Positions 1 to 41,589 of a stretch of DNA of 41,589 nt are shown here, one piece after another. The position numbers and the translations under genes were made by a program. The stretch lies in the IMG/VR virus record IMGVR_UViG_3300043444_000373, positions 1 to 41,589 of that record; one strand, 5' to 3'. The notes under the pieces were generated by a model. The model ran no database searches. It saw only the letters and a list, made by a program, of their open reading frames with translations, and had not been told where the DNA came from. Source of the DNA: a virus. Each line of letters opens with the position of its first letter. Positions within the stretch are counted from its first letter, which is position 1.

Positions 1-54
1 GCATGGAAGCAACACAACAAAGAGAAAAACGAGTCAATTGAATCAGGAGAAGAT

Positions 55-561
55 ATGACTACACTAAGAGAAGGCGAAGTGCAACAGGCCAGTGCAATCG
101 TCACAGCAAAAACAATGGTCGACAGAGTTAGCCGTTGGATTGAAGAACTATCTGGCATGGAAAACGACACACTTCTACAATTAGGTGATCAGATCCGTGA
201 TGAGATGGGACAAGATCTAGCCAAGAGTTTTATTTCTGCAACAGCGCCTGCTATCCAGCAAGCTCTAGAAAATCTAAAGCAGACACGTGAAACTCTAGCC
301 ACAGGTGTTAGAACACTAACTGGCGAAGAGCAAGGAGCAGAAATGCTAGGTGCTGAACCAGGTGCTGAAGGCGGTGATGAACTAGGCGCTGCTGAGCCAG
401 ATATGATGAACACTGGTGATGAGATGGGCGCACCAGAAGAAGGTGGAGATGATGAGTTCGGTGCAGCCGATGCAGCCGCAGGTGGTTTAGAAGCCGCAGG
501 TCGTGAGCAACGCGAAAGCATTGATCGCAGCAACCGTCTATTAAAAGTTCTAGCAGGCTAA
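55..561 (+). CDS. Acidic low-complexity phage protein, function unknown
   Basis: A 168-residue protein. Residues 1-90 look helical; the rest is a tract rich in Gly, Ala, Glu and Asp, ending in a short helical tail. An AGGAGA ribosome site lies 5 bases before the ATG at 55. The frame stays open to the left edge of the window, so an upstream start cannot be excluded. The stop TAA at 559-561 overlaps the next ATG (TAATG), so it is probably translated together with the two small genes that follow. A separate frame ends at a TGA at 39-41 and may be the tail of the preceding gene. The composition suggests a virion or scaffold-related protein, but I recognise no domain. No function is assigned. Confidence 0.75.
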   Translation: MTTLREGEVQQASAIVTAKTMVDRVSRWIEELSGMENDTLLQLGDQIRDEMGQDLAKSFISATAPAIQQALENLKQTRETLATGVRTLTGEEQGAEMLGAEPGAEGGDELGAAEPDMMNTGDEMGAPEEGGDDEFGAADAAAGGLEAAGREQRESIDRSNRLLKVLAG

Positions 562-941
562 TGAAACTTTCAGATTTAAAAGAGCACGACGCTCAGCTTG
601 ATGAAATACTTCCAGCTATCGCTGCGGGTGCCGGGGCAATAGCTAGAGGTGCCGCAGCAGTCGGTGGCGCCGCAGTAAGAGGTGGCGCCGCACTAGCACG
701 TGGGGTTGGTTCGGCTGTTAAAGCCGTCGCACCAGGAGCAGTTAGTGCGGTAAAATCAGCAGGCAATGCTGTTGGACAAGGTGTTGGTCAAGCAGCACAA
801 ACTTTACAAGGTATAGATCCAGCACAAGCGGCAGCAGCAGCAAAAGATCAGCAAGAGCAGAAAAAGCAAGTGCAAGATGCTATCAAAGAAAAACAAGCTG
901 AACTTGCAGACCTACAAAAACAATTGGCAGAACTAGGATGA
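561..941 (+). CDS. Gly/Ala-rich small protein with coiled-coil tail
   Basis: A 126-residue protein in three parts: a polar start (MKLSDLKEHDAQLDEI), a Gly/Ala/Val-rich middle (about residues 20-80) that could be a membrane-active or packed segment, and a Gln/Lys/Glu coiled coil (about 90-125). The start overlaps the previous stop and the TGA overlaps the next ATG. The first residues (MK, then E/L and acidic positions) resemble the short capsid-targeting leader of T4 internal head proteins such as MKTYQEF, which is only suggestive. Possible internal head protein or small virion component; function unknown. Confidence 0.72.
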   Translation: MKLSDLKEHDAQLDEILPAIAAGAGAIARGAAAVGGAAVRGGAALARGVGSAVKAVAPGAVSAVKSAGNAVGQGVGQAAQTLQGIDPAQAAAAAKDQQEQKKQVQDAIKEKQAELADLQKQLAELG

Positions 942-1330
942 GATTTTTTGAATTCGCAGGTGACGATGCAGGACTAGACAAGTTCGTTATGATTTTAAAA
1001 AATCATATAGGTCGAGCATCATCTAAAAAAGCACCAAGTAAATTAAATTGGAATGCATTACAAAATATCTCAGCTAATGCCGGATTTGAATTCGCTGCCG
1101 ACTACGAAACATTTAAATCCATGTATGACTCAAATCCTACTATTCAAGGTTTGGTTAAAAACTTTGATAAGAATGGAATCGAATTGAATGTCCCTGGCGC
1201 AGAAGAACCCGGTGATGCTAACGAGCCAATTCCAAACGGCGGCAAAGACAGTGCCCAAACTGTAGATAAAATCGCAGCTTCAGCAGCACCTGCTCAACTA
1301 GCACAGGCCACAGCAACTCCCCAGGTTTGA
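938..1330 (+). CDS. Small phage protein with MRFFEF leader, function unknown
   Basis: A 130-residue protein. It begins MRFFEFAGDDAG, similar in pattern to T4 capsid-targeting leaders (MK..QEF..E). Residues 12-85 look like a compact helical domain and the C-terminal third is disordered (Pro, Ala, Gln). Its ATG overlaps the upstream TGA by four bases (ATGA). It is the last gene of the three-gene set, and a sigma70-type promoter begins at its stop codon. No known domain is recognised; an internal head or accessory virion protein is possible. Confidence 0.7.
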   Translation: MRFFEFAGDDAGLDKFVMILKNHIGRASSKKAPSKLNWNALQNISANAGFEFAADYETFKSMYDSNPTIQGLVKNFDKNGIELNVPGAEEPGDANEPIPNGGKDSAQTVDKIAASAAPAQLAQATATPQV

Positions 1331-1355
1331 CATCTTTAAAATATTCTGTTAATAT
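1327..1355 (+). promoter_or_regulatory. Sigma70-like promoter, near-leaderless start of the 1365 gene
   Basis: TTGACA at 1327-1332, a 17-base spacer, then TAATAT at 1350-1355. Transcription would begin near 1362, only about 3 bases before the ATG at 1365, so the mRNA would be nearly leaderless. No Shine-Dalgarno is visible before this ATG. Confidence 0.7.
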
Positions 1356-1364
1356 ATACAGAAT

Positions 1365-2066
1365 ATGACAATACAACTTACTCCGCCCCCATTTGTTGAA
1401 AAGTTCCAATATAAGAACTGTCAACAGATCAACGATCCCGTAACACGCAAACGTGTATATCTAACACCAGACGGTGAAAGCCTTCCCAGCGTAACAACTA
1501 TCCTTTCAGCAACTAAGGATATGACTCATTTAAATGAGTGGAAGAAACGAATAGGAGAAGAAAAGGCCAAACAGATCACAACTGAAGCTGCCGGCGTAGG
1601 CACAGCCATGCACAGTAACCTAGAAAGATTTATTGCAGGTATACAAAGACAGCCCGGCAATAATCCTGTTCATGTCCAAGCAAACAAAATGGCTGACGAG
1701 ATAATCAAGAACGGTCTATCAGATGTTAACGAAGTATGGGCTATGGAGCAGAGCCTATACTTTCCTGGACTTTATTCCGGAACTACTGATCTAGTGGCGG
1801 TTTATAAAGGCAATCCTAGTGTTTGTGATTATAAGCAAACTAACAAACCTAAGAAAGCAGAATGGGTCGAAGATTACTTTTTACAGTTAGTGGCTTATAT
1901 ATTAGCACATAATGAAGTCTACGGCACAGACATCCGTGAGGGCCATGTGTTTATGTGCTCTAGGGCTTGCGAATATCAGCAGTTTGATCTATGGCCCAGC
2001 GATTTCAACAAATATCAAGACCTCTGGTTAGAAAAGGTAGAAGAATACTACAACTCATTAAGATAA
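1365..2066 (+). CDS. PD-(D/E)XK nuclease, RecB/Cas4-like
   Basis: A 233-residue protein with the RecB-type motif series: H83 in GTAMHSNLE (motif I), D142 in GTTDLVAVY (motif II), D155-Y-K157 (motif III) and Q174-x3-Y178 (motif IV). Together these predict a metal-dependent DNA exonuclease or endonuclease of the PD-(D/E)XK superfamily. Single-domain nucleases of this type are common in T4-like marine phages and probably act in DNA recombination, repair or host DNA breakdown. No helicase domain is present. It has its own sigma70-like promoter with almost no leader, suggesting early expression. The family call is strong; the exact DNA substrate is unknown. Confidence 0.85.
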   Translation: MTIQLTPPPFVEKFQYKNCQQINDPVTRKRVYLTPDGESLPSVTTILSATKDMTHLNEWKKRIGEEKAKQITTEAAGVGTAMHSNLERFIAGIQRQPGNNPVHVQANKMADEIIKNGLSDVNEVWAMEQSLYFPGLYSGTTDLVAVYKGNPSVCDYKQTNKPKKAEWVEDYFLQLVAYILAHNEVYGTDIREGHVFMCSRACEYQQFDLWPSDFNKYQDLWLEKVEEYYNSLR

Positions 2067-2069
2067 ATA
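2062..2069 (+). promoter_or_regulatory. T4-type late promoter candidate
   Basis: GATAAATA overlaps the stop codon of the nuclease gene and lies 21 bases before the tail-spike ATG at 2091. It matches the T4 late consensus TATAAATA at 7 of 8 positions and precedes a structural gene, as expected for a late promoter. Confidence 0.55.
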
Positions 2070-2090
2070 CCCTATAACGGGAAATTATCT

Positions 2091-3656
2091 ATGGCTGTCG
2101 TTCAGATATCTAAAATACAAGTCCGCAGAGGACAAAAAAATTCAAATAGCGGTATTCCGCAGCTTAGTTCTGCAGAATTTGCCTGGGCTATTGATACTCA
2201 AGAACTTTATATTGGTAATGGTTCTGTAGCGGAAGGTGCTCCTTATGTAGGAAACACCAAAATTATCACAGAACACGATAACATCTTAGATCTGGCATCT
2301 AGTTATCAGTTCGCTTCTAACGATACAGCTATAACATTATCGATCCCAAGAAACTTACAATCAAAGCTAGATGAGTATGTAAGCATCACCGACTTTGGTG
2401 CTATAGGCGACGGTTCTACAGACTGCACAGAAATCTTTCAAACCGCATTTACTCAATTATTTAGAAACGCAAACTCTAATTACAAAAAAGTATTGATGAT
2501 TCCTAATGGAGAGTATTTAATCTCTGGAAGTTTAGCGATACCAAGTAATGCTATCATCAGAGGCGAGACACAGTTAGGAGCAGTAATCAACATTGGTGCT
2601 AACAATATTCGTTTCATTACCAGCGACGGAACAGAATTAGCTGGCTTTGATAGTTCTAATCGTCCTCAGAATGTAGAAATTTCAAATATCACTATCTTAA
2701 GATCGAGCGGTTCTCTAATTCTATCTGGACTAGCAAATAGTAAACTAGACGGAGTAAGATTCAAAGGAGAATATCGTTTAGGAGATACTGTTACACTTTC
2801 AACAGCCGCAGCCGCAGTTGTGTGGTTGAACACATTGGCTGGAACTAAAGTCAATAGTGTCGAGTTTAAATCCTGTATCTTTGATTCAAACGAGCTAAGT
2901 GTAAAATGTTCACAGACTGTGGCGTTCGAAACTATCGTGGGTTTTGTCAGCTGTAAATTCTTAGTCAATCATACGGCTATCTACATTGACGGAGTCAATG
3001 GACAGGATAACAAATGGTATATCAACGACTGTGATTTTGAAGAAGTAGCCACACAGGCTGTTAGATCAATCGCAGGAAGAAAAACTATAATTTCTAGATC
3101 TAGATTTAAAAACTGCGGAAACGAAACTGCAACAGCATCCGATCCATCTCACCCAATAGTATACTTCGGCGAAAAGACTGGAAACATTTTAATAGATTGT
3201 TCAAGTGATAGACAACAGGCCGCTGGTATCGTATCAGTGAATACTGTTAATGCAGTCAGCGAAGCATATAATGTAGACAAAGCCGAGTTCGTTGATAGAA
3301 ATTTTTCACAGATCTATCTTTCAGACAGCTTTAGACCAGTGGCAGTATTTTCTGCACTGAACAGATATGCAGTGATTAACTATGTCCTTACTCTATCTAG
3401 CCATACACGTATCGGACAGTTGATAATGACTATAGATGAAGACTTTACTGCGGTGAATCTCGCAGACAATTATACATACAGTTCAACATCATCAACATCA
3501 ATCGGAGGAATGATTATGACCCAATTTGAATTTTCAGCAGAGATCAGAGACAACGACGTTGACTCTGGAGTCGAAACTGTGGTGCTAAGTTATAAGAATC
3601 CGGTTGGTAATGGAGCCACAGGTAACATCTCATTCGATGTGACCTACGGTGTTTGA
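2091..3656 (+). CDS. Tail fibre/spike with pectate-lyase-type beta-helix
   Basis: A 521-residue structural protein. The N-terminus (VVQISKIQVRRGQ, then PQLSSAEFAWAIDTQELYIG) matches the attachment module found at the start of many phage tail fibres. Around residues 100-112 the segment ITDFGAIGDGSTDC is the classic entry to a right-handed beta-helix of the pectate-lyase-3 superfamily, and the following repeats of short hydrophobic strands fit that fold to about residue 400. The C-terminal part is beta-rich and may be a receptor-binding cap. It probably recognises, and perhaps degrades, a surface polysaccharide. A late-type promoter lies just upstream. Catalytic residues cannot be named from sequence alone. 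Confidence 0.85.
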   Translation: MAVVQISKIQVRRGQKNSNSGIPQLSSAEFAWAIDTQELYIGNGSVAEGAPYVGNTKIITEHDNILDLASSYQFASNDTAITLSIPRNLQSKLDEYVSITDFGAIGDGSTDCTEIFQTAFTQLFRNANSNYKKVLMIPNGEYLISGSLAIPSNAIIRGETQLGAVINIGANNIRFITSDGTELAGFDSSNRPQNVEISNITILRSSGSLILSGLANSKLDGVRFKGEYRLGDTVTLSTAAAAVVWLNTLAGTKVNSVEFKSCIFDSNELSVKCSQTVAFETIVGFVSCKFLVNHTAIYIDGVNGQDNKWYINDCDFEEVATQAVRSIAGRKTIISRSRFKNCGNETATASDPSHPIVYFGEKTGNILIDCSSDRQQAAGIVSVNTVNAVSEAYNVDKAEFVDRNFSQIYLSDSFRPVAVFSALNRYAVINYVLTLSSHTRIGQLIMTIDEDFTAVNLADNYTYSSTSSTSIGGMIMTQFEFSAEIRDNDVDSGVETVVLSYKNPVGNGATGNISFDVTYGV

Positions 3657-4074
3657 TAAACACGGCCCCGAAAGACTAGCAAGCTGGAAAGAATTTAGAG
3701 AACAACTAGAAGAAAGCCAAAACCCTTACGAAGAAGTCGCAGAGTTTTGGAGTCCAGCACCATTCGTTAGTCCTTACCTCGATCCAAATAATCCCTCCGA
3801 ATGGCCCGATCCATGGCATTTGGTATTAGATTCTCGCCTCGACGAGCTTGCAATAAGCCTCGGAATGCTGTATACTATTAAATTAACACGTCGGTTTATG
3901 GACGTCAATTGCGAGATACATATGTCTATGCTTCCGGAAGAAACACAACCTAGATATTTTTTAATTGTAGATAACGCACACGTTCTCAATTTTGAATATC
4001 GCACAGTTGTTGACTATCAAGCAATTTCAAATATCAAAACCAAGCTGTTATGGTCGAAACCAGATAGCTTATAA
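3649..4074 (+). CDS. Conserved-looking phage protein, function unknown
   Basis: A 141-residue acidic protein beginning with GTG at 3649 and overlapping the tail-spike stop by 8 bases. The first 55 residues are rich in Pro, Trp and Glu (for example WSPAPFVSPYLDPNNPSEWPDPW); the rest looks like a small alpha/beta fold. There are no transmembrane segments or known motifs. Tight coupling to the tail-spike gene suggests late expression, possibly as a tail accessory or assembly factor, but that rests only on position. Confidence 0.7.
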   Translation: MFDKHGPERLASWKEFREQLEESQNPYEEVAEFWSPAPFVSPYLDPNNPSEWPDPWHLVLDSRLDELAISLGMLYTIKLTRRFMDVNCEIHMSMLPEETQPRYFLIVDNAHVLNFEYRTVVDYQAISNIKTKLLWSKPDSL

Positions 4075-4077
4075 ATA
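4070..4077 (+). promoter_or_regulatory. T4-type late promoter candidate
   Basis: An exact TATAAATA overlapping the end of the 3649 gene, 29 bases before the nrdA ATG. nrdA is usually an early or middle gene in T4, so this may be a chance match or a second transcription start. Confidence 0.4.
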
Positions 4078-4106
4078 TCAGACCAAGATTAAATTAGAGA
4101 CGCACA

Positions 4107-6440
4107 ATGACAATTACAGTAATAAAAAGAAGCGGACAGAAAGAGCCGTTAATGATCGAGAAATGGCAGGCACAGGTGGCGAAAGTTTGTAAAGGTATTG
4201 CAGATGTTAGCCAATCGATGATAGAAATCAAAGCACAGTTGCATTTTTATGATGGCATCACTACCGAAGACATCGACGGAATCACACTAAGAGCGATAGT
4301 TGATCTTATCGATGTTGAAGCCAATCCGGATATCGGACACACTAATTATCAATTCGTAGCAGGTAAGCAAAGATTAAGTATGCTTCGCAAGGACGTATAT
4401 GGTCAATACGAGCCTCCCCACCTATATGAAATCGTAAAGAAAAATGTCAGTGTTGGCCTATACACTCCTGAGCTTTTAGAATGGTATAGTGAAGAAGATT
4501 GGAATAAGATGAATGACATGCTCGATCATGAAAAAGACGAGCAATACAGTTACGCAGCCATTGAACAATTGATCGAAAAGTATCTCGTGCGTAACCGAGC
4601 TACAAAGGAGATCTATGAAACACCACAGATTCGTTACATGGTTGCTGCCGCGACTGTATTCCATAAAGAAGAACCTAATGCAGCCCGTATGCGTTACATC
4701 AAAGAGTATTACAACGCGGCTTCAGATGGTCTGTTTACTCTTGCTACTCCTGTGTTGGCAGGGCTTGGGACTCCTACTAAACAGTTTTCTAGTTGTGTTC
4801 TTATCCGTAGTGACGACGATCTGGATAGCATATTTGCTAGTGGGGAGATGATGGCCAAGTATGCTAGCAAACGTGCTGGCATTGGTTTAGAGATTGGACG
4901 TCTAAGATCATTAGGTAGTCCTATCCGGGGTGGTGAAATCATGCACACTGGCATGATTCCTTTTTTAAAGAAGTGGTTCGGTGACTTACGTTCTTGCTCA
5001 CAAGGTGGTATTAGAAACGCTAGTGCTACAGTGTTTTATCCTATTTGGCATCATCAGTTTGATGACCTCATTGTTCTTAAGAACAATCAAGGAACTGAAG
5101 AAACTCGTGTCCGACACATGGACTACGGAGTTGTATTATCAGCGTTCTTTTGGCGTAGGTTTAAAAATAAGGAACATATTACGTTCTTTGATCCTAACGA
5201 AGTTCCTGATCTTTACGAAGCCTTCTATAAAGATACAGACCTGTTCGAAGATCTGTATGTCAAATATGAAAAGCGCAAAGACCTACGCAAAAAGGTAATG
5301 AGTGCTGAAGAAGTTTTCAAGGGTGGTATACTGAAAGAACGCACGGATACAGGTCGTATCTATTTGGTGTTTATTGATAATGTTATCAATCAAGGACCAT
5401 TTGATCCTGAATATCATACGATATATCAGAGTAACCTGTGCTGTGAGATTCTATTGCCCACACGTCCCTTTAAACGACTTGACGACGATAGTGGTCGCAT
5501 AGCGTTATGCACACTGGGATCTATCAACTGGGGATCGTTCCGAAATCCAGAGGACATGCGTAGAGCCTGCAGGATTCTACAGCGTAGCCTGTGTAACATC
5601 CTTGACTACCAAGACTTCTTGTCAATTCAAAGTAAATTGTCTAATGACGAGATACAGCCGTTAGGTATCGGTGTTACTAACCTTGCCTATTGGCATGCTA
5701 AGAGAGGAATAAAATATGGCGACAAAGACGCACTATCGGAAGTTAAAAGTTGGATGGAACATCAGGCCTTCTATCTCACTGAAGCCAGTGTCGAACTTGC
5801 AAAAGAGCGAGGCAAGTGTAAAGATTCAGACAGAACAAGATACGGACAGGGAATCTTCCCTTGGGAGCTCAGAGCCAAAGGAGTCGATCAACTTACAAAC
5901 TTCAATCCTGAACTTGATTGGGAATCTCTTAGGAAAGAAATGAAAGAGCACGGAGTTCGAAATGCTACATTGATGGCTATCGCTCCAGTTGAATCTAGTT
6001 CTGTTGTTATCAATTCAACTAATGGCATCGAAATGCCTATGAGTTTGATTTCTACCAAAGAATCAAAAGCAGGATCGTTTACACAGGTAGTTCCCGAATA
6101 CAATAGATTGAAAAACAAATATCAATTGATGTGGGAACAAAAAGACTGCGACGGGTATATCAAGACCGCCGCAGTATTAGCAGCCTATGTTGATCAAAGT
6201 ATTTCAACAAACACTTTCTATAATCCGGCACATTTTCCAGAACGTAAAGTTCCAACGACATTAATCGCTAAAAACTTAATGCAGGCTCATATGTGGGGTA
6301 TCAAAACTTTCTATTACAGTTTGATCAATAAAGCAGGAGCCAAACATGAAGATAAAACTCCCGAAGTGCATTATAACGGATTCCATGAAAGGGAAGTAGA
6401 AACTAGTATAGAAGAAGATTGCGAGGCATGTAAACTATGA
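4107..6440 (+). CDS. nrdA: Ribonucleoside-diphosphate reductase class Ia, large subunit
   Basis: A 777-residue catalytic subunit that converts ribonucleoside diphosphates to deoxyribonucleotides. It starts with an ATP-cone-like regulatory domain (VIKRSGQKEPLMIEKW). Active-site features are intact: the first redox cysteine in FSSCVLI, the N-L-C-C-E motif (thiyl cysteine and glutamate), the partner cysteine in ALCTLGSINWG, the radical-transfer tyrosine pair in IKTFYYSLI, and the C-terminal CEACKL pair that glutaredoxin or thioredoxin re-reduces. Length matches the E. coli enzyme (761). Its TGA overlaps the nrdB ATG, and glutaredoxin follows, so a full dNTP-supply module is present. Confidence 0.97.
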   Translation: MTITVIKRSGQKEPLMIEKWQAQVAKVCKGIADVSQSMIEIKAQLHFYDGITTEDIDGITLRAIVDLIDVEANPDIGHTNYQFVAGKQRLSMLRKDVYGQYEPPHLYEIVKKNVSVGLYTPELLEWYSEEDWNKMNDMLDHEKDEQYSYAAIEQLIEKYLVRNRATKEIYETPQIRYMVAAATVFHKEEPNAARMRYIKEYYNAASDGLFTLATPVLAGLGTPTKQFSSCVLIRSDDDLDSIFASGEMMAKYASKRAGIGLEIGRLRSLGSPIRGGEIMHTGMIPFLKKWFGDLRSCSQGGIRNASATVFYPIWHHQFDDLIVLKNNQGTEETRVRHMDYGVVLSAFFWRRFKNKEHITFFDPNEVPDLYEAFYKDTDLFEDLYVKYEKRKDLRKKVMSAEEVFKGGILKERTDTGRIYLVFIDNVINQGPFDPEYHTIYQSNLCCEILLPTRPFKRLDDDSGRIALCTLGSINWGSFRNPEDMRRACRILQRSLCNILDYQDFLSIQSKLSNDEIQPLGIGVTNLAYWHAKRGIKYGDKDALSEVKSWMEHQAFYLTEASVELAKERGKCKDSDRTRYGQGIFPWELRAKGVDQLTNFNPELDWESLRKEMKEHGVRNATLMAIAPVESSSVVINSTNGIEMPMSLISTKESKAGSFTQVVPEYNRLKNKYQLMWEQKDCDGYIKTAAVLAAYVDQSISTNTFYNPAHFPERKVPTTLIAKNLMQAHMWGIKTFYYSLINKAGAKHEDKTPEVHYNGFHEREVETSIEEDCEACKL

Positions 6441-7540
6441 GTTCATCACAGTATAATTTAAAACGTAACACAGATTATCTTAGTCGTAAAATGTTTCTTG
6501 ATCCGGCTGGACCAGTTACTATCCAACGATTTGAAGAAGTAAAATATCCAAAGATCCAAAACTTTGAAACCACCGCACGTGGTTTCTTTTGGGTTCCGGA
6601 AGAGATCAGTCTAACCAAAGACGCACAAGATTTTAAGGATGCATCGGATGCAGTTAAACATATCTTCACTAGTAACCTGCTTAGGCAAACTGCTCTTGAC
6701 AGTCTGCAAGGCCGCGGCCCAAGTCAAATCTTTACTCCGGTCGTAAGCCTACCAGAACTAGAAGCACTGGTCTATAACTGGAGTTTCTTTGAAACCAATA
6801 TCCACAGTCGCTCATACAGCCACATTATCCGTAACATTTATAATGTGCCCAAGGAAGTGTTCAACACTATTCACGACACTAAAGAGATTGTAGATATGGC
6901 ATCAAGTGTTGGCAAGTATTACGATGATCTACATAAGATCAACTGCTATAAAGAAATTGACGCACAAATGGCAGGAGAGGAAGCGCATATCAAGGCAATC
7001 TGGTTGGCACTGAATGCCTCATATGCTCTAGAAGCTTTCCGCTTTATGGTTTCATTTGCTACAAGTCTAGCGATGGTTGAGAACAAGATCTTTATTGGTA
7101 ATGGCAACATTATCAGCCTAATCCTACAAGACGAGCTGCTACACAAAGGTTGGACAGCCTACCTGATTAATCAAGTGGTCAAGGAAGATCCTAGATTTGT
7201 CAAAGCCAAAGAAAAATGTGAAGCAGAAGTATACCAAATGTATATGGATGTTATCCGTGAAGAAAAAGAATGGGCCGATTATTTGTTCAAGAAAGGAACA
7301 GTGATTGGACTAAATTCCAATATCCTTAAAGATTTTGTTGATTATACAGCCGCTACGGCGTTGAAAGAAATTGGCATCAAGTATGGGCATCCTGCTCCGA
7401 AAACTACTCCAATTCCTTGGTTCAACAAACATAGCGACACTCATAAGAAACAAACAGCTCTACAAGAGAATGAAAGCACCAACTATGTAATTGGAGTTAT
7501 GAGCGACAATCTTGACTACGAAGATTTGCCGACTATATAA
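6437..7540 (+). CDS. nrdB: Ribonucleoside-diphosphate reductase class Ia, small subunit
   Basis: A 367-residue radical-generating subunit with a diiron site. Ligands visible: D88 (ALDSLQG), E119 and H123 (ETNIH), the Glu in GEEAH, the Glu in ALEAFRF, and the Glu/His in DELLH. The radical tyrosine is Y127 in HSRSYSHI. In E. coli NrdB the first Glu-His pair is spaced E-x-x-H (E115, H118); here one extra Asn makes it E-x-x-x-H. Everything else keeps the standard register. It overlaps nrdA by four bases (ATGA). The C-terminus is Asp/Glu-rich, as needed for docking to NrdA. Confidence 0.96.
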   Translation: MSSSQYNLKRNTDYLSRKMFLDPAGPVTIQRFEEVKYPKIQNFETTARGFFWVPEEISLTKDAQDFKDASDAVKHIFTSNLLRQTALDSLQGRGPSQIFTPVVSLPELEALVYNWSFFETNIHSRSYSHIIRNIYNVPKEVFNTIHDTKEIVDMASSVGKYYDDLHKINCYKEIDAQMAGEEAHIKAIWLALNASYALEAFRFMVSFATSLAMVENKIFIGNGNIISLILQDELLHKGWTAYLINQVVKEDPRFVKAKEKCEAEVYQMYMDVIREEKEWADYLFKKGTVIGLNSNILKDFVDYTAATALKEIGIKYGHPAPKTTPIPWFNKHSDTHKKQTALQENESTNYVIGVMSDNLDYEDLPTI

Positions 7541-7548
7541 TAAACAAT

Positions 7549-7716
7549 ATGTATAAAGCACAATTTAAAAGACACTCGCCCTACGAATCTTGGACAACCA
7601 TAGGACACTATGGTAATGAAGAATCTGCCATGGCATCAGCCCTAAGTTATAAAAACAAAGGCATGTTGATGGTCAGAGTCACAGATAAGAACGGTTCGGT
7701 GGTCTTTACAGGTTGA
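7549..7716 (+). CDS. Small protein of 55 residues, function unknown
   Basis: ATG at 7549, stop TGA at 7714-7716. The translation begins MYKAQFKRHSPYESWTTIG and is rich in polar and aromatic residues. It lies between nrdB and glutaredoxin with gaps of about 10 bases on each side, matching the tight spacing of the operon. The pattern (alternating strands, then an Ala/Ser helix, then a strand ending VVFTG) suggests a small alpha/beta fold. No function is assigned. Confidence 0.6.
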   Translation: MYKAQFKRHSPYESWTTIGHYGNEESAMASALSYKNKGMLMVRVTDKNGSVVFTG

Positions 7717-7726
7717 AAGGAAATAA

Positions 7727-7957
7727 ATGAAAGCGATAGTATGGAGTAAGTATCATTGTCCTTATTGTGATCAAGCTAAAGCATTGTTAACACAAAAGGG
7801 CATACAATTTGAAGAAAAGAAAATCGGTGATGGTTATTCAAGAGAAGATCTTTTAGAAGCCGTTCCCACAGCACGAACAGTTCCGCAGATCTTTTTAGAT
7901 GGAGAATTAGTCGGCGGATTTACAGAATTAAGAGAGAGATTAAAAGATGTTAATTGA
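7727..7957 (+). CDS. Glutaredoxin
   Basis: A 76-residue thioredoxin-fold protein with the redox motif C11-P-Y-C14 and the cis-proline segment TVPQIFLDG followed by VGGFTEL, which binds glutathione. It probably re-reduces the C-terminal cysteines of NrdA, encoded just upstream, as T4 glutaredoxin does. An AAAGGA ribosome site precedes the ATG. Its last codons overlap the start of the next gene. Confidence 0.95.
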   Translation: MKAIVWSKYHCPYCDQAKALLTQKGIQFEEKKIGDGYSREDLLEAVPTARTVPQIFLDGELVGGFTELRERLKDVN

Positions 7958-8237
7958 TAAAGGTGTATCAGTAGGAGAGGTGATAACTCTCAAACTAACC
8001 AGTGGCGAAGAGTTAGTCGCTAAACTCGCAGAAGAAACAGCTACATATTACAAGTTAAGTAAGCCGATGGTTATTGGCATGGGTGCAAAAGGACCCGGAC
8101 TGATGCCCTATCTGTTTACTGTAAGCCCTGATAAAGAAATTAAACTGCTTAAAACCACGGTGACTGTAGCAGAAGCCACAGATAAACAGTTTGCTGATCA
8201 ATTCGTTCAGTCAACTACAGGTATTGCTCTAGCTTAA
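7947..8237 (+). CDS. Small beta-rich protein, possibly Sm-like
   Basis: A 96-residue protein. The segment VITLKLTSGEELVAKLAEE resembles the first strands of an Sm/LSm barrel (ligand turn SGEE), and strand-like segments follow (YYKLSKPMVIG, LMPYLFTVSP, IKLLKTTVTV). It overlaps glutaredoxin by 11 bases, so it belongs to the nrd operon. An RNA-binding Sm-like role is an inference from pattern only; it could equally be an unrelated small beta protein. Confidence 0.7.
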   Translation: MLIDKGVSVGEVITLKLTSGEELVAKLAEETATYYKLSKPMVIGMGAKGPGLMPYLFTVSPDKEIKLLKTTVTVAEATDKQFADQFVQSTTGIALA

Positions 8238-8247
8238 GGAGAAATAG

Positions 8248-9105
8248 ATGCCTTTTATCCCGGGACCTAGTGGAATAAGTGATGTATATCATGCCACGAA
8301 TGTATATGCAAACAAGAAATTAATTGCTTTATGGGAAGAACCTAGTCCGAGCCCGGCTGTCGGTAGTCCAGAGGCGGTTACTGTATCTCTTTCTGTAGAG
8401 CAATCAGAAGCTGTAGCAACATCCGGCGCAGCCGCAACCTCAGCAGCTGAGGCTGAAGTAGGACTAGCCGGTCGCGGCGAAGTTCCTCAGGTAGGTCCTG
8501 TAGAAAAAGTTAAACCAGATGCCGCTGGAGCATATAGTAGTGCAGGCGGCTTTGCTGTCAAATTAGATCCGGGTGCCAATCCTAATGATATCTTTGCTGT
8601 ATTAGCAAAAAATATAGATTCTGCACTGGCAGAGGCTCGAGCAGGCAAGTGGAAAGAAAACGGAAAGAATGTATGTATCATCGGATGTTATAAATCAGTC
8701 GGGTTTAATCTCAGTGACGATAAGACTCCTTGGTGTGCGGCATTTGCTGGTTCAGTATTGAAGTCATCGGGTGTAGCTGCATTAAAAACATTGAGTAGTT
8801 TGGCGTATAGAGGTTTTGGAACCGTTGTTCCTGTAGGCGATAAGTCCAAATGGAGGCTAAACGATATTGTAGTATTTTCTAGGCAAGGTGGCGGCCATAT
8901 CGGTTTCTTTAGGGGTTATAATCCAGCTAACGGCAGTATTCTTATTGCTGGTGGTAATCAAGCAGATAACTTAAATGAAGTCGGATTTAGAGCAGGCGGC
9001 ATGCCTGTGGTATCAGTTAGTCGAGCATGGACTGTCCCGGCTGCGTATGATAAGCCTGTTACCTATAGCGGAGCCGCTGGCAGTTCAAACATTAAAGTAG
9101 TATAA
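8248..9105 (+). CDS. Cell-wall hydrolase (TIGR02594/CHAP-like), probable virion-associated lysin
   Basis: A 285-residue protein. The C-terminal part has the papain-like catalytic pattern of the TIGR02594 and NlpC/P60-CHAP group: C163 in TPWCAAFAGSVLKSSG and H217 in GGGHIGFFRGY, then GGNQ. Residues 35-100 are a Pro/Ala/Glu linker. The first 30 residues (ISDVYHATNVYANKKLIALW) resemble a PAAR-like or tail-tip motif, which would make this a spike-linked peptidoglycan hydrolase for infection rather than a free endolysin. AAGGAGA precedes the ATG. Its TAA overlaps the next ATG. A second, SleB-type hydrolase at 18130 is a better lysis candidate. Confidence 0.75.
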   Translation: MPFIPGPSGISDVYHATNVYANKKLIALWEEPSPSPAVGSPEAVTVSLSVEQSEAVATSGAAATSAAEAEVGLAGRGEVPQVGPVEKVKPDAAGAYSSAGGFAVKLDPGANPNDIFAVLAKNIDSALAEARAGKWKENGKNVCIIGCYKSVGFNLSDDKTPWCAAFAGSVLKSSGVAALKTLSSLAYRGFGTVVPVGDKSKWRLNDIVVFSRQGGGHIGFFRGYNPANGSILIAGGNQADNLNEVGFRAGGMPVVSVSRAWTVPAAYDKPVTYSGAAGSSNIKVV

Positions 9106-9515
9106 TGAAAAAACTTTTATGGAAAATTTTAGGATTCTTGAGTTTAGGTATGGCCTATATTGGCATAGTCACTCCCGGAATCCCCTTTAGTATATTCTTA
9201 GTATTTGCAGCCTACTGTTTTGCTAAGAGCTCACCAAAAATGCACGATTGGTTATACAACCATCCTAGGTTTGGTCCGTTCCTTACGAATTGGACACAGA
9301 AGAAAGTCTTCCCAACCAAAGGCAAATACCTAATGATATTGGTTATGTCATCTAGTCTTGTAATCCTTTGGTTCACCACATATAACATAAAAGCTGTAAT
9401 CTACAGTGGAATATCTATGCTATTAGTCGCTATATGGGCGTGGAGATTTCCTGGAAGCTTAGAAGAATATCAACATAGAAAAGACAACAACAAGAGGATA
9501 GGATGGCTAAAATAA
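9105..9515 (+). CDS. DUF454 (YbaN-like) inner membrane protein
   Basis: A 136-residue membrane protein with the DUF454 signature: GMAYIGIVTPGIPFSIFLVFAAYCFA, then SSPKMHDWLYNHPRFGPFL, a cytosolic loop, and two further hydrophobic helices (about residues 75-110). Bacterial YbaN proteins have no settled function. The coding frame overlaps the upstream lysin gene by one base. In a phage it could modify the inner membrane or act in lysis or superinfection control, but the sequence does not show which. Confidence 0.85.
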   Translation: MKKLLWKILGFLSLGMAYIGIVTPGIPFSIFLVFAAYCFAKSSPKMHDWLYNHPRFGPFLTNWTQKKVFPTKGKYLMILVMSSSLVILWFTTYNIKAVIYSGISMLLVAIWAWRFPGSLEEYQHRKDNNKRIGWLK

Positions 9516-9760
9516 CCTTAGACGAATTAATCGATATCGCCTTTGCTCACGAAGAAGGTGATCCTATCGATTGGGGTGTGTTCAAGGAAGGTCAAGAACA
9601 GGCCATGCGCATGATCGGCACTAGTATATTAGACCAATTCGATAAAGATGATATCAACGATGCAGATAGATTAATACTTTTAGCTACTATAACTAAATTG
9701 GTAACTGAAAATATGATCCTGCATTCTAAATTGTTGACATTGTCTAAAAAAGAAGTATAA
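9503..9760 (+). CDS. Small acidic helical protein, function unknown
   Basis: An 85-residue, mostly helical acidic protein (ITLDELIDIAFAHEEGDPIDWG). It overlaps the DUF454 gene by 13 bases and has an AGGATAGG site just upstream. The promoter for the suppressor-type tRNA lies inside its last codons. No motif is recognised. Confidence 0.7.
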   Translation: MAKITLDELIDIAFAHEEGDPIDWGVFKEGQEQAMRMIGTSILDQFDKDDINDADRLILLATITKLVTENMILHSKLLTLSKKEV

Positions 9761-9761
9761 T
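9734..9761 (+). promoter_or_regulatory. Sigma70-like promoter for the tRNA
   Basis: TTGACA at 9734-9739, a 16-base spacer, TATAAT at 9756-9761. Both boxes are consensus. Transcription would start near 9768, four bases before the tRNA 5' end. Confidence 0.75.
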
Positions 9762-9771
9762 AGAAGTTAAT

Positions 9772-9846
9772 GCGCTAGAAGCTGACCGGTCAAGCAGGAG
9801 CCTCTAAAACTCCGAGTAGTGGGTTCAATTCCCATCTAGCGCACCA
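9772..9846 (+). tRNA. tRNA with anticodon CTA (amber suppressor type)
   Basis: A cloverleaf can be drawn by hand. The acceptor GCGCTAG (9772-9778) pairs perfectly with CTAGCGC (9836-9842), followed by A and an encoded CCA. The T arm is GTGGG/CCCAT with loop TTCAATT. The D arm is GCT/AGC with GG in the loop. The anticodon stem GGAGC/ACTCC has four pairs and a C31-A39 mismatch. The loop CTCTAAA gives anticodon CTA at 9804-9806, with T33 and A37 as required. It should read UAG. The variable loop is short (class I), so Ser, Leu and Tyr are unlikely charges. Position 8 is A instead of the near-universal T. The charged amino acid is not predictable here. Confidence 0.85.
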
Positions 9847-9857
9847 AAGGATACACA

Positions 9858-9968
9858 ATGGTAGGTTACATTTCATTTTTAATTTTCTGGATTGTTTTTG
9901 GATACTTCTATCTAACAAGAGATAAATCCAAAGACGAAGAAAAAACAGAAAACTTTTATCTTCACTGA
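9858..9968 (+). CDS. Short single-pass membrane protein (36 residues)
   Basis: ATG at 9858, TGA at 9966-9968. The translation starts MVGYISFLIFWIVFGYFYL, one hydrophobic helix, followed by a charged tail (Arg, Lys, Asp, Glu). It lies 11 bases after the tRNA and its stop overlaps the next ATG (TGATG). No ribosome site stands out beyond a weak AAGG. Function unknown. Confidence 0.5.
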   Translation: MVGYISFLIFWIVFGYFYLTRDKSKDEEKTENFYLH

Positions 9969-10297
9969 TGTCTGAACATTTTGTCACTTGTTCATTATTA
10001 AAGAAACAAAAACAAGTAGTGTTTGATTATACAAAAAATCCCTGTAGTCTAACATTTACTGTTTCTGTAATTGAAAACAAAATAAGATCCAAAAAAGTCT
10101 CTACTGCTGTTTTCAAAATGGGCAAGCACAATACTTGGTATCCGCATCATATTGAAGTTGTTGGTGGATATAAACGCAAAGGGATTGCTACAATAATGTA
10201 TGATATTGTTCAAAGTGAAATTAATGGAACATTAGTTCCTAGCGATGAACAAAGCGACGAAGCTAAGGCGTTTTGGAAGAATAGAAATGCTGTTTAA
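9968..10297 (+). CDS. Small GNAT-like acetyltransferase
   Basis: A 109-residue protein with the acetyl-CoA binding pattern of GNAT enzymes: strand IEVVGGY, then Y-K-R-K-G-I-A followed by a helix (TIMYDIVQSEI), and a C-terminal segment SDEQSDEAKAFWKNR, typical of the SxxxxxxAxxFYxxxGF region in short form. At about 110 residues it is near the lower size limit. The substrate is unknown. Confidence 0.65.
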   Translation: MSEHFVTCSLLKKQKQVVFDYTKNPCSLTFTVSVIENKIRSKKVSTAVFKMGKHNTWYPHHIEVVGGYKRKGIATIMYDIVQSEINGTLVPSDEQSDEAKAFWKNRNAV

Positions 10298-10529
10298 CAC
10301 CAAAGAAGAAGTAGAAGCCTGGATCCGTAAAATTATGGGTCCTCCTAAGAGAATTCTTCTCGGCGAAGAACACGACAAGGTTTGGTTGATGTTGCAGATG
10401 GCTGAGCCTGTTAGAGAAACTAACAATCAGCGTAGCTTTTGCGTTGAATACAATCTAGGTGGGAAGATGTATGATGTGCATTATCTCCCCGGAGAAGAAC
10501 CGTTTATTGAAGAATATCTAGATGAATAA
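10287..10529 (+). CDS. Small phage protein, function unknown
   Basis: An 80-residue protein if it starts at ATG 10287 (GGAAG site about 9 bases upstream), which is more plausible than an in-frame ATG at 10245 buried in the acetyltransferase gene. The sequence has a helix (KEEVEAWIRKIMG), then beta segments (DKVWLMLQMAEPV, SFCVEYNLGGKMYDVHYL) and an acidic end. It overlaps its neighbours at both ends. No function is recognised. Confidence 0.65.
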   Translation: MLFNTKEEVEAWIRKIMGPPKRILLGEEHDKVWLMLQMAEPVRETNNQRSFCVEYNLGGKMYDVHYLPGEEPFIEEYLDE

Positions 10530-10737
10530 AAAATACAACCCATTTAAGATTGGACAGCGTCTCTACAAAGACGGACTAGGTGTTTCCGATATTTGGGGTG
10601 CTGTTAAAAGCGACAGTGATATGGACGAAGCATTTCGCGGCTATGAATATGAAATGACCAAAGCCATCAAACGTGCTGAACAAAAAGAAATTAAATCAAA
10701 GTTAGGCTATAGCCGTATTGGATTAAACAATGTATAA
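10522..10737 (+). CDS. Small basic protein, function unknown
   Basis: A 71-residue protein overlapping the previous stop by 8 bases and the next start by 8 bases. It starts MNKKYNPFKIGQRLYKDGLG and ends in a Lys/Arg-rich helix. The tight overlaps show it is translated as part of the small-protein run from 9858 to 10909. Function unknown. Confidence 0.6.
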   Translation: MNKKYNPFKIGQRLYKDGLGVSDIWGAVKSDSDMDEAFRGYEYEMTKAIKRAEQKEIKSKLGYSRIGLNNV

Positions 10738-10909
10738 CGAATACTTCAAATCACAGATAGAAGAAGGTGCTACAGAAATGTTTTTCTATGCTATTGAGCA
10801 GGAAGGCAATTTGAGAATCGAACGGCATCGTGGCGCACTAGAGACATTTCCCGATCTTGAATATGTGCGCCATTTAACTGATGGTGTGCCTTTATTCAAG
10901 AATAAATAA
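10730..10909 (+). CDS. Small protein of 59 residues, function unknown
   Basis: ATG at 10730 overlaps the previous stop; TAA at 10907-10909. The translation begins MYNEYFKSQIEEGATEMFFY and has an alternating pattern consistent with a small alpha/beta fold, ending FKNK. No known motif. Confidence 0.55.
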   Translation: MYNEYFKSQIEEGATEMFFYAIEQEGNLRIERHRGALETFPDLEYVRHLTDGVPLFKNK

Positions 10910-10923
10910 ATTTGTAGCAGGTG

Positions 10924-10974
10924 CTATAAAACCAACACTCTTTAAATTTTAGGTCTTTAGAGTGTAGACCGTAA
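10924..10974 (+). promoter_or_regulatory. Structured leader of the 10987 gene
   Basis: An extended -10 (TGC then TATAAA at 10924-10929) is followed by two interlocking stems. ACACTCT (10935-10941) pairs with AGAGTGT (10959-10965), and GGTCT (10952-10956) pairs with AGACC (10966-10970). No nucleotides separate the last two arms, so both stems are unlikely to form fully together and may be alternatives. The ribosome site AAGGAGA follows at once. This could be a translational switch or simply an mRNA-stabilising leader. Confidence 0.4.
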
Positions 10975-10986
10975 CAAGGAGAAAAC

Positions 10987-11709
10987 ATGATGTATGAATC
11001 AAAGCTCGCCGCGGCAATCAAAGTAGACGGCAAAGTCCTACGTGAATTCAAAGATACAGTTCACATTCCATTTGGCAGTGAATATACTGTCCTACTAAAA
11101 AATCTCAATACCACTCGTGCAGTAGTCAATGTCTTTATCGACGGAGAGAATGCCGTTCCTGGCGGATTGGTCGTAGACCCGGGTCGAGAAGTCGACTTAG
11201 AGCGTTGGATTAAAAACGGCAATCTTTCCGAAGGTAATCGTTTTAAATTCATTGAACGCACAGGCGCAGTAGAACAACACAGAGGAATCGGTATTGAAGA
11301 TGGGTTGGTAAGGATCGAATTTCAATTTGAACAACCACCTCGTCCTATCGTTTGGAACACTAGCCAAATATCCGGAGGCATTTATCCACAAGGCGGAATT
11401 ATGCGTGGCATGGATGTTTCTTATAGCACAAATGCTACCTTAAACTCTGTTACAGCTTCTGCAACCTCTGCTGTTTCTGATGTTGGTATCACTGTTCCCG
11501 GTAGTCATAGCTCACAGAAGTTCAGCACTGCCTATGTCGGTGCCTTGGAAAGTGTCAAACACTCGATGGTGTTCAAACTGTTCGGCGGCACTATGCCTAA
11601 GCCTATCACAGTCAAACATAAACCAAAGTGTGTTACCTGCGGAAAGCATAATAAAGCTACCAGCAAGTTTTGCCAAGAGTGTGGCACAGCGTTAGAAATT
11701 TTTGCTTAA
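10987..11709 (+). CDS. Beta-rich protein with C-terminal zinc ribbon
   Basis: A 240-residue protein. Residues 1-120 are beta-rich (for example YTVLLKNLNTTRAVVNVFIDG) and look like an immunoglobulin or jelly-roll type domain. A Ser/Thr/Ala-rich linker follows, and the C-terminus holds a zinc ribbon C-x2-C ... C-x2-C in KCVTCGKHNKATSKFCQECG. It has a strong AAGGAGA site and a structured leader, and is followed directly by a terminator, so it is a single-gene unit. The zinc ribbon suggests a nucleic-acid or protein-binding role; the function is unknown. Confidence 0.75.
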   Translation: MMYESKLAAAIKVDGKVLREFKDTVHIPFGSEYTVLLKNLNTTRAVVNVFIDGENAVPGGLVVDPGREVDLERWIKNGNLSEGNRFKFIERTGAVEQHRGIGIEDGLVRIEFQFEQPPRPIVWNTSQISGGIYPQGGIMRGMDVSYSTNATLNSVTASATSAVSDVGITVPGSHSSQKFSTAYVGALESVKHSMVFKLFGGTMPKPITVKHKPKCVTCGKHNKATSKFCQECGTALEIFA

Positions 11710-11716
11710 TCTAACC

Positions 11717-11744
11717 AAAAGGGTCTTGACGACCCTTTTGTTTT
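11717..11744 (+). terminator. Intrinsic terminator containing a promoter -35 box
   Basis: AAAAGGGTC (11717-11725), loop TTGAC, GACCCTTTT (11731-11739), then GTTTTA. The loop and first stem base supply TTGACG, the -35 box of the following promoter. Confidence 0.85.
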
Positions 11745-11754
11745 ATTATACAAT
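11726..11754 (+). promoter_or_regulatory. Sigma70-like promoter for the AAA ATPase gene
   Basis: TTGACG at 11726-11731 inside the terminator hairpin, a 17-base spacer, then TACAAT at 11749-11754. Transcription would start near 11761, giving a leader of about 28 bases with a GAAAGAG site. Confidence 0.65.
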
Positions 11755-11788
11755 AAGGGCTTGTTTTAATTAATCTTGAAAGAGCGTA

Positions 11789-12865
11789 ATGACTTATTTT
11801 GTTAAACACGGCAATTCTTACACAGTTTCTAAAAAAGAAGCACTGGATATCCATGAGCATCTTCCTGCAGGAAACTACGTCATTAAGAAAAATGAAATGA
11901 CTGGTCAACTGTTTCTAGAACAAATTGACAAGTTTGAAATCAAAGGTAAGATCTATGGCGATACTCTAAAACGTGCCGATCGTATCCTTCACTCTTTTGA
12001 AGATCGCCCGTCTACTACTGGAGTGATGCTCACCGGTGAAAAAGGTTCCGGAAAGACTCTGCTGGCTAAGATGTTGTCGGTCAAAGGCTACGATAGGGGG
12101 TATCCTACTATCGTTGTCAATCAGCCATGGTGCGGTGAAGCATTTAATGCCTTTATTCAAAGCATCGAGCAGCCTATGGTTGTAGTCTTTGACGAATACG
12201 AAAAGGTCTACGATGAACACGAACAAGAATTGATGCTGACTCTGCTCGACGGAGTGTATCCAACTAAAAAGTTGTTTGTTCTCACCTGTAACGACAAATG
12301 GCGTGTGAACAGCCATATGCGTAACCGACCTGGTCGTATCTTTTATTCTTTGGAATATAAAGGTTTGGATGCAGACTTCATCCGTGAATACTGCCAAGAC
12401 AATCTAAAAGCCAAAGATCATATTGAAAAAATCGTAGGTATCGCAGGAACTTTTGATCAATTCAATTTCGACATGCTCAAAGCGTTGGTCGAGGAAATGA
12501 ATCGTTACAACGAAACTCCTCAAGAGGCTATGCAGATGTTGAATACTAAGCCGGAATACAGCAGCAATTCTCGTTACACTGTTAAGCTCATGCTCGACGG
12601 TGAGGAAGTGGCTCAAACCAATATGGAAGAAAAAGAGTGGGAAGGTAACCCTCTTAACAAGACTGTTGGAATCAGCTACAAAGTTGTCGAAAATGCCGGC
12701 ACTGACGACGAATGCTGGGATTGGGAGAGCATCCGATTCACTCCGTCAGAGTTGAAGAAGATTGATGAAGATGGTTCTAAGTATGTGTTTACTAACAAGG
12801 ATGGTGCGAGCCTCATCCTTACTAAGGTAAAAGAAAAAACTTACACTTACTGGGATGCGCTTTAA
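11789..12865 (+). CDS. AAA-family ATPase
   Basis: A 358-residue protein with a single AAA module: Walker A GEKGSGKT (residues 83-90), Walker B VVVFDEYE (131-138), sensor segment VLTCND and an arginine-finger-like RNRPGR. The N-terminal 75 residues and the C-terminal 100 residues (acidic and beta-rich, ending YTYWDAL) are outside known domains. Phages of the T4 type often carry such single AAA proteins, possibly in DNA or protein remodelling, but the substrate cannot be inferred. It is bounded by a promoter nested in the upstream terminator and a strong terminator downstream. Confidence 0.88.
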   Translation: MTYFVKHGNSYTVSKKEALDIHEHLPAGNYVIKKNEMTGQLFLEQIDKFEIKGKIYGDTLKRADRILHSFEDRPSTTGVMLTGEKGSGKTLLAKMLSVKGYDRGYPTIVVNQPWCGEAFNAFIQSIEQPMVVVFDEYEKVYDEHEQELMLTLLDGVYPTKKLFVLTCNDKWRVNSHMRNRPGRIFYSLEYKGLDADFIREYCQDNLKAKDHIEKIVGIAGTFDQFNFDMLKALVEEMNRYNETPQEAMQMLNTKPEYSSNSRYTVKLMLDGEEVAQTNMEEKEWEGNPLNKTVGISYKVVENAGTDDECWDWESIRFTPSELKKIDEDGSKYVFTNKDGASLILTKVKEKTYTYWDAL

Positions 12866-12877
12866 TAAATAAAAACC

Positions 12878-12903
12878 TAGGGGGTGAAAGGCCCCCTACT
12901 TTT
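12878..12903 (+). terminator. Intrinsic terminator
   Basis: TAGGGGG (12878-12884) pairs with CCCCCTA (12892-12898), loop TGAAAGG, followed by CTTTT. It separates the AAA ATPase from the amber-containing gene, whose ribosome site starts at 12904. Confidence 0.8.
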
Positions 12904-12916
12904 AAAGGAAAATAAA

Positions 12917-13477
12917 ATGTCGTAGATTGAATATGCTTGTAAGGACGTGGTGTTCCATTTTAACAAAAAACACCTAGAGGACCAAACCATACCTATGTGG
13001 GTCCTAAAAACACATGGGGAATCATTTTACGTTGATCACGTAACCTGCGAGATACCTTGGACTACCAAGGAAACACCAGACAACTCGCACACCAAAGGCA
13101 GTATCAAAGTCAAAGATTGTTTGCTGACAATCGACGAAGAAAACTCTGCCACTATCAGTAATCTTTCAGTATTTGATAAAATCCGCTTACGCAACCAAAA
13201 GTTGGGTATCACTAGGATCATGTTCTCTTGGGGATCCAAGATGCACACAGCATTGGCTGGCAACGAGTTCAAGCACAGTCCTTTTAAAAATGTAGAAGGT
13301 TCGTGTGGAACTAGTTACGTGATCTGCGATCTACTAAAGAAAGAGGAAGCCACTTTGGCAGCGTTAAAGTATCCAAACTCGTGGCGCATACTCAAACCAA
13401 ACGAGGTCTACTATCAGCGATACGATCAGAAAGGCACGATTTGGGAAGATGAGGATCTTGACGACGATGACGAATGA
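12917..13477 (+). CDS. Phage protein with in-frame amber (TAG) at codon 3
   Basis: The best start is ATG 12917, seven bases after AAAGGA. It reads Met-Ser-TAG-Ile-Glu-Tyr-Ala-Cys-Lys-Asp and then continues open to TGA at 13475-13477, 187 codons including the TAG (12923-12925). Codons after the TAG look coding (IEYACKDVVFHFNKKHLED). A tRNA with anticodon CTA lies 3 kb upstream, so readthrough gives a plausible full protein. The alternatives are GTG starts at 12947 or 12950; an AAGGA at 12941-12945 could serve the second at a short spacing of 4. The body has no recognised domain; the tail is very acidic (EDEDLDDDDE). Confidence 0.75.
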
Positions 13478-13486
13478 TAGTTAAAT
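13458..13486 (+). promoter_or_regulatory. Probable promoter of the tmRNA
   Basis: TTGACG at 13458-13463, a 17-base spacer, TTAAAT at 13481-13486. It lies in the end of the upstream gene and would start transcription near 13493, just before the tmRNA acceptor piece. Confidence 0.5.
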
Positions 13487-13492
13487 AACAGT

Positions 13493-13557
13493 ATTGTTGT
13501 AATTCCTTCAAAGCGAAGGCATGTTGGACGGCGGTTCGATTCCGCCCAGGTCCACCA
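13493..13557 (+). ncRNA. ssrA: Permuted tmRNA, acceptor (3') piece
   Basis: The tRNA-like 3' half lies upstream of the 5' half, the hallmark of two-piece permuted tmRNA. T stem GGCGG (13530-13534) and CCGCC (13542-13546) enclose TTCGATT. The acceptor strand CAGGTCC (13547-13553) pairs fully with GGGCCTG at 13624-13630, including the G3-U70 wobble read by alanyl-tRNA synthetase; A and CCA follow. A hairpin CCTTC/GAAGG lies at 13505-13519. The 5' end is estimated. The intervening segment (13558-13623) is closed by a 12-pair helix (13557-13568 with 13609-13620) and would be cut out. Confidence 0.9.
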
Positions 13558-13623
13558 AAAGAATTCTTCACCCTGTATAGAGACAGACAAGTGCTATAGA
13601 CTATACTAAAGAGTTCTTTTGAG

Positions 13624-13834
13624 GGGCCTGACAAGGTTTCGACAGCGTGAGATAGTAGAGACGGCAACACGGTAGGCGATGACCGTAAATCAAGCAAAAC
13701 CTATAAATGCAAACGAAGACGCATTTGACTTCGCAGCACTAAGCTTCACAGGTAACACTGTGGGTGGTCGTGTTGCACTAGCAGCCTAAGAAACTGCAAG
13801 TCGGGGGTAGCTATACCTTCTTACCCAAAATAGT
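13624..13834 (+). ncRNA. ssrA: Permuted tmRNA, coding (5') piece with 26-codon tag
   Basis: The mature 5' end is GGGCCTG at 13624. The tag reading frame begins with the resume codon GCA at 13709-13711 and runs 26 codons to TAA at 13787-13789. The tag starts ANEDAFDFAAL and ends RVALAA, so it carries the usual ANxxx start and the LAA-type degradation end, but is long compared with the 10 residues of E. coli. The role is rescue of stalled ribosomes by trans-translation and marking of the product for proteolysis. A G-rich pseudoknot-like 3' region follows, then a strong terminator. The 3' end is estimated. Confidence 0.92.
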
Positions 13835-13860
13835 AAAAGTGGCCTTCGGGCCACTTTTTT
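13835..13860 (+). terminator. Intrinsic terminator of the tmRNA
   Basis: AAAAGTGGCC (13835-13844), loop TTCG, GGCCACTTTTTT (13849-13860). A strong stem with a stable tetraloop and a T tract. Confidence 0.92.
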
Positions 13861-13861
13861 A

Positions 13862-13890
13862 TTGACTTCTTAGTATTTTCACTATATACT
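13862..13890 (+). promoter_or_regulatory. Sigma70-like promoter for the outer-membrane barrel gene
   Basis: TTGACT at 13862-13867, a 17-base spacer, TATACT at 13885-13890. It gives a leader of about 65 bases that contains GTGTGTTTTCC...ACACAC complementary segments, possibly a stabilising hairpin, before the AAGGA site. Confidence 0.75.
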
Positions 13891-13961
13891 TCTCTAAGCT
13901 GTGTGTTTTCCGTAGAACTACAGAAACACATCACACACAGTGAACACATAAGGAAATTTAA

Positions 13962-14513
13962 ATGAAGAAAATTGCATTAGCAACAGCCTTAGTTTTGGCT
14001 GCAACAGTGGCTTCGGCTGCAGAAATGGGTCTAGAGTATAAAGACTATAATGGTGTAAACGGTGGTTCTGACGCAAACGGTTACACCCTTACAGTGGCAG
14101 GAAATGTAGCACCTGGAATCAAACTAGATGCTAAATTTCAAAATAAACAAACTGATGGAACTAACGCTCTATCAACACGTTTAGAAACCGGTCTGACAGC
14201 TTCAGCTAATGTAGCAGGTCCAGTTTCTGCCTATGTTCGTGGCGCAGTAGGCGAGAAGTTCACTAATACCACAGACTTCTCTTATTACTCAATCGAGCCA
14301 GGAGTAGCAGTTAAACAAGGCCCAGTTGGTGTTAGCCTAGGTTGGAGATATCGTGATGCATTTAACAGTGCTAACGATGATCAAACCAGAACATGGCGTG
14401 CCAAAGTTGGTTACGACCTAACCAAAGTAGACAACGTCTATGTCGGTTACGATCGCCAGCGTGGTGACTCCGAATATAATGCTTGGCGTATTGGCTACGT
14501 GAGAAGTTTCTAA
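13962..14513 (+). CDS. Small outer-membrane beta-barrel protein
   Basis: A 183-residue protein. Signal peptide MKKIALATALVLAATVASA, cleaved before AEMGLEYKDY. The rest is alternating strands with aromatic girdle residues (GVSLGWRYRD, VYVGYDRQRG), ending in phenylalanine (RIGYVRSF), the recognition residue for BAM insertion. Size suggests an 8-strand barrel. A phage-encoded barrel might alter permeability or mask receptors against superinfection; this is inference. It is a single-gene unit with its own promoter and terminator. Confidence 0.82.
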   Translation: MKKIALATALVLAATVASAAEMGLEYKDYNGVNGGSDANGYTLTVAGNVAPGIKLDAKFQNKQTDGTNALSTRLETGLTASANVAGPVSAYVRGAVGEKFTNTTDFSYYSIEPGVAVKQGPVGVSLGWRYRDAFNSANDDQTRTWRAKVGYDLTKVDNVYVGYDRQRGDSEYNAWRIGYVRSF

Positions 14514-14530
14514 TCCAATTAGATCCAATC

Positions 14531-14552
14531 AAGGCCCCCTGGGGCCTTTTTT
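14531..14552 (+). terminator. Intrinsic terminator
   Basis: AAGGCCCC (14531-14538) and GGGGCCTT (14541-14548) with a tight loop, followed by more T residues. Confidence 0.85.
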
Positions 14553-14619
14553 AGTCTTCGATATTAGTTTTTTCAATAAGCGTCATTAAAAAATACAATA
14601 AAAAATCTATTAAAATTGC

Positions 14620-14648
14620 TTGATTAATAGGATAATTAAATGTATAAT
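14620..14648 (+). promoter_or_regulatory. Sigma70-like promoter for ahpC-ahpD
   Basis: TTGATT at 14620-14625, a 17-base spacer ending in TG (extended -10), TATAAT at 14643-14648. The leader is about 50 bases and ends with an AAAGGAG site. The rest of the 190-base gap before the gene is AT-rich with nothing else recognised. Confidence 0.7.
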
Positions 14649-14704
14649 AGTTGCATAGGACAAACCGTTCTAGAAGTTTTCAACACACACAAAGGAGATT
14701 GTAA

Positions 14705-15238
14705 ATGAAAACAGTTGGTAATAAATTAGAAAAATTTGCCGTAACAGGCGTTAACCCAGGTAAGGATGATTTCTTTACTATCACCGAAGAATCATTTCCA
14801 GGCAAGTGGAAAGTAATCGTTTACTATCCAAAGGACTTTACATTTGTATGTCCAACTGAAATCGTTGCCTACGATAAACTACACAGCGACTTCGCTGATC
14901 GCGATGCAGTATTACTCACAGGTTCGACAGACAATGAGTTCTGCAAATTAGCATGGCAGGCCGCACATGAAGATCTAAAGAAGATCAAGCACATTCAGTT
15001 CGCTGACACACAGCGTGGAGAGTTAAGCCTTGTTGAGCAACTAGGTGTATTCTTTGCACCAGCAGGTGCGGCATTACGTGCTACATTCATCGTTGACCCA
15101 GAGAACGTTATCCAGCACGTTACTGTCAACAACTTGAACGTTGGTCGTAGTTCAGACGAAACACTTCGTATCCTCGACGCACTACAAACTGGTGAGAAGT
15201 GTGCATGTAACCGTTCAATTGGCGGGGAGACACTATAA
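14705..15238 (+). CDS. ahpC: Peroxiredoxin, AhpC type
   Basis: A 177-residue thiol peroxidase that reduces hydrogen peroxide, organic peroxides and probably peroxynitrite. The peroxidatic cysteine is C49 in FTFVCPTE, and the C-terminus carries C166-A-C168, the resolving region typical of AhpC enzymes that work with AhpD. The full thioredoxin-like core is present (VNNLNVGRSSDE). Its TAA overlaps the ATG of ahpD, so the pair is co-translated. A dedicated extended -10 promoter lies upstream. Peroxiredoxins are rare in phages; the natural role would be protecting the infected cell from oxidative stress. Confidence 0.95.
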   Translation: MKTVGNKLEKFAVTGVNPGKDDFFTITEESFPGKWKVIVYYPKDFTFVCPTEIVAYDKLHSDFADRDAVLLTGSTDNEFCKLAWQAAHEDLKKIKHIQFADTQRGELSLVEQLGVFFAPAGAALRATFIVDPENVIQHVTVNNLNVGRSSDETLRILDALQTGEKCACNRSIGGETL

Positions 15239-15753
15239 TGACTGCATGGGTTGATCAGTTAAAGGACACTATTCCTGACTATGCCAAAGACACACGTCTC
15301 AATATTGATGCTGTGGTCAAGCGTTCAACCCTTCCACAGGAAGAAGCAGAAGCTGTTGCCTTAGCGGCAGCTTTTGCCACAGGCAATACCAAACTGTGGA
15401 CTTGGATGCAGACACAGATCGCAGACCAGAAAGAAGCCGAGGCCGCGATCACTGCCGCTAGTTTGATGGCCATGAACAACGTTTGGTATCCGTTCGTTGA
15501 AATGGCTGAAGATGCTAACCTCAGCGGCTTACCACCACAACTGCGTATGAACGCTATCTCAACACACGGCGGAACAACACAGGCTCGATTCGAAGCCTAT
15601 GCTCTTTCTGCTAGTATTGTTGGCAAGTGTCACTTCTGTGTTAAGGCGCACTACGAAACATTGAAGAAGGCAGGCTACACAGTAGAACAACTTCGTGATA
15701 TTGGACGTATTGCCGCAGTGATTACAGCAGTGGCTAGAGTTCTGAATAGTTAA
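15238..15753 (+). CDS. ahpD: Alkylhydroperoxidase AhpD-like protein
   Basis: A 171-residue all-helical protein with the AhpD redox motif C131-H-F-C134-V-K-A-H138. In bacteria AhpD regenerates AhpC and is itself reduced through lipoylated proteins of central metabolism. Translation is coupled to ahpC (TAATG). Length matches AhpD (about 175). The presence of both partners suggests a complete peroxide-reduction pair that draws its electrons from host lipoamide. Confidence 0.92.
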   Translation: MTAWVDQLKDTIPDYAKDTRLNIDAVVKRSTLPQEEAEAVALAAAFATGNTKLWTWMQTQIADQKEAEAAITAASLMAMNNVWYPFVEMAEDANLSGLPPQLRMNAISTHGGTTQARFEAYALSASIVGKCHFCVKAHYETLKKAGYTVEQLRDIGRIAAVITAVARVLNS

Positions 15754-15807
15754 TTTTACGATGTAAGATTAATGATTTTCAGTATGGTTTTTGTGGTGTT
15801 TTTGTCA

Positions 15808-15840
15808 TATAATAACGATACATACTAAGCAACAGTATGT
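15808..15840 (+). promoter_or_regulatory. Promoter and 5' hairpin of pqqA
   Basis: TATAAT at 15808-15813; no good -35 box is seen 17 bases upstream. Transcription would start near 15820, exactly at a 7-pair hairpin ACATACT/AGTATGT (15820-15840, loop AAGCAAC minus flanks). A hairpin at the extreme 5' end is a known way to stabilise short mRNAs. Confidence 0.5.
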
Positions 15841-15863
15841 TTTATTGATAAAGGAGAAACACT

Positions 15864-15935
15864 ATGTGGACCAAACCAGAAGCAGTTGAAATGCGTTACG
15901 GTTTCGAAGTTACAATGTATGTAATGAATCGATAA
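15864..15935 (+). CDS. pqqA: PqqA, precursor peptide of pyrroloquinoline quinone
   Basis: A 23-residue peptide beginning MWTKPEAVEMRYGFEVTMY and ending VMNR. It matches the PqqA family over its length: the MWxKP start, GFEVTMY core, and the E15-x3-Y19 pair whose side chains are cross-linked by PqqE and become the PQQ cofactor. AAGGAG (15851-15856) is 7 bases before the ATG, and a terminator follows, so it is a complete one-gene transcript. No pqqB, C, D or E is in the window, so host enzymes would be needed. The short length is normal for PqqA (about 22-24). Confidence 0.92.
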   Translation: MWTKPEAVEMRYGFEVTMYVMNR

Positions 15936-15942
15936 ATCAATG

Positions 15943-15964
15943 AGCCCACTTCGGTGGGCTTTCT
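15943..15964 (+). terminator. Intrinsic terminator after pqqA
   Basis: AGCCCAC (15943-15949), loop TTCG, GTGGGCT (15954-15960), then TTCT. It overlaps the next promoter's upstream edge by a few bases. Confidence 0.85.
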
Positions 15965-15965
15965 C

Positions 15966-15994
15966 TTGACTTTTCTCTAACAAATAAGTAAAAT
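15966..15994 (+). promoter_or_regulatory. Sigma70-like promoter with leaderless start at 16001
   Basis: TTGACT at 15966-15971, a 17-base spacer, TAAAAT at 15989-15994. The expected transcription start (about 7 bases downstream) falls on the A of the ATG at 16001, so the mRNA should be leaderless. Confidence 0.65.
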
Positions 15995-16000
15995 TTAACT

Positions 16001-16414
16001 ATGATAGATTGTTTAATAATTGGTGACAGCATTGCCGTAGGCACAGCAATGGCTCGTCCAGAATGTGTAAGTTACAGTAAGGGTGGTTGGAATAGCTGGC
16101 AGTGGAATAAAGATTATCTTGCCAAAGCCAGTGCCCAGCCTGCTAATACTGTAATCATTAGTCTCGGTGCCAACGATCACAAAGGTGTCAAAACCGAACA
16201 AGAACTAAGAAAGATGCGATCCGCTATGACAGGGAAACGTGTATTTTGGATCGACCCGGGTCAGGATCGAAAACCTGTCCCTCATGACGCTATCGTTCGT
16301 ATCGCGGCAGAATATGGTGATGTCGTCTTACCTAGGCCTAAAGACCATATGAGTGCCGACGGCATCCATCCTACAGGTCGAGGCTATAAAAAACTAGCAG
16401 AACAAACCAAATGA
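16001..16414 (+). CDS. SGNH/GDSL-type hydrolase, small
   Basis: A 137-residue protein with the SGNH blocks: nucleophile S10 in IIGDSIA, N58 in SLGANDH, and D120-x2-H123 in SADGIHPTGRGY. It is a compact version of the family (usually about 200 residues) and lacks a signal peptide, so it probably acts in the cytoplasm as an esterase or deacetylase on a small or carbohydrate substrate. The next gene, an epimerase, overlaps it by four bases, suggesting a shared role in modifying sugars. No ribosome site is seen; the promoter places transcription at the start codon. Confidence 0.85.
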   Translation: MIDCLIIGDSIAVGTAMARPECVSYSKGGWNSWQWNKDYLAKASAQPANTVIISLGANDHKGVKTEQELRKMRSAMTGKRVFWIDPGQDRKPVPHDAIVRIAAEYGDVVLPRPKDHMSADGIHPTGRGYKKLAEQTK

Positions 16415-17379
16415 ATATTTTAGTAACAGGTGGCCTGGGACTTATTGGTCATAACATAGTTCAAAAATTATCCGGATTAGGACATAATGTCGTAGTCTAC
16501 GATAACTGCACAAATTACGGCATTATACCACAAGATGAAATTGATCATCTTATTAGAGAACGTAAAAAATTAATTGGTGATGTAGAGATTCACGAAATGG
16601 ATATTCTACAGGGTAGTATGTTTGATTATCTTCTGCCGCATCACAAAATAGAAGCAATCATTCACCTTGCTAGTTTTCCTAGACAAAAAGTAGTCAATGC
16701 TAATCCAACCTGGGGTAGCACTGTAATGAGCACTGGACTTCTAGTTCTATTAGAGGCAGCAGTTAAGCACGGTGTTCGTAGATTTACCTATGCTAGTTCT
16801 AGTATGGTCTACGGAGACTTTGAGGACTATGTCACAGAAGATGCTCTGTGCCGCCCGCAGGGACAATACGGTATTCTTAAACTCGCTGGAGAATGGTTAG
16901 TCAAAGACTACACACGCAAACATGGTATCGAACATACTATCCTACGACCTAGTGCTGTCTATGGTCCGTTGGATGTTGAGGATCGTGTTATTTCAAAGTT
17001 TCTACTTACGGCAATGCGTGGCGGAACACTCAAAGTAAACGGCATCAAAGAAACTCTAGACTTTACCTATGTAGATGATGCTGCCAATGGTTTCGTTGCC
17101 GCTACCTTATCTGATAAGGCAGCAAACGGAACATACAACATAACCAAAAGTCATTCAACTACTCTTTTGGCTGCTGCCGAAATGGCTGTGAAGTTAGCAG
17201 GACGTGGCGTTATCGAAGTCAAAGACAAAGATGCTGATTTCCCTAGCCGAGGTGCCCTAGATATTACCAGAGCTCGAAATGATTTTGGATTTGATCCAAA
17301 AGTGGATGTCGCAGAAGGCTTCCAAATCTACTACGATTGGTTGAGTAACGATCCTTATTTTGGTATTGACAATCACTGA
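16411..17379 (+). CDS. NAD-dependent nucleotide-sugar epimerase/dehydratase
   Basis: A 322-residue extended short-chain dehydrogenase. The NAD motif is VTGGLGLIGHNIV at residues 4-16, the catalytic Ser region is YASSSMVYG, and the Tyr-Lys pair is in YGILKLAGEW. The fold continues with LRPSAVYGP and TYVDDAANGF, as in GalE/RmlB-like enzymes. Likely substrates are UDP-, GDP- or dTDP-sugars used for glycosylation of the host surface, phage proteins or DNA; the specific sugar is unclear. It overlaps the SGNH hydrolase (ATGA). Confidence 0.92.
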   Translation: MNILVTGGLGLIGHNIVQKLSGLGHNVVVYDNCTNYGIIPQDEIDHLIRERKKLIGDVEIHEMDILQGSMFDYLLPHHKIEAIIHLASFPRQKVVNANPTWGSTVMSTGLLVLLEAAVKHGVRRFTYASSSMVYGDFEDYVTEDALCRPQGQYGILKLAGEWLVKDYTRKHGIEHTILRPSAVYGPLDVEDRVISKFLLTAMRGGTLKVNGIKETLDFTYVDDAANGFVAATLSDKAANGTYNITKSHSTTLLAAAEMAVKLAGRGVIEVKDKDADFPSRGALDITRARNDFGFDPKVDVAEGFQIYYDWLSNDPYFGIDNH

Positions 17380-17394
17380 TAAAGGTGCTATACT
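17366..17394 (+). promoter_or_regulatory. Sigma70-like promoter
   Basis: TTGACA at 17366-17371, a 17-base spacer ending in TGC, TATACT at 17389-17394. It overlaps the end of the epimerase gene and drives the 17426 gene. Confidence 0.8.
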
Positions 17395-17425
17395 ATCCTT
17401 ACAGTAATTATTTAGGAGAACGATC

Positions 17426-17818
17426 TTGAGTATGCATTTGGAAGGCCCGTGGTTGTCCACTACCGGCAAGAAAAAAGGCAAACGTAAATTTCGTAATGCT
17501 GACGAAGCAAGGAAGGCAAGACAATTGGCAGAAGATTGGCAAGAACTACTAAAACGGCACGGTGTTGAGCAGGAAGAACGCAAACGTCGACGTGCCTTAG
17601 AGTCGGGAACATACTCTCCTCCAAAAGTAGAACCTTACCGAAGAGAGACTCCGAAAATTCCTAGTCTTGATCCAACTAACATGGCACCGTGTTTGAAAGC
17701 ACCTGATAAGGTATACACCGGCACCATGATCAAAGGCATCGGCACCATGCATAAAAGTAATGCAGTTCCTATCTTTTCAGACGAAGAAGCCGTTGAGATA
17801 TCCAAAATGCGTCGATAA
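17426..17818 (+). CDS. Conserved basic phage protein, function unknown
   Basis: A 130-residue protein. A TTG start at 17426 has AGGAGAA 5 bases upstream; the ATG at 17432 is an alternative. The N-terminal half is very basic (GKKKGKRKFRNADEARKAR) and helical, and the C-terminal segment (GTMIKGIGTMHKSNAVPIFS, then DEEAVEISKMRR) looks strongly constrained. A nucleic-acid binding role is plausible from charge alone. It has its own consensus promoter. Confidence 0.75.
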   Translation: MSMHLEGPWLSTTGKKKGKRKFRNADEARKARQLAEDWQELLKRHGVEQEERKRRRALESGTYSPPKVEPYRRETPKIPSLDPTNMAPCLKAPDKVYTGTMIKGIGTMHKSNAVPIFSDEEAVEISKMRR

Positions 17819-17831
17819 TCACCGGTTTTTG

Positions 17832-17840
17832 TGCTATAAT
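17832..17840 (+). promoter_or_regulatory. Extended -10 promoter
   Basis: TG at 17832-17833, one base, then TATAAT at 17835-17840; no matching -35. Transcription would start near 17847, upstream of a 21-codon frame (17850-17915) and the interrupted frame at 17902. Confidence 0.55.
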
Positions 17841-17901
17841 AGAGAAAGTATGCTATATAAAAATACGTTTCGCAAAGAAACTAAGATAGTAGGTCCAAAG
17901 T

Positions 17902-18108
17902 ATGCCACAAGCTGAAAAGGATCCGCGAGTCTTGGCCTATGAGAAACCCGTGAGATTCGGGCGGTCAAGTTCGCCAAAGGCACACAAGTTATGAGATTGT
18001 GCGTCCAATGGAGACAACTACACGAACCCAGGGTTCTTTCAAGAGCCTCGTGAAGTTTACTCCCTTAATGTAATGTTATTGCGGTGCAGTATTATTGTTC
18101 CAAAATAA
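17902..18108 (+). other. 68-codon frame interrupted by an in-frame TGA
   Basis: ATG 17902 reads MPQAEKDPRVLAYEKPVRFG and on to HKL, then TGA at 17992-17994, then in the same frame DCASNGDNYTNPGFFQEPRE and VYSLNV to TAA at 18106-18108. Both halves look like ordinary coding sequence. Possibilities are a TGG-to-TGA change or read error, genuine readthrough, a decayed gene, or a structured RNA; several small hairpins lie here (CCCG/CGGG, GGCG/CGCC, GCACA/TGTGC, GAACC/GGTTC). The start has only a weak TAGG site. This fills the 310-base gap between the neighbouring genes. Confidence 0.45.
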
Positions 18109-18129
18109 CACCAAGTGAAAGGAGGACTT

Positions 18130-18684
18130 ATGGAAAAGTCAATTCGTTTTATATCCTATTTTTTAGGATTTTTAGTAGTAGCTGTTTTGGTCCAAACTGT
18201 GACTCAAAAGAAATTCGCTGCTCTTAAAGAATCTGCTGGAATTTATAGCAGTGACATTGTGAGTATTAAAACTCGCGAACAACAGCTAGATTGTCTAGCA
18301 ATCAACATCTATCGCGAAGCAGGCTATGAGCCTTTTGAAGGTAAAGTAGCAGTAGCACAGGTTACTATGAATCGCGTAGCCACAGGTAAATTTGGTAAAG
18401 ATGTCTGCGGAGTTGTATATCAAAAAAATGTAGTAATGGAAAAGGTCGTATGCCAATTCTCATGGGCATGTGATTCAGTCCACAAAAATAGACCGATCGG
18501 TAAGGAGGCATATAATGAAAGCTACGAAGTCGCAAAGAAAGTTCTTTTGGAAGGATTTAGATTGTCTGTTCTCAAAGATGCTATGTATTATCATGCCACC
18601 TATGTCAACCCGAGATGGCCGCATGAAAAGATAGGCACAATCGGACAACACATTTTTTATAGAGAGAAAGAAAGACGCATATGA
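18130..18684 (+). CDS. Cell-wall hydrolase, SleB-like (Hydrolase_2), probable endolysin
   Basis: A 184-residue protein starting at ATG 18130 after AGGAGG. Residues 7-27 are a membrane helix (signal anchor or SAR-type). The remainder is the SleB/Hydrolase_2 domain: LDCLAINIYREAGYEPFEG with the catalytic Glu, AVAQVTMNRV, CQFSWACD and the YYHATYVNPRWP end. This family cleaves peptidoglycan glycan strands. The N-terminal anchor and the overlapping small membrane protein downstream (ATGA) look like an endolysin-holin lysis pair. Confidence 0.9.
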   Translation: MEKSIRFISYFLGFLVVAVLVQTVTQKKFAALKESAGIYSSDIVSIKTREQQLDCLAINIYREAGYEPFEGKVAVAQVTMNRVATGKFGKDVCGVVYQKNVVMEKVVCQFSWACDSVHKNRPIGKEAYNESYEVAKKVLLEGFRLSVLKDAMYYHATYVNPRWPHEKIGTIGQHIFYREKERRI

Positions 18685-18983
18685 TCGACAACATCAACAA
18701 ACTCAAAGAGTTCGTCCAAACTAAAATTTCTGTAATCTCAGCAGAAACATTTGGTTGGTTGGCTGCAATCGTATTACATTCTTCAACAGTTCCTAGCCTA
18801 TTAGCAGTTATGGCAGGACTTACAGATAGATTACCGGGAGTTGATTTGGTCCTGTTAGTTTGGACTGGACTAACTTTGCTTTTTATTAAAGCAGCTATCC
18901 AAAAAGACATGTTAAACATCGTTACTATTGGCGTTGGATTTATCATCCAGGCTACTATGATGGCTTTGATATTCTTTAAATGA
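18681..18983 (+). CDS. Small membrane protein, holin candidate
   Basis: A 100-residue protein with three hydrophobic segments: about residues 22-45 (TFGWLAAIVLHSSTVPSLLA), 52-70 (VDLVLLVWTGLTLLFIKAA) and 78-99 (IVTIGVGFIIQATMMALIFF). It overlaps the SleB-like hydrolase gene by four bases and the next gene by four. Size, helices and position suit a class I holin; no sequence family is recognised. Confidence 0.65.
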   Translation: MIDNINKLKEFVQTKISVISAETFGWLAAIVLHSSTVPSLLAVMAGLTDRLPGVDLVLLVWTGLTLLFIKAAIQKDMLNIVTIGVGFIIQATMMALIFFK

Positions 18984-19534
18984 TCCGGGTATTTGATAAT
19001 CTCGTTCCTAGGTCACTGGCTGATAAGCTAGAACAAGTTTTTTCAGATGATGACTGTGTTTGGAACTTATCGTCGAGCTGTGGCGGATACGGAGAAACGT
19101 ATCCGTCTAAAGATCTAGAAATATTAGATACACATCAAATGTATCATGTGCTAGTATCGGATAATCAACCGAAATCTGCTATCACAGCATTAGCAATGTG
19201 TGTTAGTTTCTTTTTAGAACAACAATCAAATATCTACCCAAAATATGTTTCTAGGGTAAAGGCAAATCTTTTGTTTCCTGCCTTTAAAAACACAAACCAA
19301 TGCCACCCATTACACACAGATCGAGAAGAACCTGAATCGTTATCTATGATCTATTATGTTAATGACAGTGACGGGCCTACTCGTTTTTTTGATCGGGACG
19401 GAACAGTGATAAAAACAGTTCAACCAACGAAAGGATCGGCAGTGGTGTTCCCGTCTAATACTATACACGCTAGTTCTTGTCCAATTTTTAGTCCGAAACG
19501 GATAGTTATCAACTACGTATTTTTTCCTGAATAA
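18980..19534 (+). CDS. 2-oxoglutarate/Fe(II)-dependent dioxygenase
   Basis: A 184-residue protein with the double-stranded beta-helix iron site: H112-x-D114 in CHPLHTDREE, distal H163 in SNTIHASSCP, and R174 (KRIVINYVF) for 2-oxoglutarate. It resembles the prolyl-4-hydroxylase-like group that is abundant in T4-type marine phages. The substrate may be a protein side chain; it is unknown. Translation is coupled to the holin-like gene. Confidence 0.88.
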   Translation: MIRVFDNLVPRSLADKLEQVFSDDDCVWNLSSSCGGYGETYPSKDLEILDTHQMYHVLVSDNQPKSAITALAMCVSFFLEQQSNIYPKYVSRVKANLLFPAFKNTNQCHPLHTDREEPESLSMIYYVNDSDGPTRFFDRDGTVIKTVQPTKGSAVVFPSNTIHASSCPIFSPKRIVINYVFFPE

Positions 19535-19551
19535 ATTGGTAATCATCGCAG

Positions 19552-19580
19552 TTGACTTTGGTTGGCTGCGGTGCTATACT
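19552..19580 (+). promoter_or_regulatory. Sigma70-like promoter for the lipoprotein genes
   Basis: TTGACT at 19552-19557, a 17-base spacer ending in TGC, TATACT at 19575-19580. It leads to the 19615 gene with an AGAAAGG site. Confidence 0.8.
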
Positions 19581-19614
19581 AATACTGTCGTAATTCACAC
19601 ACAGAAAGGCATTT

Positions 19615-20085
19615 ATGAAAAAGGCAATCGCAGTAGGCATTTTGGCAGCAGCTATTACGGGTTGTTCGTCAATGAAAGATATTCCAGACCGTAAGACTTA
19701 CGCACAGCCCAGTTGGTATCAAGACTGTGCTCAAGAAGGCGTCAAAGGTTGGTTCTGGTGGAAAGAAGATTATGTCTATGCCTGTGGCGCAGGTGAGTCA
19801 GCTTACGCTCAAGCCGCAGAAGAGCAGATGGACGCAATCGCTATGAATAACTTTGCCAAACGCATCAACGGCAAAGTCAATTCGGAAACTGTAATTGATA
19901 TCAAAGATGACAAGAAAACCACTCGCACTTTGATCAGCTATAAGGTTACAGACACAGCCATCCGCAAACATGTCAAAAGTGAAAAAGGCCACTTCACTAT
20001 GAACGGACGTCATTACACTTATGTTCGTCTTGAAATGAAGAAGTCTACCTTTGAGCAATTGATGGCTGAAGCCAAGGCACAATAA
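19615..20085 (+). CDS. Lipoprotein, LPP20-like
   Basis: A 156-residue lipoprotein. The signal ends in lipobox ITGC, making C17 the lipidated residue. The mature part (PSWYQDC, ACGAGESAYAQAAEEQMDAI, then an alpha/beta domain with VNSETVIDIKDD and YTYVRLEMKK) resembles the LPP20 family found in flagellar and outer-membrane lipoproteins of bacteria. Its TAA overlaps the next ATG. A phage lipoprotein could block superinfection or alter the envelope; no direct evidence. Confidence 0.75.
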   Translation: MKKAIAVGILAAAITGCSSMKDIPDRKTYAQPSWYQDCAQEGVKGWFWWKEDYVYACGAGESAYAQAAEEQMDAIAMNNFAKRINGKVNSETVIDIKDDKKTTRTLISYKVTDTAIRKHVKSEKGHFTMNGRHYTYVRLEMKKSTFEQLMAEAKAQ

Positions 20086-20432
20086 TGGAAGCCAAAGAAA
20101 AACTTTGGCTAGTCATCTTAGCCATGGTGATCGTTGTATTCATCATGTCCGGCTGTTCGTCTGCTCCGAGGGTGCAGGCACAACAACCTCAATATTGTTA
20201 TACCAGTCAAACTATCGTGACTGAAAATAATGAACGAGTAAACAGTCGAACACAGGTCGAATGCACAGATGATCAAGTCAAACGCTTAACTGTAGCTCGG
20301 GTTGGATTATCAAATAATTGTGGTTATTTTACTAGCTGGATGAAGAAAGGTGGGCGAGATGTCCAATATCGTGCGATCAGTTGTCAGTTGCCTGATGGTA
20401 GCTGGGAAATTGTCGATACTTACGGCCAGTAG
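20085..20432 (+). CDS. Small lipoprotein, the only gene here ending in TAG
   Basis: A 115-residue protein. Residues 8-23 are hydrophobic and end in lipobox MSGC (C24). The mature part is polar with several cysteines (CYTSQTIV, ECTDDQV, NNCGYF, ISCQLPDGSW). The stop at 20430-20432 is TAG; readthrough would add 10 codons to another TAG and then more to a TAA in overlap with the next gene, which does not look like real coding extension. It overlaps the 19615 gene (TAATG). Confidence 0.72.
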   Translation: MEAKEKLWLVILAMVIVVFIMSGCSSAPRVQAQQPQYCYTSQTIVTENNERVNSRTQVECTDDQVKRLTVARVGLSNNCGYFTSWMKKGGRDVQYRAISCQLPDGSWEIVDTYGQ

Positions 20433-20787
20433 TTCTGTATTTGCCAACGAGGTAGACAATCCTAGATTCTTCGAATATCGAAGTGGAGGGTTTGTTAATC
20501 GATTAGTGGACATCAGTTTCGGTTGGTTTAAGACTCTTGACGATGAACAAAAAATCGCATATAATCAGGCATTGAGTCATGCTGTATTTTATGCTAATAA
20601 CGGTGAACCTGTTCGGTGGTATAAGAAAGATGCCAGCGGAGTTGTAGTGCCAGCGATGACTTGGCCTAGCGGCGCAGGTTATTGTCGCAGAATGCACATA
20701 CAAGCCATAGCATATAATGTTGAAAAGACTATGACCGCCACGGCATGTTTTAACGAAGTAGATAATAGATGGGTATGGCATCAATAA
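20359..20787 (+). CDS. Secreted or periplasmic protein, function unknown
   Basis: A 142-residue protein from ATG 20359 (AAAGG 8 bases upstream; GTG 20350 is an alternative), overlapping the lipoprotein gene by 74 bases. Signal peptide MSNIVRSVVSCLMVAGKLSI ending SSSVFA before NEVDNP. The mature part has FFEYRSGGFVNRL, then WYKKDASGVVVPAMTWP and a cysteine pair (GYCRRMH, ATACFNE), loosely like the bacterial 17-kDa surface-antigen C-terminal domain (aromatic, G-rich, with paired Cys). It is probably exported together with the two preceding lipoproteins. Confidence 0.7.
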   Translation: MSNIVRSVVSCLMVAGKLSILTASSSVFANEVDNPRFFEYRSGGFVNRLVDISFGWFKTLDDEQKIAYNQALSHAVFYANNGEPVRWYKKDASGVVVPAMTWPSGAGYCRRMHIQAIAYNVEKTMTATACFNEVDNRWVWHQ

Positions 20788-20790
20788 ATA
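20783..20790 (+). promoter_or_regulatory. T4-type late promoter candidate
   Basis: AATAAATA overlaps the stop codon of the preceding gene, 8 bases before the ATG at 20798. If used, the transcript would start at or next to the start codon. Confidence 0.4.
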
Positions 20791-20797
20791 CTAGTTC

Positions 20798-22153
20798 ATG
20801 AGAATACATACTAGCGATAAACTAATAGCCTATTTGGCCTTATTCAGCGGATTAACCATATCTGCTGTGGCCATTTATTATTCTGTAGCAGGTCTTACTG
20901 CTATATTCTCTGCGGCTGTGATTCCTATCATCGTTATGGGTGTCGCCCTTGAGATTAGTAAGCTGGCCGCTACTGTTTGGTTAAAACAAAATTGGCAACG
21001 AGCTCCTAACTTTATTCGTGGATATCTTTTAGCCGCTATCGCTATCCTGATGTTGATCACATCTATGGGTATCTTTGGATTCTTATCCAAAGCACACAGT
21101 GATCAAAGTTTAGTCAGTGGTGATGTTCAAAGTAAGATCGCAGTATATGATGAAAAGATCAAAACCGAAAAAGAGAATATTGAAGCAGCCCGTAAGGCAC
21201 TTAAACAGATGGATGAGGCAGTGGACCAAGTATTGGGCCGCTCAACAGATGAAAAAGGTGCCGACAAAGCTGTGGCTCTTAGAAGGTCCCAGCAGAAAGA
21301 GCGTGGTCGATTATTATCTGAAATATCACAGTCGCAAAAGTCTATCTCGCAACTTAATGATGCCCGTGCGCCTATTGCCGCCGAGGTCAGAAAAGTTGAA
21401 GCCGAGGTCGGACCGATAAAATATATCGCAAACTTCATCTATGGTGATAATCCTGACGCTAACATATTAGAAAAAGCGGTTACCTGGGTAATCATCATTA
21501 TCGTTGTGGTGTTTGATCCTTTGGCTGTGATTTTACTGTTAGCCAGCCAATATTCATTCATGTGGTTTAGGCAACAAAAAGATGAAGATGAAGAGATGCG
21601 AGACGAATACGATTTCTCTAATGCTGTTAAGCGCCAGATAGTCGAAGAGCCTGACAATCAAGAAGTTGCTGTAGAAAAACCTAGTTCCCTTGATCCTCAT
21701 CCTGTAGGTTGGATGTATCCTAAACACGCTAATATACAAGAATATCGTGTAGAAGATGCCGACGAAGAAGATCCAAAATTTGATGAGAAGAAACCTCTCG
21801 ATCAATGGAACGAAATGATTGCCGAGGCAGAACGTGCTGTCCAGGAAGAAGAAGATCACGAAATTATCGAACAAGCTTCGCATTCCGAAAAAGAAGCAAT
21901 GGCGAAATGGAAGGCTGAAAATCCAGACAGCAGTTTAAAGCATCAAAGAAAGTTATTAGATCGAGGAATGATTGAAGAACTTCCGTGGTTAAAATATCTA
22001 AAGGCACAGCCAGATTTTTCAGATGACGATGCTGCCGAAGAAGCTGCTAAATGGGCACAGGAACAACTAGAAAAGAAAAAGAGCGGATATGTGCAAAATG
22101 CCGAACAAAGCGAAAAAACAATTTGGCAAAGGGTGCAGGACGCTAAACAATGA
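20798..22153 (+). CDS. Large membrane protein with periplasmic coiled coil
   Basis: A 451-residue protein. Three hydrophobic helices lie in the first 95 residues, a long coiled coil runs from about 105 to 205 (Lys/Glu/Gln-rich), a fourth strong helix follows (AVTWVIIIIVVVFDPLAVIL), and the last 190 residues are an acidic, Lys/Glu-rich cytosolic tail. The layout would place the coiled coil between two membrane spans. No family is recognised. It could be a membrane-anchored scaffold or an exclusion protein. The TGA overlaps the next ATG (ATGA). Confidence 0.8.
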   Translation: MRIHTSDKLIAYLALFSGLTISAVAIYYSVAGLTAIFSAAVIPIIVMGVALEISKLAATVWLKQNWQRAPNFIRGYLLAAIAILMLITSMGIFGFLSKAHSDQSLVSGDVQSKIAVYDEKIKTEKENIEAARKALKQMDEAVDQVLGRSTDEKGADKAVALRRSQQKERGRLLSEISQSQKSISQLNDARAPIAAEVRKVEAEVGPIKYIANFIYGDNPDANILEKAVTWVIIIIVVVFDPLAVILLLASQYSFMWFRQQKDEDEEMRDEYDFSNAVKRQIVEEPDNQEVAVEKPSSLDPHPVGWMYPKHANIQEYRVEDADEEDPKFDEKKPLDQWNEMIAEAERAVQEEEDHEIIEQASHSEKEAMAKWKAENPDSSLKHQRKLLDRGMIEELPWLKYLKAQPDFSDDDAAEEAAKWAQEQLEKKKSGYVQNAEQSEKTIWQRVQDAKQ

Positions 22154-22548
22154 CAGATAGAATCTTAGTAGTAACTCCACCAGACGACATCCTATTAGAC
22201 GGAATTCGCATAACTCATGTGGATCTAACAGAAGAGCAAAGTTCGATTATTTCTGCCGCTCTTATCAATTCAACATTACCACATACTATCATTAACTATG
22301 TTTGGAAAATAGGCAACCGTGTTGATTGGTTACTAGATAAGATCGCAAAAAGTGATTTGATCATTTTTAACCCCTATGATAGCGATCCAGGAAAAGATAT
22401 GATAATAGGGTGGACTGCCGCACAACCGCAATCATATTATTTTGGCACACTCAAAGATTTACATCTAGCCAACGATCGTGTAATATATAATAGTGATGAT
22501 ATTTTAATCTTACTGGAGAAGATCTCAAAACAACATGAAAAACTATAA
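22150..22548 (+). CDS. Small alpha/beta protein, function unknown
   Basis: A 132-residue protein with Rossmann-like alternation: [13 protein letters not shown], a helix, [27 protein letters not shown], and a final helix. Strand-helix order and the NPYDSDPG loop recall nucleoside-deoxyribosyltransferase-like or flavodoxin-like folds, but no catalytic motif is clear. It overlaps both the membrane protein gene and the bS21 gene, so it is expressed with them. Confidence 0.7.
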
Positions 22549-22771
22549 TCAACACAAAGGAACTGGCGTTACAGTAAAAGAGCATGAAAACATCAATCAA
22601 GCTCTGAGAAGGTTTAAAAAGAAAGTAGAAGACTCTGGTATCCTTGATACACTGCGTAAAAAAGAATTCTACGAAAAACCTACCACCGAACGCAAACGCA
22701 AAAAAGGTGCGGCCAAAGCTCGCTGGAAGAAAAAGCTTCGCGAACAACAACTACCAGCTAAACTATTCTAA
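22535..22771 (+). CDS. rpsU: Ribosomal protein bS21
   Basis: A 78-residue basic protein that matches bS21 over residues 11-78: [20 protein letters not shown], then [20 protein letters not shown]. The N-terminus has about 10 extra residues. bS21 sits near the anti-Shine-Dalgarno end of 16S rRNA and is easily exchanged, so a phage copy can be built into host ribosomes and bias initiation. bS21 is among the ribosomal proteins most often found in phages. It overlaps the upstream gene by 14 bases. Confidence 0.95.
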
Positions 22772-22783
22772 GAAAGGTTTCAA

Positions 22784-23803
22784 ATGCGTATCGAAGACGA
22801 AGTCAAACTAGACTTCAAAGATGTCTTGATCCGTCCCAAGCGTTCTACTTTATCTAGCAGAAAAGAAGTAGATCTAACACGCACATATAAATTCAAACAC
22901 AGCGGCCATAGTTGGACAGGAGTGCCAATTATGGCATCAAATATGGACGGTGTTGGAACTATAGGTATGGCCAGGGCATTATACAAACATCAACTGTTTA
23001 CCTGCCTTGTTAAAAATTATAACGAAGACGATCTTTTCGACCTAACAGGTAAGTTCGGAGGCAAGTATTTTGCTGTCAGCACAGGAACTGGCGAAAAAGA
23101 TTTTCAGCGTCTAGGTAGGATCATTAATTCTTATCCAGAAATACAATTCATTTGTATCGACGTGGCCAACGGATACAGTGAACGTTTTGGTGATTATGTA
23201 GCAAGTGTTAGAAATGCTTGGCCAGATAAAACTATTATCGCCGGTAATGTGGTTACCGCGGATATGACACAGGAGTTAATTTTACGTGGCGCAGATATTG
23301 TTAAAGTGGGCATTGGCCCTGGTAGCGTTTGCACTACTCGTATCCAAACTGGTGTGGGCTACCCACAGCTTAGTGCTATCATTGAGTGTGCCGATGCCGC
23401 TCATGGTCTTGGCGCTCATATTATTGCTGATGGCGGATGTGTTTGCCCTGGTGATGTTGCTAAGGCTTTCGGCGCTGGTGCGGACTTTGTAATGCTAGGC
23501 GGCATGTTAGCAGGTCACGACGAAGGCGGTGGTGAAGTTAAAGACGGAATGATTACATTCTATGGAATGAGTTCTGATACTGCTATGGAAAAACATCACG
23601 GAGGTGTTGCTAATTATCGCTCTTCGGAAGGTAGAACAGTTCAAGTAAAATACAAAGGTTCCGTTGACGATACAGTGTTGGATCTGTTAGGCGGATTAAG
23701 ATCTACCTGCACCTATGTAGGAGCACCGACGCTCAAACAACTTTCGAAATGCACTACATTTATCAGAGTGAACAGACAAATCAATGATGTATTTGTAAAA
23801 TAA
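22784..23803 (+). CDS. guaC: GMP reductase-like enzyme (IMPDH/GMPR family)
   Basis: A 339-residue TIM-barrel enzyme. The catalytic loop is [11 protein letters not shown] with nucleophile C183, preceded by [11 protein letters not shown] and followed by [20 protein letters not shown]. The segment [24 protein letters not shown] and the 339-residue size without CBS domains fit GMP reductase (GMP + NADPH to IMP + NH3 + NADP) better than IMP dehydrogenase. In a phage this would rebalance purine nucleotides from RNA breakdown toward dATP. AAAGG precedes the ATG. Confidence 0.92.
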
Positions 23804-23806
23804 TGC

Positions 23807-23835
23807 TTGACTTTTATAATAAAAAACAGTATAAT
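23807..23835 (+). promoter_or_regulatory. Consensus sigma70 promoter with leaderless start at 23842
   Basis: TTGACT at 23807-23812, a 17-base spacer, TATAAT at 23830-23835. The predicted start (about +7) falls on the ATG at 23842, and no ribosome site precedes that ATG. Confidence 0.8.
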
Positions 23836-23841
23836 AATAGA

Positions 23842-24423
23842 ATGAATACAGATATCATGATTGATTTGGAGACGCTTGACGTTCTCCCTAGTGCTACTAT
23901 TTTAACTATCGGAGCAGTTAAATTTGATCCGTTTGGTTCTGATGTTGAAGAACCTATGATGGAAAAATTCTATGTTCGAGTAGACGTAGATAGTTGTGAT
24001 AGGATAGGCTGCACAGTTAGCCAAGCTACATTAGATTGGTGGGGCAGTCAAAGTCAAGCCGCGCAAGACGAAGCGTTTGATCCTACAAATAGAATCGACA
24101 TCGTTGATGCTATGAATCAACTGTATAAGTTCTGCTGGGGCGCCAAACGTGTATGGAGTCACGGTGCTGGCTTTGACATTATCATCATGGAACACATTTT
24201 CCGTAAAATCGGAAAAGCAGTTCCTTGGCAGTTTTGGGAAGTTCGCGATACTAGAACTCTTTTCGATATTGGTATTAATCCAAATCGTCCTCCCGTGCTA
24301 AAACATCATGCCCTAGAAGATGCATGGAACCAAGCAGTTGGCGTCCAAAATGTATATAAAAAGCTGCGTTCTTCTAGCGGTTTAGACGGTGTTTTAATCA
24401 CACCTCTGGCCAATCAGAGATAA
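23842..24423 (+). CDS. DEDDh 3'-5' exonuclease (DexA-like)
   Basis: A 193-residue protein starting at ATG 23842. An in-frame ATG at 23803 is possible, but it would place the promoter boxes inside the gene. Exonuclease motifs: D8-x-E10 in IMIDLETLDV (motif I), an Asp in SHGAGFDIIIME (motif II), and the H-x4-D pattern in HHALEDAW (motif III). The group includes T4 DexA and host RNase T/oligoribonuclease, so the substrate could be DNA or RNA. A terminator and a late-type promoter follow. Confidence 0.88.
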   Translation: MNTDIMIDLETLDVLPSATILTIGAVKFDPFGSDVEEPMMEKFYVRVDVDSCDRIGCTVSQATLDWWGSQSQAAQDEAFDPTNRIDIVDAMNQLYKFCWGAKRVWSHGAGFDIIIMEHIFRKIGKAVPWQFWEVRDTRTLFDIGINPNRPPVLKHHALEDAWNQAVGVQNVYKKLRSSSGLDGVLITPLANQR

Positions 24424-24426
24424 ATA
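24419..24426 (+). promoter_or_regulatory. T4-type late promoter candidate
   Basis: GATAAATA overlaps the exonuclease stop codon. It lies upstream of the terminator at 24436, so transcripts from here would have to cross it to reach dnaK. Confidence 0.35.
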
Positions 24427-24435
24427 TTTTTGTAG

Positions 24436-24460
24436 AAACGCACCAATAGGGCGTTTTTAT
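24436..24460 (+). terminator. Intrinsic terminator
   Basis: AAACGC (24436-24441) pairs with GCGTTT (24451-24456), loop ACCAATAGG minus edges, then TTAT. A second small hairpin GGGC/GCCC follows at 24462-24474 in the dnaK leader. Confidence 0.6.
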
Positions 24461-24502
24461 AGGGCATAGAGCCCAATAGATCTTACTTTATAAGGAGATA
24501 AC

Positions 24503-26392
24503 ATGTCTAAGATCATCGGTATTGACCTCGGCACCACCAATTCATGCGTGGCCATCATCGAGGCAGGAAATTCCAAAGTTATTGAAAATTCAGAAGGTGC
24601 TAGAACTACACCTAGTATCGTTGCCTATACCACAGATGAAGTGTTAGTAGGTGCGAGTGCAAAAAGACAAGCGGTTACAAATCCTAAAAATACAGTCTAT
24701 GCCGCTAAACGATTAATCGGTCGTAAGTTTACCGAAAAAGAAGTTCAAAAAGATTTAGACCTTATGCCATACGAAATCTTCGAAAGCAAAAACGGAGATG
24801 CATGGGTTAGGGCACAGGGCAAAGAATTAGCACCACCTCAGATCTCTGCAGAAGTTCTTCGCAAGATGAAGAAAACCGCAGAAGACTATCTCGGTCACGA
24901 AGTAACACAGGCAGTTATCACTGTTCCGGCTTACTTCAATGACCAACAACGTCAAGCTACTAAGGACGCAGGACAGATCGCAGGTTTAGAAGTTCTGCGT
25001 ATTATCAACGAACCAACTGCGGCTGCTCTAGCCTATGGCGTTGACAAAGCCGATAAACAAGATCGCAAAGTTGCTGTCTATGACCTAGGTGGTGGAACAT
25101 TTGACGTTTCGATCATCGAAATCGCAAACGTAGATGGAGATAAGCAGATTGAAGTGCTATCAACCAACGGTGACACATTCCTGGGTGGTGAAGACTTTGA
25201 CCAGCGCATCATGGATTACCTAGTTGACGAGTTCAAGAAAGAACAAGGTGTCGACCTAACCAAAGATACATTAGCTCTACAGCGTCTTAAAGAAGCTGCC
25301 GAAAAGGCTAAGATTGAACTATCTAACAGTTCACAGACTGATGTTAACTTGCCTTATATCACAGCAGATGCAAGTGGTCCTAAGCACATGAACATCAAGA
25401 TCACACGTAGCAAGTTAGAACAACTTGTTGAAGATTTAATTAATCGTTCACTAGCACCTTGCCGAACAGCATTGAATGATGCTGGTATTTCAGCAAGTGA
25501 TATTGACGAAGTTATCTTAGTTGGCGGTCAGACACGTATGCCTAAGGTGCAGGAAGAAGTTGAAAAACTATTCGGCAAAGCACCTCGTAAAGATGTCAAC
25601 CCAGACGAAGCCGTAGCAGTAGGTGCGGCCATCCAGGGTGCTGTTCTAGGTGGTGATCGCAATGATGTTCTACTACTTGACGTCACACCATTGAGCTTAG
25701 GTATTGAAACACTAGGCGGAGTGATGGCTAAGATCATTCAAAAGAATACAACTATTCCTACCAAAGGACAACAGACATTCTCTACAGCAGAAGATAATCA
25801 ACCCGCGGTGACTATCAAAGTTTTCCAAGGTGAGCGTGAACTTGTTCAACATAACAAGTTACTAGGCGAGTTTAATCTAGAAGGCATTTCTCCGGCACGT
25901 CGAGGTATGCCACAGATTGAAGTTACCTTTGACATCGATGCTAACGGCATTATGAATATCTCAGCCAAAGATAAATCAACTGGTAAGGAAAACAAGATCA
26001 CTATTAAGAGTGACAGTGGACTAAGCAAGGAAGAAATCGAACGCATGGTTCGCGACGCTGAAGCCAACGCAGAGGCAGATAAAAAAGCACGTGAATTAAT
26101 CGATGCTAGAAACTCTGCAGAAGCACAGATGCACGAAGTCCGCAAGGATCTTGAAGAATTCCGTTCAGAGTTATCTGAAACAGAAATCTCAGATATTGAA
26201 AAGGTCCTAGCAGATGTTGAAACAGCTTGTAAAGGAGATGACGTAGCGGCCATTAAAGCAGAACTAGAAAAGGCTGTTCCTGCTATGAAAACTCTTTTAG
26301 AAAAGCGACAGGCTAAAGAACAGTCACAGACTGCTCAGCCTGCACAAGATGATGTAGTCGACGCTACCTTCACAGAGAAGAAAGACGACTAA
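24503..26392 (+). CDS. dnaK: Chaperone DnaK (Hsp70)
   Basis: A 629-residue, full-length Hsp70. Nucleotide domain: [13 protein letters not shown] (phosphate 1), [13 protein letters not shown] (phosphate 2), [12 protein letters not shown], and [11 protein letters not shown] (adenosine). The linker [10 protein letters not shown], the beta substrate domain and a helical lid follow. The end, [14 protein letters not shown], is like the conserved bacterial tail (DVVDAEFE). No DnaJ or GrpE is encoded nearby, so host co-chaperones would be used. Full-length DnaK in a phage is unusual; it may aid virion folding or replication. AAGGAGA precedes the ATG. Confidence 0.97.
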
Positions 26393-26399
26393 TCATATA

Positions 26400-26418
26400 G
26401 GGGCACCTTATGGGCCCC
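26400..26418 (+). terminator. Hairpin after dnaK, weak terminator or leader of hsp20
   Basis: GGGGC (26400-26404) pairs with GCCCC (26414-26418). Only a weak T-rich stretch (TTGTTCTT) follows, so termination may be partial. Confidence 0.4.
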
Positions 26419-26447
26419 AATTGTTCTTACTTTAAAAGGAGACTATT

Positions 26448-26879
26448 ATGAACAACTTAACAAGACTAGACGCTCTAAATAGAGCACTTATTGGTTTCGA
26501 TACAATGTTTGATCAAATGGAACGCCGTTTCGCAAACAGTGTATCTAATAACTATCCCCCACATAACATTATCAAGACTGGTGATAATCAGTATGAGATT
26601 CAAATAGCAGTTACTGGTTTCAGTAAATCTGAAATATCTGTGACTGTTGAAGATAATGTTCTTGTGATCAAAGGTGAAAGTATGACCACAGATTATGCTC
26701 CAGAAGCATACCTGCATCGTGGACTGGCTACTCGAGATTTCGCTAAAGAATTTCCATTAGCTGAACATATCGAAGTAGTAGGTGCAGAGACTCAAAACGG
26801 AATGTTAACGATTAAATTAATTCGAAATATTCCAGAATCTGCAAAGCCTAAAGTTATTGACATTGTAGACATTAAGTAA
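26448..26879 (+). CDS. Small heat shock protein Hsp20 (IbpA-like)
   Basis: A 143-residue alpha-crystallin-domain protein. N-terminal arm (GFDTMFDQMERRF), the domain from about residue 35 to 130 (YEIQIAVTGFSKSEISVTVE, GLATRDFAKEF, the NGMLTIKL end), and a C-terminal tail. This ATP-independent holdase binds unfolding proteins. Hsp20 is common in T4-type cyanophages and related marine phages. Here it sits between dnaK and clpS, a probable protein-quality cluster. AAAGGAG precedes the ATG. Confidence 0.93.
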   Translation: MNNLTRLDALNRALIGFDTMFDQMERRFANSVSNNYPPHNIIKTGDNQYEIQIAVTGFSKSEISVTVEDNVLVIKGESMTTDYAPEAYLHRGLATRDFAKEFPLAEHIEVVGAETQNGMLTIKLIRNIPESAKPKVIDIVDIK

Positions 26880-26886
26880 TAAAATA

Positions 26887-26909
26887 TAAGGGGAGGCAAC
26901 TCCCCTTAT
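26887..26909 (+). terminator. Hairpin between hsp20 and clpS
   Basis: ATAAGGGGA and TCCCCTTAT form a 9-pair stem around GGCAAC. The T tract is poor, and the end of the stem overlaps a late-type promoter, so termination efficiency is uncertain. Confidence 0.5.
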
Positions 26910-26914
26910 AAATA
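26907..26914 (+). promoter_or_regulatory. T4-type late promoter candidate before clpS
   Basis: An exact TATAAATA 17 bases before the ATG of clpS at 26932, followed by an ACGGAG ribosome site. Confidence 0.55.
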
Positions 26915-26931
26915 TCAGAAACGGAGTAGAT

Positions 26932-27231
26932 ATGACCACCGAAGCGAAAATAGAAGAAAAAGTCGTAACTATTTTACAACCTCCAAGCCTATGGAAAGTT
27001 GTATTTCTAAACGATGATCAAACACCCATGGAATTGGTCATAGAACTATTAACTAATATTTTCAAACATTCAGAAACAAGGGCTAAAGAAATTACTCTTG
27101 AGATCCACGAAACTGGGAGCGGAATAGCAGGCATCTTTACACATGAGATCGCCGAACAACGTGGAATCGAAGCGACACAAGTCGCAAGACAAAACGGATC
27201 GCCATTACGCATACAGGTAGAACAGGAATGA
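26932..27231 (+). CDS. clpS: ATP-dependent Clp protease adaptor ClpS
   Basis: A 99-residue adaptor that delivers N-degron proteins to ClpAP. Conserved features: the N-degron pocket N-D-D in VVFLNDDQTPMELV, the His in EIHETGSGIAG, and the helix of IAEQRGIEATQVA. The disordered N-terminus (MTTEAKIEEK...) needed for ClpA engagement is present. In bacteria ClpS also slows ClpAP degradation of ssrA-tagged proteins. The phage carries a tmRNA too, so it may influence both routes. Its TGA overlaps the heme oxygenase ATG. Confidence 0.92.
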   Translation: MTTEAKIEEKVVTILQPPSLWKVVFLNDDQTPMELVIELLTNIFKHSETRAKEITLEIHETGSGIAGIFTHEIAEQRGIEATQVARQNGSPLRIQVEQE

Positions 27232-27773
27232 GTTTAAGAGAAATTACCAAAGACCTTCATCACGAAGCAGAAAAAACAAAATTCGCAAAATTGCTGTTAA
27301 GCGGCAAGATTGAAAAAGCCGATTACAGAAACTATCTTTATAATTTAATGGCGGTTTATGATCCTATCGAATGGTATTGTAACCGTCAAGGATTTCTAGA
27401 TACCATGCTAGATCTTCCTCGTCTAAAAGCGATCTATGCAGACTTTGTAGAATTAGACGATGGCACATACTGCTATCTGACACCAGCAACATTAGAATAT
27501 CAAGAATATCTACACAGGATCGGCAATGATCCAACACGTAAGCATTTAGTCAAAGCCCACTTATATTGTCGCCATATGGGTGACTTGTTCGGCGGACAGA
27601 TTATTAAAAAACAAGTAGCACATATCAGTAGCGGTAAGTTTTATGATTTTGAAAATGCCGATGATATGAAAATGTCTATTCGAGAAATACTCACAGATGA
27701 TCTAGGAGACGAAGCTCGTGTAGCATTTAAGTATGCTATCAAGATGATGCAGGATCTCTACAATGGAGAGTAA
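27228..27773 (+). CDS. Heme oxygenase
   Basis: A 181-residue all-helical enzyme that opens heme to biliverdin, CO and iron using reduced ferredoxin. The proximal ligand is probably H11 in DLHHEAEKTKF (pattern H-x2-A-E), and the distal helix is HMGDLFGGQIIKK, matching GDLSGGQ of Ho1 enzymes. It overlaps clpS upstream and the bilin reductase downstream (10 bases), giving a substrate-product gene pair as in cyanophages. The host need not be photosynthetic. Confidence 0.92.
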   Translation: MSLREITKDLHHEAEKTKFAKLLLSGKIEKADYRNYLYNLMAVYDPIEWYCNRQGFLDTMLDLPRLKAIYADFVELDDGTYCYLTPATLEYQEYLHRIGNDPTRKHLVKAHLYCRHMGDLFGGQIIKKQVAHISSGKFYDFENADDMKMSIREILTDDLGDEARVAFKYAIKMMQDLYNGE

Positions 27774-28446
27774 GGTCTGGTATACACTAATAGGTATACA
27801 AAATCTATTAGAAAAGCGTTTTAGTGAAACCGGAGTAGAAACATTCGAACCCGGAATGAATCGTTTCAATCAGCCGGGTTGGGTAAACAGGGTATGGACT
27901 TCAGAGAATTATCGTAGAGCTCATATCGATGTAGTCGATGCCCGATCCACAAAGGGCCTCTGGATGATGCATTGTTGTGTATTTCCTCATATCCATAACC
28001 CGGCACCCATATTTGGTTTCGATGTTATCGCAGGCAAAAATAAAATCACGGGCTGTTTTATTGACTATAGTCCTACCGCAGATCGTGAACATCCGATGAT
28101 AGAATATTTTGCTGAAGAAGTTAGCAGATATGAATGGATTCGAGAAAGAGAATTACCCGAATGGGCACAGCGTATTTTCAGCAAGAGTATGGTAGCCGCT
28201 GGAAACGTCAAAGAAGAGGACGAACTTAGGCAGATCGAAAGCCTAGCACATATACTAGTAAATCACTACACAGAAACTGTGGGTGACACTAATCACAAAG
28301 TAGCAGATACTACTTTTGAGCAGAATTTCTATGCTCAAAACCAGAAACAAAACCCGCATACGCCACGTGTAATGACTAGTCTAGGCTTAGACGAAGACGA
28401 TGTGCGAGTTTTTATCCAGGAATGCCTCTTTCCTGAAATACGATAA
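27763..28446 (+). CDS. pcyX: Ferredoxin-dependent bilin reductase, PcyX-like
   Basis: A 227-residue protein of the bilin reductase family (HY2/PcyA/PebS). Core: RVWTSENYRRAHIDVVD, then WMMHCCVFPHIHNPAPIFGF. By alignment to PcyA (E76, H88, D105), this protein has D56, H70 and D87. The Asp-His pair is retained and the Glu is replaced by Asp, as reported for phage PcyX enzymes that turn biliverdin into phycoerythrobilin by a four-electron reduction. Later, NPHTPRVM lacks the PcyA Asp (ND-K-T). The product is probably phycoerythrobilin; the host role is unclear. It is coupled to heme oxygenase. Confidence 0.88.
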   Translation: MESKVWYTLIGIQNLLEKRFSETGVETFEPGMNRFNQPGWVNRVWTSENYRRAHIDVVDARSTKGLWMMHCCVFPHIHNPAPIFGFDVIAGKNKITGCFIDYSPTADREHPMIEYFAEEVSRYEWIRERELPEWAQRIFSKSMVAAGNVKEEDELRQIESLAHILVNHYTETVGDTNHKVADTTFEQNFYAQNQKQNPHTPRVMTSLGLDEDDVRVFIQECLFPEIR

Positions 28447-28449
28447 ATA
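28442..28449 (+). promoter_or_regulatory. T4-type late promoter candidate
   Basis: GATAAATA overlaps the bilin reductase stop. Transcription would start close to the ATG at 28455, again nearly leaderless. Confidence 0.5.
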
Positions 28450-28454
28450 CTCGT

Positions 28455-29399
28455 ATGAGAGCATTTGAAATAATCACCGAAGACGCACAAACCAAAAGAA
28501 TGGTTCTGAAAGCATTGGGTAAATTACCCGACGAAGCACCGATATTCCCTCAGGTTTATAAACAAATTGTTGGAGAACCTCTAGGAAATCGCATGTCTAA
28601 TTATATTAATTCTAGAGGGGATCAGGATGCTATAAAGGCTGCAAAATGGTTAGTTCAAACTATTCCTACATTGGGTGATGCTAAAGAAGTAAAAGAATTT
28701 ATTAAAAAGTTTTCTAACCCAGAATTTGATCCTATTAATTCAAAAGCTCTAGTGCCAAGCGGCGGAATGCAACAGCCGGCTGAGATACTTTCTATAGTTA
28801 CAGATCCGTTTGCGAAAAAACTATTTGAAAAAATATTCCACGAATTCAGCGGTAAAACCGATGCTGGCCCGGGTGAGGCAGCACTGGCTATTTTAAGTCC
28901 TAACATTACTTACGGTTCGCCGGGAGATATCGTCGTTAACGGAATTAAAATCGAAGTAAAAGCAAGTCGTTCGGCCAAAGGTTCTGCCGGTAGGATATGG
29001 GATATGCCGATCAATCAAAAGCCTGCACTAAAAATAGTAGAACCTTTAGGTATTACTAGTTTCACAGTATTAGATGGTGAACAACCTTTCCCTGATCCTC
29101 AATTAGCAAAAAGTTTTATAGAAGCTGTGTCTGAAGGCTGGTTCGGTGAAGTATATCCAGATTTAGTTAGTAAATTTGGAAAACCCGGGTTCAAAGAAGC
29201 GTGGCATACACACGTATTTGATACTTATAAACAACACGGTGGTTGGACTGGTGTTTTAGCACTAGGGCTTACAACTTTCCAATATGTTGAAACAGGCGAA
29301 CAGTTTGCCAAGTATATGAAAAAATACAACCATGGTAATCTAATCAAAGCCAACGAAAAACAAAGTCGAGGACTAGCTCCTCAAATAATGGTAAAATAA
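28455..29399 (+). CDS. Nuclease-fold protein with capsid-targeting-like N-terminus
   Basis: A 314-residue protein starting MRAFEIITEDAQTKR, which matches the pattern of T4 capsid-targeting leaders (MKTYQEFITEA). Residues about 140-180 hold GPGEAALAILSPNITYG, then GDIVVNGIKIEVKASRS: an E, then D, then E-x-K arrangement typical of PD-(D/E)XK nucleases. A late-type promoter precedes it. A nuclease packaged in the head and injected with the DNA is a reasonable inference. It could instead be a packaging or head-completion protein. No closer family is recognised. Confidence 0.65.
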   Translation: MRAFEIITEDAQTKRMVLKALGKLPDEAPIFPQVYKQIVGEPLGNRMSNYINSRGDQDAIKAAKWLVQTIPTLGDAKEVKEFIKKFSNPEFDPINSKALVPSGGMQQPAEILSIVTDPFAKKLFEKIFHEFSGKTDAGPGEAALAILSPNITYGSPGDIVVNGIKIEVKASRSAKGSAGRIWDMPINQKPALKIVEPLGITSFTVLDGEQPFPDPQLAKSFIEAVSEGWFGEVYPDLVSKFGKPGFKEAWHTHVFDTYKQHGGWTGVLALGLTTFQYVETGEQFAKYMKKYNHGNLIKANEKQSRGLAPQIMVK

Positions 29400-29428
29400 T
29401 ACTATCACTTAATCTTCTGTAAATTCGC

Positions 29429-29436
29429 TCTAAATA
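29429..29436 (+). promoter_or_regulatory. Weak T4-type late promoter candidate before csgF
   Basis: TCTAAATA, 27 bases before the csgF ATG, with a GGGAGCGAATC leader between. The match to the late consensus is partial. Confidence 0.35.
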
Positions 29437-29462
29437 CTAATACCGCGTATCGGGAGCGAATC

Positions 29463-29909
29463 ATGTTTAAAAGAGCACTAGTATTATTGTCACTGGTCTC
29501 TGCTAGTAGTATAGCTCAAGCAGAGCTAGTTCATAATTTCCAAAGTCCTGCCTTTATACCAGGCAATGGATACAGTCAGCACGTTCTTTCTATCTATCAA
29601 TTAGAAGAAAATAAAAAGAAAGAAATCAAAGCTGAAGAAGCAGCCGCTATCGCAAAAGCCGAAGCAGCGGCCAAACAAACCAATCTTTCAAAGTTCTTAG
29701 TAAACGTAGAAGCACGTATCTACGCACAGCTATCTAAACAATTAGCTGATCAAATGTTTGCCGAAGGTAGCGGAACAAGCGGAAGTATGGATTTTCAAGG
29801 GACCAGTATAAGCTGGAGTAAATCAGCTACTGATGTTACCTTAACTATTATAGAACCCACTGGTAATCGAACAGAGATTACAGTTCCAATAGCGAGCTTT
29901 GCATTCTAA
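29463..29909 (+). CDS. csgF: CsgF-like curli assembly protein
   Basis: A 148-residue protein. Signal peptide MFKRALVLLSLVSASSIAQA, then ELVHNFQSPAFIPGNGYSQH, matching the mature CsgF start (F-R-N-P-N-F-G-G-N) that inserts in the CsgG pore. A middle helix rich in Ala, Glu and Lys (about residues 48-75) and a beta-rich C-terminus (VTLTIIEPTGNRTEITV) follow. CsgF couples secretion to nucleation of curli fibres at the outer face. Its TAA overlaps the csgG ATG. CsgE is not seen. Confidence 0.88.
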   Translation: MFKRALVLLSLVSASSIAQAELVHNFQSPAFIPGNGYSQHVLSIYQLEENKKKEIKAEEAAAIAKAEAAAKQTNLSKFLVNVEARIYAQLSKQLADQMFAEGSGTSGSMDFQGTSISWSKSATDVTLTIIEPTGNRTEITVPIASFAF

Positions 29910-31141
29910 TGAAACGACTTTTACTATCCTTGTTGATAGCAGCATCCTTAACCGGATGTGCTCATATTCACATGGATGTATCTAAAGAAGAGCCGGTGGC
30001 ATTAAAAGCAAAAGAAAGTTTGTTTAATAGTTTACCTGATCTAGATGGACCGCCGATCACTATCGCGGTTTACGGATTTTTAGATAAGACTGGGCAAATG
30101 AAGCCCAACGATAAATTAGCTGTGTTCAGCAAGGCTGTGACACAGGGTTCTGAAGTGTTCTTAATTAAGTCACTACAGGATTCAAAGAATTGGTTTAAGG
30201 TGGTTGAACGTGTCGGGTTAGATAACCTCGTAAAGGAAAGACAATTGATTCGCAACCAACGGGAAGTTTACGAGGGCAAAGATGCTAGGCCCCTTAAACC
30301 AATGACAGTAGCTGGAGTGATGATCGAAGGTGGTATCATCGGTTATGACTCCAACATTCGCTCCGGCGGTAATGGAGCGAGATTCTTAGGTATTGGCGGA
30401 AGTCAACAATACAGGGTAGATGAGATTGTAATATCTATGCGACTGGTTAGTGTCAACAGTGGCGAAGTATTGATAACCAATGCTGTATCTAAGACGATCT
30501 ATAGCACTCAACATAACGTAGGTGTCCTTCGTTTCGTTGACGCTGGCACAAAAGCTCTCGAGCTGGAAAACGGTGCGGCACTTAACGAACCAACTACCTA
30601 TGCTGTTCGTGTAGCTATAGAACAGGCAGTGTATGATATGATCATAGAGGGAGAAAAGAAAGGTCTTTGGAGATTTAAAAAACCAAAACCTGTAGTAGAA
30701 AAAGCAGTAGCCCCTACAGTCATAGAACCACCCAAGCCTGAAACAAAGGAGGAAAAGAAAGATGAGTTGGTTCAACCACAAACCCAGCAGACACCCAAAG
30801 AAGAGCCAGCAGCAACAGAGCCCGCAAAGTCCGCAGGTTCCGGAGATCAGCGAATCTCAACTACCTCTGATGGAATCTCGAAGGCTGATGCACCTGTATC
30901 TACAAAACAAGAACAAAAAGGAACGATAGTAGACTACGTAAACATTAGACGAGAGAAGTATAGAGCCAGCGAACCGTTGGCTAAACTGAAACCTGGAATC
31001 GAGGTTGAAGTTATCGAACAAGAACGTTGGTTTGTTCGTGTTCGTTTTCAGCAAGTAGAGGGTTGGATACCAAGTCAGTTTATTAAGGTGCATAAGAATA
31101 ATAATCTAGCACCAAGGAGCGATCAAAATGATCAGAAGTAA
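29909..31141 (+). CDS. csgG: CsgG-like secretion channel with C-terminal SH3 domain
   Basis: A 410-residue lipoprotein. Lipobox LTGC (C17), then the CsgG fold: ITIAVYGFLDKTGQMK, WFKVVERVGLDNLVKERQLI, GVMIEGGIIGYDSN, QYRVDEIVISMRLVSVNSGE, about residues 45-255. E. coli CsgG is about 277 residues. Here a Pro/Glu/Lys linker (about 260-335) and an SH3-like domain (GTIVDYVNIRREKYRA through GWIPSQFIKV, about 338-395) are added. SH3b domains often bind peptidoglycan or glycans, so this may anchor the channel. The frame overlaps the curlin-like gene by 14 bases. Confidence 0.9.
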   Translation: MKRLLLSLLIAASLTGCAHIHMDVSKEEPVALKAKESLFNSLPDLDGPPITIAVYGFLDKTGQMKPNDKLAVFSKAVTQGSEVFLIKSLQDSKNWFKVVERVGLDNLVKERQLIRNQREVYEGKDARPLKPMTVAGVMIEGGIIGYDSNIRSGGNGARFLGIGGSQQYRVDEIVISMRLVSVNSGEVLITNAVSKTIYSTQHNVGVLRFVDAGTKALELENGAALNEPTTYAVRVAIEQAVYDMIIEGEKKGLWRFKKPKPVVEKAVAPTVIEPPKPETKEEKKDELVQPQTQQTPKEEPAATEPAKSAGSGDQRISTTSDGISKADAPVSTKQEQKGTIVDYVNIRREKYRASEPLAKLKPGIEVEVIEQERWFVRVRFQQVEGWIPSQFIKVHKNNNLAPRSDQNDQK

Positions 31142-31799
31142 GACAGGCCGTGGCAGTGCGCCGAGAAAATTACTTGCAATCCTAGTGGCATCTGGAATGA
31201 TGTCATCGGGCGTCTATGCCAATGACGTATATATGGAACAAATTGGCGATAACTCAACTGTTTCTATAACACAGACCGGAGCAGGAAATTTAGTCAACGG
31301 TAATGTGGGCGGAACAGGTAACGCAGACGATGCAGCATTAATTAAAGGTGATCTCAACAACGTCACTATCAGTCAAATTGGTGCTAGCAATACTTTAAGC
31401 ATGATTATCAACAACGAAACCAACGGAACAGGTTCTACTGTAGTTGTTTCAGCAGACGGTAGCAATAATAATCAAACCATTGGTTGCGGCACAGCGTTAA
31501 GCTCTAGCTGTAACGCCAGCGTTATTAGATCAGAAATCACAGGTAATAATAACAACACAGTTCAAACTTTAAGCGGTGGAGTAACGCAGAGTAAAATTTC
31601 TGTAAATGGAAATTATAACAATGTAACACACACAGCTTCAGGTGTTGGATTACATTCGGGAGAAATTACGGTTAGCGGAAGTGGAACTAGCAGTATAGCT
31701 AATGCAGTAACACTAACACAGAGTGGAGCACTTACCAAGAATGCAGTTATTACCAGCAACGGTTCTAATAATAACGTTACTGTTACTCAGTCCGATTAA
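31128..31799 (+). CDS. Curlin-like amyloid subunit
   Basis: A 223-residue protein. The signal peptide ends near VYA before NDVYMEQIG. It has curlin repeats with the S/T-x-Q-x-G-x-x-N pattern: VYMEQIGDNSTVSITQTGAGN, TISQIGASNTLSM, and later Asn/Ser-rich units (GSNNNVTVTQ). Repeats are less regular than in CsgA, and a cysteine pair lies at about residues 120-130. It probably forms a surface fibre through the CsgG channel. No separate nucleator or CsgC-like inhibitor is seen. The last 58 bases overlap the FecR gene in another frame. Confidence 0.82.
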   Translation: MIRSKTGRGSAPRKLLAILVASGMMSSGVYANDVYMEQIGDNSTVSITQTGAGNLVNGNVGGTGNADDAALIKGDLNNVTISQIGASNTLSMIINNETNGTGSTVVVSADGSNNNQTIGCGTALSSSCNASVIRSEITGNNNNTVQTLSGGVTQSKISVNGNYNNVTHTASGVGLHSGEITVSGSGTSSIANAVTLTQSGALTKNAVITSNGSNNNVTVTQSD

Positions 31800-32841
31800 T
31801 ACGTTAGCCGGAGTCGGGCGAGTAACAGAACAGACAGGGCCAACAGAAATATTTAGAAACAAGAAGAGTATATCTTCTCAGGTCAACACGACTGTGGAAA
31901 TGAACGATGCTGTGAGCACAGCTAGAGCCAAAGCACAACTAACTTTTGAAGATAAGACTACAGTTAAACTTACAGAACATAGTAAGATTATTATAGACGA
32001 CTTTGTCTATGATCCAAAGAAAGGTGCAGGCAAACTAGGAATGAAGATGGCGCTGGGAACAGCTCGTTATGCTAGTGGGCAGATTGCTAAGAACAATCCC
32101 CAGCAGGTAGCGATTAAGACACCTACAGCTAGTATTGCCGTTCGTGGCACAGACTTTTCAATGACTGTCGACGAACTCGGCCGTAGTCTTGTAATGTTAT
32201 TGCCTAGTTGCGATGAAAAGGGATGCGTAACAGGAGCCATTGAAGTTAGCAACTTCGGTGGGGTTGTTTTGTTAGATGTTCCTTATCAAGCTACTCTGGT
32301 CAACAGTGCATATGCACCCCCTTCGGAGCCAACTGTAATAAAAATTGATCAAGCGAATATCAATAACATGTTGATCATTAGTAAACCAAAAGAAATTTCT
32401 GAAGACACAACTGCTGGAACTACTAAAAAAGAAAAAAGTCTGTTAGATTTTAATGAACTAGACGTAGACCTATTAAAATATTCAAAGCTAGATGAAAATG
32501 CTCTAGATAAAAAATCTGAATTAGATCGAAATGATCTTAATGCAGATCTGCTAGAATACAGTGCCTTGAATGAACTAGATAGACAAAACGCAAGTCTATT
32601 GGCAGACGAATTAGATAATCCTATATTACCGGGTTATAGTTCTAATAAATCTTTAGGATTAAATTATTACTTTAATGACGACCAAAGCAAAGTCACCTTA
32701 TACAAAGCAGGCACACATAATGCCACAGTGACATTTGATACTACCAAGAGTGCAACCTTTACATTGATACAAGATGGCCAAACCATCATACAGAATGTCA
32801 ACAAAGGCTCTACATCAACTATAACTATCAGCCAGCAATAA
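31741..32841 (+). CDS. FecR-domain protein with signal peptide
   Basis: A 366-residue protein from ATG 31741 (GTG 31723 is in frame). Signal peptide MQLLPATVLIITLLLLSPIN ending TLA. Residues about 23-150 are a FecR domain (GPTEIFRNKK, AQLTFEDKTTVKLTEHSKII, KTPTASIAVRGTDF). A repetitive Leu/Asp/Asn region (LLDFNELDVDLLKYSKLDEN and similar) follows, then a beta-rich end. FecR-domain proteins are often encoded with CHASE2 cyclases in bacteria; one lies 2.5 kb downstream. The start codon lies inside the curlin-like gene and lacks an obvious ribosome site. Confidence 0.8.
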   Translation: MQLLPATVLIITLLLLSPINTLAGVGRVTEQTGPTEIFRNKKSISSQVNTTVEMNDAVSTARAKAQLTFEDKTTVKLTEHSKIIIDDFVYDPKKGAGKLGMKMALGTARYASGQIAKNNPQQVAIKTPTASIAVRGTDFSMTVDELGRSLVMLLPSCDEKGCVTGAIEVSNFGGVVLLDVPYQATLVNSAYAPPSEPTVIKIDQANINNMLIISKPKEISEDTTAGTTKKEKSLLDFNELDVDLLKYSKLDENALDKKSELDRNDLNADLLEYSALNELDRQNASLLADELDNPILPGYSSNKSLGLNYYFNDDQSKVTLYKAGTHNATVTFDTTKSATFTLIQDGQTIIQNVNKGSTSTITISQQ

Positions 32842-32904
32842 CCAGTAGTTTAATCTAAAACAAATCCTTATTAAATAATTTTACTAACCGGGAGCGAAAT
32901 CGGT

Positions 32905-35301
32905 ATGAAAAAAACAATAATAGCCACTATAGTGGCAGCAATGGTATCGGCGTCGGCGTTTGCCCAGACAGCTAGCGTTGACGGGACCTCAGGAATGGGT
33001 CTATTACAAAACGACTGGGTAAAAGCAGGCGTTAATACGAACACAGGAACATTGGGATCAGGCGGTGGAACTAGTCCTGGACTATTGTTCGATCCTACAG
33101 GCACGGGAACATTCAATGCTGCCTATGATTACCTAACACCTGGAGCACCTTTTGATGGGTTCTCTTTAAAAGTTGGCACAGAAAATAAAACAAATAATAA
33201 CATGGGCACTGAACAAATCACTGGTCAGGGTCTTACACTTAGTAATACTAATACAACACTAACTTGGACAGGTAGTGCCGCATATAGCGGAAACAACTGG
33301 TCTGTAACTAATGCCTATACACTAGGAGTAGGTAAACCTTACATTGACATTACCTCTACTATCGTAGCAGGCGGTGCAGCCAGTAATGTCTACTTTGCCA
33401 AGTTTATCGATCCAGACAGCCAAGGTATGCCTGGTGACAGTTCTGCCACAGACAACGTTCTAGGTTATGGTGCTATTCCATCAACTAACGTGGCGTTCTC
33501 AGAAGCCACAGTTTCTAGATATGCTCTAGGCTTGTATTCTGCGGCTTCAAACGTAGCAGCAGGTATTAACGGGTGGAACACAGATGCTGCCAGTTATATC
33601 AATGCTGACGCATCGTGCGGCACAGGAGTATTATACTGTAACGGTGACGACACTATCGGTCTAACATTTTCGTGGACTGGTGTTAACAGTGGTGACACAT
33701 TGACAGCCAGTTACGCTTATATCTTTGGACCGAGCGCATTCGGTGCAGCCAGTTCAGCAGTGACAGGCGGTGCTGGTGGCGGAACTCCTGGAACTGCACC
33801 AGGAGGTGGCACACTGGTAGACGTGGGTTCAGCGACAACCGCAGCTTCTACAGGAGGCAGCACACCTACTGTAACAGGCACAAGCACAGTCAACGGAACT
33901 CCAACTTATGCTGATACTACAGGTGATGCTGTAGTGATTTCTACTTCGTTAGTTGCAGGCGACAAACTAACAAGAAACTACAACAGCCTAACAACCACAG
34001 AAATGGGCCGTATCACAACAACACCAACCACTGTAGTTACTACCTATAGCGACAGTTCAACAACAAGTGCTGCTGGAACACCTATCACAGTTTCAGAAAC
34101 ATATTACAACAATTTAGATGTTACACATGCCGACGTAGCCACAGGAAGCACAGCTATTGGTGATGCTGTTTGGGTATCTAACGGTATCGACAACGGTAGT
34201 TTAGTTAATACATCAACTACACTAACTTCTGTAAACAACGGTAAGACATTGACAGTTTCTACATCAGGTGTTATCACAGCCAACGAGTTGTATACAATCA
34301 CAACTCCTACAAGATTTACCTATGATAGAACTACAACAACTGTGAATTCAAATGACTTTGCACCAACAAGCAGTTACACAGATACATCGTCAACAACTGT
34401 GACTAACTCAACAGTTACTGGTGATTACGATATAGTAACTAACGACAGTATTGGTCGCACAGCTAACTATGCTGTTGATGTTGGTCTAAGATCAGATCAG
34501 GTCGCAACTGCTAATCAATTACAATCTATGATGAATAGAAATCTAGAGTTTGGTAAGACTATTACCTACAAGTATTTTGATCACAGCAGAGATGGCTATA
34601 GTGGTAATTCCACAGTGTTCGGTATAGGTCATAATAAAAATATCGAAAGTGATCTAAATCTAGGATTCGGAGTTAACAAAATCACTTCACGTTTATCTGG
34701 AAATGCCAGTGCTGTAACTGCTGACACTGTGCAGTTAGGTGCTACATTGACTAAGAAAGATGTTAAAGGTTTTGATATCAGCGGAACTGTTCAACACAGC
34801 ATGAGTGACTACAACGTATCAGCGACACCAAATGTAAACATCACAACTTCAGGTGATAGCAGACTATTAGCCACACAGGCATTTAATAACAGCTTACCAA
34901 ATGTCACAGGCAAGACCACAGGTCAAGATACTAGTGTGAGCGTAAGAGCCGTTGGTCCAGCGTTAGATCCTAAAGGTATCGTTCGTCCAGTGATCGGCGG
35001 AACATACGGACAGAGGTCAGCCGGCGGATATAACGCCAACATCGACGTATTGCCAGGTGTTACTGTATCCAACAGAGTTAATAACCTTAACCAAGATTAC
35101 GGTTATGCTACTGTAGGGGCTGTAGCCAAATATGGCATAGTAAATGCTACAGTTCTACATCACACAGATGGAGTTAATCAGTATGGTGTAGGTCTAAGCA
35201 AAGAGCAAGGCGATTTAACATTCAATGTTCGCGCAGACAGATTAGAAACAAGCCAAGGCGGATCGAATGTTTACACAGCAGGTCTAGTATATAAGTTCTA
35301 A
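32905..35301 (+). CDS. Large outer-membrane beta-barrel protein
   Basis: A 798-residue protein. Signal peptide MKKTIIATIVAAMVSASAFA before QTASVDG. Residues about 20-290 are a beta-sandwich-like domain (NWSVTNAYTLGVGKPYID); 290-530 are Thr/Ser/Gly-rich passenger-like sequence. The last 270 residues form amphipathic strands ending GLVYKF, with the terminal Phe of BAM substrates. It resembles an autotransporter-type layout without a clear autochaperone region. Next to curli genes it may display a surface structure. A GGGAGCGAA ribosome leader, like that of csgF, precedes it. Confidence 0.8.
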   Translation: MKKTIIATIVAAMVSASAFAQTASVDGTSGMGLLQNDWVKAGVNTNTGTLGSGGGTSPGLLFDPTGTGTFNAAYDYLTPGAPFDGFSLKVGTENKTNNNMGTEQITGQGLTLSNTNTTLTWTGSAAYSGNNWSVTNAYTLGVGKPYIDITSTIVAGGAASNVYFAKFIDPDSQGMPGDSSATDNVLGYGAIPSTNVAFSEATVSRYALGLYSAASNVAAGINGWNTDAASYINADASCGTGVLYCNGDDTIGLTFSWTGVNSGDTLTASYAYIFGPSAFGAASSAVTGGAGGGTPGTAPGGGTLVDVGSATTAASTGGSTPTVTGTSTVNGTPTYADTTGDAVVISTSLVAGDKLTRNYNSLTTTEMGRITTTPTTVVTTYSDSSTTSAAGTPITVSETYYNNLDVTHADVATGSTAIGDAVWVSNGIDNGSLVNTSTTLTSVNNGKTLTVSTSGVITANELYTITTPTRFTYDRTTTTVNSNDFAPTSSYTDTSSTTVTNSTVTGDYDIVTNDSIGRTANYAVDVGLRSDQVATANQLQSMMNRNLEFGKTITYKYFDHSRDGYSGNSTVFGIGHNKNIESDLNLGFGVNKITSRLSGNASAVTADTVQLGATLTKKDVKGFDISGTVQHSMSDYNVSATPNVNITTSGDSRLLATQAFNNSLPNVTGKTTGQDTSVSVRAVGPALDPKGIVRPVIGGTYGQRSAGGYNANIDVLPGVTVSNRVNNLNQDYGYATVGAVAKYGIVNATVLHHTDGVNQYGVGLSKEQGDLTFNVRADRLETSQGGSNVYTAGLVYKF

Positions 35302-35329
35302 TAATAATTATAGGGCATAGCCCAACTCC

Positions 35330-35354
35330 AAGCCCGCTTCGGCGGGCTTTTTTA
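35330..35354 (+). terminator. Intrinsic terminator
   Basis: AAGCCCGC (35330-35337), loop TTCG, GCGGGCTTTTTT. A second small hairpin GGGC-ATA-GCCC lies just upstream (35313-35323). Confidence 0.92.
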
Positions 35355-35355
35355 C

Positions 35356-35363
35356 GGTAAATA
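35356..35363 (+). promoter_or_regulatory. T4-type late promoter candidate before the cyclase
   Basis: GGTAAATA lies right after the terminator and 4 bases before the ATG at 35368. It would give a start almost at the ATG, which lacks a ribosome site. Confidence 0.4.
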
Positions 35364-35367
35364 TATC

Positions 35368-37413
35368 ATGCTGAAAAAAATCCTCACTAGCCCGTGGACA
35401 GCGGTCATAACATTGGCACTTATTGTAAGTATAAGAATCGCCGATCCTGTCTTTATAGAAAGTGTAAGACTACGTTATTTCGATACACTGATCACTAACA
35501 AAGCACCTACGGAAAATAATATCGTAACGGTTAACATAGACGAAAGTGCTTTAGACAAATATGGTCAGTGGCCGTTTAACAGAGAAGTATATGCTAAACT
35601 CATAGAAGACCTGTATAAGAGAAATGCAGGACTTGTAGTTTTTAATGTGCTAATGCCAGAGAAAGATCGTCAAGGAGGTGATGCTGCTCTAGCTGCGACA
35701 CTGAACGAATTCGCCGTGGCTGTGCCAAACATTCCTAGTGACCGTAATAAAAATAAACCTAGACAGCCCAGCACAGCAACTATAGGCGCAGAACATTCAG
35801 AAATGATCGTTACCTATCCCGGATTGATAGCTAACATCAAAGAAGTGGAACAGCGTGCCGCAGGCTCCGGCGTAGTAAACACTATGCCCGAAGTTGACGG
35901 TGTTGTCCGTCGTATGCCTTTGGTCATAGCTGTAGATGGTGTAGTATATCCTAGCCTAGCTATGGAAGCTCTGCGTATGGCTGCTGGAGATTCTACTACA
36001 CAGATAAAATTGTTCGAAGGCGGTGTAGAAAAGATGCGCATACCCGCCTTTGGTCCGATCACTACAGATCAGCTAGGCCGTGTTTGGATAGACTGGAGCC
36101 AAAAGAATAAATCTGTTCCTATGACAGCCCTACCCAAAGACTTCCAAGGGGCAGTGGTTATCGTAGGTGTGGCCGCAGCCGGTCTCGGTAATCCTGTGCC
36201 CACAGCAGTAGGATCAGTTTGGCCGCAGGACGTCCAGGCCGCTGTGTTAGGCACAATGTTTAATGGTGTGGTGATTGAAAGACCTGACTATGCCGACGGT
36301 GTAGAAATTCTAACACTGGCACTGGCAGGTATTCTATTAATATTTTTAACGAGGTATGTCTATGCGGGTTTGGCAACGACGGTTATTATTATCGGTGGCA
36401 GTGCTGTTGGCAGCTGGTATGTGTTCACTAATTATCTATGGCTATTTGACGCTACTGCCCCTGGAGTTGGCCTACTTGTGGTCGCTCTGCATGCCTACGG
36501 TGTCAAGTTTGTAAGCGAGTTCTTACAGAAGCAGGCGATTAAGAAACAGTTCGCTGGTTACTGTTCAAAGGAAGTTGTAGAACTACTACAAAATGATCCA
36601 GACCTAATCAAGCGTGGGGTGCGTAAAGACGTATCAGTTATGTTCAGTGACCTACGTGGCTTTACTCCTATCGGAGAACACTATGGTGACGATGTTGCTG
36701 GCCTAGGCAAATACATGAACGGTTATATGGATGCTATCAGTCGGCCTATATTAGATAACAAAGGAATGGTTATTAAGTATGTAGGTGATGCTAGTATGCA
36801 CATACATGGGGCACCAATTGACGACCCTAATCATGCACATACAATGATCAAAGTTGGTCTTGAAATGCTAGACGCTGTAGATCGTTACACTAAAGAAATG
36901 GAAGCACAGGGATTGCCACCTGCGGCTATGGGCTGGGGTGTTAACAGCGGTATTGGCTTTATCGGCGAGATGGGATCGACTGATCGTCACAGTTACGATA
37001 TCCTAGGTGATATGGTTTCAACAGCCGCACGTTTAGAAGCACGTTGTAAAGCCTACGGTGTGCTAAACATTGTCGGCGCCGAGACATACAACAGAACTAA
37101 GAATGATTTCTTCTACCTGATGCTGGATAATCTACAGCCCAAAGGCAAGAGTGTAGCAGACTTGATCTACACAGTATTAAGAACCAACGGCGCTGACTAT
37201 ACCAAAGATAAAGTATGGCACGATGAGATGCATGCCTTGTATAAGGCTAAAAAGTTTGATGAAGCTGCCGCTATGTGTAAGACCACCTTAAAGGGCAAGT
37301 TTGGCGGACAGATGGACAAGTATTATAAGATTTGGATCGAACGTTGTGACTTTATGAAACAACAAGACTTACCGGAGAATTGGAATGGAGAGTTTATCGC
37401 ACATGAAAAATAA
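35368..37413 (+). CDS. CHASE2-domain adenylate cyclase (class III)
   Basis: A 681-residue membrane protein. An N-terminal helix, then a CHASE2 sensor (IVTVNIDESALDKYGQWPF through GVVRRMPLVI, about residues 47-290), three membrane helices (about 305-395), and a class III cyclase domain. Metal-binding D428 (VMFSDLRGFT) and D474 (KYVGDAS), and the adenine-specifying pair K470 and D544 (SYDILGD), are present, predicting cAMP production. The transition-state Asn of the N-x3-R motif is S551; R555 is kept. A cyclase this complete is exceptional in a phage. The gene follows the OMP and FecR genes. Confidence 0.9.
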   Translation: MLKKILTSPWTAVITLALIVSIRIADPVFIESVRLRYFDTLITNKAPTENNIVTVNIDESALDKYGQWPFNREVYAKLIEDLYKRNAGLVVFNVLMPEKDRQGGDAALAATLNEFAVAVPNIPSDRNKNKPRQPSTATIGAEHSEMIVTYPGLIANIKEVEQRAAGSGVVNTMPEVDGVVRRMPLVIAVDGVVYPSLAMEALRMAAGDSTTQIKLFEGGVEKMRIPAFGPITTDQLGRVWIDWSQKNKSVPMTALPKDFQGAVVIVGVAAAGLGNPVPTAVGSVWPQDVQAAVLGTMFNGVVIERPDYADGVEILTLALAGILLIFLTRYVYAGLATTVIIIGGSAVGSWYVFTNYLWLFDATAPGVGLLVVALHAYGVKFVSEFLQKQAIKKQFAGYCSKEVVELLQNDPDLIKRGVRKDVSVMFSDLRGFTPIGEHYGDDVAGLGKYMNGYMDAISRPILDNKGMVIKYVGDASMHIHGAPIDDPNHAHTMIKVGLEMLDAVDRYTKEMEAQGLPPAAMGWGVNSGIGFIGEMGSTDRHSYDILGDMVSTAARLEARCKAYGVLNIVGAETYNRTKNDFFYLMLDNLQPKGKSVADLIYTVLRTNGADYTKDKVWHDEMHALYKAKKFDEAAAMCKTTLKGKFGGQMDKYYKIWIERCDFMKQQDLPENWNGEFIAHEK

Positions 37414-37576
37414 TTTCTACACTCCATTAGATTGGTGGATTGACTACTCTGTATGGCTTATGCTACAATATAAATTTATGTATCCGGCTAAGCTAATTGG
37501 TTACAACGATGATATGCAAAATTACTTAAAACAGTTTAGCCTTAACGGAATCAAAACTTTCAGTATTTGCAGATGA
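37403..37576 (+). CDS. Small protein of 57 residues, function unknown
   Basis: ATG 37403 overlaps the cyclase stop; GGAG lies 12 bases upstream (an in-frame ATG at 37385 is possible). The sequence begins MKNNFYTPLDWWIDYSVWLM and is rich in aromatic residues, with a partly hydrophobic centre but no clear membrane helix. Its TGA overlaps the ATG of the next gene. Confidence 0.6.
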   Translation: MKNNFYTPLDWWIDYSVWLMLQYKFMYPAKLIGYNDDMQNYLKQFSLNGIKTFSICR

Positions 37577-38283
37577 AAATTTTATTGTTTATTCTGGCCT
37601 TGTGCCTTTCCTTGACCGCACAGGGACAAAATATTACAGCAACATCTTGGATAGTAGCTAACGGTCAAGGCGATATAATCCAGAGTGAGAATATCTATCA
37701 AACTCGTAGCATAGCCAGCATCACTAAATTGATGACTGTAATAGTGATTTTAGATGCGCACCAAGATCTAGATCAGTATATAAAACCCTACACTAGAAAA
37801 GAGCTGATACAACTAGCCATTGTTCATTCAGATAACCGTGCTTCCGAAACACTGTGTCAAAATTATCCAGGCGGTAGATCGGACTGTATAAGAGCAATGA
37901 ATAATAAGGCCAAAAGCCTAGGAATGATTAACACACAGTTCACTGACCCCACTGGACTAGGTGTTATGAATTCTAGCACTGCTTATGATCTTATAAAACT
38001 GGTAAGAGCAGCAGAGCTTTATCCAGAAATTGTTTCGGCCAGTAAGATGAGTGAAGTGAAAATCAAAATTAAAAAGAAATGGTTAGTGTTCAAGAACACT
38101 AATCCTATCATAGGAAAACGTCACGATTTTATCGTTAGTAAAACTGGATGGATTCGAGCGTCTGGGGGATGTATAGTTATGATGCTAGATACAGATGTAG
38201 GTCGAAGGATCGTAGTAGTTCTGGGTTCCAAGAATACTCACACACGCATTCCTGAAGCTGAATTTATCGCTACAAAATTTTAA
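37573..38283 (+). CDS. Periplasmic D-Ala-D-Ala peptidase (PbpG-like)
   Basis: A 236-residue serine peptidase of the penicillin-binding type. Start ATG 37573 (overlapping the previous TGA) gives signal peptide MKILLFILALCLSLTAQGQ. Catalytic motifs are intact: S49-x-x-K52 in SIASITK, S86-D-N88 in VHSDNRA, and K190-T-G in VSKTGWI. Small enzymes of this type are D,D-endopeptidases or carboxypeptidases that trim peptidoglycan cross-links in the periplasm. For a phage it could loosen the wall for lysis or for envelope structures such as the curli channel. It converges on the minus-strand block with 4 bases of overlap. Confidence 0.9.
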   Translation: MKILLFILALCLSLTAQGQNITATSWIVANGQGDIIQSENIYQTRSIASITKLMTVIVILDAHQDLDQYIKPYTRKELIQLAIVHSDNRASETLCQNYPGGRSDCIRAMNNKAKSLGMINTQFTDPTGLGVMNSSTAYDLIKLVRAAELYPEIVSASKMSEVKIKIKKKWLVFKNTNPIIGKRHDFIVSKTGWIRASGGCIVMMLDTDVGRRIVVVLGSKNTHTRIPEAEFIATKF

Positions 38284-38624
38284 CTTTCGCCGCTGGCTGC
38301 TGACTTCTTATCGTCTAACTTAGAAGCATCCTCAAATTTTTGATTAGCTTCTTTTTCAACTTTCTGCTGTTCCATAACACGATCACTTTCGATGATCTTA
38401 CCACGAAGATGTAGAACAGTGTTGACCTTTTGATTTAGTCGAATAAGGTCGTTGTCTAACATACGGATACGATCGATTAGAGCGACAAGAACTGTATTAG
38501 CCTCAGAGACTACGGGTTTAACTTCAGTAGTAGCCCAAGTCCATACATACTTGATAATGTATCCCATTCCAACAGCACATACGATAGGAAACCCGTATTT
38601 GTTAATTAACTCTACTACATCCAT
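38280..38624 (-). CDS. Membrane-anchored coiled-coil protein, holin-like paralogue
   Basis: A 114-residue protein: one N-terminal helix (GFPIVCAVGMGYIIKYVWTW) followed by a coiled coil (residues about 35-75) and a charged tail. It is similar in layout and in the start (I-x-x-x-GFPI-x-x-A) to the protein at 39152-39433, suggesting duplication. Its ATG follows the previous stop directly (TAAATG). Single-helix plus coiled-coil proteins of this size include BhlA/UviB-type holin-like proteins; function not established. Confidence 0.7.
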   Translation of the reverse strand: MDVVELINKYGFPIVCAVGMGYIIKYVWTWATTEVKPVVSEANTVLVALIDRIRMLDNDLIRLNQKVNTVLHLRGKIIESDRVMEQQKVEKEANQKFEDASKLDDKKSAASGES

Positions 38625-38765
38625 TTATTTCTCCTCGTCCCAAAATCCCCAGGGATTATACATTCTTTTTTCTTGTTTCTTTGGCTCATGAAAATACCAA
38701 ACTGCCGCAGAAATTAAAACTAAGCATTCCAGCAAATAAAAAACTATAAATGCTTCAAATAGCAT
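38625..38765 (-). CDS. Small single-pass membrane protein (46 residues)
   Basis: On the minus strand, ATG at 38765-38763 and TAA at 38627-38625. The translation begins MLFEAFIVFYLLECLVLISA with one helix, then a basic, Trp-rich tail (YNPWGFWDEEK). Start and stop overlap or abut both neighbours (TAATG upstream, TAAATG downstream), typical of a co-translated operon. Function unknown. Confidence 0.6.
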   Translation of the reverse strand: MLFEAFIVFYLLECLVLISAAVWYFHEPKKQEKRMYNPWGFWDEEK

Positions 38766-38965
38766 TATCCTATCAAAGGTCTAAAAGTCTGAATCACAGG
38801 CTTCCAGGCTGCTTCATAGCCTACAACGAATCCTATGATAAACCCCACGACCGCTCCTATCGCTAAAGATTTATACAGATCTCTGTCATGCCATACAGGC
38901 TGACGTTTTAAATATTCTTTGGTATGTTCAGGTAAACTGTCATACCATTCATTAAGTTTGCTCAC
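38765..38965 (-). CDS. Small membrane protein with soluble N-terminus
   Basis: A 66-residue protein: MSKLNEWYDSLPEHTKEYLK, then a conserved-looking PVWHDRDLYKS and a Gly-rich membrane helix (LAIGAVVGFIIGFVVGYEAA). It overlaps the next upstream gene by 14 bases. The pattern recalls small proteins seen in T4-type marine phages; the function is unknown. Confidence 0.7.
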   Translation of the reverse strand: MSKLNEWYDSLPEHTKEYLKRQPVWHDRDLYKSLAIGAVVGFIIGFVVGYEAAWKPVIQTFRPLIG

Positions 38966-39149
38966 GTTCTGTGGCTCCTTTAACTATAAATTTTTCAAGC
39001 TCACATACTTTAATCAACATCTGACGACCGTTGACATTGACTAACTTAAAATAGTCTCCGCCTTTCCAACCCAGTTTATCACTGTTAAATTCTTCATCTA
39101 AAATAATTCCGTTAGGACTGCAATCCCAATCGTAATCGATATATTTCAC
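38952..39149 (-). CDS. Small soluble protein, function unknown
   Basis: A 65-residue acidic protein (MKYIDYDWDCSPNGIILDEE, then GDYFKLVNVNGRQMLIKV), probably a small beta fold. It is the only member of this five-gene minus-strand block without a membrane helix. It begins 2 bases after the stop of the 39152 gene. Confidence 0.65.
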   Translation of the reverse strand: MKYIDYDWDCSPNGIILDEEFNSDKLGWKGGDYFKLVNVNGRQMLIKVCELEKFIVKGATEREQT

Positions 39150-39151
39150 TG

Positions 39152-39433
39152 TTAATCCCTTCTTGCGTCATTCTTTCCGTCAGCACGAGCGATACGATCA
39201 ACATCGGGTTTTAATCCAAGAGCATTTGAGACGATAGTATCAATACGAACCACATCGTGATTCATAGTTTTAACACGGTTATCTAATGCGATGATGATAC
39301 CCTGCATACCCTTTATACTGCCCAAAACTCCCTGCAACAGTAGTTTAATTGTTAAGTATACAAAATAACCGCCTGCTAATGCCACAGCGATTGGAAAACC
39401 CAAATCGCCTATTAGTTTGAAAATATCACCCAT
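39152..39433 (-). CDS. Membrane-anchored coiled-coil protein, paralogue of 38280 gene
   Basis: A 93-residue protein: MGDIFKLIGDLGFPIAVALA with a long helix (GFPIAVALAGGYFVYLTIKLLL), then a coiled coil (ALDNRVKTMNHDVVRIDTIV). Its relative at 38280-38624 has the same order. It is the first gene of the minus-strand block and has a GGAGCGAATC leader, identical to the one before csgF on the plus strand. A TATAAC box lies about 20 bases further upstream. Holin-like or envelope scaffold roles are possible. Confidence 0.7.
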   Translation of the reverse strand: MGDIFKLIGDLGFPIAVALAGGYFVYLTIKLLLQGVLGSIKGMQGIIIALDNRVKTMNHDVVRIDTIVSNALGLKPDVDRIARADGKNDARRD

Positions 39434-39465
39434 GATTCGCTCCTGTTATAGCTGTATTTAACTCA

Positions 39466-39494
39466 TTGACTTAATAATTAAGTGATGCTATAAT
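39466..39494 (+). promoter_or_regulatory. Sigma70-like promoter for the phosphoesterase gene
   Basis: TTGACT at 39466-39471, a 17-base spacer ending in TGC, TATAAT at 39489-39494. This intergenic stretch serves divergent genes. Confidence 0.85.
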
Positions 39495-39521
39495 ATGCGT
39501 ATATTTCAGAGAAAGTAAAAA

Positions 39522-40316
39522 ATGCGTATCCAACTCGTATCCGATCTGCATCTAGAATTCGCAGACATTAATATCCAAAATCAGGACAATGCCGATGTGT
39601 TGATCTTGAGCGGAGATATCATGGTCGCTTCAAAGGTTAATAAACCCGAAAGCGAATACGGTATCCGATTCCGTAACTTCCTGAAGCGTTGTTCGTTTCA
39701 GTTCCCTCATGTTGTCTATGTGGCAGGCAATCACGAGTTTTACAGTGACGGCAAGTTTTTCCAAGGTCTCGACGAGCTTCGTGCGGCCTGCGGTGTTCAT
39801 GACAATGTCTACTTTCTTGAGCGTGATACCAAAGTCATCGACGATGTAGTATTCGTCGGCGGCACATTGTGGACTGACATGAACAAGTTTGATCCATTGA
39901 CCTTACATGCTACTCGTGACATGATGAACGACTATCGTGCCACTGTCAACGACTATGCTGGCTATCGCAAGTTAAAGCCTGCGGATACTGTGGAGCGTCA
40001 TAAGCTCACTGTAGAATACATCAAACTAGTTGTCAGTGAAAACAAAGACAAGCGTTGTGTAGTAGTCGGTCATCACAGTCCGAGTTTACAGAGTATCCAT
40101 CCTATGTATGCTCATGATAAAATCATGAACGGTGCTTATCACAGTGACCTCACTGAGATCATGTTGGACAATCCACAGATCAAATTGTGGACACACGGGC
40201 ATACACATCATCCATTCGACTATCAGATCGGAGAGTGTCGTGTGGTCTGTAATCCTCGTGGCTATGATGGTTATGAGGACACCGGTTGGAATCCTAACAA
40301 GATAATTGAAGTATGA
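39522..40316 (+). CDS. Calcineurin-like metallophosphoesterase
   Basis: A 264-residue enzyme with all metal motifs: D8-L-H10 (QLVSDLHLE), LSGDIMV, AGNHEFY, VVVGHHSP and WTHGHTHHP. Two metal ions are expected. Substrates could be nucleotides, phosphoproteins or nucleic-acid ends; this short form has no extra domain that would tell which. Its TGA overlaps the next ATG, starting a run of overlapping small genes. Confidence 0.92.
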   Translation: MRIQLVSDLHLEFADINIQNQDNADVLILSGDIMVASKVNKPESEYGIRFRNFLKRCSFQFPHVVYVAGNHEFYSDGKFFQGLDELRAACGVHDNVYFLERDTKVIDDVVFVGGTLWTDMNKFDPLTLHATRDMMNDYRATVNDYAGYRKLKPADTVERHKLTVEYIKLVVSENKDKRCVVVGHHSPSLQSIHPMYAHDKIMNGAYHSDLTEIMLDNPQIKLWTHGHTHHPFDYQIGECRVVCNPRGYDGYEDTGWNPNKIIEV

Positions 40317-40780
40317 AAAAAATCTATTACGAAAAGGTAGGACGTAGATATGTCCCAGTTTCAGAATATGATAGCGAGTTCCTGGATGCTTTTCCTAAAG
40401 GTAACCATCTCGTTATGTGTTACCCTGGCGGTGTTAGTCGTCGCTTCAGGATTGATCCGGCCCTGGCTCCAATGATAGCCGCAGGTAGATATGCCGAAGA
40501 TGCTATCTGTCGTGCTATCTCTAAAGCTTCGGAACTGCGTCCGCAACGAACACCGTTGACGCCAGAACAGAAGTCTGCATGGGAAGCTCTGTCCAAAGCG
40601 TTTGGGGATGAAATCACAACCCTGCAAGGGTTGAGCATACACGACTGTGCCGAAGCAGGCATCAAAGCCATGCAGACTGAAGCAGATAAACTCATGCAAC
40701 ATGAAAGTGTTCGCAAAGCCTACGATCATTTTATGTTAATGTGTGAACTGGTAAAAGAAAATGAACATCACAGCTCGTAA
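40313..40780 (+). CDS. Phage protein, function unknown
   Basis: A 155-residue protein. The N-terminal 60 residues are basic with beta character (KIYYEKVGRRYVPVSEYDSE); the rest is helical (LTPEQKSAWEALSKAFGDEI). No motif is recognised. It overlaps the genes on both sides. Confidence 0.7.
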   Translation: MKKIYYEKVGRRYVPVSEYDSEFLDAFPKGNHLVMCYPGGVSRRFRIDPALAPMIAAGRYAEDAICRAISKASELRPQRTPLTPEQKSAWEALSKAFGDEITTLQGLSIHDCAEAGIKAMQTEADKLMQHESVRKAYDHFMLMCELVKENEHHSS

Positions 40781-40997
40781 CAGTCAGATACGCACTATCA
40801 AACAAGACGATCCCAGATTTGATATCTGTGACGGATATATGGTAGCACCCAGGGCGGGATTTGAAATCTCGTCAGGATGCCCCATCGAATACAAATTGGT
40901 CTTGCAGGAATGCATCAACAACGGTTGGTTGAAGCCTGTGGCCTATATGACAGAACGTGAAATGATTTTTATGGGATTATCAAATGGCGACTTTTGA
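40761..40997 (+). CDS. Small protein, function unknown
   Basis: A 78-residue protein overlapping the previous gene by 20 bases and the next by 14. Segment FDICDGYMVAPRAGFEISSG is followed by a helix (YKLVLQECINNGWL). No known domain. Confidence 0.65.
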   Translation: MNITARNSQIRTIKQDDPRFDICDGYMVAPRAGFEISSGCPIEYKLVLQECINNGWLKPVAYMTEREMIFMGLSNGDF

Positions 40998-41223
40998 TTG
41001 GCGAGACGCACCTCAATACAACATAGAAAACACTACTATCAGCGTATCGGAAGTTGCTCAAAATAATATTAGTTGTTGGGCCGGAGGTTCCGAGATGCTC
41101 AGAGTTGCTGAAGACGGATTCTATGTTCGAGGAGTTAAAGTTCCTGCGGATGACAACGAAGCAAAAACCGTGTATAATGCTTTTAAACAGTTTTTAGTTT
41201 GGGCTGAACTTAATAGGAGATAA
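40984..41223 (+). CDS. Small protein, function unknown
   Basis: A 79-residue protein, beta-rich with many Asn and Val residues (SVSEVAQNNISCWAGGSEML, then DGFYVRGVKVPADD) and a C-terminal helix. The pattern of short beta segments resembles phage tail-fibre-type trimmers or structural add-ons, but this is weak. It contains the ribosome site of the next gene (TAGGAGATAATATG). Confidence 0.65.
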   Translation: MATFDWRDAPQYNIENTTISVSEVAQNNISCWAGGSEMLRVAEDGFYVRGVKVPADDNEAKTVYNAFKQFLVWAELNRR

Positions 41224-41224
41224 T

Positions 41225-41401
41225 ATGATTAGAGTTATTTTGGCATTTGCTATTTTGGCAGCATTGATCCATTTTGGCATCACAGGTTGGAGATCAATGA
41301 CAGGAAAAGAACGTTGGTCATTGACAAAGACCGTAAGTTATAGTATAATAGTTTCACTGCTAGCGATAGTGGTAATGATGTTTATCGTAGTTATTTTTTA
41401 A
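41225..41401 (+). CDS. Small two-helix membrane protein (58 residues)
   Basis: ATG at 41225 after AGGAGA, TAA at 41399-41401. Two hydrophobic helices (MIRVILAFAILAALIHFGIT and SIIVSLLAIVVMMFIVVIF) flank a short basic loop. A consensus promoter for the next gene lies inside the coding frame. Function unknown. Confidence 0.65.
   Translation: MIRVILAFAILAALIHFGITGWRSMTGKERWSLTKTVSYSIIVSLLAIVVMMFIVVIF
41321..41349 (+). promoter_or_regulatory. Consensus sigma70 promoter inside the 41225 gene
   Basis: TTGACA at 41321-41326, a 17-base spacer, TATAAT at 41344-41349: a full consensus match. It gives a leader of about 58 bases before the lipoprotein ATG at 41414. Confidence 0.85.
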
Positions 41402-41413
41402 GGACACACACAA

Positions 41414-41589
41414 ATGAAACGTGCTTTCACTCTCTCTATTCTTGCTGCCGCAGTTCTTGCTACTGGCTGCACTCGTATCGAAACCGGCGAAGTTGGTGTT
41501 CGAGTTGGTTTTGACAAACAGGTCCAACCTGGCGAACTGCTACCTGGTTCTTTTAATCAAGTATTGATCGGCGATGTTCTAACATTCCC
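41414..41589 (+). CDS. Lipoprotein, possibly SPFH/band-7 type, cut by the window end
   Basis: ATG at 41414 after AAGGA. The lipobox LATGC ends the signal (C20). The visible mature part, TRIETGEVGVRVGFDKQVQP, then GSFNQVLIGDVLTFP, has the strand pattern seen at the start of prohibitin/SPFH-type domains. The frame is open to the last base, so length and end are unknown. Confidence 0.7.
   Translation, partial: MKRAFTLSILAAAVLATGCTRIETGEVGVRVGFDKQVQPGELLPGSFNQVLIGDVLTF

Follow-up and report, generated by a model that had tools for sequence, protein, structure and literature searches.

Release factor 2 (prfB) is autoregulated through an in-frame UGA that is passed by +1 frameshifting. The locus described here resembles it in that one gene for a translation factor is gated by a lone in-frame stop near its start, but no frameshift is involved and the phage itself supplies a tRNA that matches the stop. 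In the pyrrolysine system (tRNA-Pyl/PylS) UAG in a small number of particular genes is likewise decoded by a dedicated CUA tRNA; the phages considered here, in contrast, encode no PylS above cut-off (14 records), the stop lies at the extreme N-terminus and the residue at this position is not conserved in relatives without the TAG. Phages using genetic code 15 (crAss-like and huge phages; PMC9523058, PMC13037316) also read TAG with a phage-encoded CTA tRNA while the host code is standard. They differ in having many genes with internal TAG; in the present phages one or two genes are interrupted, each by one TAG among its first ten codons, and many others still terminate at TAG. Suppressor tRNAs without a known target have been noted in other phages: the authors of the XacN1 genome identified no read-through targets for its two CUA suppressor tRNAs (PMC5852040), and an opal suppressor (UCA) tRNA was noted in Atu_ph07 without a target gene being named (PMC6102473).

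The window, that is the whole stretch of DNA analysed, is IMG/VR virus record IMGVR_UViG_3300043444_000373 (41.6 kb; 41,589 nt), and all features given here lie on its plus strand. A gene at 12917–13477 begins with ATG at 12917, seven bases behind the Shine-Dalgarno sequence AAAGGA (12904–12909), continues with one sense codon (Met-Ser; ATG-TCG; 12917–12922) and meets an in-frame TAG at 12923–12925. Behind it the frame is open up to a TGA at 13475, and the body of the gene (12926–13477) encodes a protein of 183 amino acids, termed the 'FHFNKK' protein. The Met-Ser-TAG reading and the spacing given in the first-pass annotation are thus borne out by the sequence, while its count of 184 open codons was one too high.

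The amber-suppressor tRNA lies at 9772–9846 with the anticodon CTA at 9804–9806. That it is well formed, as had been claimed, was corroborated by ARAGORN, which returned CTA and no other anticodon, by Rfam (RF00005, 49.6 bits at a cut-off of 29) and by its predicted fold, a cloverleaf with the acceptor GCGCTAG/CTAGCGC, discriminator A73 and an encoded CCA. Directly downstream of the gated gene a permuted tmRNA was found at 13465–13880 (ARAGORN tmRNA*; Rfam RF04321, 147 bits; RF01850, 144 bits). CTA tRNA and tmRNA co-occur at many related loci and the tmRNA is a possible functional neighbour (ribosome rescue), although it has not been shown to belong to the gate.

Relatives were sought in IMG/VR, which yielded 71 loci at first and many more later; 406 stretches encode short-domain relatives, and of these the best 80 per search were fetched. 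In 115 of the first 118 loci an in-frame TAG directly precedes the conserved IEYACKDVVFHFNKK stretch, and nearly all of these TAG loci carry an ATG and a Shine-Dalgarno-like sequence ahead of it. Dereplication (90% identity) left 121 genes, 107 with TAG at this place and 14 without; TAA or TGA did not occur at this position in any of the 121. The combination of Met-Ser-TAG and CTA tRNA in the window is therefore real and far from chance. (Denominators of 108 loci given here include L310, the gene of which starts with an ATG after the TAG; the true TAG count is 107.) The distance from ATG to TAG ranges from 1 to 9 codons in the dereplicated relatives and is most commonly 2 (68/108). The same layout is present in the cultured Rhizobium phage RHph_I1_18, which reads MSEFM-TAG-NESCREVIFHFNK with a CTA tRNA just downstream; in GenBank the tRNA is annotated and the gated gene is not.

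Among 87 gap-free relatives the TAG is invariant (87/87), while 45% of pairs differ at adjacent third positions. The nine codons behind it differ in 18.5, 16.0 and 44.7% of comparisons at codon positions 1, 2 and 3, as compared with 72, 73 and 72% at the three positions upstream of the Shine-Dalgarno sequence. Judged by these differences, the codons just after the TAG evolve as protein and are under purifying selection. A sequencing error is untenable in view of TAG conservation in 107 dereplicated relatives, which together with the purifying selection also rules out a pseudogene. The base following the TAG is A in 82 of the 87, and a purine after a stop codon favours suppression.

Alternative starts were considered. 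Initiation at GTG 12947 or 12950, which the first-pass annotation had named as the finding that would refute it if shared by all homologues, would cut into beta strand 1 (residues 2–12 of the model, right after the TAG) and lose conserved residues; in the homologues, conservation of the protein begins instead with the codon right behind the TAG. That codon cannot serve as a hidden start either, since the residue it encodes varies among I, V, N, K, T and Q in the dereplicated relatives, and the ATT found there in the window is replaced by non-start codons. Relatives lacking the TAG start with Met at or beside this position. An in-frame TAG, conserved coding sequence immediately behind it and the absence of a plausible alternative start, the features expected of UAG read-through by a suppressor tRNA, are thus all present.

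A further such feature, a tRNA with the anticodon CUA in the same phage, is found in the window and, by ARAGORN, in 86 of the 108 counted loci as far as their DNA was fetched; it is always on the strand of the gene, 79 times upstream and 22 times within 300 bp. In long records where ARAGORN had seen none, covariance model or pattern searches recovered CTA tRNAs (L276, L289, L290, L312, L318, L069, L077, L294 and L105), so that nearly all long records encode one. None was found in three groups of records with a TAG gene (L279, L301/L054, L313), all of which are fragments. The sequence of the tRNA and its distance from the gene vary between loci. Other neighbours are conserved much more poorly: the best of the other window genes recurs at 44 of 107 loci. 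The proposed pairing of a CTA tRNA with an early in-frame TAG therefore holds, and is conserved over a large and diverse set of phages.

How this tRNA is charged could not be deduced. Among 110 distinct CTA tRNAs with encoded CCA, G1-C72 occurs in 107, C2-G71 in 102, A73 in 96 and G73 in 14. The acceptor (G1-C72/C2-G71/G3-C70) is like that of phage tRNA-Gly, but A73 or G73 replaces U73 and the closest elongator tRNAs are scattered, which leaves the isotype unresolved. In the rhizobial clade, namely in Phosso and eight relatives, the CTA tRNA is adjoined by a class II synthetase-like core of 250 amino acids (at 172390–173142 in Phosso), closest to glycyl-tRNA synthetase and too short for the usual anticodon-binding domain. 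Pyrrolysyl-tRNA synthetase was found above cut-off in none of 14 records, some of them fragments.

The first-pass annotation had described TAG as almost absent as a stop. Indeed, none of the 47 called genes of at least 90 amino acids in the window ends in TAG, but this is in part an effect of small numbers, given that near-complete relatives do use TAG as a stop, for 3.5–8% of genes. The one exception it named stands: gene 20085–20432 terminates with TAG at 20430–20432, with another TAG and then a TAA following in frame inside 22 codons. In near-complete relatives TAG ends 3.5–11.6% of the called genes (12–51 per genome with CTA tRNA), so the code is not reassigned, as had been argued. In an all-frame comparative scan of the fetched loci, a conserved in-frame TAG was seen in no further gene among the matches listed; the additional candidates look like shadow frames and tRNA-derived matches. 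Of the hallmarks of code 15, many genes with internal TAG are thus not seen among these matches, and TAG is not lost as a stop.

In 12 of the 14 TAG-free relatives the stop sits instead in an upstream gene of the peptidyl-tRNA hydrolase (PTH2) type. These are Phosso, Atu_ph07, six rhizobial-type loci, L282, L310, L327 and L347. The PTH2 gene of Phosso begins ATG-AAG-TAT-TAG, with a CTA tRNA 4.4 kb upstream; its orthologue in Atu_ph07 begins ATG-ATT-GGC-GAA-CAC-TTT-TGA, and this phage encodes a TCA tRNA and no CTA tRNA. In these orthologous genes the putative gate stop and the predicted anticodon covary, TAG with CTA and TGA with TCA. No ATG, GTG or TTG lies between the stop and PTH2 strand 1 in either phage, and the two proteins as annotated in GenBank begin at an internal Met. 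TAG was present in all of eleven further PTH2 loci from IMG/VR, eight of which also have a CTA tRNA in the 6 kb that was fetched, and L320 carries TAG in both its PTH2-type and its FHFNKK gene. Membership of PF01981 is supported by score for the gated genes of Phosso (72.9), Atu_ph07 (73.9), L282 (88.9), L320 (67.7) and for XacN1 ORF364 (25.3; gathering cut-off 23), while those of L347, L310 and L327 remain below this cut-off. By contrast, the PTH2 genes of phiM12, SCTP-2 and Baka, the other copy in RAS14 and XacN1 ORF295 are uninterrupted. Of the two remaining exceptions, L323 encodes a CTA tRNA, yet a gated gene could not be found in its fetched 12 kb, and the other is a Paenibacillus locus with no CTA tRNA nearby.

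XacN1 ORF364, which has a C-terminal PTH2-like domain, shows ATG-AAG-TAG ahead of its annotated start; the TAG is kept in L406, a relative with 73% identity. Both have an in-frame ATG a few codons past the TAG, yet the Shine-Dalgarno spacing fits the first ATG. RAS14 had been chosen as a control because its ordinary PTH2 gene is uninterrupted; it proved to encode a CTA tRNA, and a scan revealed a PTH2-like orthologue of ORF364 starting ATG-AAG-TAG (Met-Lys-TAG) without any start codon for 22 codons, the GenBank CDS beginning downstream of the TAG. XacN1, L406 and RAS14 constitute a third, independently recognised case of a putative gate. In phiM12, which encodes a TTA tRNA, a scan for a TAA-gated gene found none, and the prediction failed there. 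The relocation of the stop to the upstream PTH2 gene, the covariation of the anticodon and the recurrence of the design in XacN1 and RAS14 go beyond what the first-pass annotation contained.

The FHFNKK protein was modelled with AlphaFold2 on 87 sequences (mean pLDDT 88.6) as an N-terminal all-beta domain followed by a C-terminal alpha/beta domain. No relative was detected in Pfam, PHROG, NCBIfam, PADLOC or PDB at usual thresholds, and fold searches with either model returned no PDB match at E ≤ 0.001, RRM-like matches being weak. We considered the C-terminal domain as a degenerate PTH2, but similarity to PTH2 was not supported, with no Pfam match and E values of 0.6–0.8 in hhalign for both domains. 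A link to defence was discarded on the negative PADLOC result. The protein is associated with PTH2 genes, tRNA arrays and, in many cases, a permuted tmRNA, from which a function in recycling tRNAs or rescuing ribosomes is inferred.

Other explanations of the conserved TAG have to be weighed. It might end a leader peptide (ATG-xxx-TAG) with reinitiation at a non-standard start directly behind it; short ATG-stop minigenes are known in bacteria and phages (PMC8708949), and the codon in question is most commonly ATT (79/108), a rare start codon. However, this codon can also be AAC, AAA, ACT or CAA, which are not starts, a leader could as well end in TAA or TGA yet always ends in TAG, and neither the CTA tRNA nor the switch to TGA/TCA in Atu_ph07 would be explained; we regard such reinitiation as very improbable. 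We give practically no credence to a genome-wide change by which TAG encodes an amino acid as in code-15 phages, this gene being one example: the CTA tRNA and the few genes ended by TAG in the window would fit, but the 12–51 TAG-terminated genes in each near-complete relative with the same kind of tRNA do not, nor does the lack of further conserved in-frame TAG genes among the matches listed.

The two other readings accept decoding of the TAG and concern its purpose. The inserted residue itself might matter, as in the pyrrolysine and selenocysteine systems, and the dedicated CUA tRNA with, in rhizobial relatives, an adjoining synthetase-like core could be taken in its favour. Against this stand the lack of PylS above cut-off in the 14 records, the Met start of TAG-free relatives at or beside this position and the location of the residue ahead of the first strand, which leave a special amino acid only marginally more credible than reinitiation. 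Alternatively, the stop could have no regulatory function and act as a dependency trap (addiction) by which the tRNA gene is kept. The persistence of the pair, while tRNA sequence and distance vary and other neighbours turn over, would be expected from such a trap, but it does not account for why the stop keeps appearing in genes linked to PTH2 and among the first ten codons; we hold this to be unlikely, though the least so of the four.

We therefore favour, with high confidence, a gene-specific translational gate that is opened by the phage suppressor tRNA and acts on proteins linked to tRNA recycling. Its mRNA would present a Shine-Dalgarno sequence and ATG, a few sense codons and then UAG, usually as codon 3. 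Without the phage CUA tRNA ribosomes would release a very short peptide at this codon, and the protein would not be made. Once transcribed, usually from the same strand slightly upstream of the gene, and charged, the tRNA would compete with release factor at this UAG and allow the full-length protein, a PTH2-type peptidyl-tRNA hydrolase and/or an FHFNKK-domain protein, the putative tRNA-recycling/ribosome-rescue group, to be made. The gated protein is thus probably made only when the phage tRNA is present, and the identity of the inserted amino acid probably matters little, as TAG-free relatives start at or beside this position. The conserved stop, the coding signature behind it, the lack of a usable start, the tRNA and the match of stop and anticodon are features of the sequences themselves; read-through is strongly supported by their comparison but biochemically unproven, in the absence of peptide, ribosome-profiling or reporter data. 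That it actually occurs, how efficient it is, what regulatory purpose it serves and how the gated products group by function are matters of inference, and so is the claim that the protein is switched on only after the tRNA is made.

A more speculative extension, which we consider doubtful, is that the gate acts as a feedback sensor. Peptidyl-tRNA drop-off occurs at early codons, the first ~16 in E. coli (PMC10192219), and from this the idea derives: an early, slowly read UAG would promote drop-off and trap the suppressor tRNA as peptidyl-tRNA, and the gated hydrolase or FHFNKK product would free it, opening its own gate. If true, a private codon would here report on the condition of the tRNA pool, and regulation of this kind would form a class of its own, not known before.

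In hundreds of large phages a gene is blocked by a stop among its first few codons, and the phage also encodes a tRNA that reads this stop; the pair looks like a genetic switch not described before, with ties to an enzyme of tRNA recycling. The arrangement is not described in the open-access literature searched; subscription papers and preprints were mostly outside its scope and novelty is provisional. Gated genes are cut short or missed by gene callers, as in RHph_I1_18, RAS14, Phosso and Atu_ph07. 'Orphan' phage suppressor tRNAs now have a concrete target, the candidates being ORF364 for the CUA tRNAs of XacN1 and the PTH2 gene for the UCA tRNA of Atu_ph07. Suppressor tRNAs are thereby linked to peptidyl-tRNA recycling in a portable, testable translational switch and, if this is right, a private stop codon serves these phages as a gene-specific on-switch while the genetic code is left unchanged.

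In the phage Phosso, the CTA (amber-suppressor) tRNA is adjoined by a gene encoding a 250-aa class II aminoacyl-tRNA synthetase core (Phosso 172390–173142; 1891–2643 of the fetched locus L355), and a core of this kind also lies beside the CTA tRNA in the related loci L264–L268, L270, L272 and L274. These cores are GlyRS-like and too short for the usual anticodon-binding domain. It is possible that they represent the dedicated synthetase of the adjoining suppressor tRNA. Ochre-suppressor tRNAs (anticodon TTA) are present in phages phiM12 (106714–106789) and RAS14 (302428–302502); no genes targeted by them were found in either phage.

A short, TAG-free FHFNKK gene, a relative of the gated gene of the window, was found in Paenibacillus sp. 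FSL H7-0326 (L120, 9965–10222) within a tRNA array of a 1.1-Mb bacterial contig, with no CTA tRNA locally. In the window, a terminator-like hairpin (GGGGG/CCCCC followed by TTTT; 12878–12903) separates the upstream AAA ATPase gene from the SD of the gated gene. The end of the gated gene is overlapped by a permuted tmRNA gene of the phage genome (13465–13880). The tag that ARAGORN predicts for it, ANEDAFDFAALSFTGNTVGGRVALAA, is unusually long. Many related phages likewise have a permuted tmRNA near their CTA tRNA.

Both L347 (≈ 5505–5620) and L310 (≈ 5218–5330) contain a second in-frame ATG-xxx-TAG-ATT-AAC motif, some 30–40 codons 5′ of their gated PTH2-like (peptidyl-tRNA hydrolase-type) gene. 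The window gene at 20085–20432 terminates in TAG, followed in frame by a second TAG and then TAA, all within 22 codons; suppression would lengthen the product by about 20 residues.

Follow-up and report, generated by a model that had tools for sequence, protein, structure and literature searches.

The window, which is the whole stretch of DNA that was analysed, is an IMG/VR virus record of 41,589 bases, and its linear form and length suggested that it is probably a fragment. On the plus strand it encodes a short peptide, MWTKPEAVEMRYGFEVTMYVMNR, which is followed by a TAA stop codon. The gene, its flanking signals and its neighbours are as follows:

14705-15238, plus strand: AhpC/TSA peroxiredoxin gene, upstream of pqqA (Pfam)
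15238-15753, plus strand: gene of a CMD-family protein, upstream of pqqA (Pfam)
15808..15813, plus strand: -10 box TATAAT of the pqqA cassette, read from the sequence
15820..15840, plus strand: 5' hairpin ACATACT-AAGCAAC-AGTATGT, with arms at 15820-15826 and 15834-15840, a 7-nt loop and 7 bp
15851..15856, plus strand: Shine-Dalgarno sequence AAGGAG, read from the sequence
15864..15935, plus strand: pqqA, 23 codons plus TAA, above the PF08042 and TIGR02107 cut-offs, with E15 and Y19
15943..15966, plus strand: terminator-like stem-loop AGCCCAC-TTCG-GTGGGCT plus a T-rich tail, with arms at 15943-15949 and 15954-15960
16001-16414, plus strand: GDSL-like hydrolase gene, downstream of pqqA (neighbour, context only)
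16411-17379, plus strand: NAD-dependent epimerase gene, downstream of pqqA (neighbour, context only)
17426-17818, plus strand: gene of a protein of unknown function, downstream of pqqA (neighbour, context only)

The peptide matched PF08042 with an E-value of 7e-9 (35.9 bits versus a cut-off of 21.1) and the NCBIfam equivalog TIGR02107 with an E-value of 1e-8 (34.9 bits versus a cut-off of 20). When the record was searched in all six frames, this ORF was the sole PqqA match (E 3e-9, far beyond chance), and a PHROG search with the peptide gave no match. The Glu and Tyr of PqqA are the residues that become PQQ; both were present, as Glu15 and Tyr19, and the E-x3-Y spacing was kept. Judged by these matches, the ORF is an authentic PqqA. 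The 23-codon PqqA with Glu15 and Tyr19 that the first-pass annotation had described was therefore confirmed, with both curated cut-offs exceeded. Binding by PqqD and cross-linking by PqqE are predicted for the phage peptide. The pqqA gene usually adjoins pqqB-E, but adjacency is not required, and stand-alone copies are common in the Methylophilaceae. We searched the 41.6-kb window record for PqqE and PqqC and obtained no matches, and pqqA stood without an adjoining pqqE or pqqC. The earlier statement that no other pqq genes are present thus held for PqqE and PqqC, and it refers to this linear piece rather than to the whole virus.

We further analysed the signals around the gene. The -10 box that had been claimed was present at its position, though without a consensus -35, and a promoter scan of the window listed no site using this -10 box. 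The hairpin starts 6 nt past the -10 box and so lies at or near the expected 5' end of the mRNA, and TATAATnnnGATACATACTnA was found once in the window even with 3 mismatches allowed. The strong ribosome site of the first-pass annotation was likewise present, and this AAGGAG, 7 nt before the ATG, gives pqqA its own translation start. The claimed terminator stood in part. The stem 3' of pqqA was present and was accepted on the plus strand by a looser terminator rule, but its tail, TTCTCTTG, is a moderate, imperfect T run, and a stricter scan listed the stem only on the minus strand.

The window holds 54 genes taken from the ORF list, all on the plus strand, and between 38.3 and 39.5 kb only other-strand frames were found. 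The protein families included ribonucleotide reductase subunits, a tail lysozyme, an endolysin, endonuclease V, Hsp20 and an IMP dehydrogenase-like protein. The viral neighbours of pqqA belonged to tail, endolysin and ribonucleotide reductase families, and other phage contigs had similar surroundings. Homologues of the pqqA-neighbouring genes were located on contigs as long as 364 kb, and a DnaK-like gene at 24503-26392 (named 'DnaK' in some records) had relatives that included huge phages of 484-735 kb, among others. These matches indicated that the window most likely comes from the genome of a large phage. We regarded this virus as probably one of methanol-eating bacteria. Several other features of the record were observed. 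A tRNA with a CUA (amber) anticodon and an encoded CCA lay at 9772-9846 and was called tRNA-Pyl by ARAGORN and tRNA by Rfam. Prompted by this tRNA, TAG recoding was considered and rejected, as only two minus-strand frames join two long pieces over a TAG; one of the 54 genes ended in TAG. A tmRNA gene of the betaproteobacterial, permuted type lay at 13444-13861. When it was compared by blastn with 150 genomes of the order, the best match covered about 110 bases at 80% and the others were short pieces, which gave no information on the host. The stretch at 27763-28446 matched ferredoxin-dependent bilin reductase (PF05996, E 2.5e-15), which was unexpected, as the host is presumed to be a non-phototroph.

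To survey pqqA in phages, we compared the window peptide by tblastn with 50,697 phage records, and 12 records were matched. Nine of these were phages of Methylophilales (MEP401, MEP402, Venkman, MEP301, P19250A and four Melnitz isolates), a number that represents the records found rather than a share of all cultured methylophages. A tenth was the uncultured phage ctXG6705 from Manatee Spring. Two contigs named 'Acinetobacter phage MD-2021a' (L490 and L497) were dropped as phage evidence owing to a pqqABCDE operon inside them; the pqqBCDE genes beside pqqA indicated that they are most likely host chromosomal DNA. Two further queries, of other PqqA types, added no record from the same 50,697, and one of them was weak, matching only Melnitz at E 8. 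Further methylophage names are held in NCBI taxonomy (MEP431-434, Venkman EXVC038S, HIM624-A and phiMB624-A); Venkman EXVC038S was not recovered by a search of the collection with Venkman DNA, and MEP431-434 were not among the matches listed for a Pelagivirus protein query (MEP431 belongs to the genus Pelagivirus). In the cultured phages, pqqA lay at different genomic places. The annotation was inspected in seven of the ten genuine records, including one of the four Melnitz isolates (Melnitz-1). No annotated feature covered pqqA in MEP401, MEP402, Venkman, MEP301 and P19250A, and an antisense 'hypothetical' CDS, which is probably spurious, lay over it in Melnitz-1 (L123 4961-5056) and ctXG6705 (L124 2067-2195). 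The description of the gene as easily missed was therefore borne out in all seven records. Genes for consumable peptides may be missed by gene callers because of their short length, and pqqA represents such a blind spot of annotation.

A pattern scan of IMG/VR returned at least 120 stretches, and all 120 listed encode a PqqA-like peptide. Grouping by shared flank proteins, which was applied to the 103 loci with enough flank (MEP401 and MEP402 not among them), gave 5 to 21 phage backgrounds depending on the rule. These results showed that pqqA occurs in several phage contexts. A tblastn search with PqqB-E found no match in 366 viral stretches (120 + 239 + 7), and the same search found 24 of 123 host loci. 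Consistently, PqqE and PqqC above the cut-off were found in none of 37 viral records with pqqA, fragments included, and the positive control worked; weak radical-SAM matches below the PqqE cut-off were found in three of the 37. A PQQ-type alcohol/methanol dehydrogenase was present in 1 of the 37 records, that of L043, and none was found in the window record. The L043 record (L493, L494) combines pqqA with a PQQ-dependent alcohol/methanol dehydrogenase at 34049-35731, in an open frame of 628 aa.

Relatives of the window were collected through three neighbours of pqqA, the best 80 loci being taken with each; L287 occurred twice, which left 239 loci. pqqA was found in 17/80, 7/79 and 19/80 of these best-80 sets, or 43/239 in total, and scans with frames of at most 120 residues between stops and without a length limit both gave this number. 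By contig name, the 43 loci represented 35 contigs. The PqqA scores were bimodal: 42 loci reached at least 45 bits, whereas L263 had 31.7 and the next locus 10.8. Both Glu and Tyr were kept in 42 of the 43 frames. The L263 frame was truncated after MWTTPSATDMRFG, which may reflect a decaying copy or an assembly error. A sequence rule recovered 41 of the 43 genes and missed L263 and L425. Counted as distinct arrangements, most relatives carried pqqA downstream of a peroxiredoxin and/or CMD gene, as in the window, and no more than about 130 bases away from a recognised neighbour; L428, L468, L376 and L324 were among the exceptions. Homologues of the downstream neighbours of the window also flanked pqqA in the relatives, in varying order.

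The presence of pqqA among the relatives was patchy. A tree was built from the protein encoded at 17426-17818, with 75 rows of which 20 carried pqqA. At least nine presence changes were required on it, seven of which were forced by well supported branches. This is a single short-protein tree, which gene exchange may also have shaped, and it omits six loci in which pqqA was not called and less than 3.5 kb lay upstream. The pattern suggested that pqqA comes and goes, fitting gain and loss that follow the host. The other 196 of the 239 related loci, some of them cut short, were without pqqA, which indicated that the gene is dispensable in this phage family, although those phages may infect other hosts. 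The first-pass annotation had proposed a search of related phages for the peptide, and the gene was conserved in the 43 neighbour-found loci and in the nine methylophage records.

We compared synonymous and nonsynonymous differences over 63 codon-aligned bases. Between the window and L428, L466 and L424, pS was 0.34, 0.51 and 0.09, respectively, and pN was 0 in each pair. The identity to the window was 67-76% for four recognised neighbour proteins of L428 and 50-80% for the recognised neighbour proteins of L466. A sample of 4000 pairs from 141 distinct viral pqqA sequences gave a pN/pS ratio, calculated from the two means, of 0.20, a value biased low because most of these sequences were found by a pattern fixing GFEVTMY; more weight was therefore put on the pairs found through neighbouring genes. 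The substitution patterns indicated that selection acts on the PqqA peptide.

The cassette was then compared across the relatives, other viruses and hosts. Among 27 distinct upstream regions of the phage family, that of the window being one of them, 19 had a module of a -10 box and a perfect stem 5' of pqqA, versus 2 of 27 in one shuffled set. Any upstream stem of at least 7 bp was found in 19/26 regions of this family (1.6 expected), in 33/109 of the other viruses (5.9 expected), in 2/7 isolate or uncultured-phage loci (1.0 expected) and in 14/130 host pqqA copies (6.8 expected). We aligned 23 leaders (22 distinct), which left out L468, L376, L273 and L324; 98.6% of the cells in the 22 distinct leaders were paired, a percentage that was partly chosen, as the leaders were picked from the 27 by a visible module. 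Three of the seven pairs changed on both sides, in 11 cells, and slid controls gave 0-1 such cells. Three both-side-change pairs were reached in 23 of 500 column shuffles, and the observed number of pair types in 314 of 500; relatedness among the leaders inflates these covariation counts. Five of the leaders with paired changes could go back to a single event as their common origin. The 5' hairpin noticed earlier was not only present in the window but also conserved and covarying in the relatives.

A purine-rich ribosome site preceded pqqA in 41/41 relatives recovered by the sequence rule and in 114/119 IMG/VR stretches, which came from the pattern-scan set of at least 120 after L062, with unknown bases, was dropped. 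The terminator-like stem followed pqqA in 37/41 relatives (2/41 shuffled), in 52/117 other viruses (2 shuffled) and in 2/7 isolate or uncultured-phage loci (0 shuffled). These results indicated that the hairpin and the terminator are not general across the phages carrying pqqA. In the window and its relatives, 32 of the 45 places with a -10 box, stem, ribosome site and ATG were pqqA, and five of the remaining 13 were a peroxiredoxin gene, as checked by homology. A leader with a -10 box and hairpin similar to that of pqqA was seen before some peroxiredoxin genes. In this phage family, the pqqA cassette looks like a self-contained unit for an abundant small peptide.

The motif GFEVTMYVMN was found in at least 120 stretches of the genome collection; 94 of these belonged to the Methylophilaceae and 26 had no family label, and no other family occurred among the 120 listed. 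Judged by its type of PqqA, the phage would infect a methylotroph, most likely a member of the Methylophilaceae. The nearest host pqqA compared was 87% identical to that of the window over 63 bases. We examined 24 host genomes, chosen because the motif was present, for the pqq genes that the first-pass annotation had assigned to the host. PqqE was above the cut-off in 22/24 and PqqC in 21/24, and the genomes missing them were assemblies of 0.7-0.9 Mb. The genomes held 1-12 copies of pqqA. Conservation in related phages and the presence of host pqq genes were the two refuting checks named in the first-pass annotation, and its idea withstood both. In the available text of a previous study, the Methylophilaceae were reported to have multi-copy pqqA, the other pqq genes being mostly single-copy (PMC4109929).

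Starting from the observed gene, its family membership, the selection on its peptide, the conserved cassette, the link to methylotroph phages and the host enzymes, we infer the host, the expression and processing of the peptide, the rise in PQQ and its benefit as follows. The chemistry of PqqA-E is established: one PqqA is consumed per PQQ, and PqqB-E are catalytic with many turnovers. Methanol dehydrogenase is the entry of carbon and energy in these hosts. In infection, the phage would transcribe a short mRNA that starts with the hairpin, which, by analogy with known 5' stem-loops, may stabilise it and likely guards against 5' decay, and the strong ribosome site would drive PqqA translation. 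Host PqqD and PqqE would bind the phage peptide and cross-link Glu15 to Tyr19, and a host protease, PqqB and PqqC would complete PQQ. Since PqqA is used once per PQQ, a phage shutting down host transcription would lose PqqA first, and the phage would replenish this substrate as the host mRNAs run out. With catalytic enzymes already in the cell, the phage would have to provide nothing but the substrate. The extra PQQ would keep the PQQ-dependent methanol dehydrogenase charged until lysis. We consider it probable that the phage supplies only the consumed substrate, that host enzymes do the rest and that PQQ keeps methanol dehydrogenase charged in this way.

Other readings of the same data were weighed. 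Phage-driven PQQ might buffer the redox state of the infected cell or act there as an antioxidant, instead of serving methanol dehydrogenase as its cofactor, and the peroxiredoxin and the CMD-family protein (which we take to be AhpD-like) encoded just upstream of pqqA in the window, with one or both in most relatives, would suit such a role. However, no peroxiredoxin or CMD gene was annotated near pqqA in Venkman, MEP301, P19250A and Melnitz-1, in which many genes are hypotheticals, and the matched phage records were methylophages and one uncultured phage only, although phages of other PQQ-producing hosts are present in the collection. We regard this role as unlikely. It was also considered that pqqA is a neutral or recent host fragment (captured, contaminating or left by recombination) without a function for the phage. 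The patchy presence, the truncated frame in L263 and the existence of mislabelled host contigs in the phage collection would agree with this, as would the 3 of 141 distinct viral pqqA sequences that matched a host sequence at all 63 aligned bases. Such a relic would hardly account for related phages that differ at synonymous sites but not in the peptide, for paired changes in the leader stem, for the different genomic places of pqqA in cultured phages or for 366 viral stretches without a pqqB-E match, and we find it scarcely credible.

Two further possibilities are that the transcript has a regulatory role as an RNA, or that the peptide is a decoy which sequesters PqqD and PqqE and lowers host PQQ. 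A short RNA with a 5' hairpin and a terminator-like stem does resemble many small RNAs, but the selection was seen at the level of the peptide, and a decoy could lose a cross-linking residue, yet both residues were kept in all but one of the frames found through neighbouring genes. These roles appear very improbable, and both they and the relic fit the selection data poorly. Substrate supply is the preferred reading. In the available part of a study on Acetobacter, extra pqqAB raised PQQ by 29%, and all of pqqABCDE raised it eightfold with slower growth (PMC7936290). This result indicated that PqqA alone need not be limiting and that the enzymes can limit too. A broader proposal is that infections of obligate methylotrophs are generally limited by the supply of PQQ precursor and that unrelated phages, maybe nearly all methylophages, have repeatedly acquired a compact and strongly expressed substrate-only RiPP-precursor cassette, with all enzymes coming from the host; here we see the case as evenly balanced. 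The same tiny gene in several unrelated methylotroph viruses suggests that cofactor supply matters in infection. In many bacteria of lakes and coastal waters, the oxidation of one-carbon compounds begins with PQQ-dependent methanol dehydrogenases. As several cultured phage-host pairs carry pqqA, the idea is directly testable.

pqqA did not turn up in a term search of the available text of the papers on Venkman, Melnitz, MEP301 and MEP401/402, and in that of the Melnitz paper PQQ occurred once, as a medium supplement. In the accessible parts of the open literature, with subscription journals mostly outside, we did not find the recurrence of pqqA across cultured methylophages, its confinement to methylophages among annotated phage records, or a conserved pqqA leader or cassette. 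Viral PqqA and the idea of methanol oxidation are already known. VP_266, a virus population from Lake Baikal that was assigned to Methylophilaceae as its host, encodes a viral PqqA that was read as support of methanol oxidation (PMC7678222). According to the text available, VP_266 is one metagenomic T4-like population that also carries a methanol dehydrogenase, unlike the window record, whereas here pqqA was followed across cultured phages and many contigs. A list of reservoir virus genes includes pqqA, pqqE and pqqD (PMC13188868); its available part files viral pqqA under phosphate solubilisation and does not contain the substrate-only reading. The breadth, the methylotroph link and the cassette were not met in the portions of the papers searched.

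Compared with its host counterparts, window PqqA is of the same type: PqqA of Methylophilaceae hosts is likewise 23-24 aa long with a WTxP...R.GFEVTMYVMN core (PF08042 / TIGR02107). Host pqqA is often stand-alone as well (99/123 loci of at most 8 kb were without a pqqB-E match), and a terminator-like stem also lies 3' of host copies (122/134). However, E6 of window PqqA was absent from the host copies compared (0/135), as were V8 and Y12 (0/104 distinct copies). The window copy is phage-borne, and host copies, unlike those of its phage family, rarely have a leader stem. If the proposed mechanism is true, the phage would feed a host pathway its sole consumable, which would be an unusual kind of auxiliary gene. 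In cyanophages, auxiliary metabolic genes like psbA and talC are host-type genes that keep host metabolism running. Those genes encode enzymes or protein subunits, whereas PqqA is a substrate, of which one is used for each cofactor molecule.

Follow-up and report, generated by a model that had tools for sequence, protein, structure and literature searches.

A lineage-conserved, non-canonical active site in the CHASE2 receptor cyclase of a phage curli cassette

A type VIII secretion cassette with a FecR gene and an adenylate cyclase gene has been described in pelagiphage podoviruses and myoviruses; the part of that report available to us gives the cassette an alphaproteobacterial affinity, finds a similar order in podoviruses, and presents a second curlin gene followed by the adenylate cyclase as a frequent, not universal, arrangement (PMC9599517). 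An adenylate cyclase is also annotated in the phages HTVC008M and Melnitz. A cyclase carried by a phage is thus no novelty by itself. Two papers, one of them on Melnitz, treat the curli genes, and the word "cyclase" is absent from their main texts (PMC9004378, PMC7029224); our literature search for phage CHASE2 cyclases, and for phage-encoded adenylate cyclases in connection with cAMP or auxiliary metabolic genes, returned nothing on this enzyme. In Sinorhizobium meliloti, as reported in the accessible portions of PMC13001267 and PMC7529298, the outer-membrane beta-barrel protein NsrA acts on CHASE2 cyclases, and the cAMP acts via Clr. In the same species, according to the available section of PMC5498481, CyaD1 lacking CHASE2 makes cAMP constitutively, and the FecR-domain protein SMc02177 is a target of the pathway and is dispensable for signal perception.

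Here we analysed a stretch of viral DNA of 41,589 nucleotides (IMG/VR record IMGVR_UViG_3300043444_000373), hereafter the window. On its plus strand lie csgF (29463..29909; 148 a.a.; Pfam CsgF PF10614, E 5.5e-16; phrog_35372, E 3.6e-43), csgG (29909..31141; 410 a.a.; CsgG at residues 50-255, E 1.9e-51), a curlin-repeat gene whose product of 223 a.a. is a candidate fibre subunit (31128..31799; Pfam Curlin_rpt, E 3e-6; no PHROG match) and then a FecR-domain gene, the succession that characterizes the cassette. The FecR gene overlaps the preceding gene and encodes at most 372 a.a. from a GTG start (31723..32841; FecR, E 7.4e-11; phrog_37870, E 7.1e-84). The same-strand run continues with an open reading frame for a secreted protein of 798 a.a. 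with a hydrophobic N-terminal segment and Phe as its last residue (32905..35301), and ends with the cyclase gene (35368..37413). This curli and FecR context had been overlooked in the earlier note. The order csgF-csgG-curlin-FecR-(second curlin or other)-cyclase is common to the window, Melnitz and HTVC008M, and the full-length cyclases of the two isolates are 45% and 36% identical, respectively, to that of the window (tblastn). Melnitz has a second curlin gene where the window has the gene for the 798-a.a. protein, which matched no Pfam family (Curlin_rpt included, at E 0.001) and no PHROG, and whose AlphaFold2 model (pLDDT 30.3) was unusable and was discarded. In addition, the CsgG of the window has an SH3 extension (SH3_3 at residues 343-393 of 410, E 1.4e-6), unlike the pelagiphage cassette as described; by annotation, the CsgG of Melnitz has about 278 a.a. 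The ORF ahead of csgF (28455-29399) had no PHROG match, and podovirus cassettes have a histidine kinase at this place, as far as the available part of PMC9599517 describes them.

Downstream of the cyclase, a D-Ala-D-Ala carboxypeptidase gene of family S11 with a TTG start (37567..38283, plus strand; Pfam Peptidase_S11, E 1.9e-39) adjoins the cassette as a possible further member; an S11 gene lies downstream in 30 of the 61 window-like loci that have at least 4 kb of downstream sequence, among the best 80 of 357 relatives. The minus strand then encodes a small protein with one hydrophobic stretch (38280..38624) and a paralogous small protein (39152..39433), both assigned to phrog_18771 (E 1.1e-29 each). 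The former also gave a weak holin match confined to residues 2-20 (phrog_4898, E 7.7e-4), and similar ORFs for phrog_18771-type proteins with a hydrophobic N-terminus stand beside the cassette in L047, L074, L075, L084, L085 and L086. Elsewhere, the window holds a run of protein-quality genes at 24503-27773, namely dnaK (HSP70, E 8.5e-259), Hsp20 (E 2.2e-17) and ClpS (E 2.1e-25), followed within the same interval by a heme oxygenase gene (E 3.5e-22), and an IMP dehydrogenase/GMP reductase-like gene (22784-23803; Pfam IMPDH, E 4e-69; phrog_9582). A tmRNA gene at 13444-13880 is permuted according to ARAGORN (Rfam tmRNA_permuted, E 3e-29; beta_tmRNA, E 2.4e-44), and the beta_tmRNA match hints at a betaproteobacterial host. 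The tRNA at 9772-9846 has a CTA anticodon (tRNA-Pyl per ARAGORN; Rfam tRNA, 49.6 bits) and may possibly read amber codons.

In class III cyclases, two Asp residues bind metal, a Lys paired with Asp, Thr or Ser specifies ATP, with Lys/Asp as the classical adenine pair, and an Asn and an Arg serve the transition state. The cyclase gene of the window is an uninterrupted frame with an ATG start that encodes 681 a.a., comprising a CHASE2 domain (residues 15-322; 35410..36333; PF05226, E 2.7e-38) and a cyclase catalytic domain (residues 420-593; 36625..37146; Guanylate_cyc, E 1.4e-15). Both matches exceed the curated Pfam cut-offs, the latter with 57.8 bits against 21.9, and the protein belongs to phrog_35576 (E 1.9e-184), a family of unknown function in PHROGs. 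The family model, the metal-binding D428 and D474, the K470/D544 pair and R555 place the enzyme in class III, and the motif formed by codons 544-551 (36997..37020) runs from Asp544 to Ser551, the latter at the position of the transition-state Asn. The reading frame, the Pfam matches and the residue positions thus agree with the earlier note in its description of an intact CHASE2 cyclase with K470/D544 and both metal-binding Asp residues, and of Ser in place of Asn at 551. Since 357 of the 359 candidate stretches from a first scan of IMG/VR encode a relative of the cyclase, chance is excluded as the source of the frame.

An AlphaFold2 model of the protein (39 aligned sequences; mean pLDDT 85.6, pTM 0.61) begins with a single N-terminal helix, which is followed by CHASE2; three long helices then lead to the cyclase domain, and the C-terminal tail is helical. 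The long helices around CHASE2 (residues 9-25, 309-329, 331-356 and 363-395) are read as membrane helices, which, together with a CHASE2 domain ahead of the catalytic domain, corresponds to a CHASE2 receptor cyclase. The top PDB match of the model was the adenylyl cyclase CyaB of Pseudomonas aeruginosa (3r5g; Foldseek E 8.4e-13; 29% identical in 192 aligned columns; TM-score 0.79, normalised by target length), which in the alignment has Thr and Asn at the positions of D544 and S551, respectively. D544 and S551 lie within or beside the least certain region of the model, and the active-site geometry is not readable from it because the loop that holds D544 (residues 536-546) has a pLDDT below 50. 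Judged by its residues, the enzyme probably makes cAMP.

To compare positions 544 and 551, we aligned 279 proteins: 240 from IMG/VR, those of the window, Melnitz and HTVC008M, six phage loci from MAG bins (three phage contigs, each held twice) and 30 bacterial loci. The IMG/VR proteins came from three scans, of which the best 80 of 357, the best 80 of 135 and the best 80 of 585 were taken, so the counts describe nearest relatives. The pair is D/S in 80 of 80 window-like rows (best 80 of 357) and in 77 of 80 Melnitz-like rows (best 80 of 135; two are truncated, and L171 is S/N), and it is S/N in 79 of 80 HTVC008M-like rows (best 80 of 585; one truncated). When the window-like and Melnitz-like rows were pooled with the window, Melnitz and the three MAG contigs, D+S was found in 162 of the 163 readable rows of these nearest relatives, for which the residue was not a selection criterion and among which one contig is counted twice, as L080 and L174. 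Ser551 is therefore neither private nor random, and a private mutation or decay of the window copy is ruled out. It is a conserved character of the lineage, always together with Asp544. The D/S site is common to the window and Melnitz, whereas HTVC008M is without it, and, because an S/N site serves the same purpose in HTVC008M-like phages, D/S is not required for the cassette. The second metal-binding residue, D474, aligned in 79 of the 80 window-like rows (best 80 of 357). In L017 (660 a.a.) an alignment gap begins at this Asp, owing to a deletion or an assembly fault; unless the assembly is at fault, not every copy can be active.

The alphaproteobacterial CHASE2 cyclases, such as CyaD1, CyaD2 and CyaK of S. 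meliloti, have the same combination of CHASE2, membrane helices and class III domain, and relatives at E <=1e-20 occur in 198 of 385 genomes of that class. Their site differs: the 28 alphaproteobacterial loci sampled have S544+N551 (26) or T544+N551 (2) and none has D+S, one further locus being truncated. Over all 30 bacterial loci the counts are 26 S/N, two T/N, one D/N and one truncated, the sole D/N locus, L090, being a non-CHASE2 match in the MAG of L085. Asn thus occupies the site in 29 of the 30 and the thirtieth is truncated, so that Ser is not the common state in this bacterial sample; a frequent Ser in active bacterial cyclases was what the earlier note had named as refuting its reading. 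Because of S551, the window enzyme is not assigned to the canonical Asn-Arg subgroup, which has Asn at the transition-state position; its class III membership stands, since active class III enzymes without that Asn are known.

The codons at position 551 bear on whether the Ser is maintained. Among 135 distinct D/S sequences (nearest relatives), all six serine codons are used (AGT 57, TCA 48, AGC 17, TCG 5, TCC 4 and TCT 4), and a FastTree of 122 rows, built with residues 541-555 left out, needs at least 32 switches between the AGY and TCN families, a count that phage recombination can inflate. The invariant Ser537 needs 29 such changes on the same tree, so S551 behaves as another essential serine. 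Asn is one transition away from an AGY serine, and it appears at 551 once in the 163 rows of nearest relatives, within the recombinant domain of L171. Ser551 thus looks selected. The cyclase as a whole is under purifying selection: the median dN/dS, obtained with our own Nei-Gojobori script from 62 pairs of moderate divergence, was 0.056 in the cyclase domain, 0.078 in the tail and 0.093 in CHASE2, and invariant columns made up 78 of 191 in the cyclase domain and 18 of 311 in CHASE2 across the 135 distinct D/S sequences (nearest relatives). In the same set, D428, K470, D544 and R555 are present in 135 of 135 sequences, and D474 in 134 of 134 readable ones.

We then built quick trees of the two domains from 59 hand-picked rows, 32 of them D/S, and for both, treekit gave a warning that long branches meet. 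In the catalytic-domain tree, the 32 D/S rows fall on one side of a branch with an SH-aLRT of 100, and no other branch of that tree is as long as this one, which leads to the D/S clade with 2.99 changes per column. In the CHASE2 tree, the HTVC008M-like S/N enzymes are neighbours of the Melnitz-like D/S enzymes, and a single D/S clade is rejected (p-AU 4.45e-5; lnL difference 75.0); larger FastTrees gave the same picture. The conflict between the trees indicates that catalytic domains have been exchanged between sensor lineages by recombination. Individual chimeras are found as well: L171 combines a Melnitz-like CHASE2 with a bacterial-type S/N domain, and L080 a window-like CHASE2 with a Melnitz-like catalytic domain. 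L174, on the same contig as L080, is a chimeric cyclase too.

Candidates for a bacterial donor of the D/S domain came down to three loci, L084, L085 and L086, in which the cassette and phage-like genes occur together in two MAGs, one of Rhodobacteraceae and one of Pirellulales. These are not bacterial donors, because their contigs carry phage-like genes (ORFs judged by eye), and they are probably of phage origin, placed in the bins of bacteria. Among 398 genomes of Pseudomonadota, a DNA pattern for Y-D-x-x-G-D-x-V-S-x-A-x-R matched a single one, namely the MAG to which two of these three phage contigs belong. The same pattern with Asn matched only two of the 398, from which it follows that the D-type is rare in Pseudomonadota and that the pattern test is low in power. 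It is conceivable, although we consider it rather unlikely, that the D/S domain represents a largely phage-confined sub-lineage of class III with a rewired site (Lys, Asp, Ser and Arg) and a catalytic or product preference of its own, shuttled as an exchangeable output module between the CHASE2 sensors of curli cassettes.

The earlier note had taken Ser551 as a sign that activity may be reduced or tuned. The fixation of Ser551 in the lineage, its pairing with Asp544 and its retention through both codon families do not support a reduction, and neither does a characterized enzyme. As the available part of PMC4215837 describes it, Ma1120 of Mycobacterium avium is an active class III cyclase that has K101/D157, the conserved Arg and Ala164 in place of Asn, and its A164N mutation drastically lowered the adenylyl cyclase activity and abolished the guanylyl cyclase activity. 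Ma1120 resembles the window enzyme in having the K/D pair and the Arg without the transition-state Asn, and differs in having Ala where the window has Ser, a comparison made by the published description only. Since Ma1120 is active with Ala and weakened by Asn, a missing Asn does not imply a weak enzyme, and, as the Asn is not required, an Asn introduced at 551 by itself would not necessarily restore activity. By analogy, the K/D pair with a residue other than Asn would form a workable active site.

A non-canonical residue at the Asn site, and a copy such as L017 that aligns without the second metal-binding Asp, might instead point to a pseudo-enzyme, in which the domain binds nucleotide or merely dimerises and passes the state of CHASE2 on mechanically, without turnover. 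We consider this very unlikely, because the 135 distinct D/S sequences conserve both metal-binding Asp residues, the Lys/Asp pair and the Arg, and the catalytic domain is more constrained than the sensor, whereas dead domains usually show the reverse. An altered or dual substrate preference, for instance one that yields cGMP or a cyclic pyrimidine nucleotide in addition to cAMP, with Ser551 and Asp544 as part of the change, would agree with the joint change of positions 544 and 551 between the D+S and the S+N groups and with the long branch to the D/S domains; K470 and D544, however, are the classical adenine pair. In the portion of PMC4886424 available, Rv1900c has His at the Asn site, and the loss of Asn is tied to a possible dual use of ATP and GTP. 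Ma1120, in contrast, acts as an adenylyl cyclase with K/D and without Asn, and changes of the K and the D, not of the Asn site, shifted its preference (PMC4215837, same excerpt). A distinct product thus appears improbable to us.

The cyclase might also be active and yet functionally unconnected with the curli cassette, the two being neighbours through joint capture from a bacterium. Of 29 bacterial CHASE2 cyclase loci with short flanks, 3 have an adjoining FecR-domain ORF, and CsgG was found near none of the 29 and in none of three wider regions, so the cyclase and the curli genes are able to occur separately. In the phages, however, the cyclase stays with the cassette, even where the cyclases are only 34-46% identical. 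Among loci with at least 6.5 kb of upstream sequence, csgG lies upstream of the cyclase in 57 of 61 window-like (among the best 80 of 357), 48 of 50 Melnitz-like (among the best 80 of 135) and 17 of 18 HTVC008M-like loci (among the best 80 of 585), and CsgG is found in 16 of 17 related phage records. Of the four window-like loci without an upstream csgG, L047 and L079 meet the contig end, and in L074 and L075 the curli genes are found downstream of the cyclase, on the other strand. Opposite strands would suit a chance association, but these two loci represent a local inversion after which the genes are still together. With the similar gene order in podoviruses (PMC9599517, in the part available), we give mere hitchhiking a low probability. 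What fills the slot after FecR and ahead of the cyclase is hypervariable: curlin-repeat-like or large secreted proteins. With ORFs chosen mechanically, the gene within 900 nt upstream of the cyclase encodes 184-1098 a.a. in 64 of 67 window-like loci (best 80 of 357).

Taken together, the class III cyclase is intact, selected and non-canonical, and it stands within a known phage cassette. We favour, with moderate confidence, the reading that it is an active membrane receptor adenylate cyclase that serves as the signalling output of the phage curli cassette and raises cAMP in the host, its D/S site being normal. The analysis establishes the domain make-up, the cassette, the residue pattern, the purifying selection and the exchange of domains; catalysis, a cAMP product, a periplasmic ligand and a host response we infer. 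The CHASE2 domain would sit in the host periplasm and would sense the state of the envelope, or the fibre, FecR or outer-membrane proteins encoded by the same cassette; the signal would pass through the membrane helices and switch the homodimeric catalytic domain, and the resulting cAMP would act on CRP-family receptors of the host. Ser551 with Asp544 would then be the normal site of a distinct catalytic lineage, moved between phages under different CHASE2 sensors, and no defect. This proposal would work much like the NsrA relay of Sinorhizobium, in that an envelope signal reaches a CHASE2 cyclase. It differs in the receptor: no cNMP-binding domain (PF00027) was found in 17 phage records, including the window and the complete isolates Melnitz and HTVC008M, whereas the same search found the domain in 10 of 14 control genomes. 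We therefore do not class the window as a member of the NsrA type but only as similar in working, and cAMP would have to act via host receptors. Host reprogramming through CRP, which the earlier note had proposed, is plausible.

As to the partner of the sensor, FecR is weakened as a candidate because SMc02177 is dispensable for perception in S. meliloti (PMC5498481, in the section available), and a beta-barrel partner is only a guess, since the 798-a.a. neighbour has neither a family match nor a usable model. A metallophosphoesterase encoded at 39522-40316 (phrog_1649) was considered as a phage cAMP phosphodiesterase and left out of the model, as it bears no cAMP-specific mark; PF00149 matches occur in 16 of 16 related records.

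If the cyclase is active, these phages would install a complete envelope-to-cAMP path in their hosts along with a fibre-export system. The exchange of domains shows that, in the genomes of phages, the sensor and the output can be separated as units, and the pairing of D/S and S/N enzymes offers natural variants for probing the role of the transition-state Asn in class III cyclases.
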